Virus record (IMG/VR): IMGVR_UViG_3300029448_000084
Span: 1 to 45,352 of that record
Reading direction: 5' to 3' (one strand)
DNA length: 45,352 nt
Source of the DNA: a virus
This document shows, piece by piece, positions 1 to 45,352 of the stretch. Position 1 is the first letter of the stretch. Each line of letters begins with the position of its first letter. The notes beneath the pieces are model-generated. The model saw nothing but the letters and a program-made list of their open reading frames with translations, made no database searches and was not told the DNA's origin. The position numbers and the translations under genes were made by a program.

Positions 1-1
1 T

Positions 2-334
2 ACTGAAGGAGCTTTCCTGGTAATTAACAAAGAGACAGGTTCGCTTCATCTTTCTAAGTATCCTAAAGAAGTGTTGCCGTCCCCTAAAGAAAACATCCCT
101 AAACTAAAAACTATTTTAGAAAGCGAACAGTTACCAGAAAGATGTTACAACCCCGAACCTATGGGTAAATCAGGTAACATGAAGCTACCTTTCCAGTGTA
201 GTTACTGTGAATTTAAACATGAATGTTATAAAGACAGTAACTCTGGTGAGGGCTTGAGAACATTTCTTTATAGTTCTGGTCCTGTTTATCTAACAGAAGT
301 GGGTAAAGAACCTAATGTATTTGAATTAAAATGA
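2..334 (+). CDS. Cas4/RecB-like exonuclease, C-terminal part (cut by window start)
   Basis: This is the last 110 codons of the nuclease found complete at 44485-45348. The reading frame runs open from base 2 to the stop at 332-334 and aligns without gaps to the end of the full copy. It keeps the cysteine cluster CSYCEFKHEC. Two residues differ from the end copy: Ser for Ala in the TG-LHLS segment and Ser for Gly in the SN-GEG segment. Nearly all other base differences are silent, so both copies look like functional alleles rather than a decayed duplicate. The stop overlaps the next gene's ATG by 4 bases (ATGA), as in the end copy. The 5' truncation is only the window edge. In the phage this is one gene crossing the contig junction. 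Confidence 0.9.
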   Translation, partial: TEGAFLVINKETGSLHLSKYPKEVLPSPKENIPKLKTILESEQLPERCYNPEPMGKSGNMKLPFQCSYCEFKHECYKDSNSGEGLRTFLYSSGPVYLTEVGKEPNVFELK

Positions 335-756
335 CAAGAAAAACAAGAGGTGCTCCCTCAGTTAAAGCAAAGAGGACAAACCATTTCGCATCAAAACTAG
401 AGAATGATGTGTCTTCTAAACTTCGTAAGATTAAAAAGAAAGTAAAATTTAGTTATCGTTACGAACAAGATAAATTAAATTACGTTTCACTGCACACATA
501 CAATCCAGATTTTACTATAACGAACTATACAGGAACTGTCTGGTTCTTAGAAGTGAAGGGATTTTTCTCAAGTGCAGATAGATCCAAAATGAAGAAGGTA
601 AAAGAAAGTAATCCTGATTTAATTATTCGTATGTTATTTAAAAATGATCATAAAATAGGTAAAAAATGGAGGTGTTCTGATTGGTGTAAGTATAATGGTT
701 TCGATTATGCTTTCACAGATCATGGTGGTCCTCCAGAGGAGTGGTTCCATGATTAA
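331..756 (+). CDS. T7-like endonuclease I (Holliday junction resolvase)
   Basis: This 141-residue protein matches T7 gp3 endonuclease I in length (149 aa in T7) and in its catalytic layout. E24, D60 in YNPDF, and E74 with K76 in EVKG correspond to T7 E20, D55, E65 and K67. The family resolves Holliday junctions and branched DNA, and degrades host DNA during infection. The N-terminus is strongly basic, as expected for DNA binding. Its start overlaps the stop of the exonuclease (ATGA), which implies coupled translation in the recombination/replication block. The first 8 bases of this gene also recur at the window end (45345-45352), confirming gene order across the junction. The function is assigned from motifs and neighbourhood and is well supported. 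Confidence 0.92.
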   Translation: MTRKTRGAPSVKAKRTNHFASKLENDVSSKLRKIKKKVKFSYRYEQDKLNYVSLHTYNPDFTITNYTGTVWFLEVKGFFSSADRSKMKKVKESNPDLIIRMLFKNDHKIGKKWRCSDWCKYNGFDYAFTDHGGPPEEWFHD

Positions 757-785
757 GAATATTCAAAATAAAAAGTGTATGACCT

Positions 786-1553
786 ATGGTTACTAAGTTA
801 ATCATCCCCGACAGTCATGCACACCCTGACTTCAATAATAAGCGGTTTGAATTACTAGGTCATTTAATGAAAGACCTTCGACCAGATATTGTTATTGATC
901 TGGGAGACAGTGCAGATATGGTGTCTCTTTGTTCTTACGAGAAAGGTACTAGATCCTTCGAAGGTAGAAGATACAAGAAAGATATCGACGCTTATTTAGA
1001 TGCTCAAGATAAGATGTGGCACCCTGTAAAAACTATTCTAAACAGAACCTGGCAACCCAAGAAGTATAGGTTGATTGGTAACCACGAGCAAAGAATAGAG
1101 AAGATTGGTTACTACGCTCCAGAGTTAACTGATGTAGTCTCCCTAAAAGATTTAGATGACGAGAAAAGATACGATGTCATTGTCCCTTATTCAGGTAGTA
1201 CTCCCGGTCATATTATTATTGAAGGTGTAACTTATGCACACTATTTCACGTTTAACAAAAAAGGGTTTGCGCCTGGTGGTGTCCATGTTTCGAACACTTT
1301 GGGAACTAAGTATCATGCTTCTTGCACTATGGGTCACGATCATCGGTTTGATTATAAGCGTATCAATCACCCTGCTTCTGGCAAGCATATTCATGCTTTG
1401 GTCGCTGGTGTATATGTTGATTATGACATGCCGTATGCTGGTCTCACACAAACTGACTGGGCCAGAGGCGTAGTAATTAAACATAACTGCTCTCGTGGTT
1501 CTTATGATTTAGAGTGGGTTAGTTTAGAAAGACTAAAACAAACTTATGGTTAA
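786..1553 (+). CDS. calcineurin-like metallophosphoesterase
   Basis: The 255-residue protein carries the metal-binding motifs of the calcineurin-like phosphoesterase fold in order: D9-S-H11, G-D41-S-A-D, G-N99-H100-E101, and GHDH at 183-186. These residues bind two metal ions that hydrolyse phosphomono- or phosphodiesters. The substrate cannot be told from sequence. Phages carry such enzymes as possible nucleases or phosphatases, and this one sits between endonuclease I and the ATP-grasp ligase. No signal peptide is visible, so it is probably cytoplasmic. The start at 786 has a weak ribosome site, but an earlier ATG at 779 runs into a stop after five codons, so 786 is the best choice. It may take part in recombination, or in the amidoligase pathway as a phosphate-removing step; both are inference. 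Confidence 0.85.
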   Translation: MVTKLIIPDSHAHPDFNNKRFELLGHLMKDLRPDIVIDLGDSADMVSLCSYEKGTRSFEGRRYKKDIDAYLDAQDKMWHPVKTILNRTWQPKKYRLIGNHEQRIEKIGYYAPELTDVVSLKDLDDEKRYDVIVPYSGSTPGHIIIEGVTYAHYFTFNKKGFAPGGVHVSNTLGTKYHASCTMGHDHRFDYKRINHPASGKHIHALVAGVYVDYDMPYAGLTQTDWARGVVIKHNCSRGSYDLEWVSLERLKQTYG

Positions 1554-1562
1554 GGAAACAAA

Positions 1563-2402
1563 ATGACTTACGCAATTCTGAGAGACAAGAAGTATGCCTC
1601 CGGCAGAGGCCTTGGGGTAGGCTTAAAGGGTGTGTTTGTAGAGCCCAGGGGTAGGCGTCCTAAAAATGATAGGACTCTTTTGAACTGGGGTTGTGTCAAA
1701 AGGCCTGAGTGGCTGCCTCAGTTTGAGGGTTTAGTTTTAAACGACTTTGATTCTGTAGCCGCGGCTAGTAATAAGTTAGAAAGTTATAGATTATTTTCTA
1801 TGCACGAAGTGCCTACTCTAGACTTTACTACCGAGTTAGCTCTAGCTCAAGAATGGCTCCGCGAAGGTAATCGAATCTTTGCCCGCACTAAATTAAATGC
1901 TAGTCAAGGGGCAGGCATTACCATCTTTGACAACGAGGAAGCGCTAGGTCTTTGTCGTGCCCCCCTCTTCGTTAAGGAGTATAAAAAGAACAGGGAATAC
2001 CGCGTCCATGTTCTTAATGGCGAGGTTATTGACTTTGCTCAGAAGCGTAAGATGGGTGATGTCAGACTGGCTGACAATAATATTAATGAAGTAGATCCGT
2101 CTATTAGAAATCATGATAATGGGTGGGTGTTTACTAAGTCACGAATTGATAGACACGAAGATATCGATAACGTTGCTATCGCCGCAGTACAGGCCTTGGG
2201 TTTAGACTTCGGTGCTGTTGATGTCCTAGCTAAATGGAAACTATCTAAAGAAGCAAACGAACATGGGGGTAAGAACGCGCTAGAGTTAAAGTCTGCCGTT
2301 GTCTGTGAAGTGAACACCGCCCCTTCTTTATCTGCTAAGTCTACTTTAGACAATTACATTCGTGCCTTTAAACAATACGAAAGACAGGAAAATGTTAAAT
2401 GA
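1563..2402 (+). CDS. ATP-grasp carboxylate-amine ligase
   Basis: This 279-residue protein has the sequence pattern of ATP-grasp enzymes (RimK/glutathione synthetase-like). Residues 105-122 (RIFARTKLNASQGAG) form the nucleotide loop. FVKEY at 136-140 and REYRVHV at 144-150 give adenine and phosphate contacts. D220 and CEVNTAPSL at 248-256 provide metal ligands. The family activates a carboxylate as acyl-phosphate and joins it to an amine or thiol. Phage ATP-grasp genes often occur with amidoligases, glutamine amidotransferases and gamma-glutamyl cyclotransferases (Iyer and colleagues, 2009), and this genome has that set at 34518-40355. It therefore probably acts in the same peptide-tagging or modification pathway although it is encoded about 7 kb further along the circular map. 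Substrate unknown. The start follows AAGGAA with good spacing. Confidence 0.85.
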   Translation: MTYAILRDKKYASGRGLGVGLKGVFVEPRGRRPKNDRTLLNWGCVKRPEWLPQFEGLVLNDFDSVAAASNKLESYRLFSMHEVPTLDFTTELALAQEWLREGNRIFARTKLNASQGAGITIFDNEEALGLCRAPLFVKEYKKNREYRVHVLNGEVIDFAQKRKMGDVRLADNNINEVDPSIRNHDNGWVFTKSRIDRHEDIDNVAIAAVQALGLDFGAVDVLAKWKLSKEANEHGGKNALELKSAVVCEVNTAPSLSAKSTLDNYIRAFKQYERQENVK

Positions 2403-2565
2403 TTTGATTAAAAAAATATTGGATGGTTATGGAAGAGACTTAGATGAACTGCTTAATACTTTAGACTTTGGGGGTTCCTCTGAAGAATATCTTATTAAAC
2501 TACTAATCGAAGAAGGTTTTATAAATGAAGAGTCTCACCCCGAGTTATTTAGAGGAGAAGATTAA
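2392..2565 (+). CDS. small acidic hypothetical protein (57 aa)
   Basis: The start chosen is the ATG at 2392, which follows GACAGGAAA and overlaps the end of the ATP-grasp gene by 11 bases. A longer in-frame form from 2362 lies wholly inside the upstream gene and has no ribosome site. The product is acidic and leucine-rich, with a helix-like pattern of LNDLIKKILD and LDELLNTLD near the N-terminus. No domain is recognised. The tight overlap suggests translational coupling. It is the last gene before the GC-rich patch. Confidence 0.6.
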   Translation: MLNDLIKKILDGYGRDLDELLNTLDFGGSSEEYLIKLLIEEGFINEESHPELFRGED

Positions 2566-2617
2566 TGCGAAGCAGTATGCGGCCAAGGAAAAGGCCCGGA
2601 AAGGAAAAACACGATGA
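2525..2617 (+). CDS. possible lysine/alanine-rich micro-ORF (30 aa)
   Basis: An ATG at 2525, 8 bases after GAAGG, opens a 30-codon frame inside the end of the previous gene. The tail (NAKQYAAKEKARKGKTR) is basic and alanine-rich, typical of small phage DNA-binding or packaging peptides. A competing frame at 2565-2666 (33 codons, beginning MRSSMRPRKRPGKEK) has a stronger GAGGAG ribosome site 7 bases upstream. Only one of the two is likely to be real, and sequence alone does not decide. I slightly favour this one because its composition is more protein-like. Confidence 0.3.
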   Translation: MKSLTPSYLEEKINAKQYAAKEKARKGKTR

Positions 2618-2658
2618 AGAATTTAGAGGGCTCAGGCCTGTAATGAAGGAATCTTCCG

Positions 2659-2784
2659 ATGATTGAAGGGCTGCTGCTGATGATAGTTCTAATGGCATCA
2701 ATTGTTGCGTTTAAGGAGTACCTGGCGCGCGAAGCCGGGCTGAAGCCCTGCCTGCGCATCAAACCCCAAAGACGTATACGCTGA
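2659..2784 (+). CDS. small membrane peptide (41 aa)
   Basis: The frame begins at an ATG 8 bases after GAAGGA. It encodes an N-terminal hydrophobic helix (residues 3-18, LLLMIVLMASIVAF region) followed by a basic tail rich in Arg and Lys. The predicted topology is a single membrane segment with a cytoplasmic positive tail. Codon use is GC-rich (CTG, CGC, GCC), unlike the neighbouring phage genes, and fits the imported patch it lies in. It could be a small host-derived membrane peptide or a minor lysis protein. Its last codons overlap the operator-like repeats of the next promoter. Confidence 0.35.
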   Translation: MIEGLLLMIVLMASIVAFKEYLAREAGLKPCLRIKPQRRIR

Positions 2785-2822
2785 ACCGTATATTGACATT
2801 TTATGCGCTCAAGCGTATATTG
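2773..2822 (+). promoter_or_regulatory. consensus sigma-70 promoter with repeated operator sites
   Basis: TTGACA at 2793-2798 and TATATT at 2816-2821 are separated by 17 bases. The near-identical 12-mers AACCGTATATTG (2784-2795) and AAGCGTATATTG (2811-2822) overlap the -35 and -10 boxes. TATACGCT at 2775-2782 is the exact inverse of AGCGTATA at 2812-2819. This is the expected layout of a promoter repressed by a dimeric XRE-family regulator, and the gene immediately downstream begins like an XRE repressor. The expected transcript start is near 2828. Confidence 0.7.
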
Positions 2823-2843
2823 GAGTGAGAAAGGAGTGCTGTC

Positions 2844-3080
2844 ATGGACTCATATATTGCCCGATCTTCCAAGCAAGTAGGCGCAGCTTTGCGCTCCTTG
2901 CGCAAGCAAGCAAAGCTCACTCAAACCGAGCCTGAACCCGAGGTGCTGTATCGTCGTATGGATGGGCTAAGCTCTTTCTACTACAGCGAAACAGAACACA
3001 AACAGATGTCGGAAAGTACACAAGCGCTTTTCGAACGCGTTCTTGTCTTACCAGACATTACTAAACTGGAGAAATTATAA
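2844..3080 (+). CDS. truncated/chimeric XRE (HipB-like) repressor fragment
   Basis: Residues 1-26 (with SKQVGAALRSLRKQAKLTQTE) match the beginning of HipB-type helix-turn-helix antitoxins, which usually read QLGxxLRxxRKxxGLTQxEL. The match stops right after TQTE, before the recognition helix. The remaining 50 residues look unrelated and contain MSESTQALFERVLVLPDITKLEKL-type sequence more like phage protein. AAGGAG at 2831-2836 lies 7 bases before the ATG. The usual helix-turn-helix length (about 55 residues) is therefore not completed, and DNA binding is doubtful. I read this as a junction between captured bacterial DNA (promoter plus repressor start) and an older phage gene end. An assembly chimera is the main alternative. 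Confidence 0.5.
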   Translation: MDSYIARSSKQVGAALRSLRKQAKLTQTEPEPEVLYRRMDGLSSFYYSETEHKQMSESTQALFERVLVLPDITKLEKL

Positions 3081-3398
3081 ATGTTAAGATTTAAAGACAA
3101 CAATGTAAGAGTAACAGAGATCAGACCGCAGCTACTGCTCGGCATTACTATGGTGTATTCTGTTTATGAAGCATATGGGTACGATTGTATCATCACATCA
3201 CTTAATGACAGCACCCACAGTAAAACCTCTTTACATTACTCAGGATCTGCCGCTGATTTTAGGATCAAAAATTTAGACGGCTATGATAAGGACGCCGTAA
3301 TTCAAGAAGTCTTAGATCTTTTTAAAGATCACCCAGACTTTGACTGTATCTTAGAAGCTACTCATATTCATTTGGAATACCAACCTAGAAAAGACTGA
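3081..3398 (+). CDS. M15-type peptidase, candidate endolysin
   Basis: This compact 105-residue protein has the zinc site of the M15/VanX D-Ala-D-Ala peptidase fold: S-x-H52-x-x-G-x-A-x-D59 (SLHYSGSAADF), then E92-x-x-H95-x-H97 (EATHIHLEY). Such enzymes cut peptide bonds in cell-wall stems, and small M15 domains serve as endolysins in many phages. There is no signal peptide or membrane segment, so release would need a holin; two holin candidates are encoded at 7605-7910 and 18646-18816. It lies directly after the truncated repressor gene with no gap (TAA then ATG). Its place within the nucleotide-metabolism block rather than beside the virion genes is unusual for a lysis gene. The fold is assigned with good confidence and the lysis role is inferred. 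Confidence 0.75.
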   Translation: MLRFKDNNVRVTEIRPQLLLGITMVYSVYEAYGYDCIITSLNDSTHSKTSLHYSGSAADFRIKNLDGYDKDAVIQEVLDLFKDHPDFDCILEATHIHLEYQPRKD

Positions 3399-3403
3399 GG
3401 TAA

Positions 3404-3610
3404 ATGGAACACCAAGAAGCTAAAGCTAAGAGAGCTTTGAAACTAAAGACACAGAGACGAAGAAATAATATGGCCAAGACCTTGTACGAAGACAAAACGT
3501 ATCGGGAAAGAGCCGTAAAAATTAAAAAACATAAAAAAGATAAACATAAAAAAAGAATTTACGATGAAATGGAAAATGATATTGACCAAACCTTTAAGAG
3601 AATCTATTAA
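3404..3610 (+). CDS. lysine/arginine-rich hypothetical protein (68 aa)
   Basis: The gene starts after GAGGTAA with proper spacing, 5 bases past the peptidase stop. The product is very basic (RRRNN, KKHKKDKHKKR), with no membrane segment and no recognised domain. It may bind nucleic acid. Its last 47 bases overlap the start of nrdA in another frame, so its translation probably helps to load ribosomes on nrdA, which has only a weak site of its own. Confidence 0.65.
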   Translation: MEHQEAKAKRALKLKTQRRRNNMAKTLYEDKTYRERAVKIKKHKKDKHKKRIYDEMENDIDQTFKRIY

Positions 3611-5324
3611 CTTAACCCCTTTAGGAGAAAATATCTGGGAAAAAATGTTTAGGGTGGACGAGGAAACAAAAGAGCAATCTTATTGGAGGACTTGTTTACA
3701 CTATGCAGATGACAGAGCACACGCAGAGAGACTATACCGATATGTTCAGCGACACTGGTTCATGTTCTCCACCCCCCTACTTTCTAATGGTGGTACTTCT
3801 CGTGGCCTGCCTATTAGTTGTTTTTTAAACACAGTAGAAGATAGCACCGAAGGCATCCTCAAAACTTATGATGAGAACGCCCACCTCTCTCGTATTGGTG
3901 GAGGACTGGGAACAGATTGGTCTCAGGTCAGATCGTTCGGATCGTCAACATCTGTTGGTAATATCTCTTCTGGTATTATTCCTTTCATTAAAGTTCTTGA
4001 TAGTATTTCTTTAGCTTTCGATCAAGGGGCTACCCGTAGAGGAAGTACAGCAGTTTTCTTGGATGTTTCCCACCCTGAAATTGAAGAGTTCCTAGATATG
4101 AGGAAGCCTTCTGGTGGGGATTTTAATAGGAAAGCTTTGAACCTACACGCAGGAGTGAACATCTCTGATGAATTTATGAAGGCTGTCAAGTATGATTTCC
4201 CCTTCAACCTAACTGATCCAAATTCTAAAGAGATCACTAAGACAGTCAGCGCCCGCATGTTATGGCAAAAACTCTTAGCCACTAGACAGGCAACAGGCGA
4301 GCCTTATCTTATCTTTTTAGATAAAGCCAATGAACTCATGAATCCCTACCTAAAAGAACAGGGTAAAAAGATTAGGCAATCTAACCTATGTACTGAGATT
4401 TTCCTACCCACTGAGCCAGACTACACTGCTGTTTGTTGTTTGAGCAGCTTGAACCTAGCTAAGTTTACAGAGTGGCAGGGAGAGGCAGAATCTTTTATTG
4501 AAGACTTAATTAGGATGTTAGACAATGCCTTAGAAAAGTTTGCTGAGGCGGAGAACCCCGCTTTAAGACATGCTCGCGCTTCCGTCTTGAACGAAAGGTC
4601 TATTGGCCTGGGCACTATGGGATGGCATTCCTTCTTACAACAAATAGAGATTCCTTTCGAGAGTGCTTCGGCTATCGCTTGGACTAATAAGATATTTAAA
4701 ACTATTCGGCAGAACGCAGTCAAGGCTAGTAAGGTATTGGCAAAAGAAAGAGGCGAACCAGAGGGAATTAAAGGTTCTGGTATGCGCAATGCACACCTGT
4801 TGGCCATTGCCCCTAATGCTACATCCTCTAACATGTGCGGCGAAGTTTCTCCTGGTGTGGAACCCTTCTCCTCTAACTACTATACGAAGAAAACTAAAGC
4901 AGGTACTAGTTTCTTTAAGAACCCTAATTTATTTAAGTACATTCCAGAGGACGACACAGAAACTTGGAAGTCTATTTTAAACCATGAGGGTTCCGTTCAA
5001 CATCTAGATCACTTAGATCCCAAGATTAAAGAGGTTTTTAAAACAGCTTATGAAATTAACCAGGATTGGATTGTGGAGCAAGCACAACATAGGCAAAATT
5101 GGTTGTGTCAAGGACAGTCTATTAACTTATTTTTTGAAGAGGACGCTGATCCTTCAGTTATTAATCAAGTCCATTTTAATGCGTGGGCGAAAGGGCTCAA
5201 ATCCGTGTACTACTACAGAAATAAATCTCTTAGACGAGCAGAAAATATTAGTGTGGAACAAAAACGGAACTTAAAAGAAGAATTGGAATTTAATAATGAC
5301 GAATGTATCGCTTGTGAAAGCTAA
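3564..5324 (+). CDS. nrdA: class I ribonucleoside-diphosphate reductase, alpha subunit
   Basis: The 586-residue protein is a compact NrdA. The radical-site residues are all visible: C86 (PISCF) and C291 or C292 form the redox pair, N274-C276-E278 (NLCTEI) is the thiyl site, and two of the adjacent tyrosines 549-551 (VYYYRN) carry the radical transfer. The C-terminal CIAC (C581, C584) receives electrons from glutaredoxin or thioredoxin. There is no N-terminal ATP-cone, so overall activity control by dATP should be missing, as is common in phage enzymes. It reduces ribonucleotides to deoxyribonucleotides for phage DNA together with NrdB at 5727. The start at 3564 has a weak ribosome site; an in-frame ATG at 3576 is a close alternative. 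The end overlaps mazG by 29 bases. Confidence 0.95.
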   Translation: MKWKMILTKPLRESINLTPLGENIWEKMFRVDEETKEQSYWRTCLHYADDRAHAERLYRYVQRHWFMFSTPLLSNGGTSRGLPISCFLNTVEDSTEGILKTYDENAHLSRIGGGLGTDWSQVRSFGSSTSVGNISSGIIPFIKVLDSISLAFDQGATRRGSTAVFLDVSHPEIEEFLDMRKPSGGDFNRKALNLHAGVNISDEFMKAVKYDFPFNLTDPNSKEITKTVSARMLWQKLLATRQATGEPYLIFLDKANELMNPYLKEQGKKIRQSNLCTEIFLPTEPDYTAVCCLSSLNLAKFTEWQGEAESFIEDLIRMLDNALEKFAEAENPALRHARASVLNERSIGLGTMGWHSFLQQIEIPFESASAIAWTNKIFKTIRQNAVKASKVLAKERGEPEGIKGSGMRNAHLLAIAPNATSSNMCGEVSPGVEPFSSNYYTKKTKAGTSFFKNPNLFKYIPEDDTETWKSILNHEGSVQHLDHLDPKIKEVFKTAYEINQDWIVEQAQHRQNWLCQGQSINLFFEEDADPSVINQVHFNAWAKGLKSVYYYRNKSLRRAENISVEQKRNLKEELEFNNDECIACES

Positions 5325-5727
5325 TGAAGATTTTGAAAAATTTAAAGAAGTAAGTAAAAATTTCTTACACAAGACAAAAACATTTAAATCTTTCTTTGAT
5401 GACTTCTATGCCTTACAAGAATTAATCTTTTTAATTAACGAACAGAAAGGCTTCTGGCAAGAGCAGGAAAATCCTCTTGTTGTACCTACTAAGCTTGCAC
5501 TTATTGTGAGTGAAGTGTCTGAAGCTTTGGAGGCACACCGTAAGGAGGGGTTTGATGGCGGCAGCCACCCCGCAGGTAACTTAGGTGAGTTCTCTTATGA
5601 ACTAGCAGATGTCTTTATCCGGTTGCTAGACTTAGCAGAAGCTTGTGGTGTCGATCTTATCCACGCAGTTTATGATAAGCTATCTTATAATCTAGATCGC
5701 AAACATAAACACGGAAAAAACTATTAA
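5296..5727 (+). CDS. MazG-like nucleotide pyrophosphohydrolase
   Basis: This 143-residue protein shows the all-alpha NTP pyrophosphatase motif: E73-x-x-E76 (SEVSEALEAHR), followed by E102-x-x-D105 (YELADVFIRLLDLAE), which binds magnesium. MazG-type enzymes hydrolyse (d)NTPs to monophosphates, and in phages are thought to adjust nucleotide pools. Some MazG proteins were proposed to act on ppGpp. The N-terminal 50 residues precede the domain and are not recognised. It sits between nrdA and nrdB and overlaps both (29 bases and 1 base), so the three are translated as one unit. Confidence 0.88.
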   Translation: MTNVSLVKANEDFEKFKEVSKNFLHKTKTFKSFFDDFYALQELIFLINEQKGFWQEQENPLVVPTKLALIVSEVSEALEAHRKEGFDGGSHPAGNLGEFSYELADVFIRLLDLAEACGVDLIHAVYDKLSYNLDRKHKHGKNY

Positions 5728-6689
5728 TGGCTACAACAACAGAGCGCAGTCATTATAAACCTTTCGATCACCCTTGGGCTTTCGATGCTTTCGTACAACA
5801 AAATAAAATGCACTGGTTGCCGGAAGAAGTTCCTCTTTCTGAGGACATCCTAGACTGGAACAAAAGATTAACAGAAGGTGAGAAGGATCTACTAACACAG
5901 ATCTTTCGTTTCTTTACTCAAGGTGATGTGGACATCGCTAAAGCTTACTGCGAAGAATACATTCCTTTGTTCAAGAAGCCCGAACTAAGAATGATGTTAA
6001 TGTCTTTCGCTGCTATGGAAGCTGTTCACATCCATGCTTACTCCCTTCTACTAGATACTGTAGGTATGCCAGAGTCTGAGTATCAGGCCTTCCAAGAATA
6101 CGAAGAGATGGTCAACAAGCATAACTATCTGTTCGAAGGTAATTCTTCTGAGCTACAAAAGATTGCTAAGTTCTCTGCTTTCGGGGAAGGGCTGCAATTA
6201 TTTTCTTCGTTTGCCATCTTGCTAAATTTTGCGAGACATGGTAAAATGAAGGGTATGGGGCAGATTGTTACCTGGTCCATTAGAGATGAAACTCTTCATG
6301 TAGAAAGTATGATCAAGTTATTCCATGAGTACCTAGATGACAATATGAAACTGTGGAATGATGAGACTAAAGCTCGTATCTACCAAACCTGTAGGGATAT
6401 GGTAGAACTAGAAGACACCTTCATTGACTTAGCTTTCAATGTGGTGGGTGAATTAGAAGGACTAACCAAAGAAGAGGTAAAAGATTATGTAAGATACCTA
6501 GCAGATAGAAGACTTCTTCAATTAGGTTTAAAACCTAACTATAAGATACAAAAAAATCCCCTACCATGGATGGAGGAGATGTTAAACGGCGTAGAACACG
6601 CAAACTTTTTTGATATCAGAGCCACAGAATATTTTAGGTCTGGCTCTTTTGATGGTTCTTTTGATTTTTTAGAAAAGGAAAGTGAATAA
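5727..6689 (+). CDS. nrdB: class I ribonucleoside-diphosphate reductase, beta subunit
   Basis: The 320-residue protein has all di-iron ligands of a class Ia/Ib small subunit: D67, E98 and H101 (MEAVHIHAY), E154 (GEGLQLF), and E188 and H191 (RDETLHVE). Y105 lies four residues after H101, exactly where the radical tyrosine (Y122 of E. coli) is expected, so this should be a tyrosyl-radical enzyme. It generates the radical used by NrdA. The start codon overlaps the mazG stop by one base (TAATG). Confidence 0.95.
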   Translation: MATTTERSHYKPFDHPWAFDAFVQQNKMHWLPEEVPLSEDILDWNKRLTEGEKDLLTQIFRFFTQGDVDIAKAYCEEYIPLFKKPELRMMLMSFAAMEAVHIHAYSLLLDTVGMPESEYQAFQEYEEMVNKHNYLFEGNSSELQKIAKFSAFGEGLQLFSSFAILLNFARHGKMKGMGQIVTWSIRDETLHVESMIKLFHEYLDDNMKLWNDETKARIYQTCRDMVELEDTFIDLAFNVVGELEGLTKEEVKDYVRYLADRRLLQLGLKPNYKIQKNPLPWMEEMLNGVEHANFFDIRATEYFRSGSFDGSFDFLEKESE

Positions 6690-6690
6690 T

Positions 6691-6972
6691 ATGAAAAAAT
6701 TTGATCACCCAGTTACCCTAGCTCTTTACTTAGAAACAGATCAGGGAATTTACCCTATGAAATTTGATAGGGTTTCGGCTTTAGATGTCCAACTCGACGA
6801 TGTAGGTTGTGCTGAAGTCTTTATTCAGTACGAACAAGGCTTTGCTACATTCTTCCAAAACATTGTCGGGTATGCTGTCATCGATCCTGTGGAAGTGGTA
6901 GAATGGGATGAGACCGAAGAGTCCAACGTCATTGACCTGACTGTTGCAAGCGACGACGACACGATTCAGTAA
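6691..6972 (+). CDS. hypothetical protein (93 aa)
   Basis: The ATG at 6691, 10 bases after AAGGAA, is preferred over an in-frame GTG at 6682 that overlaps the nrdB stop. The protein is acidic, with an aspartate/glutamate-rich C-terminus (VEWDETEESN, ASDDD). The pattern is mainly beta-strand and no family is recognised. Being placed between nrdB and thyX, 2 bases before the latter, it is co-transcribed with the nucleotide genes. Confidence 0.7.
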   Translation: MKKFDHPVTLALYLETDQGIYPMKFDRVSALDVQLDDVGCAEVFIQYEQGFATFFQNIVGYAVIDPVEVVEWDETEESNVIDLTVASDDDTIQ

Positions 6973-6974
6973 CA

Positions 6975-7619
6975 ATGATTACTGCTGATCTAGTATATTT
7001 AACACGAGGTGAGGAAGGGACTACTGAAGAGCATATTACTTACATAGCGAAAGTAAGTAACCCTTCCTTAGAAGCCCAGAAACTGCCTAGTCCCCGCCTT
7101 ATCAAAACCTGTATTAGGGAGGGGCACTGGTCTGTTTTCGAACATGCTCACATGACTATCGAAATTAATTGTCCCATGTGGTTAGCGACTCAGATCCTAA
7201 GACATAGGTCGTTTAAATTTCAACAATTCAGTGCGAGATACTCTAAGGTAAACCCTGAAATGTTCTTGCAAGAGGCTCGGGCTCCTCATCCCACCAATAG
7301 ACAGAAGTCAGAAGATACTTTCTCTGATGAGTTTAAGGAACAGTGGGAAGAGGTACAAGTTAACGCAGCTCACAATGCTTTAAGAGCTTATGATTGGGCT
7401 ATCGAAAACGGTATCGCTAAAGAATGTGCTAGAAATATTTTACCTGTGGGCACTATGACCCGTATGTACATGACAGGAGATATTAGAAGTTGGATTCATT
7501 ACATCCAGTTAAGAACTGGTAACGGAACTCAACAAGAACACATCGACTTGGCGAATAAGATTAAAGAAGTTTTCGTAGAAAACCTCCCCACTATTTCCGA
7601 GGCGTTAGAGTGGAAATAA
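6975..7619 (+). CDS. thyX: flavin-dependent thymidylate synthase
   Basis: The 214-residue protein carries the ThyX signature RHR-x7-S-x-R at residues 76-88 (RHRSFKFQQFSARYS), which binds FAD and dUMP. ThyX methylates dUMP to dTMP using methylene-tetrahydrofolate with FAD and NADPH, independently of ThyA. The length fits the family (about 210-250 aa). With NrdA, NrdB and the MazG-like enzyme it completes a local dTTP supply, as in roseophage SIO1. It is the last gene of the rightward arm, and its final 15 bases overlap the convergent gene on the other strand. Confidence 0.94.
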   Translation: MITADLVYLTRGEEGTTEEHITYIAKVSNPSLEAQKLPSPRLIKTCIREGHWSVFEHAHMTIEINCPMWLATQILRHRSFKFQQFSARYSKVNPEMFLQEARAPHPTNRQKSEDTFSDEFKEQWEEVQVNAAHNALRAYDWAIENGIAKECARNILPVGTMTRMYMTGDIRSWIHYIQLRTGNGTQQEHIDLANKIKEVFVENLPTISEALEWK

Positions 7620-7910
7620 ACTCTCTGTAACAAACATAATTAACGGTACAATAATAGTTGCGGTAGCTGCAATACCCACCCGTATCTCAGTACGTAAGAC
7701 AGCTTGGTCTTTGGAAAGTTTATTAACTTCTTTGGCTAGTGTATCTAGTATGTCTGTTTCTTTTAATTGGCTAGTGTGTTGTAGGGACTCTTTAGTTTCT
7801 ATGACCACTAGCCTTTCTCGTACTTCAGACAGATCATTTTTAATTTCTACAAGCAAATTATATAATCCCTGAACATTTGCTTCTTTGGGGGTGACATCAT
7901 GAAGAGACAT
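7605..7910 (-). CDS. coiled-coil protein with C-terminal membrane helix, holin/XhlA-like candidate
   Basis: The 101-residue protein has a long charged helical region (about residues 15-75, EIKNDLSEVRERLVVIETKE onward), then one hydrophobic segment at about 79-97 (VGIAATATIIVPLIMFV) close to the C-terminus. This soluble coil plus C-terminal anchor plan is that of hemolysin XhlA-type phage membrane proteins and some holins. It is the last gene of the leftward arm. Its 3' end overlaps thyX by 15 bases on the opposite strand. I see only a weak hairpin there (AGAGT-8-ACTCT at about 7608-7625) and no classical terminator. Confidence 0.6.
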   Translation of the reverse strand: MSLHDVTPKEANVQGLYNLLVEIKNDLSEVRERLVVIETKESLQHTSQLKETDILDTLAKEVNKLSKDQAVLRTEIRVGIAATATIIVPLIMFVTESLFPL

Positions 7911-7926
7911 TATCTGACAGTATCCT

Positions 7927-9864
7927 TTATTCTTCTGGCGTGTTTAAAAGATTTAGGCTTTGTAGGACTTCCTCTGTTCTTTCAGGGCCTTCCACCTCGA
8001 AAAGAATTTTGACGATAGAGTTTAACTCACGTTCAAATTGTTTGATATCACCAGATTTTCTCTTTACTTGTTCGGTCCCTAAGAGTTCAGAGCCCAGCAA
8101 CTGAGCACCAGGAGAAGGAATTCTGTTTAAACCAAGCGAAGCTAGTGGGTTGTCCGCAACAAAAGTTTCTTGGGCATTAACCGTAACCTTACCAGTTTTT
8201 TTATTAAACTCAATAGTAGGTACATTGGGATCCGGCACAAAAGAACTACGAGCAGCGAGATCTTGGGTGTACCTTAAAGATACAGGCCCTAACGTATTCA
8301 CTGCCATAGTAGCGTATCTATTAGCTGTACTTCTATCTCCCTTAGATACTAAGTAGCTAAGTAGATTCTCTCCCGTTTGTCCAGAGAAGAGGGTAGTTAA
8401 CAAATCTTGACCTTGACTGCCGTTAACAAACACTTCTTCTTTAGATAAGACTTCTAAGATATTATCGGCTCTTTGTTTTATGTGTTCTTGTCCCACTAAA
8501 TCTACTTGGGTATCGAAGAAAGTTCTCACATTCTCCGCTAAGACAGGATACTGGGTTTGTTTAGTTACACTATCTAAGTTACTAAAATTAAGAGCATCGT
8601 TGTCCCCGGTTCCTCTCTTGTAAGTATCAACAATATCTACAATTTGATTACCTGAATTTCCCGAGCCAAGAGCTCGCATCAAACCAGAGAGTTGGTCAGC
8701 ATTTAAACTTGAACCGAACCTGCTTATTGCAGCTAGCGCGGGCTGGTTGTACAACACTGCGTTAGCAATTAAATCTACGTTAGTGTCTGCTACCTTCCCG
8801 ATTACAGATAGTACATTTTCATCACCAATAATTTCGTTTTGTATCCTATCAAGCCTATCTCTGTATGCTTTTTGGATGGCAATTTTTTGTTCTAGAGAGA
8901 CTCCAGTACCCTCAAAGAGGGAATCGATCTGGCTGTCTAGATTAGCTCTGGTCAAGGTAAAGTTTTGTTGAATCTGTTGTACAGCTTCTAGACTAATCTG
9001 TTCTCCGGGTTTAAACACATTATCTTGTGACAAGAAAACTTGTTGTAGCACACCTTCGATCTGTTCTGCTACTAAGGTATCTAGTTGTCCTGTCGCAGAA
9101 GTAACAAGAGAGTTTAGTTGCAAATTTCTTTGTGCGGTTGTCAGGTTTAAGTCAGCTTGAGTAGCATTAAGCCCTCTGATGGTGTCGTCTAATTGTGCTC
9201 GGTTAGCTTGAAAGCGCCTCAACTTTCTTTCCGTCGCCTCAATATCATATTTGCCAAAGACAGTATCAATTGAATTAGGGTCTGTAGAAGACGAAGCAGA
9301 GACTAAAGCACCTAAGCTTGCAGCATCGTCTATAAGGCTCTTGTGTAGCTTTCTTTCAGCTGCTGCTACTCGACTAGACTCTTGTTCTTCTCGAATAGAC
9401 TCTTGTTCTTCTTGGTCACCCAGCGCCAAGATAGCCTGCCTAGCGGCGGAATCTACATTAGTACCAAAGGCAGACCTAAATCTTTTATCAATCTCGTCTG
9501 CGTATCGGGGAAACTGAGCCTTCAATCTCTTAGATTCTAAGTTAGCGTTGATGTAGTACTGGCTAGTCGTCATCTTACCCTGCTCTCTTGCGGAGTTTAA
9601 GCGACTAGAGCGGCTGTCCACTTCGTTACCAATAGTATCCGGTAAGTTAGCGTTGACTAACGCATCATCTAAGTCTTCCTTAGCTTCGTTAACCTTACGT
9701 CCAATCCTGTTTCGTTGCAGAGAGTCCGCTGCTTGCACAGCTTGCCCTAAAAACCTGACCCCTTCTTGAACAGATCTGCCCAAACCCCGGGTGCCTTGGT
9801 ACACACGAGGATCCACAGTAGGGATAACGTTAGGTTCGTTTAATTGAGTAAGAAATGAAGTCAT
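7927..9864 (-). CDS. internal virion protein (T7 gp15-like position)
   Basis: This 645-residue protein is predicted largely helical, rich in Gln, Asn, Leu and Arg, with no membrane segment. It follows the giant internal protein with a one-base start/stop overlap. By gene order (gp14-like, giant protein, this gene) it corresponds to a T7 core protein such as gp15 that enters the host with the DNA. Compared with T7, the order of the gp15- and gp16-sized proteins seems reversed. The assignment rests on size, composition and position only. Confidence 0.6.
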   Translation of the reverse strand: MTSFLTQLNEPNVIPTVDPRVYQGTRGLGRSVQEGVRFLGQAVQAADSLQRNRIGRKVNEAKEDLDDALVNANLPDTIGNEVDSRSSRLNSAREQGKMTTSQYYINANLESKRLKAQFPRYADEIDKRFRSAFGTNVDSAARQAILALGDQEEQESIREEQESSRVAAAERKLHKSLIDDAASLGALVSASSSTDPNSIDTVFGKYDIEATERKLRRFQANRAQLDDTIRGLNATQADLNLTTAQRNLQLNSLVTSATGQLDTLVAEQIEGVLQQVFLSQDNVFKPGEQISLEAVQQIQQNFTLTRANLDSQIDSLFEGTGVSLEQKIAIQKAYRDRLDRIQNEIIGDENVLSVIGKVADTNVDLIANAVLYNQPALAAISRFGSSLNADQLSGLMRALGSGNSGNQIVDIVDTYKRGTGDNDALNFSNLDSVTKQTQYPVLAENVRTFFDTQVDLVGQEHIKQRADNILEVLSKEEVFVNGSQGQDLLTTLFSGQTGENLLSYLVSKGDRSTANRYATMAVNTLGPVSLRYTQDLAARSSFVPDPNVPTIEFNKKTGKVTVNAQETFVADNPLASLGLNRIPSPGAQLLGSELLGTEQVKRKSGDIKQFERELNSIVKILFEVEGPERTEEVLQSLNLLNTPEE

Positions 9865-12800
9865 TAATCATTATCCCTTTCGTCTGCTTCAATGCGGCGT
9901 CTGATTGGATTGTCTTCTGTCAGTCTTTGTAACATTTTAGTTTCCATTCTCTCCGCAAAGCCTTCTTGTTTAGTTCTTAAGTCCACTTGCTTTCTAAACT
10001 CTACAAAAGTAAGGGGATCATCTTGAAACAGTGTGTTAATAAATTTCATTCTATTAGAAGCTGCGATTCTTTTAGCCTCGTCGTCTGAATTAATAAAATC
10101 AAACGAAGCTCTAGCATAAGAATCAACCAGATTAGACAGCTTACCTGATGTCTTTACACTATCTCCAAAGTTTTCGTCAAAGGCTTCTGCTAAATCGAAA
10201 GCTTCAGAGACATCATCTAACTGGAAACCCATAGCAGTTAAGAAGATCTCCTGATCTCCGCTTGCTCTAGAGTACAGAACAGAACCATTAGAAGAAATTA
10301 GCTTATTGGTCTTGTATAAGATGTATGCCTTTTCAAAACGGGAAAAGGAGGAGGCCAACCTACCAAATTGTTTGTAATCTTCTACACTGGGTAGATCGCC
10401 TGTGTGATAGGTCTGGTTCAAAGCCAGCATATAGTTATTAATAGCGCCAACTAATGAAGTTGCCTTACTATAGGTAGGTCCTAGTGCAGTTTCTAATGGA
10501 TTAACTGGTGAGTTGTGTATAGAAGAGATTAGTTCCCCGTTAAAGAGAGAAGAACCTAGGCGAGAAGCAGCATCACTATCGAACCCTAAGGATTCTAAGA
10601 TAACAGCATCTAAAACTCCTTCATCTAAGATTTCATTAGCTTTAGCCCCCGCCTCTTCTAACGACAGAGAGGTCTTACTAGAAATATACTGGGCAAAATT
10701 ATCTGTGGCTGTCCCGATAGCACTCATACCCAACATACCGGCAGAGCCGTACAAAGCAGCTTGACCCACTAACAACCTAGCCTTAGCCCCGGTGTCTAAA
10801 GTTTGACTCAAGAGCAGCTCAGCAAGCCTTAGATTATAAGATAGGAATTGAGTAGGGATAGAGAGAGCGCCTGATTGGAAGTTAGAAGCGGAAGCCCTCG
10901 TCATGTTAACTGTTAACTCGTCAGCGGCAGTGACAAAGTCAGCTACACTATCCGGGTTGTTAACATCTAATAAATTCTTCTTCTTCCTAAAGAAGTATTC
11001 GGCACTAAAGCCGACCAATCTATTTAGTCTCTCTGCTTCTAGGAAAGGGACACGACCCGCTTCTCTTACAGCATTTGTCCCACTTAAAAATTTATTTACT
11101 CGAAGCTGTCTTCCTTTAGTTTGGTCCACCAGTGTTAAAGTTTTACTGATGTTCGCAAAACCAGTAGACTGTAGTAGTTCTCCCATCTCAACAAAGTCTT
11201 CTGCGCTCTCAATAAACTTAGCTTTCTTCAATTGAGTAGCCATATGCTTCAAGAACTTAGGATCGTTATTAATTAGAATGGCCCTTAAAGGGAAATACAA
11301 GCTCATAGAGCGCAATGCTTCTTGAGGACGAAGGGAACTGATCACTGCTACTGTAGACGTCTGTACGGGCAGCTGACTGATGTCGAACAATCCTAGAGAA
11401 GTATCAAACACCATGCTTCTAGCAGCTTCTACTGGGTTAACAGATAGAGAATCCATTTCTTTCTGGATATACTCACCAACCTTACCCTTATCGTACACAT
11501 AATTAGTAAAAGTTCTGCGCAACTCGGTAAAGATATTATCTTCTACTGTTGGTTGGTTAACTAATCTCTGGTACGCAGTCGCGTGAGCCTGTGCTTGTCT
11601 TCTTAAGACAGTCGCAGGATTAGTTGTTTCTGTATTGTAAGCCGGGTTCATAATAACTTGAATGGTATTACGCCTACCCTGGTTGACTTCGTTAACCAAG
11701 GCTGGATCTAAGATATCTTTGAATGTTTCAAAGAAGGTGTCAGCAGCTCTGATCTTATAGTTAGCAAAAGAACCTAGATTAAGCGCATTCTTTAAGCCTC
11801 TATCAGCAGACAGATAGGGGTTAACTACAGCAGCAGGAGCCCCCTGAGCATCTGTTAAATGTTCCCCTCGTTTTTGGAGGAACCCATTACCATTAAAGTA
11901 GAAGTAGTCCACCAAATCACTTTCGGAATCGTTTAAAAACTCTTGCCTAAAGGTACTATTGGTATAGAAGGAGGGTCTTTCCCCGTCTTCTAACAATTCA
12001 AAAGGAATGTTAGGATTAATTTTATCTTGGCGCACTAGTTTATCAAAGTTATCGAAGCCTTCCATAGCAGTTCCGTCTAACAATTCATCTACTTTACTTA
12101 TATCTTCATCTAAGTAAGCTAGGCGAGCTGCTTCTAGATTGTCTGCAAAGTCTCTTCCTTCTTTCAAGCTCTCAAAGTTATAGAAAGTTCGAGGCTTCAT
12201 AAGGTATTGTTTATTAGTACGACCGGTAGCCACCCTACCTTGTTTTAAGAAGTATCTGCCCTGGTAAAGTCTATGACCACCCGGCTGGTAATTCAAAATA
12301 AACTGAGGAAGTGTGTGAGACTGTAAGGCAGACCGAGGAACAACAACTACAGTGGGGTCTAAACGATTCCCTGTTTCTAAGGTAACACCAAAGCTAGACA
12401 AATCATCAGAAAACCTAGGTTGTACTGCTACTAGGTTATTTTTATCCATGTAGTTTTTAAATTCAGTCGGGTCTAGATCACCTGGTTCGAATAAACTTCC
12501 CTTACTAGTGTCGAAGACGATCTCCTTATTAGCCACCTCTCCCACATCTAAACGGAAACGACCAATAAAAGTATTGTCTTCCCAACTTAAACTTTTATAA
12601 TTGTTTCGGTGAAGTTCAGAACGAAAGAAAGCATTTCTAAATGCGTAATCGACATCATTAATTTGTTGGAGGGTGTAGTAATTTGAAACTACAGTGTCAT
12701 TGACACGATCAGGACCCACAACAGAAGAAAGTTCCTGTGGTTTTAACCATTTCCCCGTCTCTTGACTATGGGTAACCAATGCAGTAACTGCTTCATCTAC

Positions 12801-14552
12801 TTTCTTGTTCCCCACCTTCAGACTTTTAGCCAATCTAGCAGCTGTTTCTTGCATTTTACCTTGAATTGAAGTGGCCATATGACCAGTGTTCTTCTGAACT
12901 GTGTTCAAAAACAGATCAGGAGATGCTAACACATTTAAATAAGGGCTTACTTTTGCTAATTTGTCCTTCGGTACAGAACCCAAAGCTCGAATAGGAAAAG
13001 AATTTTCCCCAACATCTACAGTAACTTTAATAAAATGTGGTCCCTGAGAAGATTCAATAGAATATTCCCCTGGTTTTAATCCATAAACATTTTCAGCCGC
13101 ACGCTTGGCTGTCTCCGGAGAGACAAAGCCCTTGCCCTTACCTTTTAGGGTGCCTAATAAAGCGTCAACCTGTAGGTCTCCTGTTAAAGGATCCACTCTG
13201 TAGATTTCCCCACCTAAGATATCAAAAGAATTGATGAGCTTTGTATCTAAATCTAATTCCTGTTGGCGTCTTCCCAGGGCTATTTCAATAGCCTGTGTCT
13301 TTTGAGCTTCATTTAGTCTATCAATTCTTTGAATCTCAACCGATTGATTGATAAAATTCTGTTGCTCTTCTAATTGTCTTGCTACATTAGGAGAGACGGA
13401 GGAAAGAACAGCATCATCAATAGTCTCAGCAGGATTAATACCCAATGATTTTTTAACCAGGGATACAGAAGAGGCGGCCTCTGCTTGTTTTAGAGGGGCT
13501 ACAGAAGACACTACATCATCTAGATTAGCAACATCTACTAGATCATCTTTGACTGCGTTAGCTATCACGTTAGAGGCTGCGTTACGCGCCCCAGATACTT
13601 TTAACAAAGTAGAGGTGTCCGCTAATCTGCCCGCTGTAGTGGCAGCACTTAGTGCGGTAGGAATAATATCAAGCAGATTAAAACCAGTGAAGGCTCTTTC
13701 TCCAGATTGAGAGAGACCAGCAGAGTTTGCTTCCAAAACTACTTGCAAAGACTGCAAAGCGTTCTTTCCGAACACCCCAGCTTCTATATCCTTTCGGTTA
13801 GAATCAAGATAGTTTCTCATGTCCTCGATGTTATCGAACTGAGTGAGCGAAGAGTAAAGATCGGTAGCTTGATTAGAGATTGAACGCCCTCTGATTTGCT
13901 TTAAAGCATCTGCTGGGGAAGAAGCACGCCCTAGAATTTCATAAAAGGGAATAAACAAACCTGCGACATCTCTAGTTTTTGCAACTAAACCCTGATCTTT
14001 AAAAACTTCACCAGCTTTTAAAAGCTCTTCTTGTAGTGCTTGATGTGCTAAGTAATGTCTATGTATCCCTGAATAATCTACTGGTTCTGCTTCTTCCAAA
14101 AGACTAGTATCAGAATCCTGGATACCAAGCTCAGTAAAAAAATCTGCTACTTTGTTTTCCACCACTGATTCTGGATTAGTCCTAGCATTAGAGACTACAT
14201 TAATAAACTCTGCTACTTGGTCCTCACTAGTTTCCGGATCATAAACCATGGAGCTTAAACGTTCCTGGAAGATTCTTTTCCTGGAAATATCATTGGCGAG
14301 AGACAAATCATCTCTTAGAATCCCCTCGTTCCCTGACAGAATCTCGTCCTCTAAGGCACGTATGCGAGAATTAAGATCAATCTGAACCTGTTGTTCAGGT
14401 TTTAATTCAGACAACACTTGTTGTTCTGCTAAAGCCATTTTGGTAGCTTTAACATTTAAATCTTCTGTATCCTCAGAACTTAAAGATTGTTCCTGAACAC
14501 TTACAGATTGTTTCAGTAGTCTAGTGTTGTCTACTGGTTTAAGTAAATTCAT
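9864..14552 (-). CDS. giant internal virion protein (T7 gp16-like)
   Basis: At 1562 residues this is the largest gene, comparable to the 1318-residue T7 gp16, which forms the inner core and is ejected into the cell envelope to form part of the DNA conduit. The protein is mostly helical. A stretch near residues 1075-1240 (containing LRPQEALRSMSLYFPLRAIL and SIPTQFLSYNLRLAELLL) resembles the central region of such proteins in marine podoviruses. I do not see the N-terminal lytic transglycosylase motif of T7 gp16, so wall opening may depend on another protein. Short hydrophobic stretches occur around LVGQAALYGSAGMLGMSAIG. It overlaps the gp14-like gene by 4 bases. Confidence 0.75.
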   Translation of the reverse strand: MNLLKPVDNTRLLKQSVSVQEQSLSSEDTEDLNVKATKMALAEQQVLSELKPEQQVQIDLNSRIRALEDEILSGNEGILRDDLSLANDISRKRIFQERLSSMVYDPETSEDQVAEFINVVSNARTNPESVVENKVADFFTELGIQDSDTSLLEEAEPVDYSGIHRHYLAHQALQEELLKAGEVFKDQGLVAKTRDVAGLFIPFYEILGRASSPADALKQIRGRSISNQATDLYSSLTQFDNIEDMRNYLDSNRKDIEAGVFGKNALQSLQVVLEANSAGLSQSGERAFTGFNLLDIIPTALSAATTAGRLADTSTLLKVSGARNAASNVIANAVKDDLVDVANLDDVVSSVAPLKQAEAASSVSLVKKSLGINPAETIDDAVLSSVSPNVARQLEEQQNFINQSVEIQRIDRLNEAQKTQAIEIALGRRQQELDLDTKLINSFDILGGEIYRVDPLTGDLQVDALLGTLKGKGKGFVSPETAKRAAENVYGLKPGEYSIESSQGPHFIKVTVDVGENSFPIRALGSVPKDKLAKVSPYLNVLASPDLFLNTVQKNTGHMATSIQGKMQETAARLAKSLKVGNKKVDEAVTALVTHSQETGKWLKPQELSSVVGPDRVNDTVVSNYYTLQQINDVDYAFRNAFFRSELHRNNYKSLSWEDNTFIGRFRLDVGEVANKEIVFDTSKGSLFEPGDLDPTEFKNYMDKNNLVAVQPRFSDDLSSFGVTLETGNRLDPTVVVVPRSALQSHTLPQFILNYQPGGHRLYQGRYFLKQGRVATGRTNKQYLMKPRTFYNFESLKEGRDFADNLEAARLAYLDEDISKVDELLDGTAMEGFDNFDKLVRQDKINPNIPFELLEDGERPSFYTNSTFRQEFLNDSESDLVDYFYFNGNGFLQKRGEHLTDAQGAPAAVVNPYLSADRGLKNALNLGSFANYKIRAADTFFETFKDILDPALVNEVNQGRRNTIQVIMNPAYNTETTNPATVLRRQAQAHATAYQRLVNQPTVEDNIFTELRRTFTNYVYDKGKVGEYIQKEMDSLSVNPVEAARSMVFDTSLGLFDISQLPVQTSTVAVISSLRPQEALRSMSLYFPLRAILINNDPKFLKHMATQLKKAKFIESAEDFVEMGELLQSTGFANISKTLTLVDQTKGRQLRVNKFLSGTNAVREAGRVPFLEAERLNRLVGFSAEYFFRKKKNLLDVNNPDSVADFVTAADELTVNMTRASASNFQSGALSIPTQFLSYNLRLAELLLSQTLDTGAKARLLVGQAALYGSAGMLGMSAIGTATDNFAQYISSKTSLSLEEAGAKANEILDEGVLDAVILESLGFDSDAASRLGSSLFNGELISSIHNSPVNPLETALGPTYSKATSLVGAINNYMLALNQTYHTGDLPSVEDYKQFGRLASSFSRFEKAYILYKTNKLISSNGSVLYSRASGDQEIFLTAMGFQLDDVSEAFDLAEAFDENFGDSVKTSGKLSNLVDSYARASFDFINSDDEAKRIAASNRMKFINTLFQDDPLTFVEFRKQVDLRTKQEGFAERMETKMLQRLTEDNPIRRRIEADERDND

Positions 14553-15049
14553 CCAGAACCACCAGAACCCAGCGAACTCAAGATAGACGAAACCCCCGAA
14601 GCAGCCTGTCCTAGCTGTCCTAACTGTCTGGCTTTAATAAGCTGTTGAGACGCGCTAGTTTGTAAAGTATTTAAGTCGCCTTGGGAACGAAGGAAGGATA
14701 AGTTACCTTGCGTTTGACTCACAATGCTTTGTCGAGAACCGATGGCACCAGAACTTTCTGTAGCTCCCTGCGCCTGGGCGGCAACTTCTGAGTTAGCTAA
14801 GGCAATCTGAGATTCTCTTAGAGCCCTGATGTTCTCTCTTCGTAGTCGCAACTCCGATTTTGACTTTTCAATCCTCGCTAATTTTCTGCTAGCTTTGGCT
14901 GATTGCCTACTTGACTGAACACCAGCACCCACCCCAGCACCTCCTGACGCAACAGCTAGGCCAATAAGAGCAGTAGTAGAGAACGGATCAGCAGTGTAAA
15001 CTGGTCCCGCTACAGAGAAAATTTCTATAAAGTTATATAACCAATCCAA
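14549..15049 (-). CDS. internal virion protein (T7 gp14-like)
   Basis: The 166-residue protein starts with a hydrophobic, glycine/alanine-rich segment (residues 25-45, TALIGLAVASGGAGVGAGVQ), followed by a long Arg/Gln/Ala-rich helix (50-110) and a Gly/Ser tail. This is the typical plan of T7 gp14, which inserts in the outer membrane during ejection. It lies between the GNAT-like gene and the giant core protein, matching the T7 order 12-13-14. It overlaps both neighbours (25 and 4 bases). Confidence 0.75.
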   Translation of the reverse strand: MDWLYNFIEIFSVAGPVYTADPFSTTALIGLAVASGGAGVGAGVQSSRQSAKASRKLARIEKSKSELRLRRENIRALRESQIALANSEVAAQAQGATESSGAIGSRQSIVSQTQGNLSFLRSQGDLNTLQTSASQQLIKARQLGQLGQAASGVSSILSSLGSGGSG

Positions 15050-15405
15050 GATTGTTCTCCTGTGTTAATGTCTGTACTTTTTTCAAAGTTAGCGAAACCA
15101 AACATTTTATTAAGTTTCAAAGCTTCGTTGGTAACAGCCTGCGTGTATACAGTCTTCACCCCTTGCTCCTCTAAATAATTTAAAATATCGCAGTGAGCAG
15201 TAAGCATGTCTTTATAAATACTTACGGACCATTTGTTTAAATAAACAAGGTGGTAGTACGCGATACTTTTATCATCTAAACTAAACCTGACGTCTACGCC
15301 TAGGACCGGAGTTCTGAGTATTGCTATTGACAATAAGGGACCAGCCGGTGAGTTGAAAATTCTTTCCATCTTCGGCTTCGAATCTAAGTCTAACTGCTCT
15401 TCCAT
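15025..15405 (-). CDS. GNAT-like acetyltransferase-fold virion-associated protein
   Basis: The 126-residue protein has the alternating pattern of a small GNAT fold. A beta-hairpin region (VDVRFSLDD, AYYHLVYL) is followed by a helix, then VKTVYTQAVTNEALKLNKMFGFANFEK, where the N-x-x-x-x-x-L-x-x-x-x-G-F ending is typical of acetyltransferases. The glycine-rich acetyl-CoA loop is poorly conserved, so activity is uncertain. Position matches T7 gene 13. The start at 15405 has AAAGG a few bases upstream and overlaps the tail tubular gene by 125 bases. An internal ATG at 15369 would still overlap by 89 bases and has a poorer site. Confidence 0.6.
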   Translation of the reverse strand: MEEQLDLDSKPKMERIFNSPAGPLLSIAILRTPVLGVDVRFSLDDKSIAYYHLVYLNKWSVSIYKDMLTAHCDILNYLEEQGVKTVYTQAVTNEALKLNKMFGFANFEKSTDINTGEQSWIGYITL

Positions 15406-17419
15406 AACCTTTTACCTTGTGTCTTGAAATTATTTGACTTTTATTATTGGTTGCTCCACGGTAAGTTTGAAACTGTGTCCCAAATTTACCACTAGTAGCA
15501 GAAGTAGAATAGTCCCAACGAGTAGAAAGAAGACAGCTAGAATTATTTTGTGCGTTAAACATTGTATGAAGATACAAAGGCGTCATTCTATCCAAAATAT
15601 TTTCACTAGTGATTGGACCAGACTCTAAGTAAGACTTAAAGGAAATGCCGGGGTCTTGCCAAGTAGTAGTATCTTGGAAAGTATAAGGGTGAAAGGCCCA
15701 GTTACCTTCCGGGTTGGTGTGTCCGAAGAGAACAAAACGATCCCGCAAAGAAGAATTATTATTTAAATTAGTAAGTTCTGGCAGGGCAAACAAACCAGTA
15801 ATCGAATAAGAATCAGGAAGTTCTGGTTCTCTGCTAGAAAGTTGCCAAGGTAAGAAAGCTTGTAAACTTAAATCATAAACTAAACACTTAGTAAAAACGT
15901 AAGTATCAGTTGTTATGGGTTCGTCTGCGGCCCGATAAAGCCACAGGATACGATTACTAAAAGGATCATAAGCCCCAATCGCAGTCTCTTTAGAACTAGG
16001 AATTATGGCCGAATAAAAGGAATTAATAGTATCTTTTGTTAGAGAGGTCACACTAGGTGTCGAACCCACAATACTATCAATACTAATAGTAAAGATATCA
16101 TTTCCCGCCCACCAATAGGGAGTTCCAGAAACTTCTACGACAGATGCAGGAGAGTAAAAATGCTCCGAAGAAATTTTAATTACTGAGAAGTCAGTGGGTC
16201 TAAACACGCCATCAGGGCCTGTGATAAACCAAATTCCATTACTAGCAAAAACTAAGAGCCCTGTAGCCAGGGGGAAAAGTTTTCTTACTCTACCTGCCCC
16301 CGATACCTCTATAACTCCCCCGTCGTTATCTAAGATTTGGTTTAACTCTTCTGAGGAAGGGTCGTTTCTTTGGTAACATCTACTAGCAAGTTCTGGGTTA
16401 TCTTGTCTAATAATCTGAGAAAAGAAAATAGAGTCATTAAGGCTAGTTTTTTCTACACCTCCGTACCAAACTCTTCCCGAGTAATTCGCTACAGTAGTGG
16501 GTCTAAGCAAAGTATTGGGGCTAATGCTAATACCAGAAATACCGGATACAGCTGATCGATCACTCTCGAAGGGGTCTAATAAGTAGTATCCTTTAGGAGA
16601 GGGGCTGTTACCCGCATAATTAAAGCCTCTATCATCACTGTTTAAGTCGAAATTTAAAACACCGGGTACTTGGGTGTCTTTAAAAGTCCACCACACATCC
16701 GCATTACTCGGGTACCCGGTGGTAAGAACGTCATTATTGTTTATCCAATGCTCTAAAGGAGTTCTTAATGTACCCGTACTCCTATGTTTTGTGTCCTTTG
16801 TCTTCCACCCTTGATTACCCAAGTTATACTCATGAATGTTGTTGATAGAAAGGGGTCTATTATCTACCGCAGTAGTTTCTAGTAAGCCTTCTAAATCTCT
16901 AATTTTCAGAAAAAGTTTAGTACTAGAAAACGTTTGAGACGCGGCATCATACTCTACAAAGATAGGGTCCATGTACTTACTTACTACAAATAAATAACCC
17001 TTAATGGCGGTAAATTGAACAGGTTGGTTCCTTGCGGTTTCTGCAGCAACTGTATAAAAAGAAGTCAAATTCACCACGGAACTAAAATAACCAGCACTTA
17101 AAGGCTTGTTATTTAAATCTATAAAATATAAAGTTTCCCCGAATTGGTGCACATAAAAATTTGAAGAGCCAATACCGCCAACAGAACGCCAAACAAAACT
17201 AGAATTGCCTTTACGCCTTTCGATAGTAATTGGGTTTACGGAGAAAAGAGGGGCTGTACTCTCTTGTTGCAGACCCGGACGCCTTTCTCTGAAACCTCTT
17301 GAATCAATATCCATGTTCAGCTCGTCGAAAGAAGCATCGTCAGGAAACGATAAATCAATGGCCTCTGTAAAGTAGCCCCTCAGAAAAGCCGGTTTAATTG
17401 TTTCCTGAATATCGGACAC
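15281..17419 (-). CDS. tail tubular protein B (T7 gp12-like nozzle)
   Basis: This 712-residue protein is rich in beta-strand, aromatic and Asn/Ser residues, and begins with a short conserved-looking start (LRGYFTEAIDLSFPDDASFDELN) typical of gp12-like nozzle proteins. It ends in an Arg tail (GPRRRRQV). The internal part WYGGVEKTSLNDSIFFSQII and FASNGIWFITGPDGVF resembles the beta-propeller repeats of this family. It forms the distal tail tube through which DNA leaves. It overlaps a 72-codon gene upstream by one base and the GNAT-like gene downstream by 125 bases. Confidence 0.85.
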   Translation of the reverse strand: MSDIQETIKPAFLRGYFTEAIDLSFPDDASFDELNMDIDSRGFRERRPGLQQESTAPLFSVNPITIERRKGNSSFVWRSVGGIGSSNFYVHQFGETLYFIDLNNKPLSAGYFSSVVNLTSFYTVAAETARNQPVQFTAIKGYLFVVSKYMDPIFVEYDAASQTFSSTKLFLKIRDLEGLLETTAVDNRPLSINNIHEYNLGNQGWKTKDTKHRSTGTLRTPLEHWINNNDVLTTGYPSNADVWWTFKDTQVPGVLNFDLNSDDRGFNYAGNSPSPKGYYLLDPFESDRSAVSGISGISISPNTLLRPTTVANYSGRVWYGGVEKTSLNDSIFFSQIIRQDNPELASRCYQRNDPSSEELNQILDNDGGVIEVSGAGRVRKLFPLATGLLVFASNGIWFITGPDGVFRPTDFSVIKISSEHFYSPASVVEVSGTPYWWAGNDIFTISIDSIVGSTPSVTSLTKDTINSFYSAIIPSSKETAIGAYDPFSNRILWLYRAADEPITTDTYVFTKCLVYDLSLQAFLPWQLSSREPELPDSYSITGLFALPELTNLNNNSSLRDRFVLFGHTNPEGNWAFHPYTFQDTTTWQDPGISFKSYLESGPITSENILDRMTPLYLHTMFNAQNNSSCLLSTRWDYSTSATSGKFGTQFQTYRGATNNKSQIISRHKVKGYGRAVRLRFEAEDGKNFQLTGWSLIVNSNTQNSGPRRRRQV

Positions 17420-17637
17420 TATACAGCTTCCTTCATGTTGCTTTTAACAGAAGTTTTAAGGTGTTTAGTTTGTTGAAGATATTTAGTTACTGCATCTTCT
17501 GCCGAGGCTAGCTTAGTAAAGAACCCACTTAACGCAAGAGGTAGTTGCCCCTTATTAGAGGTAATCCTCAAAAGAGAAGTCTGTCCCTCTGGTTCAATTG
17601 TATAAATCATTCCGTTGTTACCTTGAATGTTTTTCAT
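17419..17637 (-). CDS. hypothetical protein between tail tubular genes (72 aa)
   Basis: The small protein has a beta-rich N-terminal half (IQGNNGMIYTIEPEGQTSLLRI) and a helical Lys-rich C-terminus. It is tightly packed, with a 4-base overlap with tail tubular A and a 1-base overlap with tail tubular B. No family is recognised. The position suggests a minor tail or assembly factor. Confidence 0.65.
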   Translation of the reverse strand: MKNIQGNNGMIYTIEPEGQTSLLRITSNKGQLPLALSGFFTKLASAEDAVTKYLQQTKHLKTSVKSNMKEAV

Positions 17638-18395
17638 TTTCTTCGTGATCTCCCATAGTTCGGTCGTCCTATGATGTTGGTTTCTTCTAGTTTACTTTTA
17701 TTATTGAAGTGTGAAAGTAATTGTTGTCTTGATCTTTGTTCTGTTTTCAGAGAAGGTCTTTGGTAGATTTCCCTTGCCACTACAGAAAGAGATTCTGACA
17801 ACAGCAGGGGGAAGTGCTCGGCACTTAGGTCTGGTATAAAACTATCTGTGTTAGACCAAGTAGGAAGAGTATAACCGTAGACCATTACTTTCGCAGATTG
17901 CAGAAAGCCATCCCCACTAGAATCATAAGAATCAAAAACAATATAATTTTCATCGAAGCTTGTGTAGAAGCTTGGAACTTTATTATTTTCTATCAATAAT
18001 GCTTTATTGCTTGAGGGGTCTGTAACTCTAGTAACCCCAGAAGACGATTGGTCGAAACCTACGGAGCGTTTAATAAAGTCACTAGGATCTAAATAAACTA
18101 CTTCCCTGTAGTTTAGGTCTACAGTATGGTCCTCTTCATCATTGTACTTCACCCATTGAATAGAAATTACTTCATTAGGGATCTTCATATGCGTAGGTGT
18201 ATTAACATTTGTAGCAGTTAAACTTATCAAACCCTCATGATTAGGGTACTCTAAAAGAGTTAGAAGGTGGTAATAAGTTTCTTTAATTACACCAGCGACA
18301 TCCAAACCTTCTTGTGTTTCCCCGATAGTGTTTACGTTATCACTATCACATCTATTTAAAATTTGCTGGACTAGTTCCAATAAAGTTTGGCGCAT
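17634..18395 (-). CDS. tail tubular protein A (T7 gp11-like adaptor)
   Basis: The 253-residue protein begins with the helical segment common to gp11-like head-tail adaptors (LLELVQQILNRCDSDNVNTIGETQEGLDVAGVIKE region). Then comes a beta-rich middle (THMKIPNEVISIQWVKYN), and a helix with an RSRQQLLSHFN-type end. Length and position next to the nozzle gene fit. It joins the portal to the nozzle and is bound by tail fibres in T7. Confidence 0.8.
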   Translation of the reverse strand: MRQTLLELVQQILNRCDSDNVNTIGETQEGLDVAGVIKETYYHLLTLLEYPNHEGLISLTATNVNTPTHMKIPNEVISIQWVKYNDEEDHTVDLNYREVVYLDPSDFIKRSVGFDQSSSGVTRVTDPSSNKALLIENNKVPSFYTSFDENYIVFDSYDSSGDGFLQSAKVMVYGYTLPTWSNTDSFIPDLSAEHFPLLLSESLSVVAREIYQRPSLKTEQRSRQQLLSHFNNKSKLEETNIIGRPNYGRSRRK

Positions 18396-18404
18396 AGTAT
18401 TTCC

Positions 18405-18641
18405 TTACTCAGCGGGGGGATATTCTTTTAAAGTTTTACTTAGTTCTCTAGCAGCTTCCTCAAAAGCCTGAGCACTTTCGTTTGTCACAGGTAAGTCACC
18501 TCGGGCAATGTCATTTGCTGTTCGCAAGCCTTTAGTAACTTCCAAGACTAGTGCTTCGTTTCGCCCTGCGAAAAGACTAAGACCAACCAATCCTAAATTT
18601 TTAAACAGGCCTGCTCTTTTTTTAAACCATCTAAATCTCAT
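18405..18641 (-). CDS. hypothetical protein (78 aa)
   Basis: The product has a basic start (MRFRWFKKRAGLFKN), a short hydrophobic stretch (LGLVGLSLFAG) and an acidic helical remainder. It lies 4 bases after the two-helix holin candidate and 9 bases before tail tubular A. The basic-hydrophobic beginning could be a membrane-associating helix, so a spanin-like or holin-partner role is possible but not shown. Confidence 0.6.
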   Translation of the reverse strand: MRFRWFKKRAGLFKNLGLVGLSLFAGRNEALVLEVTKGLRTANDIARGDLPVTNESAQAFEEAARELSKTLKEYPPAE

Positions 18642-18645
18642 TTAT

Positions 18646-18816
18646 TTATTCTCCATTAGGAACTGTGTAAACAACTCCGCTAACAACAGTACCTCCTAAA
18701 AGGGCTGCCGCACCGATAACCTCGGGTGTTGCCCATTCAACAGGTAGATTCAAAGCAGCCGCTAAAACAACAGCAGCAGATAAAAAGCCTGAAATAGCTT
18801 TTGAAATCTTACTCAT
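18646..18816 (-). CDS. two-helix small membrane protein, holin candidate (56 aa)
   Basis: A short frame with an excellent ribosome site (AAGGAGG, 6 bases before the ATG) encodes 56 residues. There are two hydrophobic segments, about 8-23 (ISGFLSAAVVLAAALN) and 34-50 (IGAAALLGGTVVSGVVY), joined by an acidic turn with Pro and Trp (PVEWATPE). The N-terminus is lysine-containing. Two helices, 50-70 residues and location among late genes are typical of class II holins of marine podoviruses. Holins form the membrane lesion that lets the endolysin out. Confidence 0.65.
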   Translation of the reverse strand: MSKISKAISGFLSAAVVLAAALNLPVEWATPEVIGAAALLGGTVVSGVVYTVPNGE

Positions 18817-18831
18817 TTAATTCCTCCTTGT

Positions 18832-21800
18832 TTAAGGTATGTCTGTAAAACCAGGTAAGGTGTCTAGTCTGATATAACGCTCCCAACGCATACTTCCTGT
18901 GACCCCGTCATTACCTGCAAACTGTACTTGGTATATCATGTTATCTCCATTCGGAAACTTTTGATCCGGGTCCACAGAATTGGACGAGATATAAGGATTG
19001 AACGAATACATCTGTGAGTTCTTTGTCAAATCTGTTGTAAACTCAAATCGATAAAAATTACCTGCCTGATCGTTCAATGCTAAGAGTGCAGATGACGCCC
19101 CACTCACGGTCTCTTCGATAATTGCGCGATACGAGATCAAATGGTGAGGGCCGATTGTCAGGTTATCCGCATCAATGGTTGTGACGCCTGCCGCAGTGAC
19201 AGTGTTGTCAACGTAAATGTACGACCCCTCACGGAAGAGGTTGAACGTTAAATAGTTCATCTTCTTCGCGTTTCGATAGCCGCGATAGCGCACGCCCGAT
19301 CCGATCGTGACAGAGCCAGCGCTTGCAAAATCCATTGCTAGCAGAGACGTCGGAGGCACAGTGACGGCATCAGCCGTGACTTTAGAAATTGATGTCGGTG
19401 TTGTTGTAAACGCCTCATCGACGGTCAGGGACGTGTTGCTATCAACGCGCACCAGGCGGCGATATTCCGTTCCGTCCGTGACCCACTCACCCAGTGCGAA
19501 TGCACCGACCCAAGATGTTCCGGAGCCGGTAAGTGTGACATGGCCGAAGCTGTCGGGTGCAGACTGGCTCGTCACCGTCCCCATGCTCGTTAGCATACTG
19601 CCTGATACCGCAAGACTGACCGCGCTAGGGAACGCAATCTTCATATCGCCCTGGTTTTCGGACAGGATGAAACCTGTCTGCCCAGCGATCGTGACCTGCA
19701 TTCCTTCCTCCAGGATCACACCCCAGAAGCTGACAGTCGGCAGCAACAATCGGACATCGGCGACGTAAACAGGAGATCCGCCTAAAACGTCTGCCGTATC
19801 AGGCGCCAGGACGGCAGTTTGCGGAGCAAAACTGACGGCATCAGCCAGCGTGATGGGCGTGGGGCTCTTGCTAGAATCAAGATGCACTGTCCACTCGAAC
19901 ACCGTGTCGTCAATGTTGACAGTGTGTGAAGCTTTAAGATCCGTAGCATCTGTCGTAAGCTGTGCTGTAGCTAAAGAGCGGAGATTGTTGTCTACAATCG
20001 TCACCCCTCCGCCAAGATCAATGTCACCAAAGTTGTTTGCGATGCCCGCGCCGCCATTGCGTGCGATCAGACCACCCCGCACACGCACCTTATTGTCGAT
20101 GCCGTCCCCTGAGCCATTGTTCAGATTTGTGCCGCTTATTTTAAAGGTTCTGATTCCGTTATAATAGTTGTTTACCAGGTTACAGTCACGAATATCCGTC
20201 ACGCCGCCGAAGAGATAAGCACCGTAGCCGCAGCCCTTCAGTGTGCTGTCGGCCAACTTAACACCACTTCCGCCCGCAAAGTGGTGGAAAATCTCATTAC
20301 CCCAGTCAAAAGACCGCTGCTCGTTCGAAAAGGCGTAGCTGTTTGCCATAGTGCAGGCGTTTGGCGTGTGGTACTCGCCATCAACCATTGCATTGGTGAT
20401 GATCACATTTTCGCAACCCGTTGCCTCAACCCCCGCGCCATTGAATTTCCGCGCCCGAAGATTGTCAAACTGGCAATCTTGATTGTAAGGAATCGTAATA
20501 ACAGCGTGTTGCATTGGTATAGCGCCGTTGGCGGTGCCGTAAAATTCCTCTGCTGCCAGGTCAACAAATGTCGTGTCTTTGCAGCCCGCCACCGTGATGC
20601 CGGAAAGCTGCGGGCTAATGCTGTCCACCGTGTGGGCGCCGCCGTCCATATTCCGAACGAGGATCTTTTCAATGCTGGAGTTAACCAGTCCAAAAAAGTC
20701 GATTGCGTGCGGCGTGATCGTACCAGTGCCAGCCTGACCAGTTAGGCGGGAATCCATATCGATGTTGGAAATATCCTCGATCATGTAGTCTTTGTATGAC
20801 CGACCGATAAAGCCAAAATATATCCCTGAGGCACACCCCTCGGCGCGGATGCGTTTAGCGGTAACCTTATCACCACTCAGGAACATTGGTGAGCTGATAA
20901 AATTGCGCAGCAAGATGTCTTCGACGTGCACATCACCATTAAATGTCTGAATTCCACGCCAACCATTATATTGTGTGCTAGCAAAATTATAAGACCCAAT
21001 GTTCCCAGCCTTGTTTCCATCCAGGCATAGCTTAGAAATACGCGCGCCCTGCGCCAGCGGGAGCATGTCGGCAGTTGTTCCGGCGACGGGATTGGCCATC
21101 CGAAGGACGGTCTGATCGCCATCACCCTCCAAGGTGTAGTCGATAGGGTTTAGACCGCCAATGTCGATATCGTAAGTGCCACGAGGAAGACCGATCCGCT
21201 CGTATCCCTGCGCGCGCAGCGCATTAAGCGCAGCGGTGATGTTTGTGCCAGGAGCAAGACCGGCAGTTGACGCATCAATAGTCATTGCGCCGGTCGATGA
21301 TGATCCAGCCCCACTCATAACAATGCGCGAGCCAACGCGCGTTAGACAATAAATGCCCTTATCTGTCCCTGGACGGAGCGTCCTCGTGCTCACAGCCAAA
21401 GATAGCGGCTGACCCGATGCTGGCGAACCCGCGTCCGTGAGCGTAATGTCTGATCCGGTGTCAGGCAAAACGAAACGGAACGACTGACCATCTGCAAGGC
21501 CATCGACACCCGTGATCGCATCGCCAGCGGTGAGCGTATAAAGTCGCTGCGGTGCAACGGTAATCACACCGGATGAAGCCGCTACAGTACCTCCACTAAT
21601 CAGGCCATTCAGCCGTGCTTCAGTAAGGGCGCCTTCGACAGTCGTGGACACAAAGTCCGAACCGCTGTCTTCGACACCAATTAAAGCCGCCCCTTTACCA
21701 TTCTCTGTTGAGGCCAGATCCAATACTTCGTTACCAACTTCGGCAGAGATGCGGTTCGATCCAACCTCGATACGGTCAACGACGACCGTGCCAGCTACCA

Positions 21801-22890
21801 GTCCTGCTGCTGTCTGCATCGGATCAAGGCGCAAGTTCGTAATGGTGCCGCCGCTATAATCAGCCCACTCTGGATGCTGCCGAATGTCGAAGACATACGT
21901 TGCCGTCGCGCCAACAGCCAGATCTGCGGGGCCAGCCAATGGGGTGGTATTATGGTTTACCGACCAAAAGTTGCGGCTATCGGTGGCCCAATACAGAACC
22001 GGCGCGACTGCGCCCTCGTCACCAGCAACGACGCGCGTCATCGTTACGAACACCAATGGGTTAGCTGCACCTGAATAGTCTGCTAACACCAAGTTGGCAT
22101 CGACTCTAGGATCCGGCCCGGTTCCTGTGATGCGCATACCCCCACCCGATTCGAGGGTCACGTTACAATCGTTGGCTGCGGTCCAAAGCGAACCCGTATC
22201 AGGAAACACGCTTGTGTAAACATTCGGGGTTGTGACCACGCCAGCCAGGTTTTTAACACCATCACCAGGATCGTGGTCGCGAAGATCCCAAACTAAGGGC
22301 TTAGCAGGCTCTGTGGTCTCCCACGTGTCGTTGTCACCATTGTCATAAATCGACCCACCTCCGGATCCGCTTACCTCCAAGAGGTCAACATTGGTGAAAC
22401 TTTGGGTCGCCAAATAAACATCAATATCGTAGTCGTGTGGCGCCGACTCATCGACATCGTAGCCATTGGCTCGAACCTCAAGCCACGCACTTCCCACATT
22501 GCCGAATAAGCTACCCGTAACTTCCAAGCCGCCTCTTGTGCTAAAAACCAGATCTACCGAAGAACGACCCTGCGCAGCGGTGTGGCCAAATAAAATACCC
22601 TTAACAGTTAAATGACCGTTGGTTCCGGGAACGCTACCGAGCTTCTTGTACCGTGTAGCCCCAGAAATATTGCTAGTTAAAAACTTTTGGTCTCGTATGA
22701 TTTTCGCGCCGCGCATACGCTCAGGCATACTCCCGCGGAAATGGGTATCAATCTGTCCAGGAACCGCCGCAGCCCGCGCGACAATCTCTTCAGCAACAGA
22801 GTTATCTGCATCGTATTCTACATCGGTTGCATCTGCGACATTACCACCGCCGGGAATTTTTAGTTTAGCGAATAAAGGGGTATCGGACAT
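18832..22890 (-). CDS. tailspike with right-handed beta-helix (pectate-lyase-like)
   Basis: The 1352-residue protein has a virion-attachment N-terminus, a long beta-sandwich-like region (about 90-530) and a pectate-lyase-type beta-helix starting at ITAALNALRAQGYERIGLPRGTY. Repeated Asn/Gly/Asp turns follow (IDNKVRVRGGLIARNGGAGI region). A C-terminal beta-rich module of about 90 residues closes it. Such spikes bind and often cleave surface polysaccharide and set host range. Codon use is clearly more GC-rich (GCC, GAT, CGC) than in all neighbours except for about the first 35 and last 80 codons. That pattern is what a swap of the receptor-binding part would leave. The start overlaps the stop of the upstream fibre gene by one base. 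Confidence 0.8.
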   Translation of the reverse strand: MSDTPLFAKLKIPGGGNVADATDVEYDADNSVAEEIVARAAAVPGQIDTHFRGSMPERMRGAKIIRDQKFLTSNISGATRYKKLGSVPGTNGHLTVKGILFGHTAAQGRSSVDLVFSTRGGLEVTGSLFGNVGSAWLEVRANGYDVDESAPHDYDIDVYLATQSFTNVDLLEVSGSGGGSIYDNGDNDTWETTEPAKPLVWDLRDHDPGDGVKNLAGVVTTPNVYTSVFPDTGSLWTAANDCNVTLESGGGMRITGTGPDPRVDANLVLADYSGAANPLVFVTMTRVVAGDEGAVAPVLYWATDSRNFWSVNHNTTPLAGPADLAVGATATYVFDIRQHPEWADYSGGTITNLRLDPMQTAAGLVAGTVVVDRIEVGSNRISAEVGNEVLDLASTENGKGAALIGVEDSGSDFVSTTVEGALTEARLNGLISGGTVAASSGVITVAPQRLYTLTAGDAITGVDGLADGQSFRFVLPDTGSDITLTDAGSPASGQPLSLAVSTRTLRPGTDKGIYCLTRVGSRIVMSGAGSSSTGAMTIDASTAGLAPGTNITAALNALRAQGYERIGLPRGTYDIDIGGLNPIDYTLEGDGDQTVLRMANPVAGTTADMLPLAQGARISKLCLDGNKAGNIGSYNFASTQYNGWRGIQTFNGDVHVEDILLRNFISSPMFLSGDKVTAKRIRAEGCASGIYFGFIGRSYKDYMIEDISNIDMDSRLTGQAGTGTITPHAIDFFGLVNSSIEKILVRNMDGGAHTVDSISPQLSGITVAGCKDTTFVDLAAEEFYGTANGAIPMQHAVITIPYNQDCQFDNLRARKFNGAGVEATGCENVIITNAMVDGEYHTPNACTMANSYAFSNEQRSFDWGNEIFHHFAGGSGVKLADSTLKGCGYGAYLFGGVTDIRDCNLVNNYYNGIRTFKISGTNLNNGSGDGIDNKVRVRGGLIARNGGAGIANNFGDIDLGGGVTIVDNNLRSLATAQLTTDATDLKASHTVNIDDTVFEWTVHLDSSKSPTPITLADAVSFAPQTAVLAPDTADVLGGSPVYVADVRLLLPTVSFWGVILEEGMQVTIAGQTGFILSENQGDMKIAFPSAVSLAVSGSMLTSMGTVTSQSAPDSFGHVTLTGSGTSWVGAFALGEWVTDGTEYRRLVRVDSNTSLTVDEAFTTTPTSISKVTADAVTVPPTSLLAMDFASAGSVTIGSGVRYRGYRNAKKMNYLTFNLFREGSYIYVDNTVTAAGVTTIDADNLTIGPHHLISYRAIIEETVSGASSALLALNDQAGNFYRFEFTTDLTKNSQMYSFNPYISSNSVDPDQKFPNGDNMIYQVQFAGNDGVTGSMRWERYIRLDTLPGFTDIP

Positions 22891-24254
22891 TAGTTTTCAA
22901 TCCTTACATTTACAACACTATCGTTTACGACAAGTGCAAAAAGCCAATAATTACTTGCGTTTCCTCCAGCATCATTCACACTAATCGTGGAAAACCGACT
23001 ATCTGTAGTAAGGATAGTAGATGCCAAAGCGTTGTTTGAAGTAACAGTTACTTGACCGCCAGTTACAAAAGACTGCGGGAAAGCAAAATAAATTGTTCGG
23101 TCACCTGTGCCTGGAGGGGGTGAAAGAAAAAGATTAAGTGAGTTAACTAATGAAGAATTAGACAACGCACGAACTGTGGCACTATTTGTTGGAGCTGCTT
23201 CAGTGCCGTCGGACCAGAATATCCTAGGCCTAAAATCAAGAACATCTTCGTTACTCTCTACCGTATTTCCACCAAGAGAACCTGAGACAGCATCAGTAAT
23301 CCTAGCTTCAAAAGTTCTGTTATTTAAAGTGGAAGAAGTATTTAAATTAAGGGATGTGTAACTAACTGAACCAGATACTGTTCCAGAATTAATAGTCATT
23401 TGACTTGTTACGTCCACCCAACTTCCACTTTTTTGGCGTGCTTCGATAAGCGCAGGGGAATAACCAGAGTTAAAGGAACCGTTAACTGAAATAGTTACGT
23501 CGTTAATTGTAACCCCATCTTCTTGCGTTTCATTTGTAGGGGTCGTGATGTCCACACTAATTGTAGGATTAGTGTAGCTAAGAATATCTATTTGAGCCTG
23601 AAGACCAGATAAAGCAGTAGTTGCATCCACAGCACTCTGTGCCGCATTAGTTTCACTAGTGGCTGCATTAGTAGCACTAGCAGCCGCTTCTGTTGCTGAA
23701 ACCGAAGCTTCGGATGCTTTATTAGCAGCTGTTGTTTCACTGGCGGCAGCACTAACAGCCGCTGCTGTTGCTTGTAGAATGAGAGAACTAGAACCTAAAG
23801 CTAGATCATCCGCTACAGCAGTAACCTTAGTGAGTTCGTTATTAATATTCGTAAGGCCCGGAGCAATAGCACCTAAAGCTTGCACCTCTACTGACAAACC
23901 AGCTAATGTATTTACATTATCGATGTCGGTGGCTACAACACTAATGTTGGGATAGTTATCTGCAACAGCATTAATATTATCGATATTCTCTACCGCAATA
24001 TCAATTTTAGGAAATTGTATCAGAGCTTGACGATGTGTTAGAGGTTCGTCATTGTTAACAGAGTCAGGTAAATTTCTAATCCTATTAGAATTAATATCTA
24101 AGTCTGCCGTTAGCGTATTGGGGGATTCCCCATCACGAGAAAGGAGGAGGTCTAATTGTTCTGCAATTGCGTTAAAGTTATTATTAATACTAGTAATTGC
24201 AGTTGTCTCGTTAGACAACCCAGATAAAGTAGTTAAAGTTACTTTAGTAGTCAT
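22890..24254 (-). CDS. tail fibre / spike-adaptor protein
   Basis: This 454-residue protein starts with TLSGLSNETTAITSINNNFNAIAEQ, a segment seen at the N-terminus of many podovirus tail proteins that attach to the tail. It continues with repeats of the kind VATDIDNVNTLAG / IDNINAVADNY, then an Ala/Ser/Thr/Glu coiled repeat (AAAVSAAASETTAANKASEASVSATEAAASA region, about 165-225) and a beta-rich C-terminus. The trimeric coiled-coil plan fits a fibre shaft. It probably connects the spike at 18832 to the tail. AT-rich codon use matches the rest of the phage, in contrast to the spike. Confidence 0.7.
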   Translation of the reverse strand: MTTKVTLTTLSGLSNETTAITSINNNFNAIAEQLDLLLSRDGESPNTLTADLDINSNRIRNLPDSVNNDEPLTHRQALIQFPKIDIAVENIDNINAVADNYPNISVVATDIDNVNTLAGLSVEVQALGAIAPGLTNINNELTKVTAVADDLALGSSSLILQATAAAVSAAASETTAANKASEASVSATEAAASATNAATSETNAAQSAVDATTALSGLQAQIDILSYTNPTISVDITTPTNETQEDGVTINDVTISVNGSFNSGYSPALIEARQKSGSWVDVTSQMTINSGTVSGSVSYTSLNLNTSSTLNNRTFEARITDAVSGSLGGNTVESNEDVLDFRPRIFWSDGTEAAPTNSATVRALSNSSLVNSLNLFLSPPPGTGDRTIYFAFPQSFVTGGQVTVTSNNALASTILTTDSRFSTISVNDAGGNASNYWLFALVVNDSVVNVRIEN

Positions 24255-24269
24255 TAGACCTCCTCAAAG

Positions 24270-24758
24270 TTAAGCGGCTGTAAAGCCGCGGATAATGATA
24301 CGGCCTTCTCCTGCCGTGAAGGCAGCACTACGTTCAGTTAAAGTTAGGTAACCACCATTAGTAAGAGTAGTGCCCACTAGAACAGCCGTTCCCGTAGTTG
24401 TATCAAAGTTATTAGCGTTAAGCTGAGTTTGAGTAATACCATCACCTAGCCCATCCAGATCGACAGCAGTTGTTCTGTCTGTTTGAATGACACCAATATC
24501 CAAGGTACCTGCGTCACTAGCAGAATCAAAAGGTGTTAAGTTTTGAAGCGTAACAGAAGTAACCTGAAAGTTATCAGGGATGTTGAAGATATCGATAATG
24601 GTTGCCGTGTTAATAGCTTCCAAATCAGTATAATCAAACTCTAGTGAATACTCTCGTTCAGCCCCCACGTAACCGTTGGAGCCTCCCTTAAGAGTATCCT
24701 CTACGCCGTCGGCACCAAAGCGTACCTTCAAGCCATCGTTGTTAGTCCAAGTTCCCAT
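24270..24758 (-). CDS. putative head decoration or minor structural protein (162 aa)
   Basis: The protein is beta-rich, acidic and Gly/Thr-rich (for example VTSVTLQNLTPFDSASDAG, RIIIRGFTAA), with no membrane segment. It follows the major capsid gene by 19 bases with a good ribosome site. Phages of this type often encode a head or tail decoration protein here. I do not recognise a named family. Confidence 0.55.
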   Translation of the reverse strand: MGTWTNNDGLKVRFGADGVEDTLKGGSNGYVGAEREYSLEFDYTDLEAINTATIIDIFNIPDNFQVTSVTLQNLTPFDSASDAGTLDIGVIQTDRTTAVDLDGLGDGITQTQLNANNFDTTTGTAVLVGTTLTNGGYLTLTERSAAFTAGEGRIIIRGFTAA

Positions 24759-24777
24759 AATTAAATTCCTTTCTTAA

Positions 24778-25749
24778 TTAAAAGACGAAGTTAGCGCCAT
24801 CGTCCGAAAGAACAGTAACAAGAGATTCTGGACGATAGAGCTTCATACCCCACCGAGCAGTCGTTACATACTCTTCGCGTTGAAGGTCTTTGTTATATTC
24901 AGAATCAACTTTAGGTGCTTGTCTAACAGCGCCAATCAAAGGCAGTGCTTCCGGAGCAGCAGAGAAGAAATAGTTGGCAACCGCACCCGCCGAAGTGGAC
25001 ACAGAATCAACAGTTTCAACACCTACTGTAGGTAAGTAATTTGAAACATAAACATCGAAACCGTAGATGTTACGAATAAATTTCAAACCAGTTTGGTCAC
25101 TAAGACCGGAAGTAATGATGCCTTCCCATTGTGGGTTGTTGGATACATTAACTAAATTGGTTAGTGTATTAAGGTGGTAAGCAACTGAAGGATCCACAAC
25201 AGCAACTAAGTTAGTCAAAGGCACTTCAGCCTTCTTCAGAGAGTAGTGTGCTTTTGCGAAATCTTCCAAACCAATAGTTTTAAAATTGGTATTGACAGTA
25301 TCATTCGCGACAAACCTGTGGCGACCACCGTTAATAAGGTTAACGTTGCCGGCCGTTTGTCCTACGTTCATCTTTTCAAACATATCCTTTTCCATCTTCT
25401 CGGCGATGGCTCGGGCTTGTTTGGCAGGGAACGAAGAAATGACTTGGTTAGCATACACAGAATCTTGTTTCATTTTTTCTGTGATTGCGTGACCACTGGC
25501 AACATACTCAGTGATCGTGAAGGTGAAGTTACCAGTATCAAGATTACGATAGTTAACTGCGTTACCTTCTACGTAATTCTCAACGGTAGCTTGCCCGACT
25601 GACGGGATGTTAAAAGTATCACCGTCAGGAAATTCAGACAACATCTGCACAAATCCCGTGCCCATGAGTACGTCATTAAATTCTTCTTTTAAAAACGTAG
25701 ACCAGAGTTGAGATCTAATGAGATGGTCATTAGTACCTGTTTCAAACAT
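24778..25749 (-). CDS. major capsid protein (T7 gp10-like, HK97 fold)
   Basis: The 323-residue protein directly follows the scaffold gene in the late arm. It has the expected order of features: an N-terminal arm, a long helix region (AITEKMKQDSVYANQVISSFPAKQARAIAEKME), then beta-rich domain sequence with conserved-looking VAVVDPSVAYHLN and YGFDVYVSNYLP. RWGMKLYRPESLV near the C-terminus is typical of podovirus capsid proteins. It builds the icosahedral shell. Confidence 0.85.
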   Translation of the reverse strand: MFETGTNDHLIRSQLWSTFLKEEFNDVLMGTGFVQMLSEFPDGDTFNIPSVGQATVENYVEGNAVNYRNLDTGNFTFTITEYVASGHAITEKMKQDSVYANQVISSFPAKQARAIAEKMEKDMFEKMNVGQTAGNVNLINGGRHRFVANDTVNTNFKTIGLEDFAKAHYSLKKAEVPLTNLVAVVDPSVAYHLNTLTNLVNVSNNPQWEGIITSGLSDQTGLKFIRNIYGFDVYVSNYLPTVGVETVDSVSTSAGAVANYFFSAAPEALPLIGAVRQAPKVDSEYNKDLQREEYVTTARWGMKLYRPESLVTVLSDDGANFVF

Positions 25750-25766
25750 ATATTAATCTCCTAAGT

Positions 25767-26582
25767 TCAGGAAGTTCTTAGCTTCCCTTCTCTTTGCAAT
25801 TCAAAAAGTTTTCCTTGTACGTCTGGAGAATAAAATCTATTTCGATCCGTCCTGCGCATCTTGTTATAATATGCGATATGCTCGGGGTCTTCTTCGCTAG
25901 CTAGGGGGACGCTCGAAAAGTTCTGCGAAGATTGGTTAAAGGTTGTTTGGTCAGTTTTATTTTTAGCCACTTCACCTAGCAAAGATTTAAAAGCGTCGGG
26001 ACTTTTACCCGCCAGTTCTTGGATGTCTGTCATAGACATGTTTAAACTTTTTGCTTTTGTTTCCACTGCTTTTAGTGCGGCCTCTTCTGAACCAAACTTA
26101 GCTACGGCAAAATCATTAGACTCTTTTAGATTAACTTGTGTTTGTGTCTGTTGTTGATTTTTTTGTAGCAACTCCATAACAATTTCTTCTAGATTATTCT
26201 CTGTAGTACTTTTATTTTCTTCTTCTAAAGGAGTGTTTTCCTCAACTGGTTTTTGAGTACTTTCTTCTTTTGAAGTTTCAGTATTCTGTTTTTGAATTGT
26301 TTGTTGGTCTACCTTATCAAAAATAGAATTTACTTTAGATTCTAACATGGTCATGTCTTCCTTTAGTTTCCGATTTTCAAAAGAAAGTTCAGAAGAGATT
26401 TCTCTCATACCTTTGTTTTCTTCTTCTATGCGGGAGATGTGTTGATCAGCATGGTACTTTGCTTTAGCTAGTTCTTCGATACTAGAATATTTTTTTCCTT
26501 CACCGACTAGTTGGTCTATATAGTTGGCATCATCGGTTGATTTATTATCTTCTGTGGTCTTTGAATCTTTTAAATCAAACAT
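25767..26582 (-). CDS. scaffolding protein (T7 gp9-like)
   Basis: The 271-residue protein is acidic and Gln/Glu/Lys-rich. It has a coiled-coil stretch (about 50-90, HISRIEEENKGMREISSEL onward), low-complexity linkers (about 95-150) and a basic C-terminus (MRRTDRNRFYSPDV). Such composition and the place just upstream of the capsid gene are characteristic of scaffolds, which guide shell assembly and then leave. Confidence 0.82.
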   Translation of the reverse strand: MFDLKDSKTTEDNKSTDDANYIDQLVGEGKKYSSIEELAKAKYHADQHISRIEEENKGMREISSELSFENRKLKEDMTMLESKVNSIFDKVDQQTIQKQNTETSKEESTQKPVEENTPLEEENKSTTENNLEEIVMELLQKNQQQTQTQVNLKESNDFAVAKFGSEEAALKAVETKAKSLNMSMTDIQELAGKSPDAFKSLLGEVAKNKTDQTTFNQSSQNFSSVPLASEEDPEHIAYYNKMRRTDRNRFYSPDVQGKLFELQREGKLRTS

Positions 26583-26585
26583 TAA

Positions 26586-26810
26586 TTATCTCTTTCTTAT
26601 ATACTCATCATACGCTTTAACCAGCGCAGATAATTCTTTTTCAATACGACTAACAAGATCATAAGCAACTGCGTTAGAAATGGTCTCATCTGTATTTAGA
26701 CCTAGTATTTTACTAGGACTATGCTCTAGACGGATCACCTCCTTTAGTTTAAGTAAAGAATTTCTTGTGGTCTCAAAATCCTTAGGTTGAAAATGTTTTG
26801 AATACCCCAT
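26586..26810 (-). CDS. hypothetical protein (74 aa)
   Basis: A small, charged and probably helical protein (TTRNSLLKLKEVIRLE, LVSRIEKELSALVKAYDEYIRK) lies between the portal and scaffold genes, 3 bases from each. No family is recognised. It may be a minor head assembly factor. Confidence 0.65.
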   Translation of the reverse strand: MGYSKHFQPKDFETTRNSLLKLKEVIRLEHSPSKILGLNTDETISNAVAYDLVSRIEKELSALVKAYDEYIRKR

Positions 26811-26813
26811 CTA

Positions 26814-28625
26814 TTAGACCTCTTCATCAGGTTCTAATGTAGGATCATCTTCGGGAAACACGCTTCCTCCGACGGGAACTTCACTTTGGAAAAGTTCGCT
26901 AGCGCTTTGGGCAGCTTGTTGTGTTTCCAGTTCTTCGGCAACTCTAATGTTTTCGCTGAATAAATTATAGTCACTTAAATCTAAAACCTCTTCAATTAAT
27001 TGTGCTAGCTTTTTGCCAGACAAATGAGCAGAAACTTGAGGATCTTGAAATAATCCTGAAGCATATGCGTTAGTGATATTTTGTATTACTTCTGCCTTTT
27101 CTTTAAAGTTTCTGGCCCCTACTGGTAGAATGCGGCCCGAGCCAGTTAAATCTTGTGGCCGAATCGTTTCGAACAATTCAATAGATAGTTCGTCATCTAG
27201 AATCCTAATCGTATCAACTTCATCTAAGTTTTGTTTTGATATAATCAACATATGGTTTAACAAAGATTCTAAGAAAGCTTCTTCGAAATGTTCCGTCTTG
27301 TTTTGGAATAAACGAAGAGAAGCATTCTCTAGTCTTTGAATTTCGAAAGCAGTCTTTTCTCCAGGAGTTCTGAACCCTAAAGCTTCGCGAGGAACTCCCG
27401 CCATCTCTTCCATCTTGCGTTCTAAGTTTGCAATTTGGAAGTCTGCGTCTAAAGCCCTGGCATCAGGAGCCAACACTTCTACGTCTCCATCATCCCCGGT
27501 AATAATCTTTTCTAGTGGTTGCCAATTAAAGTCATGGACGAACCCTCTTACCTTTACTACGGGGAAAGCAATCAAATCGAAGACGTCTGCTTTGATATTT
27601 TCTAAATGGTCTATGCGATATTGCATACCTACTAGATTGTCTAGAGGACCCATAGCCCATAAGTTGTCTGGTCGTTCCCTCCACCCTGCGTGAAAGATAA
27701 CTCCTTCAGGGTTCGTAGATTTTATTTCTTCATCGGAAATTAATTTATGACCATCTGCAATAACAATCTTACGATTTTCTTTTAAGATGTTGTTGTCATA
27801 ATCATAAATGTCCCCGTAGAATTCTAAAATTTCTACTAGGTCTTGTCCGTAATATTGTTGGATTGAACCAAACCCATCCGCGATATAAGCGGAATCTCGT
27901 ACGTTATCTTCAAACTTTCTGTCTCCAGCCTGTGCCCTAACTCGCTCTCTAACCTTGGCTAGATAAGAAACTAATCCATTAGCTTCTTCTAATCCTGTTT
28001 GTTCTTTAACTCTTTTATGTAAGTCTGCTATTGTAACTAAAGATCTAATAATCTTAGGACTTGATTTAAAATCTCTAGAGACAGGATTGAACACAATGTC
28101 TAGAGGAGAAATTCTAACTAATCTAGGGCCGACATATGTAACAAGTTCCTGTTGTGTCTCAGGGTCTGTTTGTGTTTCTTTAACATAGTCTACTGTCGCA
28201 AAACAGTTACCATAATCGATGTAGTCTAAGACAACCTTTGACATAGTAATTCTAAACTTAGAGACTCGAAGCTTATCATACATATAACTTTTAATTACAT
28301 TGCGAACTTCTTTCGAAGCCGAATCAGAATTAGAAGCCTCCCAAGAAAGCCAGTTCTTTTTAGGAAACAGGATCGCCATGTACAAGGCATGGAGGGTATC
28401 TCTGATTTGGCAAAGCTTAGGAATCGTAGTTGTGTTAGTCCACGGGAGAGTAGAGTTAGAAGTTGTTGAGGTATCTGTCGCAAACAAATAGTTACGTAAC
28501 TCTTGCCATTCATTTACTTTGTTGTGTCTTTGCACGCGCCACTGCTGTTGCATATTAGCAATTTGAGTAGCTAGATTATCTTCGGTTAAGATATCCTTTA
28601 ATGTAATACTTTCGTGTCCGTTCAT
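26814..28625 (-). CDS. portal / head-tail connector protein (T7 gp8-like)
   Basis: The 603-residue protein lies between the large terminase and the scaffold. Conserved-looking segments are TIPKLCQIRDTLHALYMAIL, the wing/stem part with IDHLENIKADVFDLIAFP, and MAGVPREALGFRTPGEKTAFE, a signature region of podovirus portals. The C-terminus is acidic. Twelve copies normally form the DNA entry channel and dock the tail. The end overlaps nothing; the start shares one base with the terminase stop. Confidence 0.88.
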   Translation of the reverse strand: MNGHESITLKDILTEDNLATQIANMQQQWRVQRHNKVNEWQELRNYLFATDTSTTSNSTLPWTNTTTIPKLCQIRDTLHALYMAILFPKKNWLSWEASNSDSASKEVRNVIKSYMYDKLRVSKFRITMSKVVLDYIDYGNCFATVDYVKETQTDPETQQELVTYVGPRLVRISPLDIVFNPVSRDFKSSPKIIRSLVTIADLHKRVKEQTGLEEANGLVSYLAKVRERVRAQAGDRKFEDNVRDSAYIADGFGSIQQYYGQDLVEILEFYGDIYDYDNNILKENRKIVIADGHKLISDEEIKSTNPEGVIFHAGWRERPDNLWAMGPLDNLVGMQYRIDHLENIKADVFDLIAFPVVKVRGFVHDFNWQPLEKIITGDDGDVEVLAPDARALDADFQIANLERKMEEMAGVPREALGFRTPGEKTAFEIQRLENASLRLFQNKTEHFEEAFLESLLNHMLIISKQNLDEVDTIRILDDELSIELFETIRPQDLTGSGRILPVGARNFKEKAEVIQNITNAYASGLFQDPQVSAHLSGKKLAQLIEEVLDLSDYNLFSENIRVAEELETQQAAQSASELFQSEVPVGGSVFPEDDPTLEPDEEV

Positions 28626-30217
28626 TAACGAATACCTCCGAAACGAGAAGCAGATAACCTCTGTCTATTAAACTTAGTGTCTTGAGAACTGTTTATTCTA
28701 CCTATGAAAGACGCCGAAGGCGCGACGATATTATCGACAGCCAAGGCTGCCGCATCTTTCACATCATCTGTAGGAGAGTGTGGCCTTACTAATTCATCTT
28801 CCAATACTTGACAGTTACCCCCTCGATAGTGCCAGACCTGATGGTTCTGATATCTAGGTTCTAAAACCGCCATTATTCTTTCTATTTTAGTCCCGCTTAT
28901 TCGAGTGTGTCGTACCTCCTGGAACGAAAGGGAAAGACCATTCATTCTACATTGGTCTTTGATTGCTTTGACAACTGCGCCTTGAGCGGCACCAACTTCC
29001 GCGACCATCTTTCTAAACCCCCACTTCTGGTGGAGCTTAAGGATAGCGTTGAAGTAGTCTTGAATCCGGTCCGTTTGGAACCTATCAATATCCAAGATGT
29101 AATATTGAAAGTCCCCGGTCACCCCGACTACGGTAATGGCTGTGTGGTCTCTTTTCTTATTCTTAGGCGAGTAAGCTAAGTCAACCGCAGCAATAACATT
29201 TAATCTCTGCCCATTAAAGAACCAGTAGCCCATGTTCTGTTGAAGATAGTTCCTATCATAATATTGGAAGTCTTCGTAATTAATGGTGGCAGACTCTGGA
29301 TCGTTCGGGTCGTTGTAGTACTGTGCCCTGAACTGTGTTCGATCTAAGTACTGTCCCTTCTTACGGGCAAGGATTCTCTTGTCGAAGCCGAACCATTTTC
29401 CATCAGTCCTTTGTTGACGAGGCCACAGGAATTCTCCTGTCCCATCTCCTTTAGATTCTACTTGTCTCTCGAAGATTTCGTAGATCTCTTTGGAGTCTAC
29501 CACCTCTCCTTCAGGACTAAAGGTATCTTCCTTCATTTCCTGCATAGAGCCGTAAAGATCCTTCGGGTGGTACCTAGTACCCACACACCACTCTAGCGCA
29601 TCAGCGCCCTCGATAGAGGCTAGGAGAGAGTATTGTTCTTTGACTCTGTTTCTTCCCTCTTCGGTGTAGGCGTTTTCTTTTACGACTACGTCATCCAATA
29701 CAGCCACATCGCAATGGAGACCTGTGACCGAAGTCGTGAGTCCTGCTGTAAAGATAGAGGGATCTCGTATCCCTTCTTGTTTCCTTATGGGGTGATCTAA
29801 AGAGATCTCTGAAGTCGTCCACTTCTCTCGCTTAGACTCCTCTAAGTTTATCATCTCAGGCCAATAAGTCCTATAGATATCCGAAGTAAAGATTGTCTTG
29901 ATTAGTCCTAACTGCTTCTCTGCCAGGTTAGCCGTAGAAGAGATATACAAAACTCTATGGTCAGGATGTTTGGTCAAGTACCACGCAACTCTATAAGCCA
30001 TCATAGCCGACTTACCATGGTCACGAGGAAGAAGAGCTAGTTGGTGTGATAGAGCATCTTCTCTGTTCCACCAAGTAATTAACTCTTTATGGACTGCGCC
30101 CAAAACTCGGTAAGGCGCCACCAGTCTAATAAAAAACTCTAAATCCGCTTCTGCCCTAAATCTAATCTGGTCTTTTAGTTCTTGTGGATTAGCCGCTTGA
30201 GCTTCTTGGTTTTTCAT
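28625..30217 (-). CDS. terminase large subunit (T7 gp19-like)
   Basis: The 530-residue protein has an ATPase domain with a Walker A-like PRDHGKS at 64-70 and a Walker B-like DVAVLDDVV near 165-175. A nuclease domain starts at about 340 (VIAAVDLAYSPKNKKRDHTAI), with later acidic residues in VAEVGAAQGAVV. It cuts concatemers and pumps DNA through the portal. The PRDHGKS form without a canonical GxxxxGK spacing is common in T7-like terminases. The start overlaps the stop of the small-subunit candidate by one base. Confidence 0.92.
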   Translation of the reverse strand: MKNQEAQAANPQELKDQIRFRAEADLEFFIRLVAPYRVLGAVHKELITWWNREDALSHQLALLPRDHGKSAMMAYRVAWYLTKHPDHRVLYISSTANLAEKQLGLIKTIFTSDIYRTYWPEMINLEESKREKWTTSEISLDHPIRKQEGIRDPSIFTAGLTTSVTGLHCDVAVLDDVVVKENAYTEEGRNRVKEQYSLLASIEGADALEWCVGTRYHPKDLYGSMQEMKEDTFSPEGEVVDSKEIYEIFERQVESKGDGTGEFLWPRQQRTDGKWFGFDKRILARKKGQYLDRTQFRAQYYNDPNDPESATINYEDFQYYDRNYLQQNMGYWFFNGQRLNVIAAVDLAYSPKNKKRDHTAITVVGVTGDFQYYILDIDRFQTDRIQDYFNAILKLHQKWGFRKMVAEVGAAQGAVVKAIKDQCRMNGLSLSFQEVRHTRISGTKIERIMAVLEPRYQNHQVWHYRGGNCQVLEDELVRPHSPTDDVKDAAALAVDNIVAPSASFIGRINSSQDTKFNRQRLSASRFGGIR

Positions 30218-30726
30218 TAGTTCAGCAATCTATCTGCATCTTTTAAAACTTCAGCATAGTCTGGGTTTTTGTTTCGGGTACGAGAGGAAGACTGTCCTTT
30301 TTCACTTTTATTTTCTTCTTTTAGTTCTTGGTATAAAGGACTTAAATGAATTCCTTTATCTAGGATAAATCTCGAAGCTGCGAGACCTGTGGAACCTTCT
30401 TCGAACGAAAGAAGAATAATCTTGTGTAAGGTGTCCGACTTTAGCTTGACATCTAGATCTTTACGCCATTTAAGAACAAGAGGTCTCATCCATTCTAGAT
30501 CTCGAAGATGTACCCAATGATCCCAGTTGTATAAGTGCTTAACTGCAAATTTGTATTCGGTAATGTCCCCTTCTTGCAAGTAAAGTTTACGAAGGGAAGG
30601 AAACTCATTATCTTCGTCTTTTAAAGTATAAAGGACACTAGATTTATCTTTACTAAAGTCCATCTCTTTAAATAGAGATACGGTCAGGAAATTACCATTT
30701 TTTCCTTTAAATTTACTCACACTCAT
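30217..30726 (-). CDS. putative terminase small subunit (T7 gp18-like position)
   Basis: The 169-residue protein is the first gene of the leftward arm, directly upstream of the large terminase with a one-base overlap, which is the standard place for the small subunit. It is charged and mostly helical (VLKWRKDLDVKLKSDTLHKIILLS) with a basic, Ser/Arg-rich linker near the C-terminus (GQSSSRTRNKN). The start at 30726 follows AAGGA. An alternative GTG lies two codons later. The role is inferred from position. Confidence 0.6.
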   Translation of the reverse strand: MSVSKFKGKNGNFLTVSLFKEMDFSKDKSSVLYTLKDEDNEFPSLRKLYLQEGDITEYKFAVKHLYNWDHWVHLRDLEWMRPLVLKWRKDLDVKLKSDTLHKIILLSFEEGSTGLAASRFILDKGIHLSPLYQELKEENKSEKGQSSSRTRNKNPDYAEVLKDADRLLN

Positions 30727-30868
30727 AATAAATTTTATCCTTTGAACATAATTATATATAATATATATAATATACCTAAGTTATAGAGTGGAAGGAAACG
30801 AAAAGGAAATGATTAGAGGGAAAGGAGTTTCTTTAACTGCCGCCAAAACTATATATAGTTATATCTAT

Positions 30869-30897
30869 ATTATACCATGTCTACTAACCTATGTCAA
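30869..30897 (-). promoter_or_regulatory. consensus sigma-70 promoter for the leftward virion arm
   Basis: On the minus strand TTGACA (30897-30892) and TATAAT (30874-30869) are both perfect consensus hexamers with a 17-base spacer. The transcript should start near 30862 and reach the small-terminase ATG at 30726 after about 135 bases of leader. Since no phage RNA polymerase is encoded, this is the likely main host-polymerase promoter of the virion genes. Confidence 0.8.
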
Positions 30898-31068
30898 GTA
30901 AAAAATGCAATATTTATAAAAATTTTATGTAGTAAATTTTAGGTGACTATATGAACAGAGCGATGCAAATCAAAACCCCTGATACCCCCCCATCTGACTT
31001 TCCCCGATCACAAACAATCGTATTAAGTGTGTACCACAAGTTTAGAGATTTGTCAACCCCTTACCAAG

Positions 31069-31146
31069 TACTTTTTTATTTTTTTACATCATCACACCTT
31101 ATCTCTCTAATCATCACCCAATCATAACACACCTATTCACTATCAT
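31069..31146 (+). other. 78-base G-free tract
   Basis: There is no G on the plus strand from 31069 to 31146, and the tract contains T-runs and repeats of the ATCATCAC type (31088-31095 and 31111-31118). Such a strand-biased tract next to promoters could be a DNA-unwinding or replication-start element, or a single-strand protein site. The absence of G is seen directly; the function is inferred. Confidence 0.5.
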
Positions 31147-31233
31147 GCGGTAATATAATACCTCTTTCAATTACAAATTAGTCATAACTTTTTTCTTGCA
31201 TACCATTCTTTCCCCTGTTATCTCTCCATCATC

Positions 31234-31880
31234 GCTGGCCCTATCACCAATCGGTGAAGCCTTATGTCAGTGACCAGCCCTCTATCAGGGAAGCCTATTG
31301 CGAGAATGGGTGCGGGAGCTAACGTAGCGGTTAGTGACTGTAATTAAACAAACGTGGATATCGATGATGTCGAAACTCTTTTGTGATACGCGGTAAGCTA
31401 TCGATAAGGTAGCCTAGAGAGTATGATGTTTATGCGCGGTGAGGGCTAGCCCTAGTGCGTTTAGATGTAGTCCGTAAGGGCCCAAAGGACTAGTAAGCAG
31501 AAGGCTAACGCGTTGCGGGAGAGAAGCTGACTGCTTCCGCCAGAGGTCAGGGCTTAAAAGCCGGTGCGTCCAGGCTCCCGATCTCTTAAAATATGGACAA
31601 CTAACTAAAATCGAAGATGAATGACAATGGAATAGCTTAGCTAGATCTTGTTACCTTGTAACGATTTACCTCACCAATCGTGATGGGAAAGCAACAATCT
31701 ATAATGTTATGTTAATCTTAGTTTATCGAACGATAGTTAGCATGTGAAAAACGCTGCTATGGCGTAACAATAGCTACGCAGCGCAGAAACCCAGCCTTTT
31801 GTATACACAAAGGGAGTGACACTGGTGGCCTGCGTTGTAAGGTGTTGTTGCACCACAAGCCACGCGGTTTAATCCGCACG
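31234..31880 (+). ncRNA. large structured RNA candidate (about 650 nt)
   Basis: The region has no open frame but is dense in stems. A long-range 7-bp pairing CGGGAGC (31313-31319) with GCTCCCG (31574-31580) closes a multibranched domain. Inside it are GCTATC-gataa-GGTAGC (31397-31413), AGGG-ctag-CCCT (31442-31453), TAGTCC/GGACTA (31468-31473 with 31487-31492) and GCGGGAG/CTTCCGC (31515-31521 with 31534-31540). Before it are TCACC-aatc-GGTGA (31244-31257) and GCTGG/CCAGC (31234-31238 with 31274-31278). After it are GTTAC-ctt-GTAAC (31650-31662), CGCT.GCTAT with ATAGC..AGCG (31752-31783), a CCTTTTGT/ACAAAGG stem (31795-31813), and GTGGC with GCCAC (31825-31829, 31859-31863) enclosing GGTG/CACC. 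Size, phage context and nearby tRNAs recall the GOLLD and ROOL classes, but I cannot assign it to either. The borders are approximate. Confidence 0.6.
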
Positions 31881-31893
31881 AAAGGAACTAAAA

Positions 31894-32652
31894 ATGTCTA
31901 GTAAATTCAACATTTACGATGCCAAAACTATTAACACAAGTTTGACTAACCTGGGTAAAAAAGTCGAAGCATCGTTAGAGAAGGTGGATGAACTCTACCC
32001 TCATTGTCTTGCCTATCTCTTTGAAGGTAACGCAGATCCTATGACTCGTCTGTTTAACATCACTAAGAACCTTCAGGTTAAAGTGTACCCATGGGATTCT
32101 GTTAACGATTGTGTTCTTGATAACCCTGTATCAAAGTCTCTTTCAGTCATCATCAAGATTTTGACGAAAGACTTGGCACCCTTTGCAACTTTCTCTAACA
32201 AAGATGTAAAGTGCAAAGGTTGGAAAGAGTACGAGCAAGACAGAGCCGACAGCTTGGATCTTTTGTTCGAGGCAATGAAAGGCGGGGAGCATTCAGACCC
32301 TTTGTCTTTGGTCAATTACAACCCTATCTTATCTGGGCCTGATACATCTTATTATAGCGATGAGCAGGTGAAGAAGATGTTGGCCTCTCTCGTTGCCCGT
32401 ATCAACAAACGAGGAACAGTAGCTAGGGGATTAGTACAGCAACTTGAGGTATTGGCAGACGTTGAACCACAACATCAACCAGAGCCCAAGGTTACAGACG
32501 AAGAGGAAGAGGACAAGCCTATCGTTAGCCCTACCTCTGAGATCAACACAGAGCCACAGCCCGTTGTTAGCTTGTCAGACCAAAGTGACACTGCTATTGC
32601 TGCTGCTATCAACAAAGCTCTAATTGATAAGGACGGTAAGCCTGCTTTCTGA
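31894..32652 (+). CDS. hypothetical protein, first rightward gene (252 aa)
   Basis: The protein has a folded N-terminal region of about 190 residues, partly helical (TINTSLTNLGKKVEASLEKVDELYPHCLAYLFEGN). A disordered acidic/proline linker (EPQHQPEPKVTDEEEEDKPIV) and a short helical end follow. No known domain is recognised. It starts 7 bases after AAGGA, just downstream of the structured RNA and of a GCGG/CCGC mini-hairpin. Since it is the first gene after the control region it is likely made early and in quantity. Binding of nucleic acid or of the RNA candidate is possible but speculative. Confidence 0.8.
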   Translation: MSSKFNIYDAKTINTSLTNLGKKVEASLEKVDELYPHCLAYLFEGNADPMTRLFNITKNLQVKVYPWDSVNDCVLDNPVSKSLSVIIKILTKDLAPFATFSNKDVKCKGWKEYEQDRADSLDLLFEAMKGGEHSDPLSLVNYNPILSGPDTSYYSDEQVKKMLASLVARINKRGTVARGLVQQLEVLADVEPQHQPEPKVTDEEEEDKPIVSPTSEINTEPQPVVSLSDQSDTAIAAAINKALIDKDGKPAF

Positions 32653-32654
32653 TC

Positions 32655-32700
32655 GCGTTTAATACGCACTGCGTTTAATACGCACGTGGTTTACCCACAC
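32655..32700 (+). repeat. three tandem mini-hairpins
   Basis: GCGTTTAATACGCAC occurs twice exactly (32655-32669 and 32671-32685), followed by the related GTGGTTTACCCACAC (32686-32700). Each folds as a 4-bp stem with a 5-base T-rich loop followed by AC: GCGT/ACGC, GCGT/ACGC, GTGG/CCAC. A fourth relative, GCGGTTTAATCCGCAC, lies at 31864-31879 before the gene at 31894. The stems differ between copies but stay paired, which points to selection on RNA structure. They could be RNA-processing or stability elements between the gene and tRNA-Leu. Confidence 0.65.
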
Positions 32701-32709
32701 AAACAAATA

Positions 32710-32791
32710 GCCCGCATGATGGAATAGGTAGACATAACAGACTTAAAATCTGTGGCTTTATAGCGTCCCGGTTCGAGTCCGGGTGCGGGCA
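32710..32791 (+). tRNA. tRNA-Leu (anticodon UAA)
   Basis: A complete cloverleaf is visible. The acceptor is GCCCGCA with TGCGGGC (7 bp). The anticodon stem is ACAGA/TCTGT around loop CTTAAAA, with anticodon TAA at 32744-32746. The T arm is CCGG-TTCGAGT-CCGG with the TTCGA motif, and there is a long variable arm as required for Leu. CCA is encoded at 32792-32794. It reads TTA codons, which are very frequent in this AT-rich genome. Confidence 0.95.
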
Positions 32792-32819
32792 CCATTTCGC
32801 TAAGAAATAGGAGAACATC

Positions 32820-33095
32820 ATGCACGGTTTTAAAATATCTTATACTTTTCCTAGCGGAAACGTAATTAGTGTCGATTATAACGATGGTAAGTTAACTATT
32901 GATGGTTACGTAATAGGTGACAAAGCTTTTGCGGCGTTGCTTGCCGAAGGAGTAAATCAAGAAATGGAAAAGTATTCCTCCAACATTAAATGTTTTAGGG
33001 GAGAAGAATATAATAATGCTCTTCAAAGGGTATACAGCAACCAATTCTTTTACCCAAAAGGAAAAAGCAAGTGGAAAAAACGACTAAACTTTTAA
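32820..33095 (+). CDS. hypothetical protein (91 aa)
   Basis: The gene starts after AGGAGA and is preceded by a small hairpin ATTTC-gctaa-GAAAT at 32794-32808 just past the tRNA. The protein is beta-rich at the N-terminus (FKISYTFPSGNVISVDYNDGKLTIDGYVIG) and basic at the end (KGKSKWKKRL). No family is recognised. Confidence 0.65.
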   Translation: MHGFKISYTFPSGNVISVDYNDGKLTIDGYVIGDKAFAALLAEGVNQEMEKYSSNIKCFRGEEYNNALQRVYSNQFFYPKGKSKWKKRLNF

Positions 33096-33111
33096 CATAA
33101 AGGATAGTATC

Positions 33112-33540
33112 ATGAATAACGGTATCCTTGCGGGGATTGGCTTTGGTGGTTTAGTTTTCTTCGCTATCTCGGGTTGTGAAGATGACCTTGAGGTCGTTGA
33201 ACACAACATAGATCGCTCTGCTAATCACTTTGAGCTTATTAGGCGTGTGGTTTTCATTAACACTATCAGTGATGAATACTTGCTTGAGGTCGAGGGCCGA
33301 TGTGGTGTCACGAACAAAGACCGAAAACTCCTAGTCACGTGTGAGTATGGAAAGAATCGGTTCAAACAACACGAGCTAGGGCTTTCTCGGAATGTGACGT
33401 ATGTCGTTGAACAAATTGGATTAGAATACGCCAACCCCTATCACTATCGGGTAGTCTTCAAGCCTCAAGTTATTCTACCGGACATTGATATCCGTGGCGA
33501 TCTCTTAGAGAACCCACTAATGGATGAGAGAGGTAGGTAA
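33112..33540 (+). CDS. phage lipoprotein-like beta-rich protein
   Basis: The N-terminus is a short hydrophobic signal ending in a plausible lipobox, AISG-C22. The mature part has segments VEHNIDRSANHFELIRRVVFINTIS, DEYLLEVEGRCGV and LGLSRNVTYVVEQI. This matches the pattern of a small protein family widespread in phages of many hosts (often annotated as a beta-sandwich lipoprotein or hypothetical protein). If processed, it would be anchored in the cell membrane or outer membrane. Phage lipoproteins of this size sometimes block superinfection, so that role is an inference. The length of 142 aa is typical. Confidence 0.65.
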   Translation: MNNGILAGIGFGGLVFFAISGCEDDLEVVEHNIDRSANHFELIRRVVFINTISDEYLLEVEGRCGVTNKDRKLLVTCEYGKNRFKQHELGLSRNVTYVVEQIGLEYANPYHYRVVFKPQVILPDIDIRGDLLENPLMDERGR

Positions 33541-33543
33541 GCT

Positions 33544-33705
33544 ATGTGTTGTGCGGCAAAGGAATGGCCAATAGACCTATCCCCTGACGGGGAGTGTCCC
33601 GAATGTGGAGCTGAAACATATGAAGGAGAGGCTTGGTATGTATGTGCTTATTCCCCTTCAGAGTGTGATCTCTGCGGGTGGGCACCTTGCGATAGTAGCT
33701 GTTAA
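33544..33705 (+). CDS. small cysteine-rich zinc-ribbon protein (53 aa)
   Basis: A short frame starts 3 bases after the lipoprotein gene. It contains CPEC (18-21) and CDLC (41-44) pairs, with further cysteines at positions 2, 3, 34, 49 and 53. Two CxxC knuckles spaced about 20 residues apart are typical of a zinc ribbon. The protein is acidic. Role unknown; such small zinc proteins in phages often bind host proteins or nucleic acid. Confidence 0.55.
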   Translation: MCCAAKEWPIDLSPDGECPECGAETYEGEAWYVCAYSPSECDLCGWAPCDSSC

Positions 33706-33850
33706 GAAAGATCTGAAATAGTGGGGATGAATGACCAACCTTCTTCCACAGATTGGAGCCTGGATAACCGGGCTCTTCACCGAACCTGCCCAGCAGGATG
33801 GCAGCCGGGAAAAAGCGGCAACACTTCAAACCTTAGAAAGGAAAGCTACT

Positions 33851-34030
33851 ATGACTGAAATTGTACTTCAAAGCGGATATGTTGTAACCATCCAACGTCC
33901 TGAAAACCGAGTACCAAAACCTATCGCTGCTGCTGATCTTAGTCTTGTCGCAGAGGAGTTCATCGAATACGATAAGACTATCACACAAGTCTCAAATGAT
34001 TCAACAGCGCCGGAACCTACTGTCCTCTAA
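33851..34030 (+). CDS. small hypothetical protein (59 aa)
   Basis: The ATG at 33851 follows AGAAAGGAAAG and is preferred over an in-frame ATG at 33731, which lacks a good site and would add a GC-richer 40-residue extension. The product starts with a beta-like segment (TEIVLQSGYVVTIQRPEN) and ends acidic. An overlapping frame at 33727-33858 (43 codons) is also open and could encode a separate peptide. No family is recognised. Confidence 0.5.
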   Translation: MTEIVLQSGYVVTIQRPENRVPKPIAAADLSLVAEEFIEYDKTITQVSNDSTAPEPTVL

Positions 34031-34422
34031 CTCTTAACTGAATAACATAAACTGCTCGTCGCAGTTGTCTATCAGTTGCGGCGGGCGACCACCTAGAAGA
34101 TCGGATAAACTAAGGAACATATGATCTCTGAAGAGCGGCGGCGTGGAAAGCATGGCGCGGAGACACGCTCAAGACGCGGAAATACGACCCGGATACGGCG
34201 GGTGGAAGCTCTGATTACAAACAGACCGAGAAGCCCCTCCCGCGATTATTGGGGCCGCTCTGTGGAACAGGTGACGCACTGACAGCACCTAAGTCGGAGT
34301 AGCGCCCGGCCCACTCTTCAGAGATCATATCGAATAGAAAAACTCAAGCATACTTAGCTAGAAGTAATGACTCTAGCATAGGCTTCCCCCTCAGAGCAAT
34401 CATGGACCTCCCAGTAAAATAA
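34031..34422 (+). other. non-coding stretch between small gene and tRNA-Arg
   Basis: Besides the 212-nt RNA candidate this stretch holds two further hairpins: AACTGC-tcgtc-GCAGTT at 34050-34066, and GCTAGA-9-TCTAGC at 34357-34377. No terminator-like T-run follows them and no open frame with a ribosome site is seen. The stretch may be one transcript processed between RNA domains and the tRNA. Confidence 0.6.
34119..34330 (+). ncRNA. 212-nt structured RNA candidate closed by a perfect 17-bp helix
   Basis: ATATGATCTCTGAAGAG (34119-34135) is the exact reverse complement of 34314-34330. The 178 bases between are GC-rich compared with the flanks and contain four smaller stems: GCGTG/CACGC (34141-34145, 34164-34168), ACCCG/CGGGT (34187-34191, 34199-34203), GCCCC/GGGGC (34233-34237, 34251-34255) and AGGTG/CACCT (34269-34273, 34286-34290). 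There is no convincing protein frame. The flanks show no target-site duplication, arguing against a MITE. It lies about 90 bases before tRNA-Arg. No known RNA family is recognised. Strand is assumed from the flanking genes. Confidence 0.6.
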
Positions 34423-34496
34423 GACAACGTAGCTCAATAGGATAGAGCAATAGTCTTCTAAACTATAGGTTGTGGGTTCAAGTCCCACCGTTGTCA
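34423..34496 (+). tRNA. tRNA-Arg (anticodon UCU)
   Basis: A full cloverleaf is present. The acceptor is GACAACG/CGTTGTC, the D arm GCTC-AATAGGATA-GAGC, and the anticodon stem ATAGT/ACTAT around CTTCTAA, with anticodon TCT at 34457-34459. The T arm is GTGGG-TTCAAGT-CCCAC. CCA is encoded (34497-34499). It reads AGA, the favoured arginine codon of the phage genes and usually a minor codon in GC-rich bacteria. Confidence 0.95.
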
Positions 34497-34517
34497 CCAC
34501 CTAACAAAGGAATATCT

Positions 34518-34889
34518 ATGCAATATGTGGCAGTATATGGAACCTTGAAGAAAGGTGAAAGTAATCATCACTTACTATGGGACAGTGAATTTATTAAAGA
34601 ATATCGCTACCCAGAGGGTTATCTCGTTGACCTAGGTCGTTTTCCCGGCTTCATTAATACGAAGTTCAGTTTCAATGGTGGTGTTGTCGTAGAGGTATAC
34701 TTAGTAAATGACGCCACAATTAATAGATTGGATTGGTTAGAGGATGTTGATAACGAGGACCCTATTCGAGGTTTGTACCTAAAAACTTTCATTGATGTGG
34801 AAGGAGTAGGAGAGTGCCTCATCTATGAATACAACTATCACCCAGATGTTTTAGAAGCACACCGGTTAGTAGATAAAGGAGAATGGTAA
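34518..34889 (+). CDS. gamma-glutamyl cyclotransferase-like (AIG2/GGCT family)
   Basis: The start is the ATG at 34518 after AAAGGAA; an earlier in-frame codon at 34470 would lie inside tRNA-Arg. The 123-residue protein has the family's substrate loop YGTLKKGESNHHLL (7-20), the catalytic glutamate E59 in GGVVVEVYLV and the usual LDWLEDVD helix. These enzymes release 5-oxoproline from gamma-glutamyl amines or peptides. In phage and bacterial amidoligase clusters they are thought to trim or recycle gamma-glutamyl linkages. It opens an operon of seven closely packed genes. Confidence 0.88.
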   Translation: MQYVAVYGTLKKGESNHHLLWDSEFIKEYRYPEGYLVDLGRFPGFINTKFSFNGGVVVEVYLVNDATINRLDWLEDVDNEDPIRGLYLKTFIDVEGVGECLIYEYNYHPDVLEAHRLVDKGEW

Positions 34890-34891
34890 CC

Positions 34892-35932
34892 ATGCGGCTA
34901 ACAAATAAAGATATCTTAGAAGACTTGAAAAATAAACCCCTTCCTAAGAGGAATACATTTGGGTTCAGGGTTTACTTGTCTGACGGAAGTACCCATAACT
35001 TTTCAGGTGCTTGCTTCAACCCCTTACCCCCGTTCTCGCGACGATCTATTGGTAAGAAGTGTGTAGGTTTTGCTTTACGAAGCACGGGTCCCGCTTATCT
35101 TAGCTATCCCGAAGACATCTTAAGAAAATATTTTATAGGGGACAAAACACCGTGGAGTTCTTATATTAAGTTGTCAAAAAGTAATGTAAAAGATTACTTA
35201 CAACATGGGTTCTTTTTTAACACTAAGGTATGTGAGAAAGTTCCTTGCTCTGTAATGTTTAATTTCTTGACAGCTCTTCGCTCTCCTATAGAAAGTTCGC
35301 AACAGCTAGAATGTTTTAGGCTCATGGAATCCTTAAAGGTGCCGGGTATGAACAAGTGGGATCCATTTGTTTTCGCATTTTCTATGCACAATTTTCTTTT
35401 CAATCACTCAAGGTATGGTCTCACAATCCCTTCTGTTTTTTACGATGCTGAAGGTAACCTACGAGAGGGTATTAGGAACGACCAGGCGCCAGGACGGCAG
35501 TTTAGAGAAATAAACTCTCACATAGAATTAAATAGCGATCACGCGTTTAGCTTCTGGGCTTCTTGGGGTCATAGATTTTTGCCTGGTTACTCACCCACGA
35601 TAAGAGATCAGTTCCTTCGCGGGGATCTTTCGATGAAACATTTAAGTAACTTAGAAGACTTTCAGTTACCTAACTTAAAGTCTTTCTCTGAGTACTATAG
35701 TTACTGTAGGGACAGCTCTATTTGGGGGGCCTACCCAAACAAGTACAAAAAACAAGTTCCGAATGCTTGGTTTAAAGGTGAACAAGATAAAGTAAACAGA
35801 GAGTTGGGGCGCTTACCCAGTAGAACTTTCAATTTACAAAAAACAAATAAGGAAGAGTTTGATAAGGCAGCAAAAGAACTCTGGACCGAAAAACTAAAAA
35901 TTGTTATTAAAACATACGAAAGGAATCAGTAG
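34892..35932 (+). CDS. unknown protein of the amidoligase operon (346 aa)
   Basis: The ATG at 34892 has GGAG 10 bases upstream and lies 2 bases after the cyclotransferase stop. An in-frame ATG at 34883 is too close to the ribosome site. I recognise no family. The sequence has many aromatic residues (PWSSYIKLSK, FAFSMHNFLFNHSRYGL, AFSFWASWGHRFLPGYS), looks globular and mixed alpha/beta, and lacks membrane segments. A His and Glu/Asp-rich part around EINSHIELNSDHAF could bind metal. Its fixed place between two gamma-glutamyl enzymes suggests that it is a working part of the pathway, perhaps the acceptor-specific or transferase component. Confidence 0.8.
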   Translation: MRLTNKDILEDLKNKPLPKRNTFGFRVYLSDGSTHNFSGACFNPLPPFSRRSIGKKCVGFALRSTGPAYLSYPEDILRKYFIGDKTPWSSYIKLSKSNVKDYLQHGFFFNTKVCEKVPCSVMFNFLTALRSPIESSQQLECFRLMESLKVPGMNKWDPFVFAFSMHNFLFNHSRYGLTIPSVFYDAEGNLREGIRNDQAPGRQFREINSHIELNSDHAFSFWASWGHRFLPGYSPTIRDQFLRGDLSMKHLSNLEDFQLPNLKSFSEYYSYCRDSSIWGAYPNKYKKQVPNAWFKGEQDKVNRELGRLPSRTFNLQKTNKEEFDKAAKELWTEKLKIVIKTYERNQ

Positions 35933-36685
35933 GTGTCTTATAAAGTTCATATCTTAGATAACATAGGCACGATGTACAACAACTTCTTCCATATAAATGG
36001 GCACGAGGTAGTCGAGGAAATCGAGGACGCCGAAGTGGTTTGTTTTACTGGGGGTGCCGATGTAAACCCTGAGTTATACGGGGAAGTACCACATAAGTTA
36101 TCTTCTTTTCAAAACCCCAGGAGAGACATCGCAGAAATGCTCGCCTATAACTATAGCCTTGAGAAACAGAAGGCTATGGTTGGCATTTGTAGGGGAGCAC
36201 AGATGCTGAATGTTTTGAATGGGGGAAAATTGTTCCAACATGTGGATAATCATGCAGCTACTCATGACATTCTAGATATTGCTAATAACAAATGGATTAA
36301 GGCCACATCTACACACCATCAAATGATGAGGCCAGGCCCTCAGGCCATACTCAGGGCTGTTGCGGTAGCCCCTACGGGGGAGGCTTTAAGATCTCTTTGT
36401 GTCAGAAAAGAGGCGTATAAAATTTCCTACTATATAGGGGGGCGGCCCTTCTCTCTCAAAGAAGTTAGAAAAACTTTAAGAAATAGCAGGGAATTTGTGG
36501 ATATCGATCCCGCATGTGACCCTGAAGTTTTGTATTACTATAACACAAACTCTTTGTGTTTCCAACCGCATCCAGAATTTGGTAGTGCTTCTAAAGAATT
36601 AGTAGAATTTTTCTTTAGACAATTAGATACAACTGTTAAAAACAATCGAAAGAAAGTCGAGGGTAAGTCATGTGCGGTATCGTAG
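35933..36685 (+). CDS. peptidase C26 / class I glutamine amidotransferase-like hydrolase
   Basis: Translation starts at a GTG immediately after the previous stop, with AAAGGA upstream. The protein (250 aa) has the triad of the class I amidotransferase fold: C86 in VGICRGAQ, and H213 and E215 in FQPHPEFG. GGADVNPELYGE at 40-51 is typical of gamma-glutamyl hydrolases such as PuuD. It should cleave gamma-glutamyl bonds of a small molecule or peptide adduct. It overlaps the next gene by 16 bases. Confidence 0.88.
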   Translation: MSYKVHILDNIGTMYNNFFHINGHEVVEEIEDAEVVCFTGGADVNPELYGEVPHKLSSFQNPRRDIAEMLAYNYSLEKQKAMVGICRGAQMLNVLNGGKLFQHVDNHAATHDILDIANNKWIKATSTHHQMMRPGPQAILRAVAVAPTGEALRSLCVRKEAYKISYYIGGRPFSLKEVRKTLRNSREFVDIDPACDPEVLYYYNTNSLCFQPHPEFGSASKELVEFFFRQLDTTVKNNRKKVEGKSCAVS

Positions 36686-37812
36686 GTGTTGCAGGTAATC
36701 TAAACAACAACGACATAAAGATATTTAAAGAGCTGCTTTTTGTAGATACTTTAAGAGGTCGTCACGCAACAGGGATGTATGCGTATTCCGCCAAAAAAAA
36801 TGAGGGGGAGTTGGTAAAGAAAGCAATGGAAGCCCCTTCCTTTCTCGAATTGAAACAAGTGGACAAGCTTTGTAACATAAGTAAAAGTCTTTTGTTGGGC
36901 CATAACAGACACGCAACTATCGGAAACCTTTCCGGAGTAAACGCGCACCCCTTTCAATACCAAGATATTGTGGGGGTTCATAATGGTTCGATATCTATTC
37001 CTAGTTTCACCCAGCTAAAGAACAAGTTTAAAAATCCTGACTATTTCCAAGTTGATAGTGACGCAATTTTTGCAAACATCCAACACTTTGGGATTGAGGA
37101 CACACTAAAAGAAATGCAAGGTGCTTGGTGTTTGGTTTGGGTTAACCTAGAAGAACAAACTTTGAATTTCTTACGTAACGAAAAGAGACCTATGACCCTG
37201 TATCGGGATGAAGGTGATCTATACTGGGCATCTGAAGTTAATATGTTAAGGGCTATCCTTTCCCGTAACAAGATTGAGTGGGATCCTTCCAAAGTCACCA
37301 ACCTTCCTGTTAATACTCTATTTAGTTATGACATCTCTCCCGTAAATAAATCTAATATCATCTCTGTTGGTGAGCCTAAAATCACGGTGGATATGAAGGG
37401 GAAAGAAGAAGTAAAGACTATACATGAAACATCACAGACCACTTTTATTGGGAGGAGTAAGACAAATTACAGGGCACAATCAAGACAGCAAAGTACTAAA
37501 GTCGAAAGTCCTATTGATCCTATCGAATTTAATTCGTTTCTAAAATACGAATATGATGGTGTCACTCTTATAAAAACTTCCTTTAAAAAGGATTGTTGTT
37601 ACTGTTCTAACCCGGTAGATTCAAAAGATAATTGGGTTTGGTTATCCCCTGACACTATCTTGTGCGAGAATTGTTGTAACGACAAACAAGTAAGAGGGAC
37701 TATAGAGGAGTATACAGGTAAGACATTACAAGAGTTTGTAACAGAACATGAAGATCTTTTGTATTACTTAAACCCAGAAATGTTTGAAGCAGGAGAAAGA
37801 AAGGAAGCTTGA
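36670..37812 (+). CDS. class II glutamine amidotransferase with C-terminal zinc ribbon
   Basis: The protein begins MCGIVGVAGN; Cys2 becomes the N-terminal nucleophile after methionine removal. The first 200 residues follow the Ntn amidotransferase fold (RGRHATGMYAYS, LGHNRHATIG, VGVHNGSI, DSDAIFANIQ). It should free ammonia from glutamine. Residues about 205-300 form a linker, and at about 308-340 two cysteine pairs (CCYC and CENC) form a probable zinc ribbon. I know no standard role for a ribbon in this family, so it may dock a partner or a protein substrate. It lies between the C26 hydrolase (16-base overlap) and the amidoligase (2-base gap). Confidence 0.88.
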   Translation: MCGIVGVAGNLNNNDIKIFKELLFVDTLRGRHATGMYAYSAKKNEGELVKKAMEAPSFLELKQVDKLCNISKSLLLGHNRHATIGNLSGVNAHPFQYQDIVGVHNGSISIPSFTQLKNKFKNPDYFQVDSDAIFANIQHFGIEDTLKEMQGAWCLVWVNLEEQTLNFLRNEKRPMTLYRDEGDLYWASEVNMLRAILSRNKIEWDPSKVTNLPVNTLFSYDISPVNKSNIISVGEPKITVDMKGKEEVKTIHETSQTTFIGRSKTNYRAQSRQQSTKVESPIDPIEFNSFLKYEYDGVTLIKTSFKKDCCYCSNPVDSKDNWVWLSPDTILCENCCNDKQVRGTIEEYTGKTLQEFVTEHEDLLYYLNPEMFEAGERKEA

Positions 37813-37814
37813 AC

Positions 37815-38642
37815 ATGCCTATCTTAATTGGAGCAGACCCAGAACTGTTTGTTAGAGAAGAACAGACAAACAGGATGGTCCCTGGTTTTGACTTAATTCC
37901 AGGCACAAAACAAGAACCTCATAAAGTTAACAACGGTGCTGTTCAAGTTGACGGCATGGCCCTAGAATTCAACATTGATCCTTCAAGGTCCTTGGAAGAA
38001 TTTGTAGATAACATCACGTCAGTTCAACAGCAGTTGCAAGAGATGGTGGCAGGCAAGAACTATCATTTAGTTGCTGAACCAGTAGCAGAATTTAATCAAG
38101 AAGATCTTAATAATCTTCCTGGCTTTGCTTTAGAACTAGGTTGTGAACCTGATTATAACGCATGGTTATACGGTCAAGAGAACTACCTCGATCCTTCTGC
38201 TAGTTTTTTAAACTGGAGGACTGGCGCAGGGCATGTGCATATTGGGTGGACCGAAGGAGTGGAAGATATCTTTTCTATCGAACATAGGATGGCTTGCATT
38301 GAACTTGTTCAAGAATTAGATTATTATCTTGGAGTGCCTTCTTTACTGTGGGATACTGATACGAAGAGAAGGGAAATGTATGGTGCGCCTGGGTGTTACC
38401 GCCCTAAACCCTACGGTCTAGAGTACCGGACTTTAAGTAACGCCTGGCTTCGGAGGGAAGAGTACACCAGGCAGGTATATCTAAACACAAAACTAGCTGC
38501 TAAAAATTATTTTGATACTGATTATAGATTTGTATCAGAGTATGGACAGTCTGCCAAAGACTGGATGTTAGACCCTGAGACTTACCAAGGGGAAATCCGG
38601 GCCTTCCTAAATGACAACAGTCACCTAACGGAGAACCTGTAA
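37815..38642 (+). CDS. phiEco32-type amidoligase (COOH-NH2 ligase)
   Basis: The ATG at 37815, 7 bases after AAGGAAG, is preferred over an in-frame TTG at 37809. The 275-residue protein has the pattern of the glutamine-synthetase-fold amidoligases first described in phage phiEco32: GADPELF near the N-terminus, QVDGMALEFNIDPS, GAGHVHIGW, and a late YGLEYRTLSNAWL. The acidic residues and histidines of these motifs bind metal and ATP. The family joins a carboxylate to an amine. A second, different amidoligase is two genes downstream, so two successive ligations are likely. Confidence 0.88.
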   Translation: MPILIGADPELFVREEQTNRMVPGFDLIPGTKQEPHKVNNGAVQVDGMALEFNIDPSRSLEEFVDNITSVQQQLQEMVAGKNYHLVAEPVAEFNQEDLNNLPGFALELGCEPDYNAWLYGQENYLDPSASFLNWRTGAGHVHIGWTEGVEDIFSIEHRMACIELVQELDYYLGVPSLLWDTDTKRREMYGAPGCYRPKPYGLEYRTLSNAWLRREEYTRQVYLNTKLAAKNYFDTDYRFVSEYGQSAKDWMLDPETYQGEIRAFLNDNSHLTENL

Positions 38643-39319
38643 TGAAACCTTTGTATGATAATCTTTCGGATGCACAGAGTTACTTGTCAAAAAGTATTGT
38701 TATGTTGGGTAAAGAGCCTTGTTATATTGTTTATGTAGAGGGGGAGGATCCCCTGAATAAAGAAACCTGGACTATCGGCTACAACCTTCTAAAAGATTGG
38801 GGTTACGGAGAAAAAAGAGTTTCTTACGTAGAAGCCGACTTAAATGTTAAACCAATCAAGGGTTTCTTAACTAATGTTCTTATCTATGATTTTCCTTGTT
38901 TCTTACATGTGAGAAGAAAGCCTTGTAGGTCTTTTAAACAAGGTTTGTCTAGGTCTAATGCACTAATAGACGCCTGGAAACCTAATCATGCACAGTTTAG
39001 AAGCACCAAAGAAGCCTTCGATTTAAAAACCTTTATGGCTGCGCCCTCTTTCGTCGATAACATGAAAAATATTTACCCTAGTTTAGAAAACTTAGAAGAG
39101 AGTTTTGAAAATTATCCAAATAACCCGATAGCAATCTCCCGAAAACTGGCTATCGGTAGGGATAATGAACTAGGATTAGAATACCTAATCAGAAATATGA
39201 GTAAGGTCGGTTACCGGGAAGGAAACGAAGGACCTTTCAAACTTTCTGAAACAGGGAGACACCAACTGGAATATATCGTTAACGCAAATGTACCTGGCTT
39301 GGAGGTAACTAATGTCTAA
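38642..39319 (+). CDS. unknown protein between the two amidoligases (225 aa)
   Basis: The start overlaps the amidoligase stop by one base and the end overlaps the next amidoligase by 8 bases, so the three are translationally coupled. No family is recognised. The N-terminal half is alternating strand/helix (PCYIVYVEGED, VLIYDFPCFLHVRRKPCRSF), and the rest is helical and basic. Conserved linkage would make this a partner of the amidoligases, for example a substrate carrier or adaptor. This is inference from position. Confidence 0.8.
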   Translation: MKPLYDNLSDAQSYLSKSIVMLGKEPCYIVYVEGEDPLNKETWTIGYNLLKDWGYGEKRVSYVEADLNVKPIKGFLTNVLIYDFPCFLHVRRKPCRSFKQGLSRSNALIDAWKPNHAQFRSTKEAFDLKTFMAAPSFVDNMKNIYPSLENLEESFENYPNNPIAISRKLAIGRDNELGLEYLIRNMSKVGYREGNEGPFKLSETGRHQLEYIVNANVPGLEVTNV

Positions 39320-40355
39320 TGAAGCAGAAATTAAAAGTTTCCTTGACTTGAAACTAAAGGAAGTTCCTTACCTAACTTATAAAAAGTGGGCAGCCAACAG
39401 GCTCTTGGGGGTCGAGGTTGAAACAGAAGGAAATAGGCTGCCTGACGCATACCTTTTGGAAACGCTTGCTTTACAGGGCGAGATCAAGTCAACCCTTAAA
39501 GAATCTTTTCTCAGTTTTTGGAAAACAACACGGGACGGATCTTTAAGAAACAATTCCTATGAATATGTTTTTAGGAAACCTTTAACTGTAATCGAAGCAG
39601 AAGAGGCCATCAACCAGTTGTATAATGTGTTTGAGTTAGCTAACACTGAACTAAAACAAAGCTACAGAACTAGTGTACATATTCATGTTAATTATCTAAA
39701 CAATACAGTACAAGAAATAATGAATAGTATTATGTTGTACTATATTGTGGAACCAATCTTAGCTAACTTCTGTCTTGAACCTCGAAGACACAACTTGTTT
39801 TGTTTACAGGCCTCAGAAGCAGAGGCTATAAAGGACACACTGTTACGTGTTTTAACAGCTAAAGCGGGGTCAAGTCTTTACCATTTGAGTAACGAGGATA
39901 TCCGATACGCTGCTATGAATCTTAACGCCATTACTAAGTTTGGGTCTATCGAGTACAGAATGTTAGAAGGTTCCGCGAGCAAGAAAAAAATCTTAAAGTG
40001 GATTGACCTACTCCTAGAATTACGAAGCGCAAGCAGCGCATTCCCAAACCCACAAGTAGTCTTAACAGAGCTATCCATTAAAGGCTTAGAAGATTTCTTG
40101 GAAACGTATCTTCCTAAGATTAGTTCTCTTTACAGCATTGAGTTAGAAGATTCTTGTATGGAACTTATGAGAGATATGCAAGAGTTAGCTTACTGCATTA
40201 ATTGGGATGTGGTAAAGGAGGAGAAAAAAGAAACGCGGGGTTATACTAATAAGATTCTAGAGCAGGGCTTAGTTAGGGGTAGGCCTTGGAGAGCAGAACA
40301 ACCGATTGAGCAAAATTATCTTCAGATCAGAGAAGTTTGGGAAGAAGATTTCTAA
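39312..40355 (+). CDS. Amidoligase_2 family enzyme
   Basis: The 347-residue protein matches the second glutamine-synthetase-fold amidoligase type: LLGVEVETEG near residue 30 (the G-x-E-x-E metal motif), RDGSLRNNSYEYVFRKP, TSVHIHVNY, a helical insert, and IEYRMLEGSAS in the second half. These enzymes form amide or peptide bonds using ATP. It is the last gene of the operon and is followed within 10 bases by a strong promoter for the replication genes, with no clear terminator between. Confidence 0.87.
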   Translation: MSNEAEIKSFLDLKLKEVPYLTYKKWAANRLLGVEVETEGNRLPDAYLLETLALQGEIKSTLKESFLSFWKTTRDGSLRNNSYEYVFRKPLTVIEAEEAINQLYNVFELANTELKQSYRTSVHIHVNYLNNTVQEIMNSIMLYYIVEPILANFCLEPRRHNLFCLQASEAEAIKDTLLRVLTAKAGSSLYHLSNEDIRYAAMNLNAITKFGSIEYRMLEGSASKKKILKWIDLLLELRSASSAFPNPQVVLTELSIKGLEDFLETYLPKISSLYSIELEDSCMELMRDMQELAYCINWDVVKEEKKETRGYTNKILEQGLVRGRPWRAEQPIEQNYLQIREVWEEDF

Positions 40356-40364
40356 ACTTCTTGC

Positions 40365-40393
40365 TTGACAAATCCCCAACTATATAGTATAAT
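40365..40393 (+). promoter_or_regulatory. consensus sigma-70 promoter for the replication genes
   Basis: TTGACA (40365-40370) and TATAAT (40388-40393) are perfect consensus boxes with a 17-base spacer, and the context is very AT-rich. The transcript would start at about 40400 and give an 80-base leader before the first gene at 40480. Confidence 0.85.
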
Positions 40394-40479
40394 ATATTAT
40401 ATAAGTATATATAAATTATATAAACTACATATCCATCAACTACATAAACTATATAAACTATATAAGGATATAAAAATAT
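40377..40479 (+). repeat. AT-rich repeat region, possible replication origin
   Basis: About 100 bases are almost free of G and C, with repeats of ACTATATAA / ACTACATAA type (several copies between 40377 and 40463) and alternating TATA runs. It lies directly downstream of a strong promoter and upstream of primase-helicase. The T7 primary origin has the same logic: a promoter next to an AT-rich unwinding segment. Origin function is inferred. Confidence 0.45.
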
Positions 40480-40647
40480 ATGAGATGTCACATATGTGAT
40501 AAGATTTTAGAACCCTCCGAAATTAATTTTAGTGAAATGTTAGGGAAGTTTGAAAGCTGCTTTGAATGTAACTCTTACGAGGAGACTGAAGATGAAGTAG
40601 AAGATAGCGAAGAAGACATGAATTCTTCTGAAGGATCTTGTGACTAA
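40480..40647 (+). CDS. small zinc-ribbon acidic protein (55 aa)
   Basis: The start follows AAGGAT. C3-x-x-C6 (CHIC) and C27-x-x-C30 (CFEC) form a probable zinc knuckle pair, followed by a strongly acidic tail (EETEDEVEDSEED). The last 8 bases overlap the GTG start of the primase-helicase, whose own N-terminus is another zinc ribbon. It may regulate or accompany that protein. The acidic tail could mimic DNA. No named family is recognised. Confidence 0.6.
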   Translation: MRCHICDKILEPSEINFSEMLGKFESCFECNSYEETEDEVEDSEEDMNSSEGSCD

Positions 40648-42169
40648 TTGTCCTAAGTGCAATGCTAAAAGAGCATGGAGAGAATTCAAAGATAACTTTC
40701 ATTGCTTTTCGTGTAACTACACAGAAGCAAAAGGAGATAGTCATGTTATGTCAACTACCAATTTAAGCGTTATCGAAGAGGAAGAACTAAAAGAATCCGT
40801 TAGAGAAATTGATTTAGACATACTTAAAAAGTTTAAAATCAAATCTAGTTTGTTAAAGGTACAGAACCAAGAGATTGAAACAATCTCCTTTCCTCGTTCC
40901 TCCTATGTACTATACCGAAAGGAGGGTGGTAAAGATATAAAAGTTATTGGATCTACTAAAGGTTCTAAACTTTTCGGACAGGATTTGTTCTCCAAGTCTG
41001 ACGGAAACATTATCACTATCGTTGAGGGGGATTACGATGCTCCTTCTATGGTGGATATTCTTAGGCAAAAAGATCCGAAGAAGAGAATGTTCCCCGTTGT
41101 TAGTGTTAGTTCTGTTAGTCAAGCAAAGGCTGATATTCAGAACAACCTAGAATACTTTGATCAATTCGAAAAGATTATTATCTTCTTTGATAATGATGAG
41201 CCAGGGAGAAAAGCTACCGAACAAGTTGTTAGTATCCTACCCCCTGAGAAAACGTTTATCTTTGATCACGACCCGGAGAAGACAGAACTAAAAGATGCCA
41301 ACGATTATCTAACTCAAAAGAAAACTAATGAGTGTGTGCGGCGTTGGTGGAACGCAGCTAAACTAGAATTAGATGGTGTTGTCACTAGCGTAGAAACTTA
41401 CCGAGAATGGTTGAAGGAAGAGGTACCGAAGTCTATCGCCGAGTACCCCTACCCCACGCTACAGGAAATGCTAAAAGGATTGCGGCTAGGAGAATTAATT
41501 CTTTTAACTGCCGCCCCTAAGGTTGGTAAGTCTACCTTTATGCGACAACTAGAGTATGAGGTCTTAAAACAAACTGAGTTTAATATCGGCCACATTTATT
41601 TCGAAGACCCTAAGTATATGAAATTATATGGTCTGATGAATGTGCACGCCGGGAAAAGATTCCACCTCGAAGAGCACGTAGACTTCACGGAAGAGGAGAA
41701 AGAGGAGGCCTTCCAAAAAACTTTCGGCACTGGTCGTATCAAAACCCTAGATAACTTTGGTACCTACGAAATGGATAAGCTTATCCAAAGGGTAGAGTAC
41801 ATGATTAGGGCCTTGGACTGTAAGTTTATTTTCTTAGACCACATCACCATCGTGGTGGGTGAGGAAGCTGACGATAGGAAAACTTTGGATAGGGGCATTC
41901 ATAAATTAAGATCATTGTGTAATGATTACGATGCTTCTATTGTTATCATCTCCCACACTAACGACGAAGGTAGAACCAGATCTTCTCGTGCATTAGAACA
42001 ACTTTGTGATACTTGGATTGAGCTAGGTAGAAACTACTTAGATGAGTCCGAAGAAGTGAGGAACAGGGTTGATGTTACCATTCGTGCCAACAGATTTGTT
42101 GGTCCTATGGGTCCCGCCGGTCATCTAGTGTTCAACGAGGATACTGGGAGGATGAAAGAATTAGAATGA
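40640..42169 (+). CDS. primase-helicase (T7 gp4-like)
   Basis: Translation begins at GTG with AAGGA upstream. The 509-residue protein has the gp4 domain order. The zinc ribbon has C4, C7, C22 and C25. The TOPRIM primase centre has E129 (IVEGDYDA) and D184-N-D186 (FFDNDEPG). The RecA-like helicase has Walker A APKVGKST at 292-299 and Walker B FIFLD at 396-400. It unwinds DNA and lays RNA primers at the fork. It is somewhat shorter than T7 gp4 (566 aa). It overlaps the polymerase gene by 4 bases. Confidence 0.93.
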   Translation: MTNCPKCNAKRAWREFKDNFHCFSCNYTEAKGDSHVMSTTNLSVIEEEELKESVREIDLDILKKFKIKSSLLKVQNQEIETISFPRSSYVLYRKEGGKDIKVIGSTKGSKLFGQDLFSKSDGNIITIVEGDYDAPSMVDILRQKDPKKRMFPVVSVSSVSQAKADIQNNLEYFDQFEKIIIFFDNDEPGRKATEQVVSILPPEKTFIFDHDPEKTELKDANDYLTQKKTNECVRRWWNAAKLELDGVVTSVETYREWLKEEVPKSIAEYPYPTLQEMLKGLRLGELILLTAAPKVGKSTFMRQLEYEVLKQTEFNIGHIYFEDPKYMKLYGLMNVHAGKRFHLEEHVDFTEEEKEEAFQKTFGTGRIKTLDNFGTYEMDKLIQRVEYMIRALDCKFIFLDHITIVVGEEADDRKTLDRGIHKLRSLCNDYDASIVIISHTNDEGRTRSSRALEQLCDTWIELGRNYLDESEEVRNRVDVTIRANRFVGPMGPAGHLVFNEDTGRMKELE

Positions 42170-43980
42170 GTAAATTAATTGTAGACGTAGAAGGTAACGG
42201 CCTACTGCCTCACGTAAATAAGATATGGGTGGTATCAGTTAGAGATCTGGATACTAACGAAGTAATTTCTTACACGTATCCATTCAAAAAAGAATTGACA
42301 GAGCGTCTATTAAATGCTAGAATAGTTATAGGACATAACTTTTTTATGTATGACGCTATCGTACTAGATAAAATCTTAGGAATTAAAATTCCACACCAAA
42401 AGATTTTAGATACCTTAGTTCTCTCTCGCATCGCAAACTATACCCGCGAAGGAGGACATGGTTTAGATGCTTGGGGTACTCGACTAGGATATAGGAAACC
42501 ACCTATTCAAGACTTCTCTGTTTTCTCGGAGGACATGATCGAAAGGTGTGAGGCCGACACAGAAATCAACGCTAGGGTGTATAGGAGGCTCATGGGTGAG
42601 CTTGTTGGTTTTGGTAAGCAAGGCATTAAAGAAAGATTAGAGGCTACTCACTGGCTCTCTATGTCATTCTTGAAGGGGTTCCCCATTGATATGGAATTGT
42701 GGGAGAACATGAAGAACAAACTCTTGGAAGAGAAGTTGGACTTTGAATCTAAGATAAATGAATACTTTCCCCCTCAACTCAAGCTGCAAAAGCTAGTGAA
42801 GTACCGAGTTAAACAAGACGGAAGTCTTTGGTCTTCTACTATCAGGGCGTTAGAAGAACCCCATTCGAAAAGAAACGGGGAACACATTGAAGTCTATGCT
42901 TATGAAGAGTTCAATGCTCGAAGTCATAAACAGATGATTGAAAATCTCTGGAAGTATAACTGGAAGCCCACCGAGAGAACTGATGGGGCTAAAGAAAAAC
43001 TATCCAGAAAGAATAAACTAACTACAGAAGAGCTAGAGAATGTTGAGTATTATGGCTGGAAAGTTAACGAAAAGAATCTAGAAACTTTACCGGAAGATGC
43101 CCCCGAAAGTATTAAAAGACTTGCTAAGAACTTAATTGTCAATGGCAGGTTAAATAAAATGGGGGAATGTGAACCCAGTATATGGGAAGATGGAAGATTG
43201 CATGGTCAAGTTATTACACCAGGTGCTAACACTTATAGATGCGCTCATTTTAACCCTAACATGGCGAACTTCCCGAGCATTAGATCTTTTATGGGGGAGG
43301 AATTTAGGTCCTGTTTCTATTCAGGTTCGGAAGATTATCGTTTGGTTGGTGCTGATGCTAGCGGCATTCAGCTTCGCATATTAGCTGACCTCATTGGGAA
43401 TAAAGAATACTCTGATACTGTGGTTTCAGGTGATATTCATACCTATAACAAAGAAGCTTTAGGACCTATTTGTAAGACAAGGGCAGATGCTAAAACTTTC
43501 ATCTATGCCTTTATTCTGGGTGCAGGTATCGCTAAGATTGCTGATATCCTAGGGTGCGATAACGCTAAAGCTAAGCAGGCCATGGAAAATTTTTATAATA
43601 ATATTCCTGGGCTAAAGGAACTGAAGAATGACAGACTACCTAATGAATTTAGAAAAGGTTATGTCACTCTTTATGACGGGACTAGGGTAAGAGTAACAAC
43701 TCCACACAAAGTATTAGGTATCCACCTACAAGGTAATGAATGTGCCGTTATGTTAAGAGCTATGAACCTCTGGCATCGAGAAGCACACAAAAAAGAAATA
43801 GATTTTTGGTTAGCTGCTTTCCCTCATGATGAGTGGCAAACTATAGTACATAAAAATTATGCGGATGTTCTTGGTAAACTACAGGTAAAGTCTATCGAGA
43901 CTGCTGCAAAAGATTTAAATTTTTCTGTACCTTTCACTGGTGAATACATTGTAGGTTACAATTGGAAAGACACACATTAA
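42166..43980 (+). CDS. family A DNA polymerase with 3'-5' exonuclease (T7 gp5-like)
   Basis: In the 604-residue protein the exonuclease domain has D7 and E9 (LIVDVEGNGLL), IGHNFFMYD (55-63) and DTLVLSRI. The polymerase part has motif A around D397 (LVGADASGIQLRILADLIG), motif B in RADAKTFIYAFILGAG and motif C HDE at about 554-556. T7 gp5 has 704 residues, so the thumb and processivity-factor-binding region is probably reduced. I cannot tell whether host thioredoxin is used. It replicates the phage genome with the primase-helicase and the binding protein downstream. Confidence 0.94.
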   Translation: MSKLIVDVEGNGLLPHVNKIWVVSVRDLDTNEVISYTYPFKKELTERLLNARIVIGHNFFMYDAIVLDKILGIKIPHQKILDTLVLSRIANYTREGGHGLDAWGTRLGYRKPPIQDFSVFSEDMIERCEADTEINARVYRRLMGELVGFGKQGIKERLEATHWLSMSFLKGFPIDMELWENMKNKLLEEKLDFESKINEYFPPQLKLQKLVKYRVKQDGSLWSSTIRALEEPHSKRNGEHIEVYAYEEFNARSHKQMIENLWKYNWKPTERTDGAKEKLSRKNKLTTEELENVEYYGWKVNEKNLETLPEDAPESIKRLAKNLIVNGRLNKMGECEPSIWEDGRLHGQVITPGANTYRCAHFNPNMANFPSIRSFMGEEFRSCFYSGSEDYRLVGADASGIQLRILADLIGNKEYSDTVVSGDIHTYNKEALGPICKTRADAKTFIYAFILGAGIAKIADILGCDNAKAKQAMENFYNNIPGLKELKNDRLPNEFRKGYVTLYDGTRVRVTTPHKVLGIHLQGNECAVMLRAMNLWHREAHKKEIDFWLAAFPHDEWQTIVHKNYADVLGKLQVKSIETAAKDLNFSVPFTGEYIVGYNWKDTH

Positions 43981-43997
43981 TAAAGGATTAGATAAAT

Positions 43998-44492
43998 ATG
44001 TCATATATTATTTTAGGTGAGGCATACTATGCTAAACTACGAGAAGATAACAAAGATACTAACTACGACGAAGAAGGTATTTTTAGTTTAGCTTTAGTTC
44101 CTAGAGACGAAGAACAAAAACAGAAGCTAAAAACTTTAGGCTTAGGTCACCTATTGAATGACGCTAGCGAAAAGATTCCGGGGACTTATATCAATATTAA
44201 GTTGAAGAAGGCTTACCAGAACAAAGAAGGTGAGACTAAATACAATACAGCACCTTCTGTTCTGGATAGGGAAGGTCAGCCTTTTACCGCAAATATTGGT
44301 AACGGTTCTTTAGTGGCCGTTCAAATCAAAACATATAAAGCAGGTAAGACTAAGAAAACATATGCTCAACTAGAGGCGTTAAAAGTCTTGAACCTAATTC
44401 CTTACGGGGAAGAGGGGGGAGAAACCCTAGATAATTTTGCACTGCCGGAAGAAGTGGTAGACGGGGAAACTTTAGTATCTTCAAATGAGTAA
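43998..44492 (+). CDS. ssDNA-binding protein (T7 gp2.5-like)
   Basis: The 164-residue protein is beta-rich with an OB-fold-like pattern (GTYINIKLKKAYQNKEGETKYNTAPSVLD; GNGSLVAVQIKTYKAG; YAQLEALKVLNLIPY). Its acidic C-terminal tail (ALPEEVVDGETLVSSNE) is typical of single-stranded DNA-binding proteins that touch polymerase and helicase. The position between polymerase and exonuclease fits. The start follows AAAGGATTAG. It overlaps the nuclease gene by 8 bases. Confidence 0.8.
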   Translation: MSYIILGEAYYAKLREDNKDTNYDEEGIFSLALVPRDEEQKQKLKTLGLGHLLNDASEKIPGTYINIKLKKAYQNKEGETKYNTAPSVLDREGQPFTANIGNGSLVAVQIKTYKAGKTKKTYAQLEALKVLNLIPYGEEGGETLDNFALPEEVVDGETLVSSNE

Positions 44493-45348
44493 GAACATTG
44501 ACACCCTAGTAGAGGATATCTACAGTCTCTTCGAAGATGGTCATGTTACTAGTGAAGACAATGTAAAAAATTTAGCAGATAATATTGCTAAAAGTATTTC
44601 CTTTGCTTTAAAGAAGGCGGGGGAAACTAGATCTAATCATTTAAGATTTTCTAATCTAGGACACCCTGTTCGAAAACTGTGGTATAAGACTAAAGGTTAT
44701 GAGGGGGAGGAGTTACTCCCCCATACCAAGATTAAGTTCCTCTATGGTGATATTTTAGAGCATTTGTTAATCTTCCTAGCTAAAGAAGCTGGCCATAAGG
44801 TAACGGGAGAACAAGAAAGACTTACACTACACGATGTAGTAGGACACCGAGATTGTGTCATTGATGGGGTAACTGTAGACGCTAAGACTGCCTCCAAATA
44901 TGCTTTCGAAAATAAATTTAAACCTGACTTAGCTCTCTTAGAAGAAGATTCTTTCGGCTATCTCGCTCAGTTAAGTGCTTATATAGAAGCCGATGAGACA
45001 GATGAAGTTAGTAATACTGAAGGAGCTTTCCTAGTAATTAACAAAGAGACAGGTGCGCTTCATCTTTCTAAGTACCCTAAAGAAGTTTTGCCCTCCCCTA
45101 AAGAAAACATCCCTAAACTAAAAACTATTTTAGAAAGCGAACAGTTACCAGAAAGATGTTACAACCCTGAACCTATGGGTAAATCAGGTAACATGAAACT
45201 ACCTTTCCAGTGTAGTTACTGTGAATTCAAACATGAATGTTATAAAGACAGTAACGGTGGAGAAGGTTTGCGAACATTTCTCTATAGTTCTGGTCCTGTT
45301 TATCTAACAGAAGTGGGTAAAGAACCTAATGTATTTGAATTAAAATGA
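44485..45348 (+). CDS. Cas4/RecB-like PD-(D/E)XK exonuclease
   Basis: The 287-residue nuclease has the motif GHRDCVIDGVTVDAKTASK (PD-(D/E)XK type, with D and the D-x-K triad) in the middle. Near the C-terminus is a cysteine cluster, CSYCEFKHEC, that could hold an iron-sulphur centre with an earlier cysteine as in Cas4/AddB-type nucleases. In T7-like replication blocks this place is taken by the gp6 exonuclease, which removes primers and degrades host DNA. The last third repeats at the window start (2-334) because the contig closes on itself. The stop overlaps the ATG of endonuclease I. Confidence 0.82.
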   Translation: MSKNIDTLVEDIYSLFEDGHVTSEDNVKNLADNIAKSISFALKKAGETRSNHLRFSNLGHPVRKLWYKTKGYEGEELLPHTKIKFLYGDILEHLLIFLAKEAGHKVTGEQERLTLHDVVGHRDCVIDGVTVDAKTASKYAFENKFKPDLALLEEDSFGYLAQLSAYIEADETDEVSNTEGAFLVINKETGALHLSKYPKEVLPSPKENIPKLKTILESEQLPERCYNPEPMGKSGNMKLPFQCSYCEFKHECYKDSNGGEGLRTFLYSSGPVYLTEVGKEPNVFELK

Positions 45349-45352
45349 CAAG
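45015..45352 (+). repeat. contig-end overlap with bases 1-338 (about 96% identical)
   Basis: Bases 45015-45352 align without gaps to 1-338, with about 15 substitutions by hand count. All but two amino-acid changes are silent. True terminal repeats of a phage would be identical. This pattern fits a circular or permuted genome assembled from a mixed population, where the two contig ends come from different strains. Confidence 0.85.

Follow-up and report, generated by a model that had tools for sequence, protein, structure and literature searches.

Phage early operons, such as that of phage T7, carry RNase III processing sites, which in T7 are short local hairpins. Miniature inverted-repeat transposable elements (MITEs) are short, non-coding elements bounded by perfect terminal inverted repeats. 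Among the large structured RNAs of phages and prophages, GOLLD and ROOL are often found near tRNA islands; many GOLLD RNAs exceed 800 nt, and the structure of both is extensive and supported by covariation (PMC12286853). Here, we analyzed a 212-nt element (34119-34330) that, like GOLLD and ROOL, is phage-encoded, non-coding and situated near tRNA genes, and we weighed whether it is best regarded as an RNA, a mobile insertion or another kind of inverted repeat.

Genomic setting of the element

The window comprises all 45,352 bases of the IMG/VR record IMGVR_UViG_3300029448_000084 (41% GC). Its detected phage genes encode terminase, portal, capsid, DNA polymerase, primase-helicase, exonuclease, endonuclease, ribonucleotide reductase and ThyX, on the basis of which we placed the phage near Zobellviridae. 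The closest named terminases, at 54-65% identity, belong to Celeribacter phage P12053L, Lentibacter phages ICBM1-3, Roseobacter phages and Methylophilales phages MEP401/402. An exact end repeat is absent from the contig; positions 1-338 and 45015-45352 repeat one another over 338 bp at 95.6% identity, suggesting that the contig probably closes on itself and that the genome is probably circular. Structural genes occupy the part up to 30.7 kb and run leftward, and early genes run rightward from 31.9 kb. Within the structural region, a gene at 18832-22890 contains long stretches above 55% GC and was probably acquired from elsewhere.

The element lies within the rightward early operon, between co-directional genes and, as the preliminary description had it, before tRNA-Arg(TCT) (Table 1). 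A terminator scan found no terminator-like site on the + strand from the element to the tRNA, making their co-transcription plausible; the scan called the small hairpin upstream of the element on the - strand. We found no promoter-like site on the + strand near the element. Further along, positions 34518-40355 hold a cluster of gamma-glutamyl cyclotransferase, glutamine amidotransferase and amidoligase genes (COOH.NH2 ligase, Amidoligase_2), which is partly common to MW202697.1.

About 690 nt of non-coding DNA, partly GC-rich and with strong hairpins, open the operon (31200-31893). The predicted fold of 31200-31890 has a z of -3.43, contributed mostly by the last 300 nt (z -3.7). No Rfam family was found for 31200-31893, which could be a large leader RNA. 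The spacers before the first early gene of MW202697.1, MEP401, MEP402, ICBM1 and PQ867845.1 also contain stretches whose folds are far more stable than those of shuffles (z about -3 to -4.7). Two small hairpins, with TTTAAT(A) loops, stand just 5' of an early gene (31864-31877) and of tRNA-Leu (32665-32700).

Table 1. Features of the locus and folded stretches in other phages, by position.
Feature	Position	Strand	Remarks
Small hairpin AACTGC-tcgtc-GCAGTT	34050..34066	+	upstream of element; called on - strand by terminator scan
5' arm of closing helix, ATATGATCTCTGAAGAG	34119..34135	+	exact reverse complement of 34314-34330
Arg-rich 53-aa ORF	34121..34282	+	ATG within 5' arm; judged not a gene of the phage
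Inward helix extension	34136..34138 with 34311-34313	+	C.A mismatch, then two G-C pairs
GC-rich, U-poor interior	34136..34313	+	62% GC; no fold better than shuffles
3' arm of closing helix, CTCTTCAGAGATCATAT	34314..34330	+	exact reverse complement of 34119-34135
tRNA-Arg (anticodon TCT)	34423..34499	+	92 nt downstream of element
Well-folding leader stretches, other Zobellviridae-type phages	L018:36090-36700, L019:41896-42987, L020:773-910, L115:43244-43693, L114:801-926		z about -3 to -4.7

The closing helix and the GC-rich interior

The element had been described as closed by a perfect 17-bp inverted repeat, and both the coordinates and the exact complementarity of the arms hold. With their inward extension, the arms reach 20 nt at 95% complementarity. 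In 100 dinucleotide-preserving shuffles of the 45,352-nt genome, no perfect pair within the same range of distances was longer than 14 bp, and the observed 17 bp is thus beyond chance. Across about 1 Mb of relatives, pairs of at least 17 bp numbered just two: the one in L046 closes a contig end, and the one in L100 falls in an AT-rich stretch. The arm duplex has a calculated energy of -25.5 kcal/mol, and in the fold ensemble its pairs have probabilities of 0.65-1.0, with 16 of the 17 at 0.74 or more.

Between the arms, the interior is as GC-rich as had been noted: at 62% against 41% for the genome, it has a value that only 13 of 45,174 windows of 178 nt reach, and the three richest of these begin at 34135-34137. 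Its composition on the + strand (G 0.33, C 0.29, A 0.25, U 0.13) resembles that of structured RNA, in which high GC and low U are common.

The preliminary description further envisaged a compact multibranched RNA with a four-stem interior. We therefore compared predicted folds with those of shuffled sequences. For the complete element, the predicted folding energy is -87.3 kcal/mol (z -4.65), a stability that none of 200 shuffles equaled. This value is owed to the arms: taken by itself, the interior does not exceed its shuffles in stability (z 0.12 on the + strand, 0.53 on the - strand), and when the arms were held fixed and only the interior was shuffled, z was -0.33. With the same folding method, both nearby tRNAs stood out from their shuffles (z -2.81 and -2.0). 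No interior pair exceeded a probability of 0.7 in the ensemble, and the element folds equally well on the - strand. In these models, the four stems are one among many nearly equal drawings of the interior. The stable closing helix and the RNA-like composition of the + strand are compatible with a structured RNA; the multibranched fold itself is not supported.

These properties bear on two further readings. In the first, the element would represent a new class of compact phage RNA, released beside the tRNA by its long closing helix, with a GC-rich core folded through pseudoknots or protein contacts that are invisible to energy models; we regard this as unlikely. In the second, which we consider less probable again, the arms would be a recent, non-functional inverted duplication, in which a template switch during replication copied one arm in inverted orientation 178 nt away and the GC-rich spacer arose by chance. 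The perfection of the arms, which show none of the G-U pairs or mismatches that accumulate in RNA helices over time, fits such a recent origin, as does an interior with no sign of selection for folding. A duplication leaves unexplained, however, why the interior is the most GC-rich stretch of the genome and why its strand composition is RNA-like.

A perfect repeat around a short segment also invites comparison with invertible DNA. Invertible promoters have a fitting layout, with perfect repeats flanking about 180 bp, and the element could in principle be such a segment (inverton) between 17-bp recombination sites. In addition to the matching layout, a protein of the 'recombination directionality factor' family (phrog_478, PF25682) is encoded at 33112-33540, 0.6 kb upstream. 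However, this family is broad and conserved in phages (found in 797 phage records), so that its name proves little, no recombinase was found among the phage proteins scanned, and the segment contains no promoter-like site. Together, these data render an inverton very unlikely.

Searches for relatives and further copies

We searched for relatives of the element at the level of structure, nucleotide sequence and translated sequence. Rfam, including the GOLLD and ROOL covariance models, returned no match at the gathering threshold or up to E 10. With blastn, the element gave nothing useful among phages and matched neither plasmids nor E. coli, and no second copy was found within its own genome. 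The paired arms (inner 13 nt of each, with a 160-189 nt spacer) were absent from IMG/VR and from GTDB genomes. The single 17-mer arm occurred in 12 IMG/VR contigs, each carrying one arm only, which is about the chance level for a collection of this size, and these hits were set aside. Translated segments of the element yielded only spurious matches in IMG/VR and none in GTDB genomes; the back-translated segments spanned the greater part of the element's ORF region and would have picked up close DNA copies as well.

Neighboring proteins and the terminase were also used as hooks. The proteins encoded at 33731-34030, 34883-35932 and 31894-32652 had no relatives in IMG/VR. The terminase yielded 80 relatives; the 46 that were scanned had no tRNA, and no similar element was found. 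A covariance model built from the single sequence (R1) recovered only the element itself from about 1 Mb of relatives and 13 records, a result from a weak model type that does not amount to a strong negative. By sequence comparison, then, the element is a single orphan among the collections searched (Rfam, phages, plasmids, E. coli, IMG/VR, GTDB genomes and about 1 Mb of Zobellviridae-type relatives), with the searches for copies being sensitive to close copies only.

The main rival to a role as RNA is an orphan mobile insertion. Here, a small MITE-like, non-autonomous element would have inserted once before tRNA-Arg, with the 17-bp arms serving as terminal inverted repeats and its ends concealing a target duplication of TA or ATAT. 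We consider this possible, though on the unlikely side. The exact 17-bp terminal repeats and a GC content unlike that of the flanks are what such an insertion would leave behind, and high-GC DNA has probably entered this genome before, as in the gene at 18832-22890. The ends add to this, since ATAT...ATAT forms both inverted and direct repeats. The preliminary description had reported no visible target duplication, which is correct for duplications longer than ATAT, as these are excluded by the flanks. The outermost four bases at both ends, however, are ATAT, which is compatible with a TA or ATAT duplication; because this motif is its own reverse complement and could conceal either one, the lack of a visible duplication is not decisive.

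Copies with flanking duplications at several unrelated loci had been named beforehand as the sign of a transposable element, and every copy search came back empty. The absence of a second copy in the phage's own genome, and of any copy in plasmids, phages, E. coli, IMG/VR or GTDB genomes, whether sought by sequence, translated segments or arm pair, lowers the probability of a MITE, but would also be expected if a lone insertion had come from an unsampled source. In its dinucleotide bias, the interior is also typical of the genome, with 96% of windows deviating more, although this measure is noisy on 178 nt. If the element is nonetheless an insertion, it would represent an unusual instance of a compact phage genome harboring a MITE-like element.

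We also considered whether the element encodes a protein. The ORF at 34121-34282 starts with ATG and has an AAGGA motif upstream, and could specify a small, basic protein of 53 aa whose start codon is caged by the hairpin. However, its codon adaptation of 0.48 lies just under the lowest of 217 phage gene segments of the same length (median 0.71) and is low even for an out-of-frame reading. Its GC content is flat over the codon positions (0.57, 0.61, 0.59), in contrast to the neighboring small genes, and no protein family matched. Five apparent translated relatives in IMG/VR were rejected as Arg-rich matches that are out of frame with the genes they overlap. Low codon adaptation, flat GC, the lack of a family and the spurious nature of the translated matches led us to judge that the ORF is not a gene of the phage, and we regard a caged small protein as extremely improbable.

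A candidate processing site in the early operon

We tentatively favor, at slightly less than even chance, the interpretation that the element is non-coding and acts as RNA in the rightward early operon, its functional portion being the helix, a candidate RNase III-type processing or stabilizing site. We infer that the arms would pair during transcription of the early operon to form a helix of about 20 bp, closing a GC-rich loop of about 178 nt. The helix would most likely serve as an RNase III-type site in the cell, either excising the loop from the early transcript or protecting its ends. Cutting would release or shorten the tRNA-Arg leader so that 5' processing could proceed normally, and the excised or protected GC-rich RNA, about 180-212 nt in size, may have a further role as a small RNA.

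Several observations argue for this interpretation. The 17-bp repeat exceeds chance, the element as a whole folds better than its shuffles and the helix pairs dominate the ensemble. The interior is U-poor on the + strand and the most GC-rich stretch of the genome, the surrounding genes are co-directional, the tRNA follows after 92 nt with no + strand terminator-like site in the gap, and the ORF is non-coding by codon usage. In addition, the same operon starts with another long, structured, non-coding leader. On the other side, the interior folds like its shuffles while the neighboring tRNAs fold better (z -2.8, -2.0), the helix is equally symmetric as DNA and the element's - strand fold is as good, no + strand promoter-like site was found near the element, and no homologue, and hence no covariation, was found in the collections searched. 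The Zobellviridae-type group has isolated members, and the element is absent from all of those examined. As a stable phage RNA, it would join the few structured RNAs that phages encode near tRNA genes.

Compared with GOLLD and ROOL, whose location near tRNA genes it shares, the element is only 212 nt long, its interior folds no better than shuffles and it matches neither Rfam model. It resembles MITEs in being short, non-coding and bounded by perfect terminal inverted repeats, but differs from them in having no second copy anywhere searched. With the RNase III sites of the T7 type, it has in common a long base-paired stem between co-directional early genes, whereas the candidate helix here closes a 178-nt GC-rich loop.

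Follow-up and report, generated by a model that had tools for sequence, protein, structure and literature searches.

The window analysed here, the whole of IMG/VR virus record IMGVR_UViG_3300029448_000084 (45,352 nucleotides), carries seven tightly packed genes between positions 34518 and 40355. All seven predicted ORFs were confirmed on the plus strand, in the place and order given to them by an earlier note made from the sequence alone, and five of their six junctions are overlaps (7, 16, 4, 1 and 8 bases), the sixth being a gap of 0. The features discussed below, including a ligase gene elsewhere in the window and a promoter match, are as follows:

34518..34889, plus strand: GGCT, gamma-glutamyl cyclotransferase (AIG2-like), PF06094
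34883..35932, plus strand: gene 2, K4 gp20-like family, putative Cys/His enzyme, from family profiles
35933..36685, plus strand: C26, gamma-glutamyl hydrolase-type class I glutamine amidotransferase fold, PF07722
36670..37812, plus strand: GAT2, class II (Ntn) glutamine amidotransferase, PF13522
37809..38642, plus strand: LIG1, phiEco32-type COOH-NH2 ligase, PF14395
38642..39319, plus strand: gene 6, conserved cassette protein between LIG1 and LIG2, phrog_11055
39312..40355, plus strand: LIG2, Amidoligase_2, PF12224
1563..2402, plus strand: GRASP, ATP-grasp ligase, RimK/alpha-L-glutamate-ligase-like, phrog_2599
40365..40393, plus strand: consensus-perfect match to a sigma-70-type promoter (TTGACA-17-TATAAT), a sequence match only

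The first and last 338 bases of the window are identical at 95.6 % (15 differences), so the record represents a closed circle and a whole genome of approximately 45.0 kb of unique sequence, of which the 5.8 kb gene block takes about 13 %, as the earlier note had calculated. Primase-helicase and DNA polymerase A genes lie directly downstream of the block, and the promoter match, one of only two 12/12 matches window-wide, separates the cassette from the primase gene.

Judged against the curated Pfam gathering cut-offs, the five enzyme-family calls of the earlier note all held when the profile searches were run, and PHROGs agreed with Pfam on the gene families of the cassette. The start codon of the GGCT ORF is the ATG at 34518, closely preceded by AAAGGA and 18 bases past a tRNA-Arg gene. 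Its product matched PF06094 (GGACT; E 3e-15, 57.2 bits, cut-off 22.8) and keeps the Y, G and D residues together with an invariant E (E91 in the longer ORF, equivalent to E75 counted from the ATG). The C26 protein scored 71 bits against PF07722 (Peptidase_C26; cut-off 20.5) and matched phrog_7218 (E 6e-44), with a conserved Cys-His-Glu triad of C86, H213 and E215. GAT2 was above the cut-offs for both PF13522 (GATase_6; 62.9 bits, cut-off 27) and GATase_7, begins MCGIVG, so that the Cys immediately follows the initiator Met, and conserves R80, N105, G106 and D129; its C-terminal tail bears a zinc-ribbon-like CxxC...CxxC arrangement, the Cys pairs of which are common to most homologues. The GAT2 domain resembles those of GlmS, PurF and AsnB, and also that of the gamma-glutamyl hydrolase EgtC. 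Because of this likeness to EgtC, the ammonia-releasing role proposed in the earlier note is one of two possibilities, although the class II domain itself was correctly recognized.

LIG1 scored 52.1 bits against PF14395 (COOH-NH2_lig; cut-off 25) and matched phrog_3815 (E 1.5e-74), and its invariant residues include E12, E53, H142, H144, R198, E205 and R207. LIG2 scored 40.8 bits against PF12224 (Amidoligase_2; cut-off 22) and matched phrog_7469 (E 1e-57), with E35, E37, E84, H123, H125, E214 and R216 conserved; with the window protein as the only query, IMG/VR gave no match. The family profiles of both ligases found no sequence match among PDB chains at E <= 1, and the predicted glutamine-synthetase fold therefore rests on the Pfam families and the conserved Glu/Glu/His/Arg pattern, which agree with it.

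The two ligases named in the earlier note are real, but a third was missed. The ATP-grasp protein encoded at 1563-2402 matches phrog_2599 (E 7e-57) and, as the window ends close the circle, its gene lies approximately 6.2 kb downstream of LIG2 in the same direction, beyond an interval occupied by genes for the primase-helicase, polymerase, ssDNA-binding protein, an exonuclease, an endonuclease and a metallophosphoesterase. The window protein alone fell below the Pfam and NCBIfam cut-offs; among its relatives, the ATP-grasp genes from other cassettes rank best, and the profile of the family matched alpha-L-glutamate ligases and RimK in the PDB (7qyr, 5zct and 4iwx; E 6e-15 to 1e-14), as well as cyanophycin synthetase and D-Ala-D-Ala ligase. 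The functional set consequently exceeds the 34518-40355 interval, and, to judge from this split layout, the ATP-grasp gene does not have to share a block with the rest of the cassette. In all, the genome carries eight conserved genes, the ATP-grasp gene standing apart, and six of the eight belong to known enzyme families (GGCT, C26, GAT2, LIG1, LIG2 and ATP-grasp), every one of which retains its conserved active-site residues.

An alignment-based scan of IMG/VR placed LIG1 relatives at 538 sites. Among the best 80 of these 538, all selected by LIG1 (80), so that only the other counts are informative, the neighbourhood contained gene 6 at 79 loci, GAT2 at 78, ATP-grasp and LIG2 at 76 each, a primase at 71, C26 at 69, the gene-2 family at 53 and GGCT at 15. 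Genes were counted within 8 kb of LIG1 where the contig allowed, some loci repeat earlier ones, and the figures are lower bounds because contig ends often cut the loci. The usual order was gene 2, C26, GATase-II, LIG1, gene 6, LIG2, ATP-grasp and primase, and GGCT, found near LIG1 at so few loci, is best regarded as an optional part. Relatives of LIG1, LIG2 and ATP-grasp were present in 317, 228 and 308 GenBank phage records, respectively, with near-identical counts per organism for most groups; the first 50 or so loci usually ran C26-GAT2-LIG1-gene6-LIG2-ATPgrasp-primase-polymerase, or had GAT2 after LIG2. Identity matrices between the cassette families showed only moderate correlations (rho 0.24-0.64). 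Co-occurrence of these families, in order, across many phage lineages is far above chance; the earlier note had staked its proposal on such co-occurrence in related phages, and it was found both in those first loci and in the best 80 IMG/VR loci. The cassette occurs in hundreds of phage sequences, with Zobellviridae, LUZ24-like, phiEco32-like, Grimontviridae, Rhizobium and crAss-like phages among the lineages.

Outside phage records LIG1 was scarcely found. A limited search of bacteria and archaea with only two patterns, covering one genome per species and 84,980 species, yielded 15 loci; most of them held several cassette genes, and the contigs were in many cases 44-50 kb long. The small number of loci in this search, and the linkage to other cassette genes where LIG1 does occur, suggest that the cassette is phage-borne rather than a host metabolic operon.

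Genes 2 and 6 had been left without an assignment in the earlier note, and neither has a Pfam family; both are nevertheless conserved members of the cassette, and the family of gene 2 had been overlooked. As a lone query, gene 2 found nothing in Pfam, PHROGs, the phage records or with IMG/VR patterns, an hhalign comparison with ten relatives was not significant, and an AlphaFold2 prediction made without an alignment reached a pLDDT of 33. Membership was settled by the larger family: profiles built from 67-81 relatives that occupy the slot just upstream of C26 elsewhere, and that never included the window protein, detected gene 2 among 2,279 ORFs at E 7e-8, 2e-11 and 3e-9. In the last profile round, the range from E 1e-6 to 0.1 held only cassette genes from the same region of three other phages. 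The sole invariant column of the family alignment is C44, with R133 and H213 near-invariant, and all three residues are present in the window protein, which occupies the same position, immediately before C26, as relatives of the K4 gp20 type. On sequence grounds, gene 2 belongs, as a divergent member, to the cassette family whose type is gp20 of Pseudomonas phage K4. The family as a whole had no match in Pfam or the PDB, and matched three PHROGs that lack an assigned function.

Gene 6, present at 79 of the 80 loci, is a core component of the cassette. It matches phrog_11055 (E 6e-8), and an AlphaFold2 model built on 26 sequences was mainly beta, with a mean pLDDT of 88.7 and a pTM of 0.82. A Foldseek comparison of the model with the PDB returned no match at E <= 0.001 (best E 0.05), and the significant matches to gene 6 were exclusively phage proteins without a named function. 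Homology to the tandem tudor, EF-P or eIF5A proteins was considered and rejected, the matches being weak with a TM of about 0.2. Conservation in gene 6 is strongest in a basic loop that surrounds R92, R96, K99 and G101.

The earlier note missed that the system is already in print under a name. The passages of PMC5498523 on this subject describe a seven-gene 'peptidoglycan modification cassette' in phages RIO-1, phiEco32, 7-11, PA11, tf, MR299-2, LUZ24, PaP3 and CW02, hypothesize that it alters the cell surface and prevents superinfection, and cite Hardies 2013 and an Iyer paper. PMC11945000 gives the same reading for a LUZ24-like phage and adds the idea of preparation for lysis, while Iyer 2009, to which the earlier note had rightly linked the genes, is cited for the same cell-wall reading in PMC10580990 and PMC11318856. 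A report of the product of the cassette was not found in these literature passages. The set in the window is of this named kind: it includes a PF14395 ligase, an Amidoligase_2, an ATP-grasp ligase (here outside the block), GGCT with a class II GATase, and the characteristic placement beside replication and transcription genes. What is new is the displaced third ligase, the gene 2 family, the standing of gene 6 as a core part, and the variation of the slot among related phages.

The closest layouts are found in the named cassette of Pseudoalteromonas phages RIO-1 and PSA-HP1, which share GGCT, GAT2, LIG1, gene 6, LIG2 and ATP-grasp followed by primase and polymerase, with a gene-2-family protein in RIO-1; the window phage differs in having C26 and in the position of its ATP-grasp gene, some 6 kb off and past the replication genes. 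Pseudomonas phages K4 and PA11 and Salinivibrio phage CW02 (Zobellviridae) share the order C26, GAT2, LIG1, gene 6, LIG2 and ATP-grasp, and K4 has a gene-2 family protein before C26, but in these phages ATP-grasp lies within the cassette, LIG1 is only about 45-51 % identical to that of the window, and GGCT was not seen at the K4 locus. LUZ24, the phiEco32-like phage 172-1 and the crAss-like phages phi14:2 and cr108_1 share LIG1, LIG2, GAT2 and ATP-grasp, whereas in LUZ24 and 172-1 the C26 position is taken by two other proteins, each of about 320-400 aa, and the crAss-like loci had no detectable gene 6.

The nearest terminases, approximately 60-62 % identical, are those of the Cobavirinae Celeribacter phage P12053L and T5S1-k141_653015, the capsid and portal of which are also related. 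Unlike the window phage, these two have no detectable cassette genes, so the cassette has been gained or lost within the group. A contig with a 60 %-identical terminase carries remote homologues of ATP-grasp, LIG2, GAT2 and GGCT just upstream of the primase (E 1e-9 to 1e-15) and has no LIG1. Together with the two phages without a cassette, this contig suggests that the position before the primase accommodates interchangeable versions.

The idea of the earlier note that the genes would build and trim an adduct is reasonable as far as the sequences go. We envisage a phage-specific cytoplasmic pathway of amide-bond formation with gamma-glutamyl trimming, in which LIG1, LIG2 and the ATP-grasp enzyme would form up to three ATP-driven amide bonds, GAT2 would either supply ammonia to a ligase or remove a gamma-glutamyl group, C26 and GGCT would remove gamma-glutamyl groups, gene 6 could serve as a scaffold or acceptor alongside two of the ligases, and gene 2 may add one more enzyme, of the Cys/His type. 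A hydropathy scan found no obvious membrane segment, and the substrate is for that reason probably cytoplasmic. GGCT requires a gamma-glutamyl group bearing a free alpha-amine, which a normal stem peptide does not offer; simple wall degradation by C26 and GGCT is therefore doubtful, and the removal of a temporary gamma-glutamyl group fits these two enzymes better.

The most likely target of such a pathway, to which we give a probability of roughly 40 %, would be a soluble peptidoglycan precursor that is amidated or given an extra amino acid. Wall newly made during infection would then be altered, which might interfere with a second phage or help to time lysis. This reading is consistent with the recurrence of the families as one block in the 80 loci, the active-site residues kept in all six enzymes, the matches of the ATP-grasp profile to alpha-L-glutamate ligases, RimK, cyanophycin synthetase and D-Ala-D-Ala ligase, and the phage-borne appearance of LIG1 (15 bacterial or archaeal loci); the authors of PMC5498523 and PMC11945000 concur in the passages concerned. 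Against it, the neighbours of the cassette are replication genes rather than lysis genes, the normal stem peptide lacks the group needed by GGCT, and a lytic infection gives little time for wall to be replaced.

Every class of enzyme in the cassette has counterparts in pathways that make soluble metabolites, as with EgtA/EgtC, PuuA/PuuD and BtrG, and gamma-glutamyl groups act as protecting groups in the ergothioneine, putrescine and butirosin pathways. These parallels weigh against a wall precursor, and it is possible that the same logic yields a soluble gamma-glutamyl peptide or amine: a signal, a counter-defence compound or a protected intermediate. The two clear gamma-glutamyl-cleaving families beside an EgtC-like class II domain, the lack of an obvious membrane segment and the location in the replication region in most lineages all accord with such a product, but the genes seen to be conserved alongside the cassette included none for a transporter, carrier or sensor, and the three-ligase set is equally compatible with a wall precursor.

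It is more doubtful that the system attaches amino acids to a protein of the host or the phage in the manner of RimK, with gene 6 perhaps acting as the acceptor or an adaptor. RimK-type glutamate ligases are the closest to the ATP-grasp profile, and gene 6 offers its basic loop and a weak resemblance to SH3-like tandem tudor, EF-P and eIF5A folds; however, those fold matches are insignificant, GGCT and C26 usually act on small molecules, and no target gene was found. A phage-specific gamma-glutamyl metabolite or protein adduct separate from the wall, with gene 6 and its basic loop as a new type of acceptor or carrier and a new family of Cys/His enzymes represented by gene 2, is unlikely, but would if true represent a new class of phage-made molecule, serving host takeover or counter-defence in many lineages.

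Ordinary auxiliary nitrogen or amino-acid metabolism is improbable: the families are annotated in amino-acid metabolism and a nitrogen role is proposed for Planctomycetes phage ZRK32 in PMC10945688, but LIG1 was scarcely found outside phage-like contigs in the two-pattern search, which is not what a borrowed host pathway would show, and a three-ligase block with two proteins that lack an assigned function matches no known nitrogen route. Hypermodification of DNA guarding the genome from restriction is very improbable despite the primase and polymerase that adjoin the cassette at most loci, because 11 of the 16 restriction enzymes applied cut the genomic DNA of the LUZ24-like cassette phage U17, the most restriction-sensitive of four phages tested (PMC11945000), and HaeIII digested the DNA of phage tf, which also has the cassette (PMC3517423).

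The list of eight parts, two of which are not named in the literature passages on these cassettes, and the seemingly phage-restricted spread make the preferred wall-precursor reading and its alternatives testable in LUZ24 or phiEco32. A PADLOC search returned no defence families. The phage, which has been described as small and of marine type, also encodes ribonucleotide reductase subunits, a MazG-like pyrophosphatase and a thymidylate synthase in addition to its DNA polymerase A.

The slot directly upstream of the primase gene, occupied in the window by the amide-bond cassette, holds a remote version of the same system in locus L156 (record G001, 1756-6849), a phage whose terminase is related to that of the window phage. 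This version comprises homologues of the ATP-grasp ligase, the Amidoligase_2 protein (LIG2), the class II glutamine amidotransferase (GAT2) and the gamma-glutamyl cyclotransferase, and the phiEco32-type ligase (LIG1) is absent. The 251-aa ORF that precedes it may be another amidoligase. In the related, oyster-associated phage T5S1-k141_653015, the general region where the window phage carries the cassette contains genes that bear the cobaltochelatase annotations CobS and CobT (L068, 5413-9219), upstream of the polymerase and primase genes.

GAT2 ends in a tail that is common to most of its homologues and missing from the crAss-like ones:
37580-37690, CxxC...CxxC zinc-ribbon-like tail

In Rhizobium phage RHph_N3_19 (L044), the ligases are flanked by two class II amidotransferase-like genes (7620-8813 and 13618-14754), the second of which lacks several conserved residues.

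Only two consensus-perfect TTGACA-17-TATAAT sites, putative promoters by sequence match, occur in the whole window genome:
40365-40393, + strand, separating the cassette from the primase gene
30897, - strand, directed toward the leftward structural genes

The divergent modules are separated by approximately 1.1 kb without long ORFs (30727-31893), where we found no repeats of at least 14 bp and no Rfam match. There are two tRNA genes, and the cassette begins 18 bases past the end of the second:
32710-32794, tRNA-Leu (taa)
34423-34499, tRNA-Arg (tct)

Lastly, positions 1-338 and 45015-45352 match at 95.6% over 338 bp, with 15 differences, which shows that the genome is complete and circular or permuted; it was probably put together from slightly differing variants.
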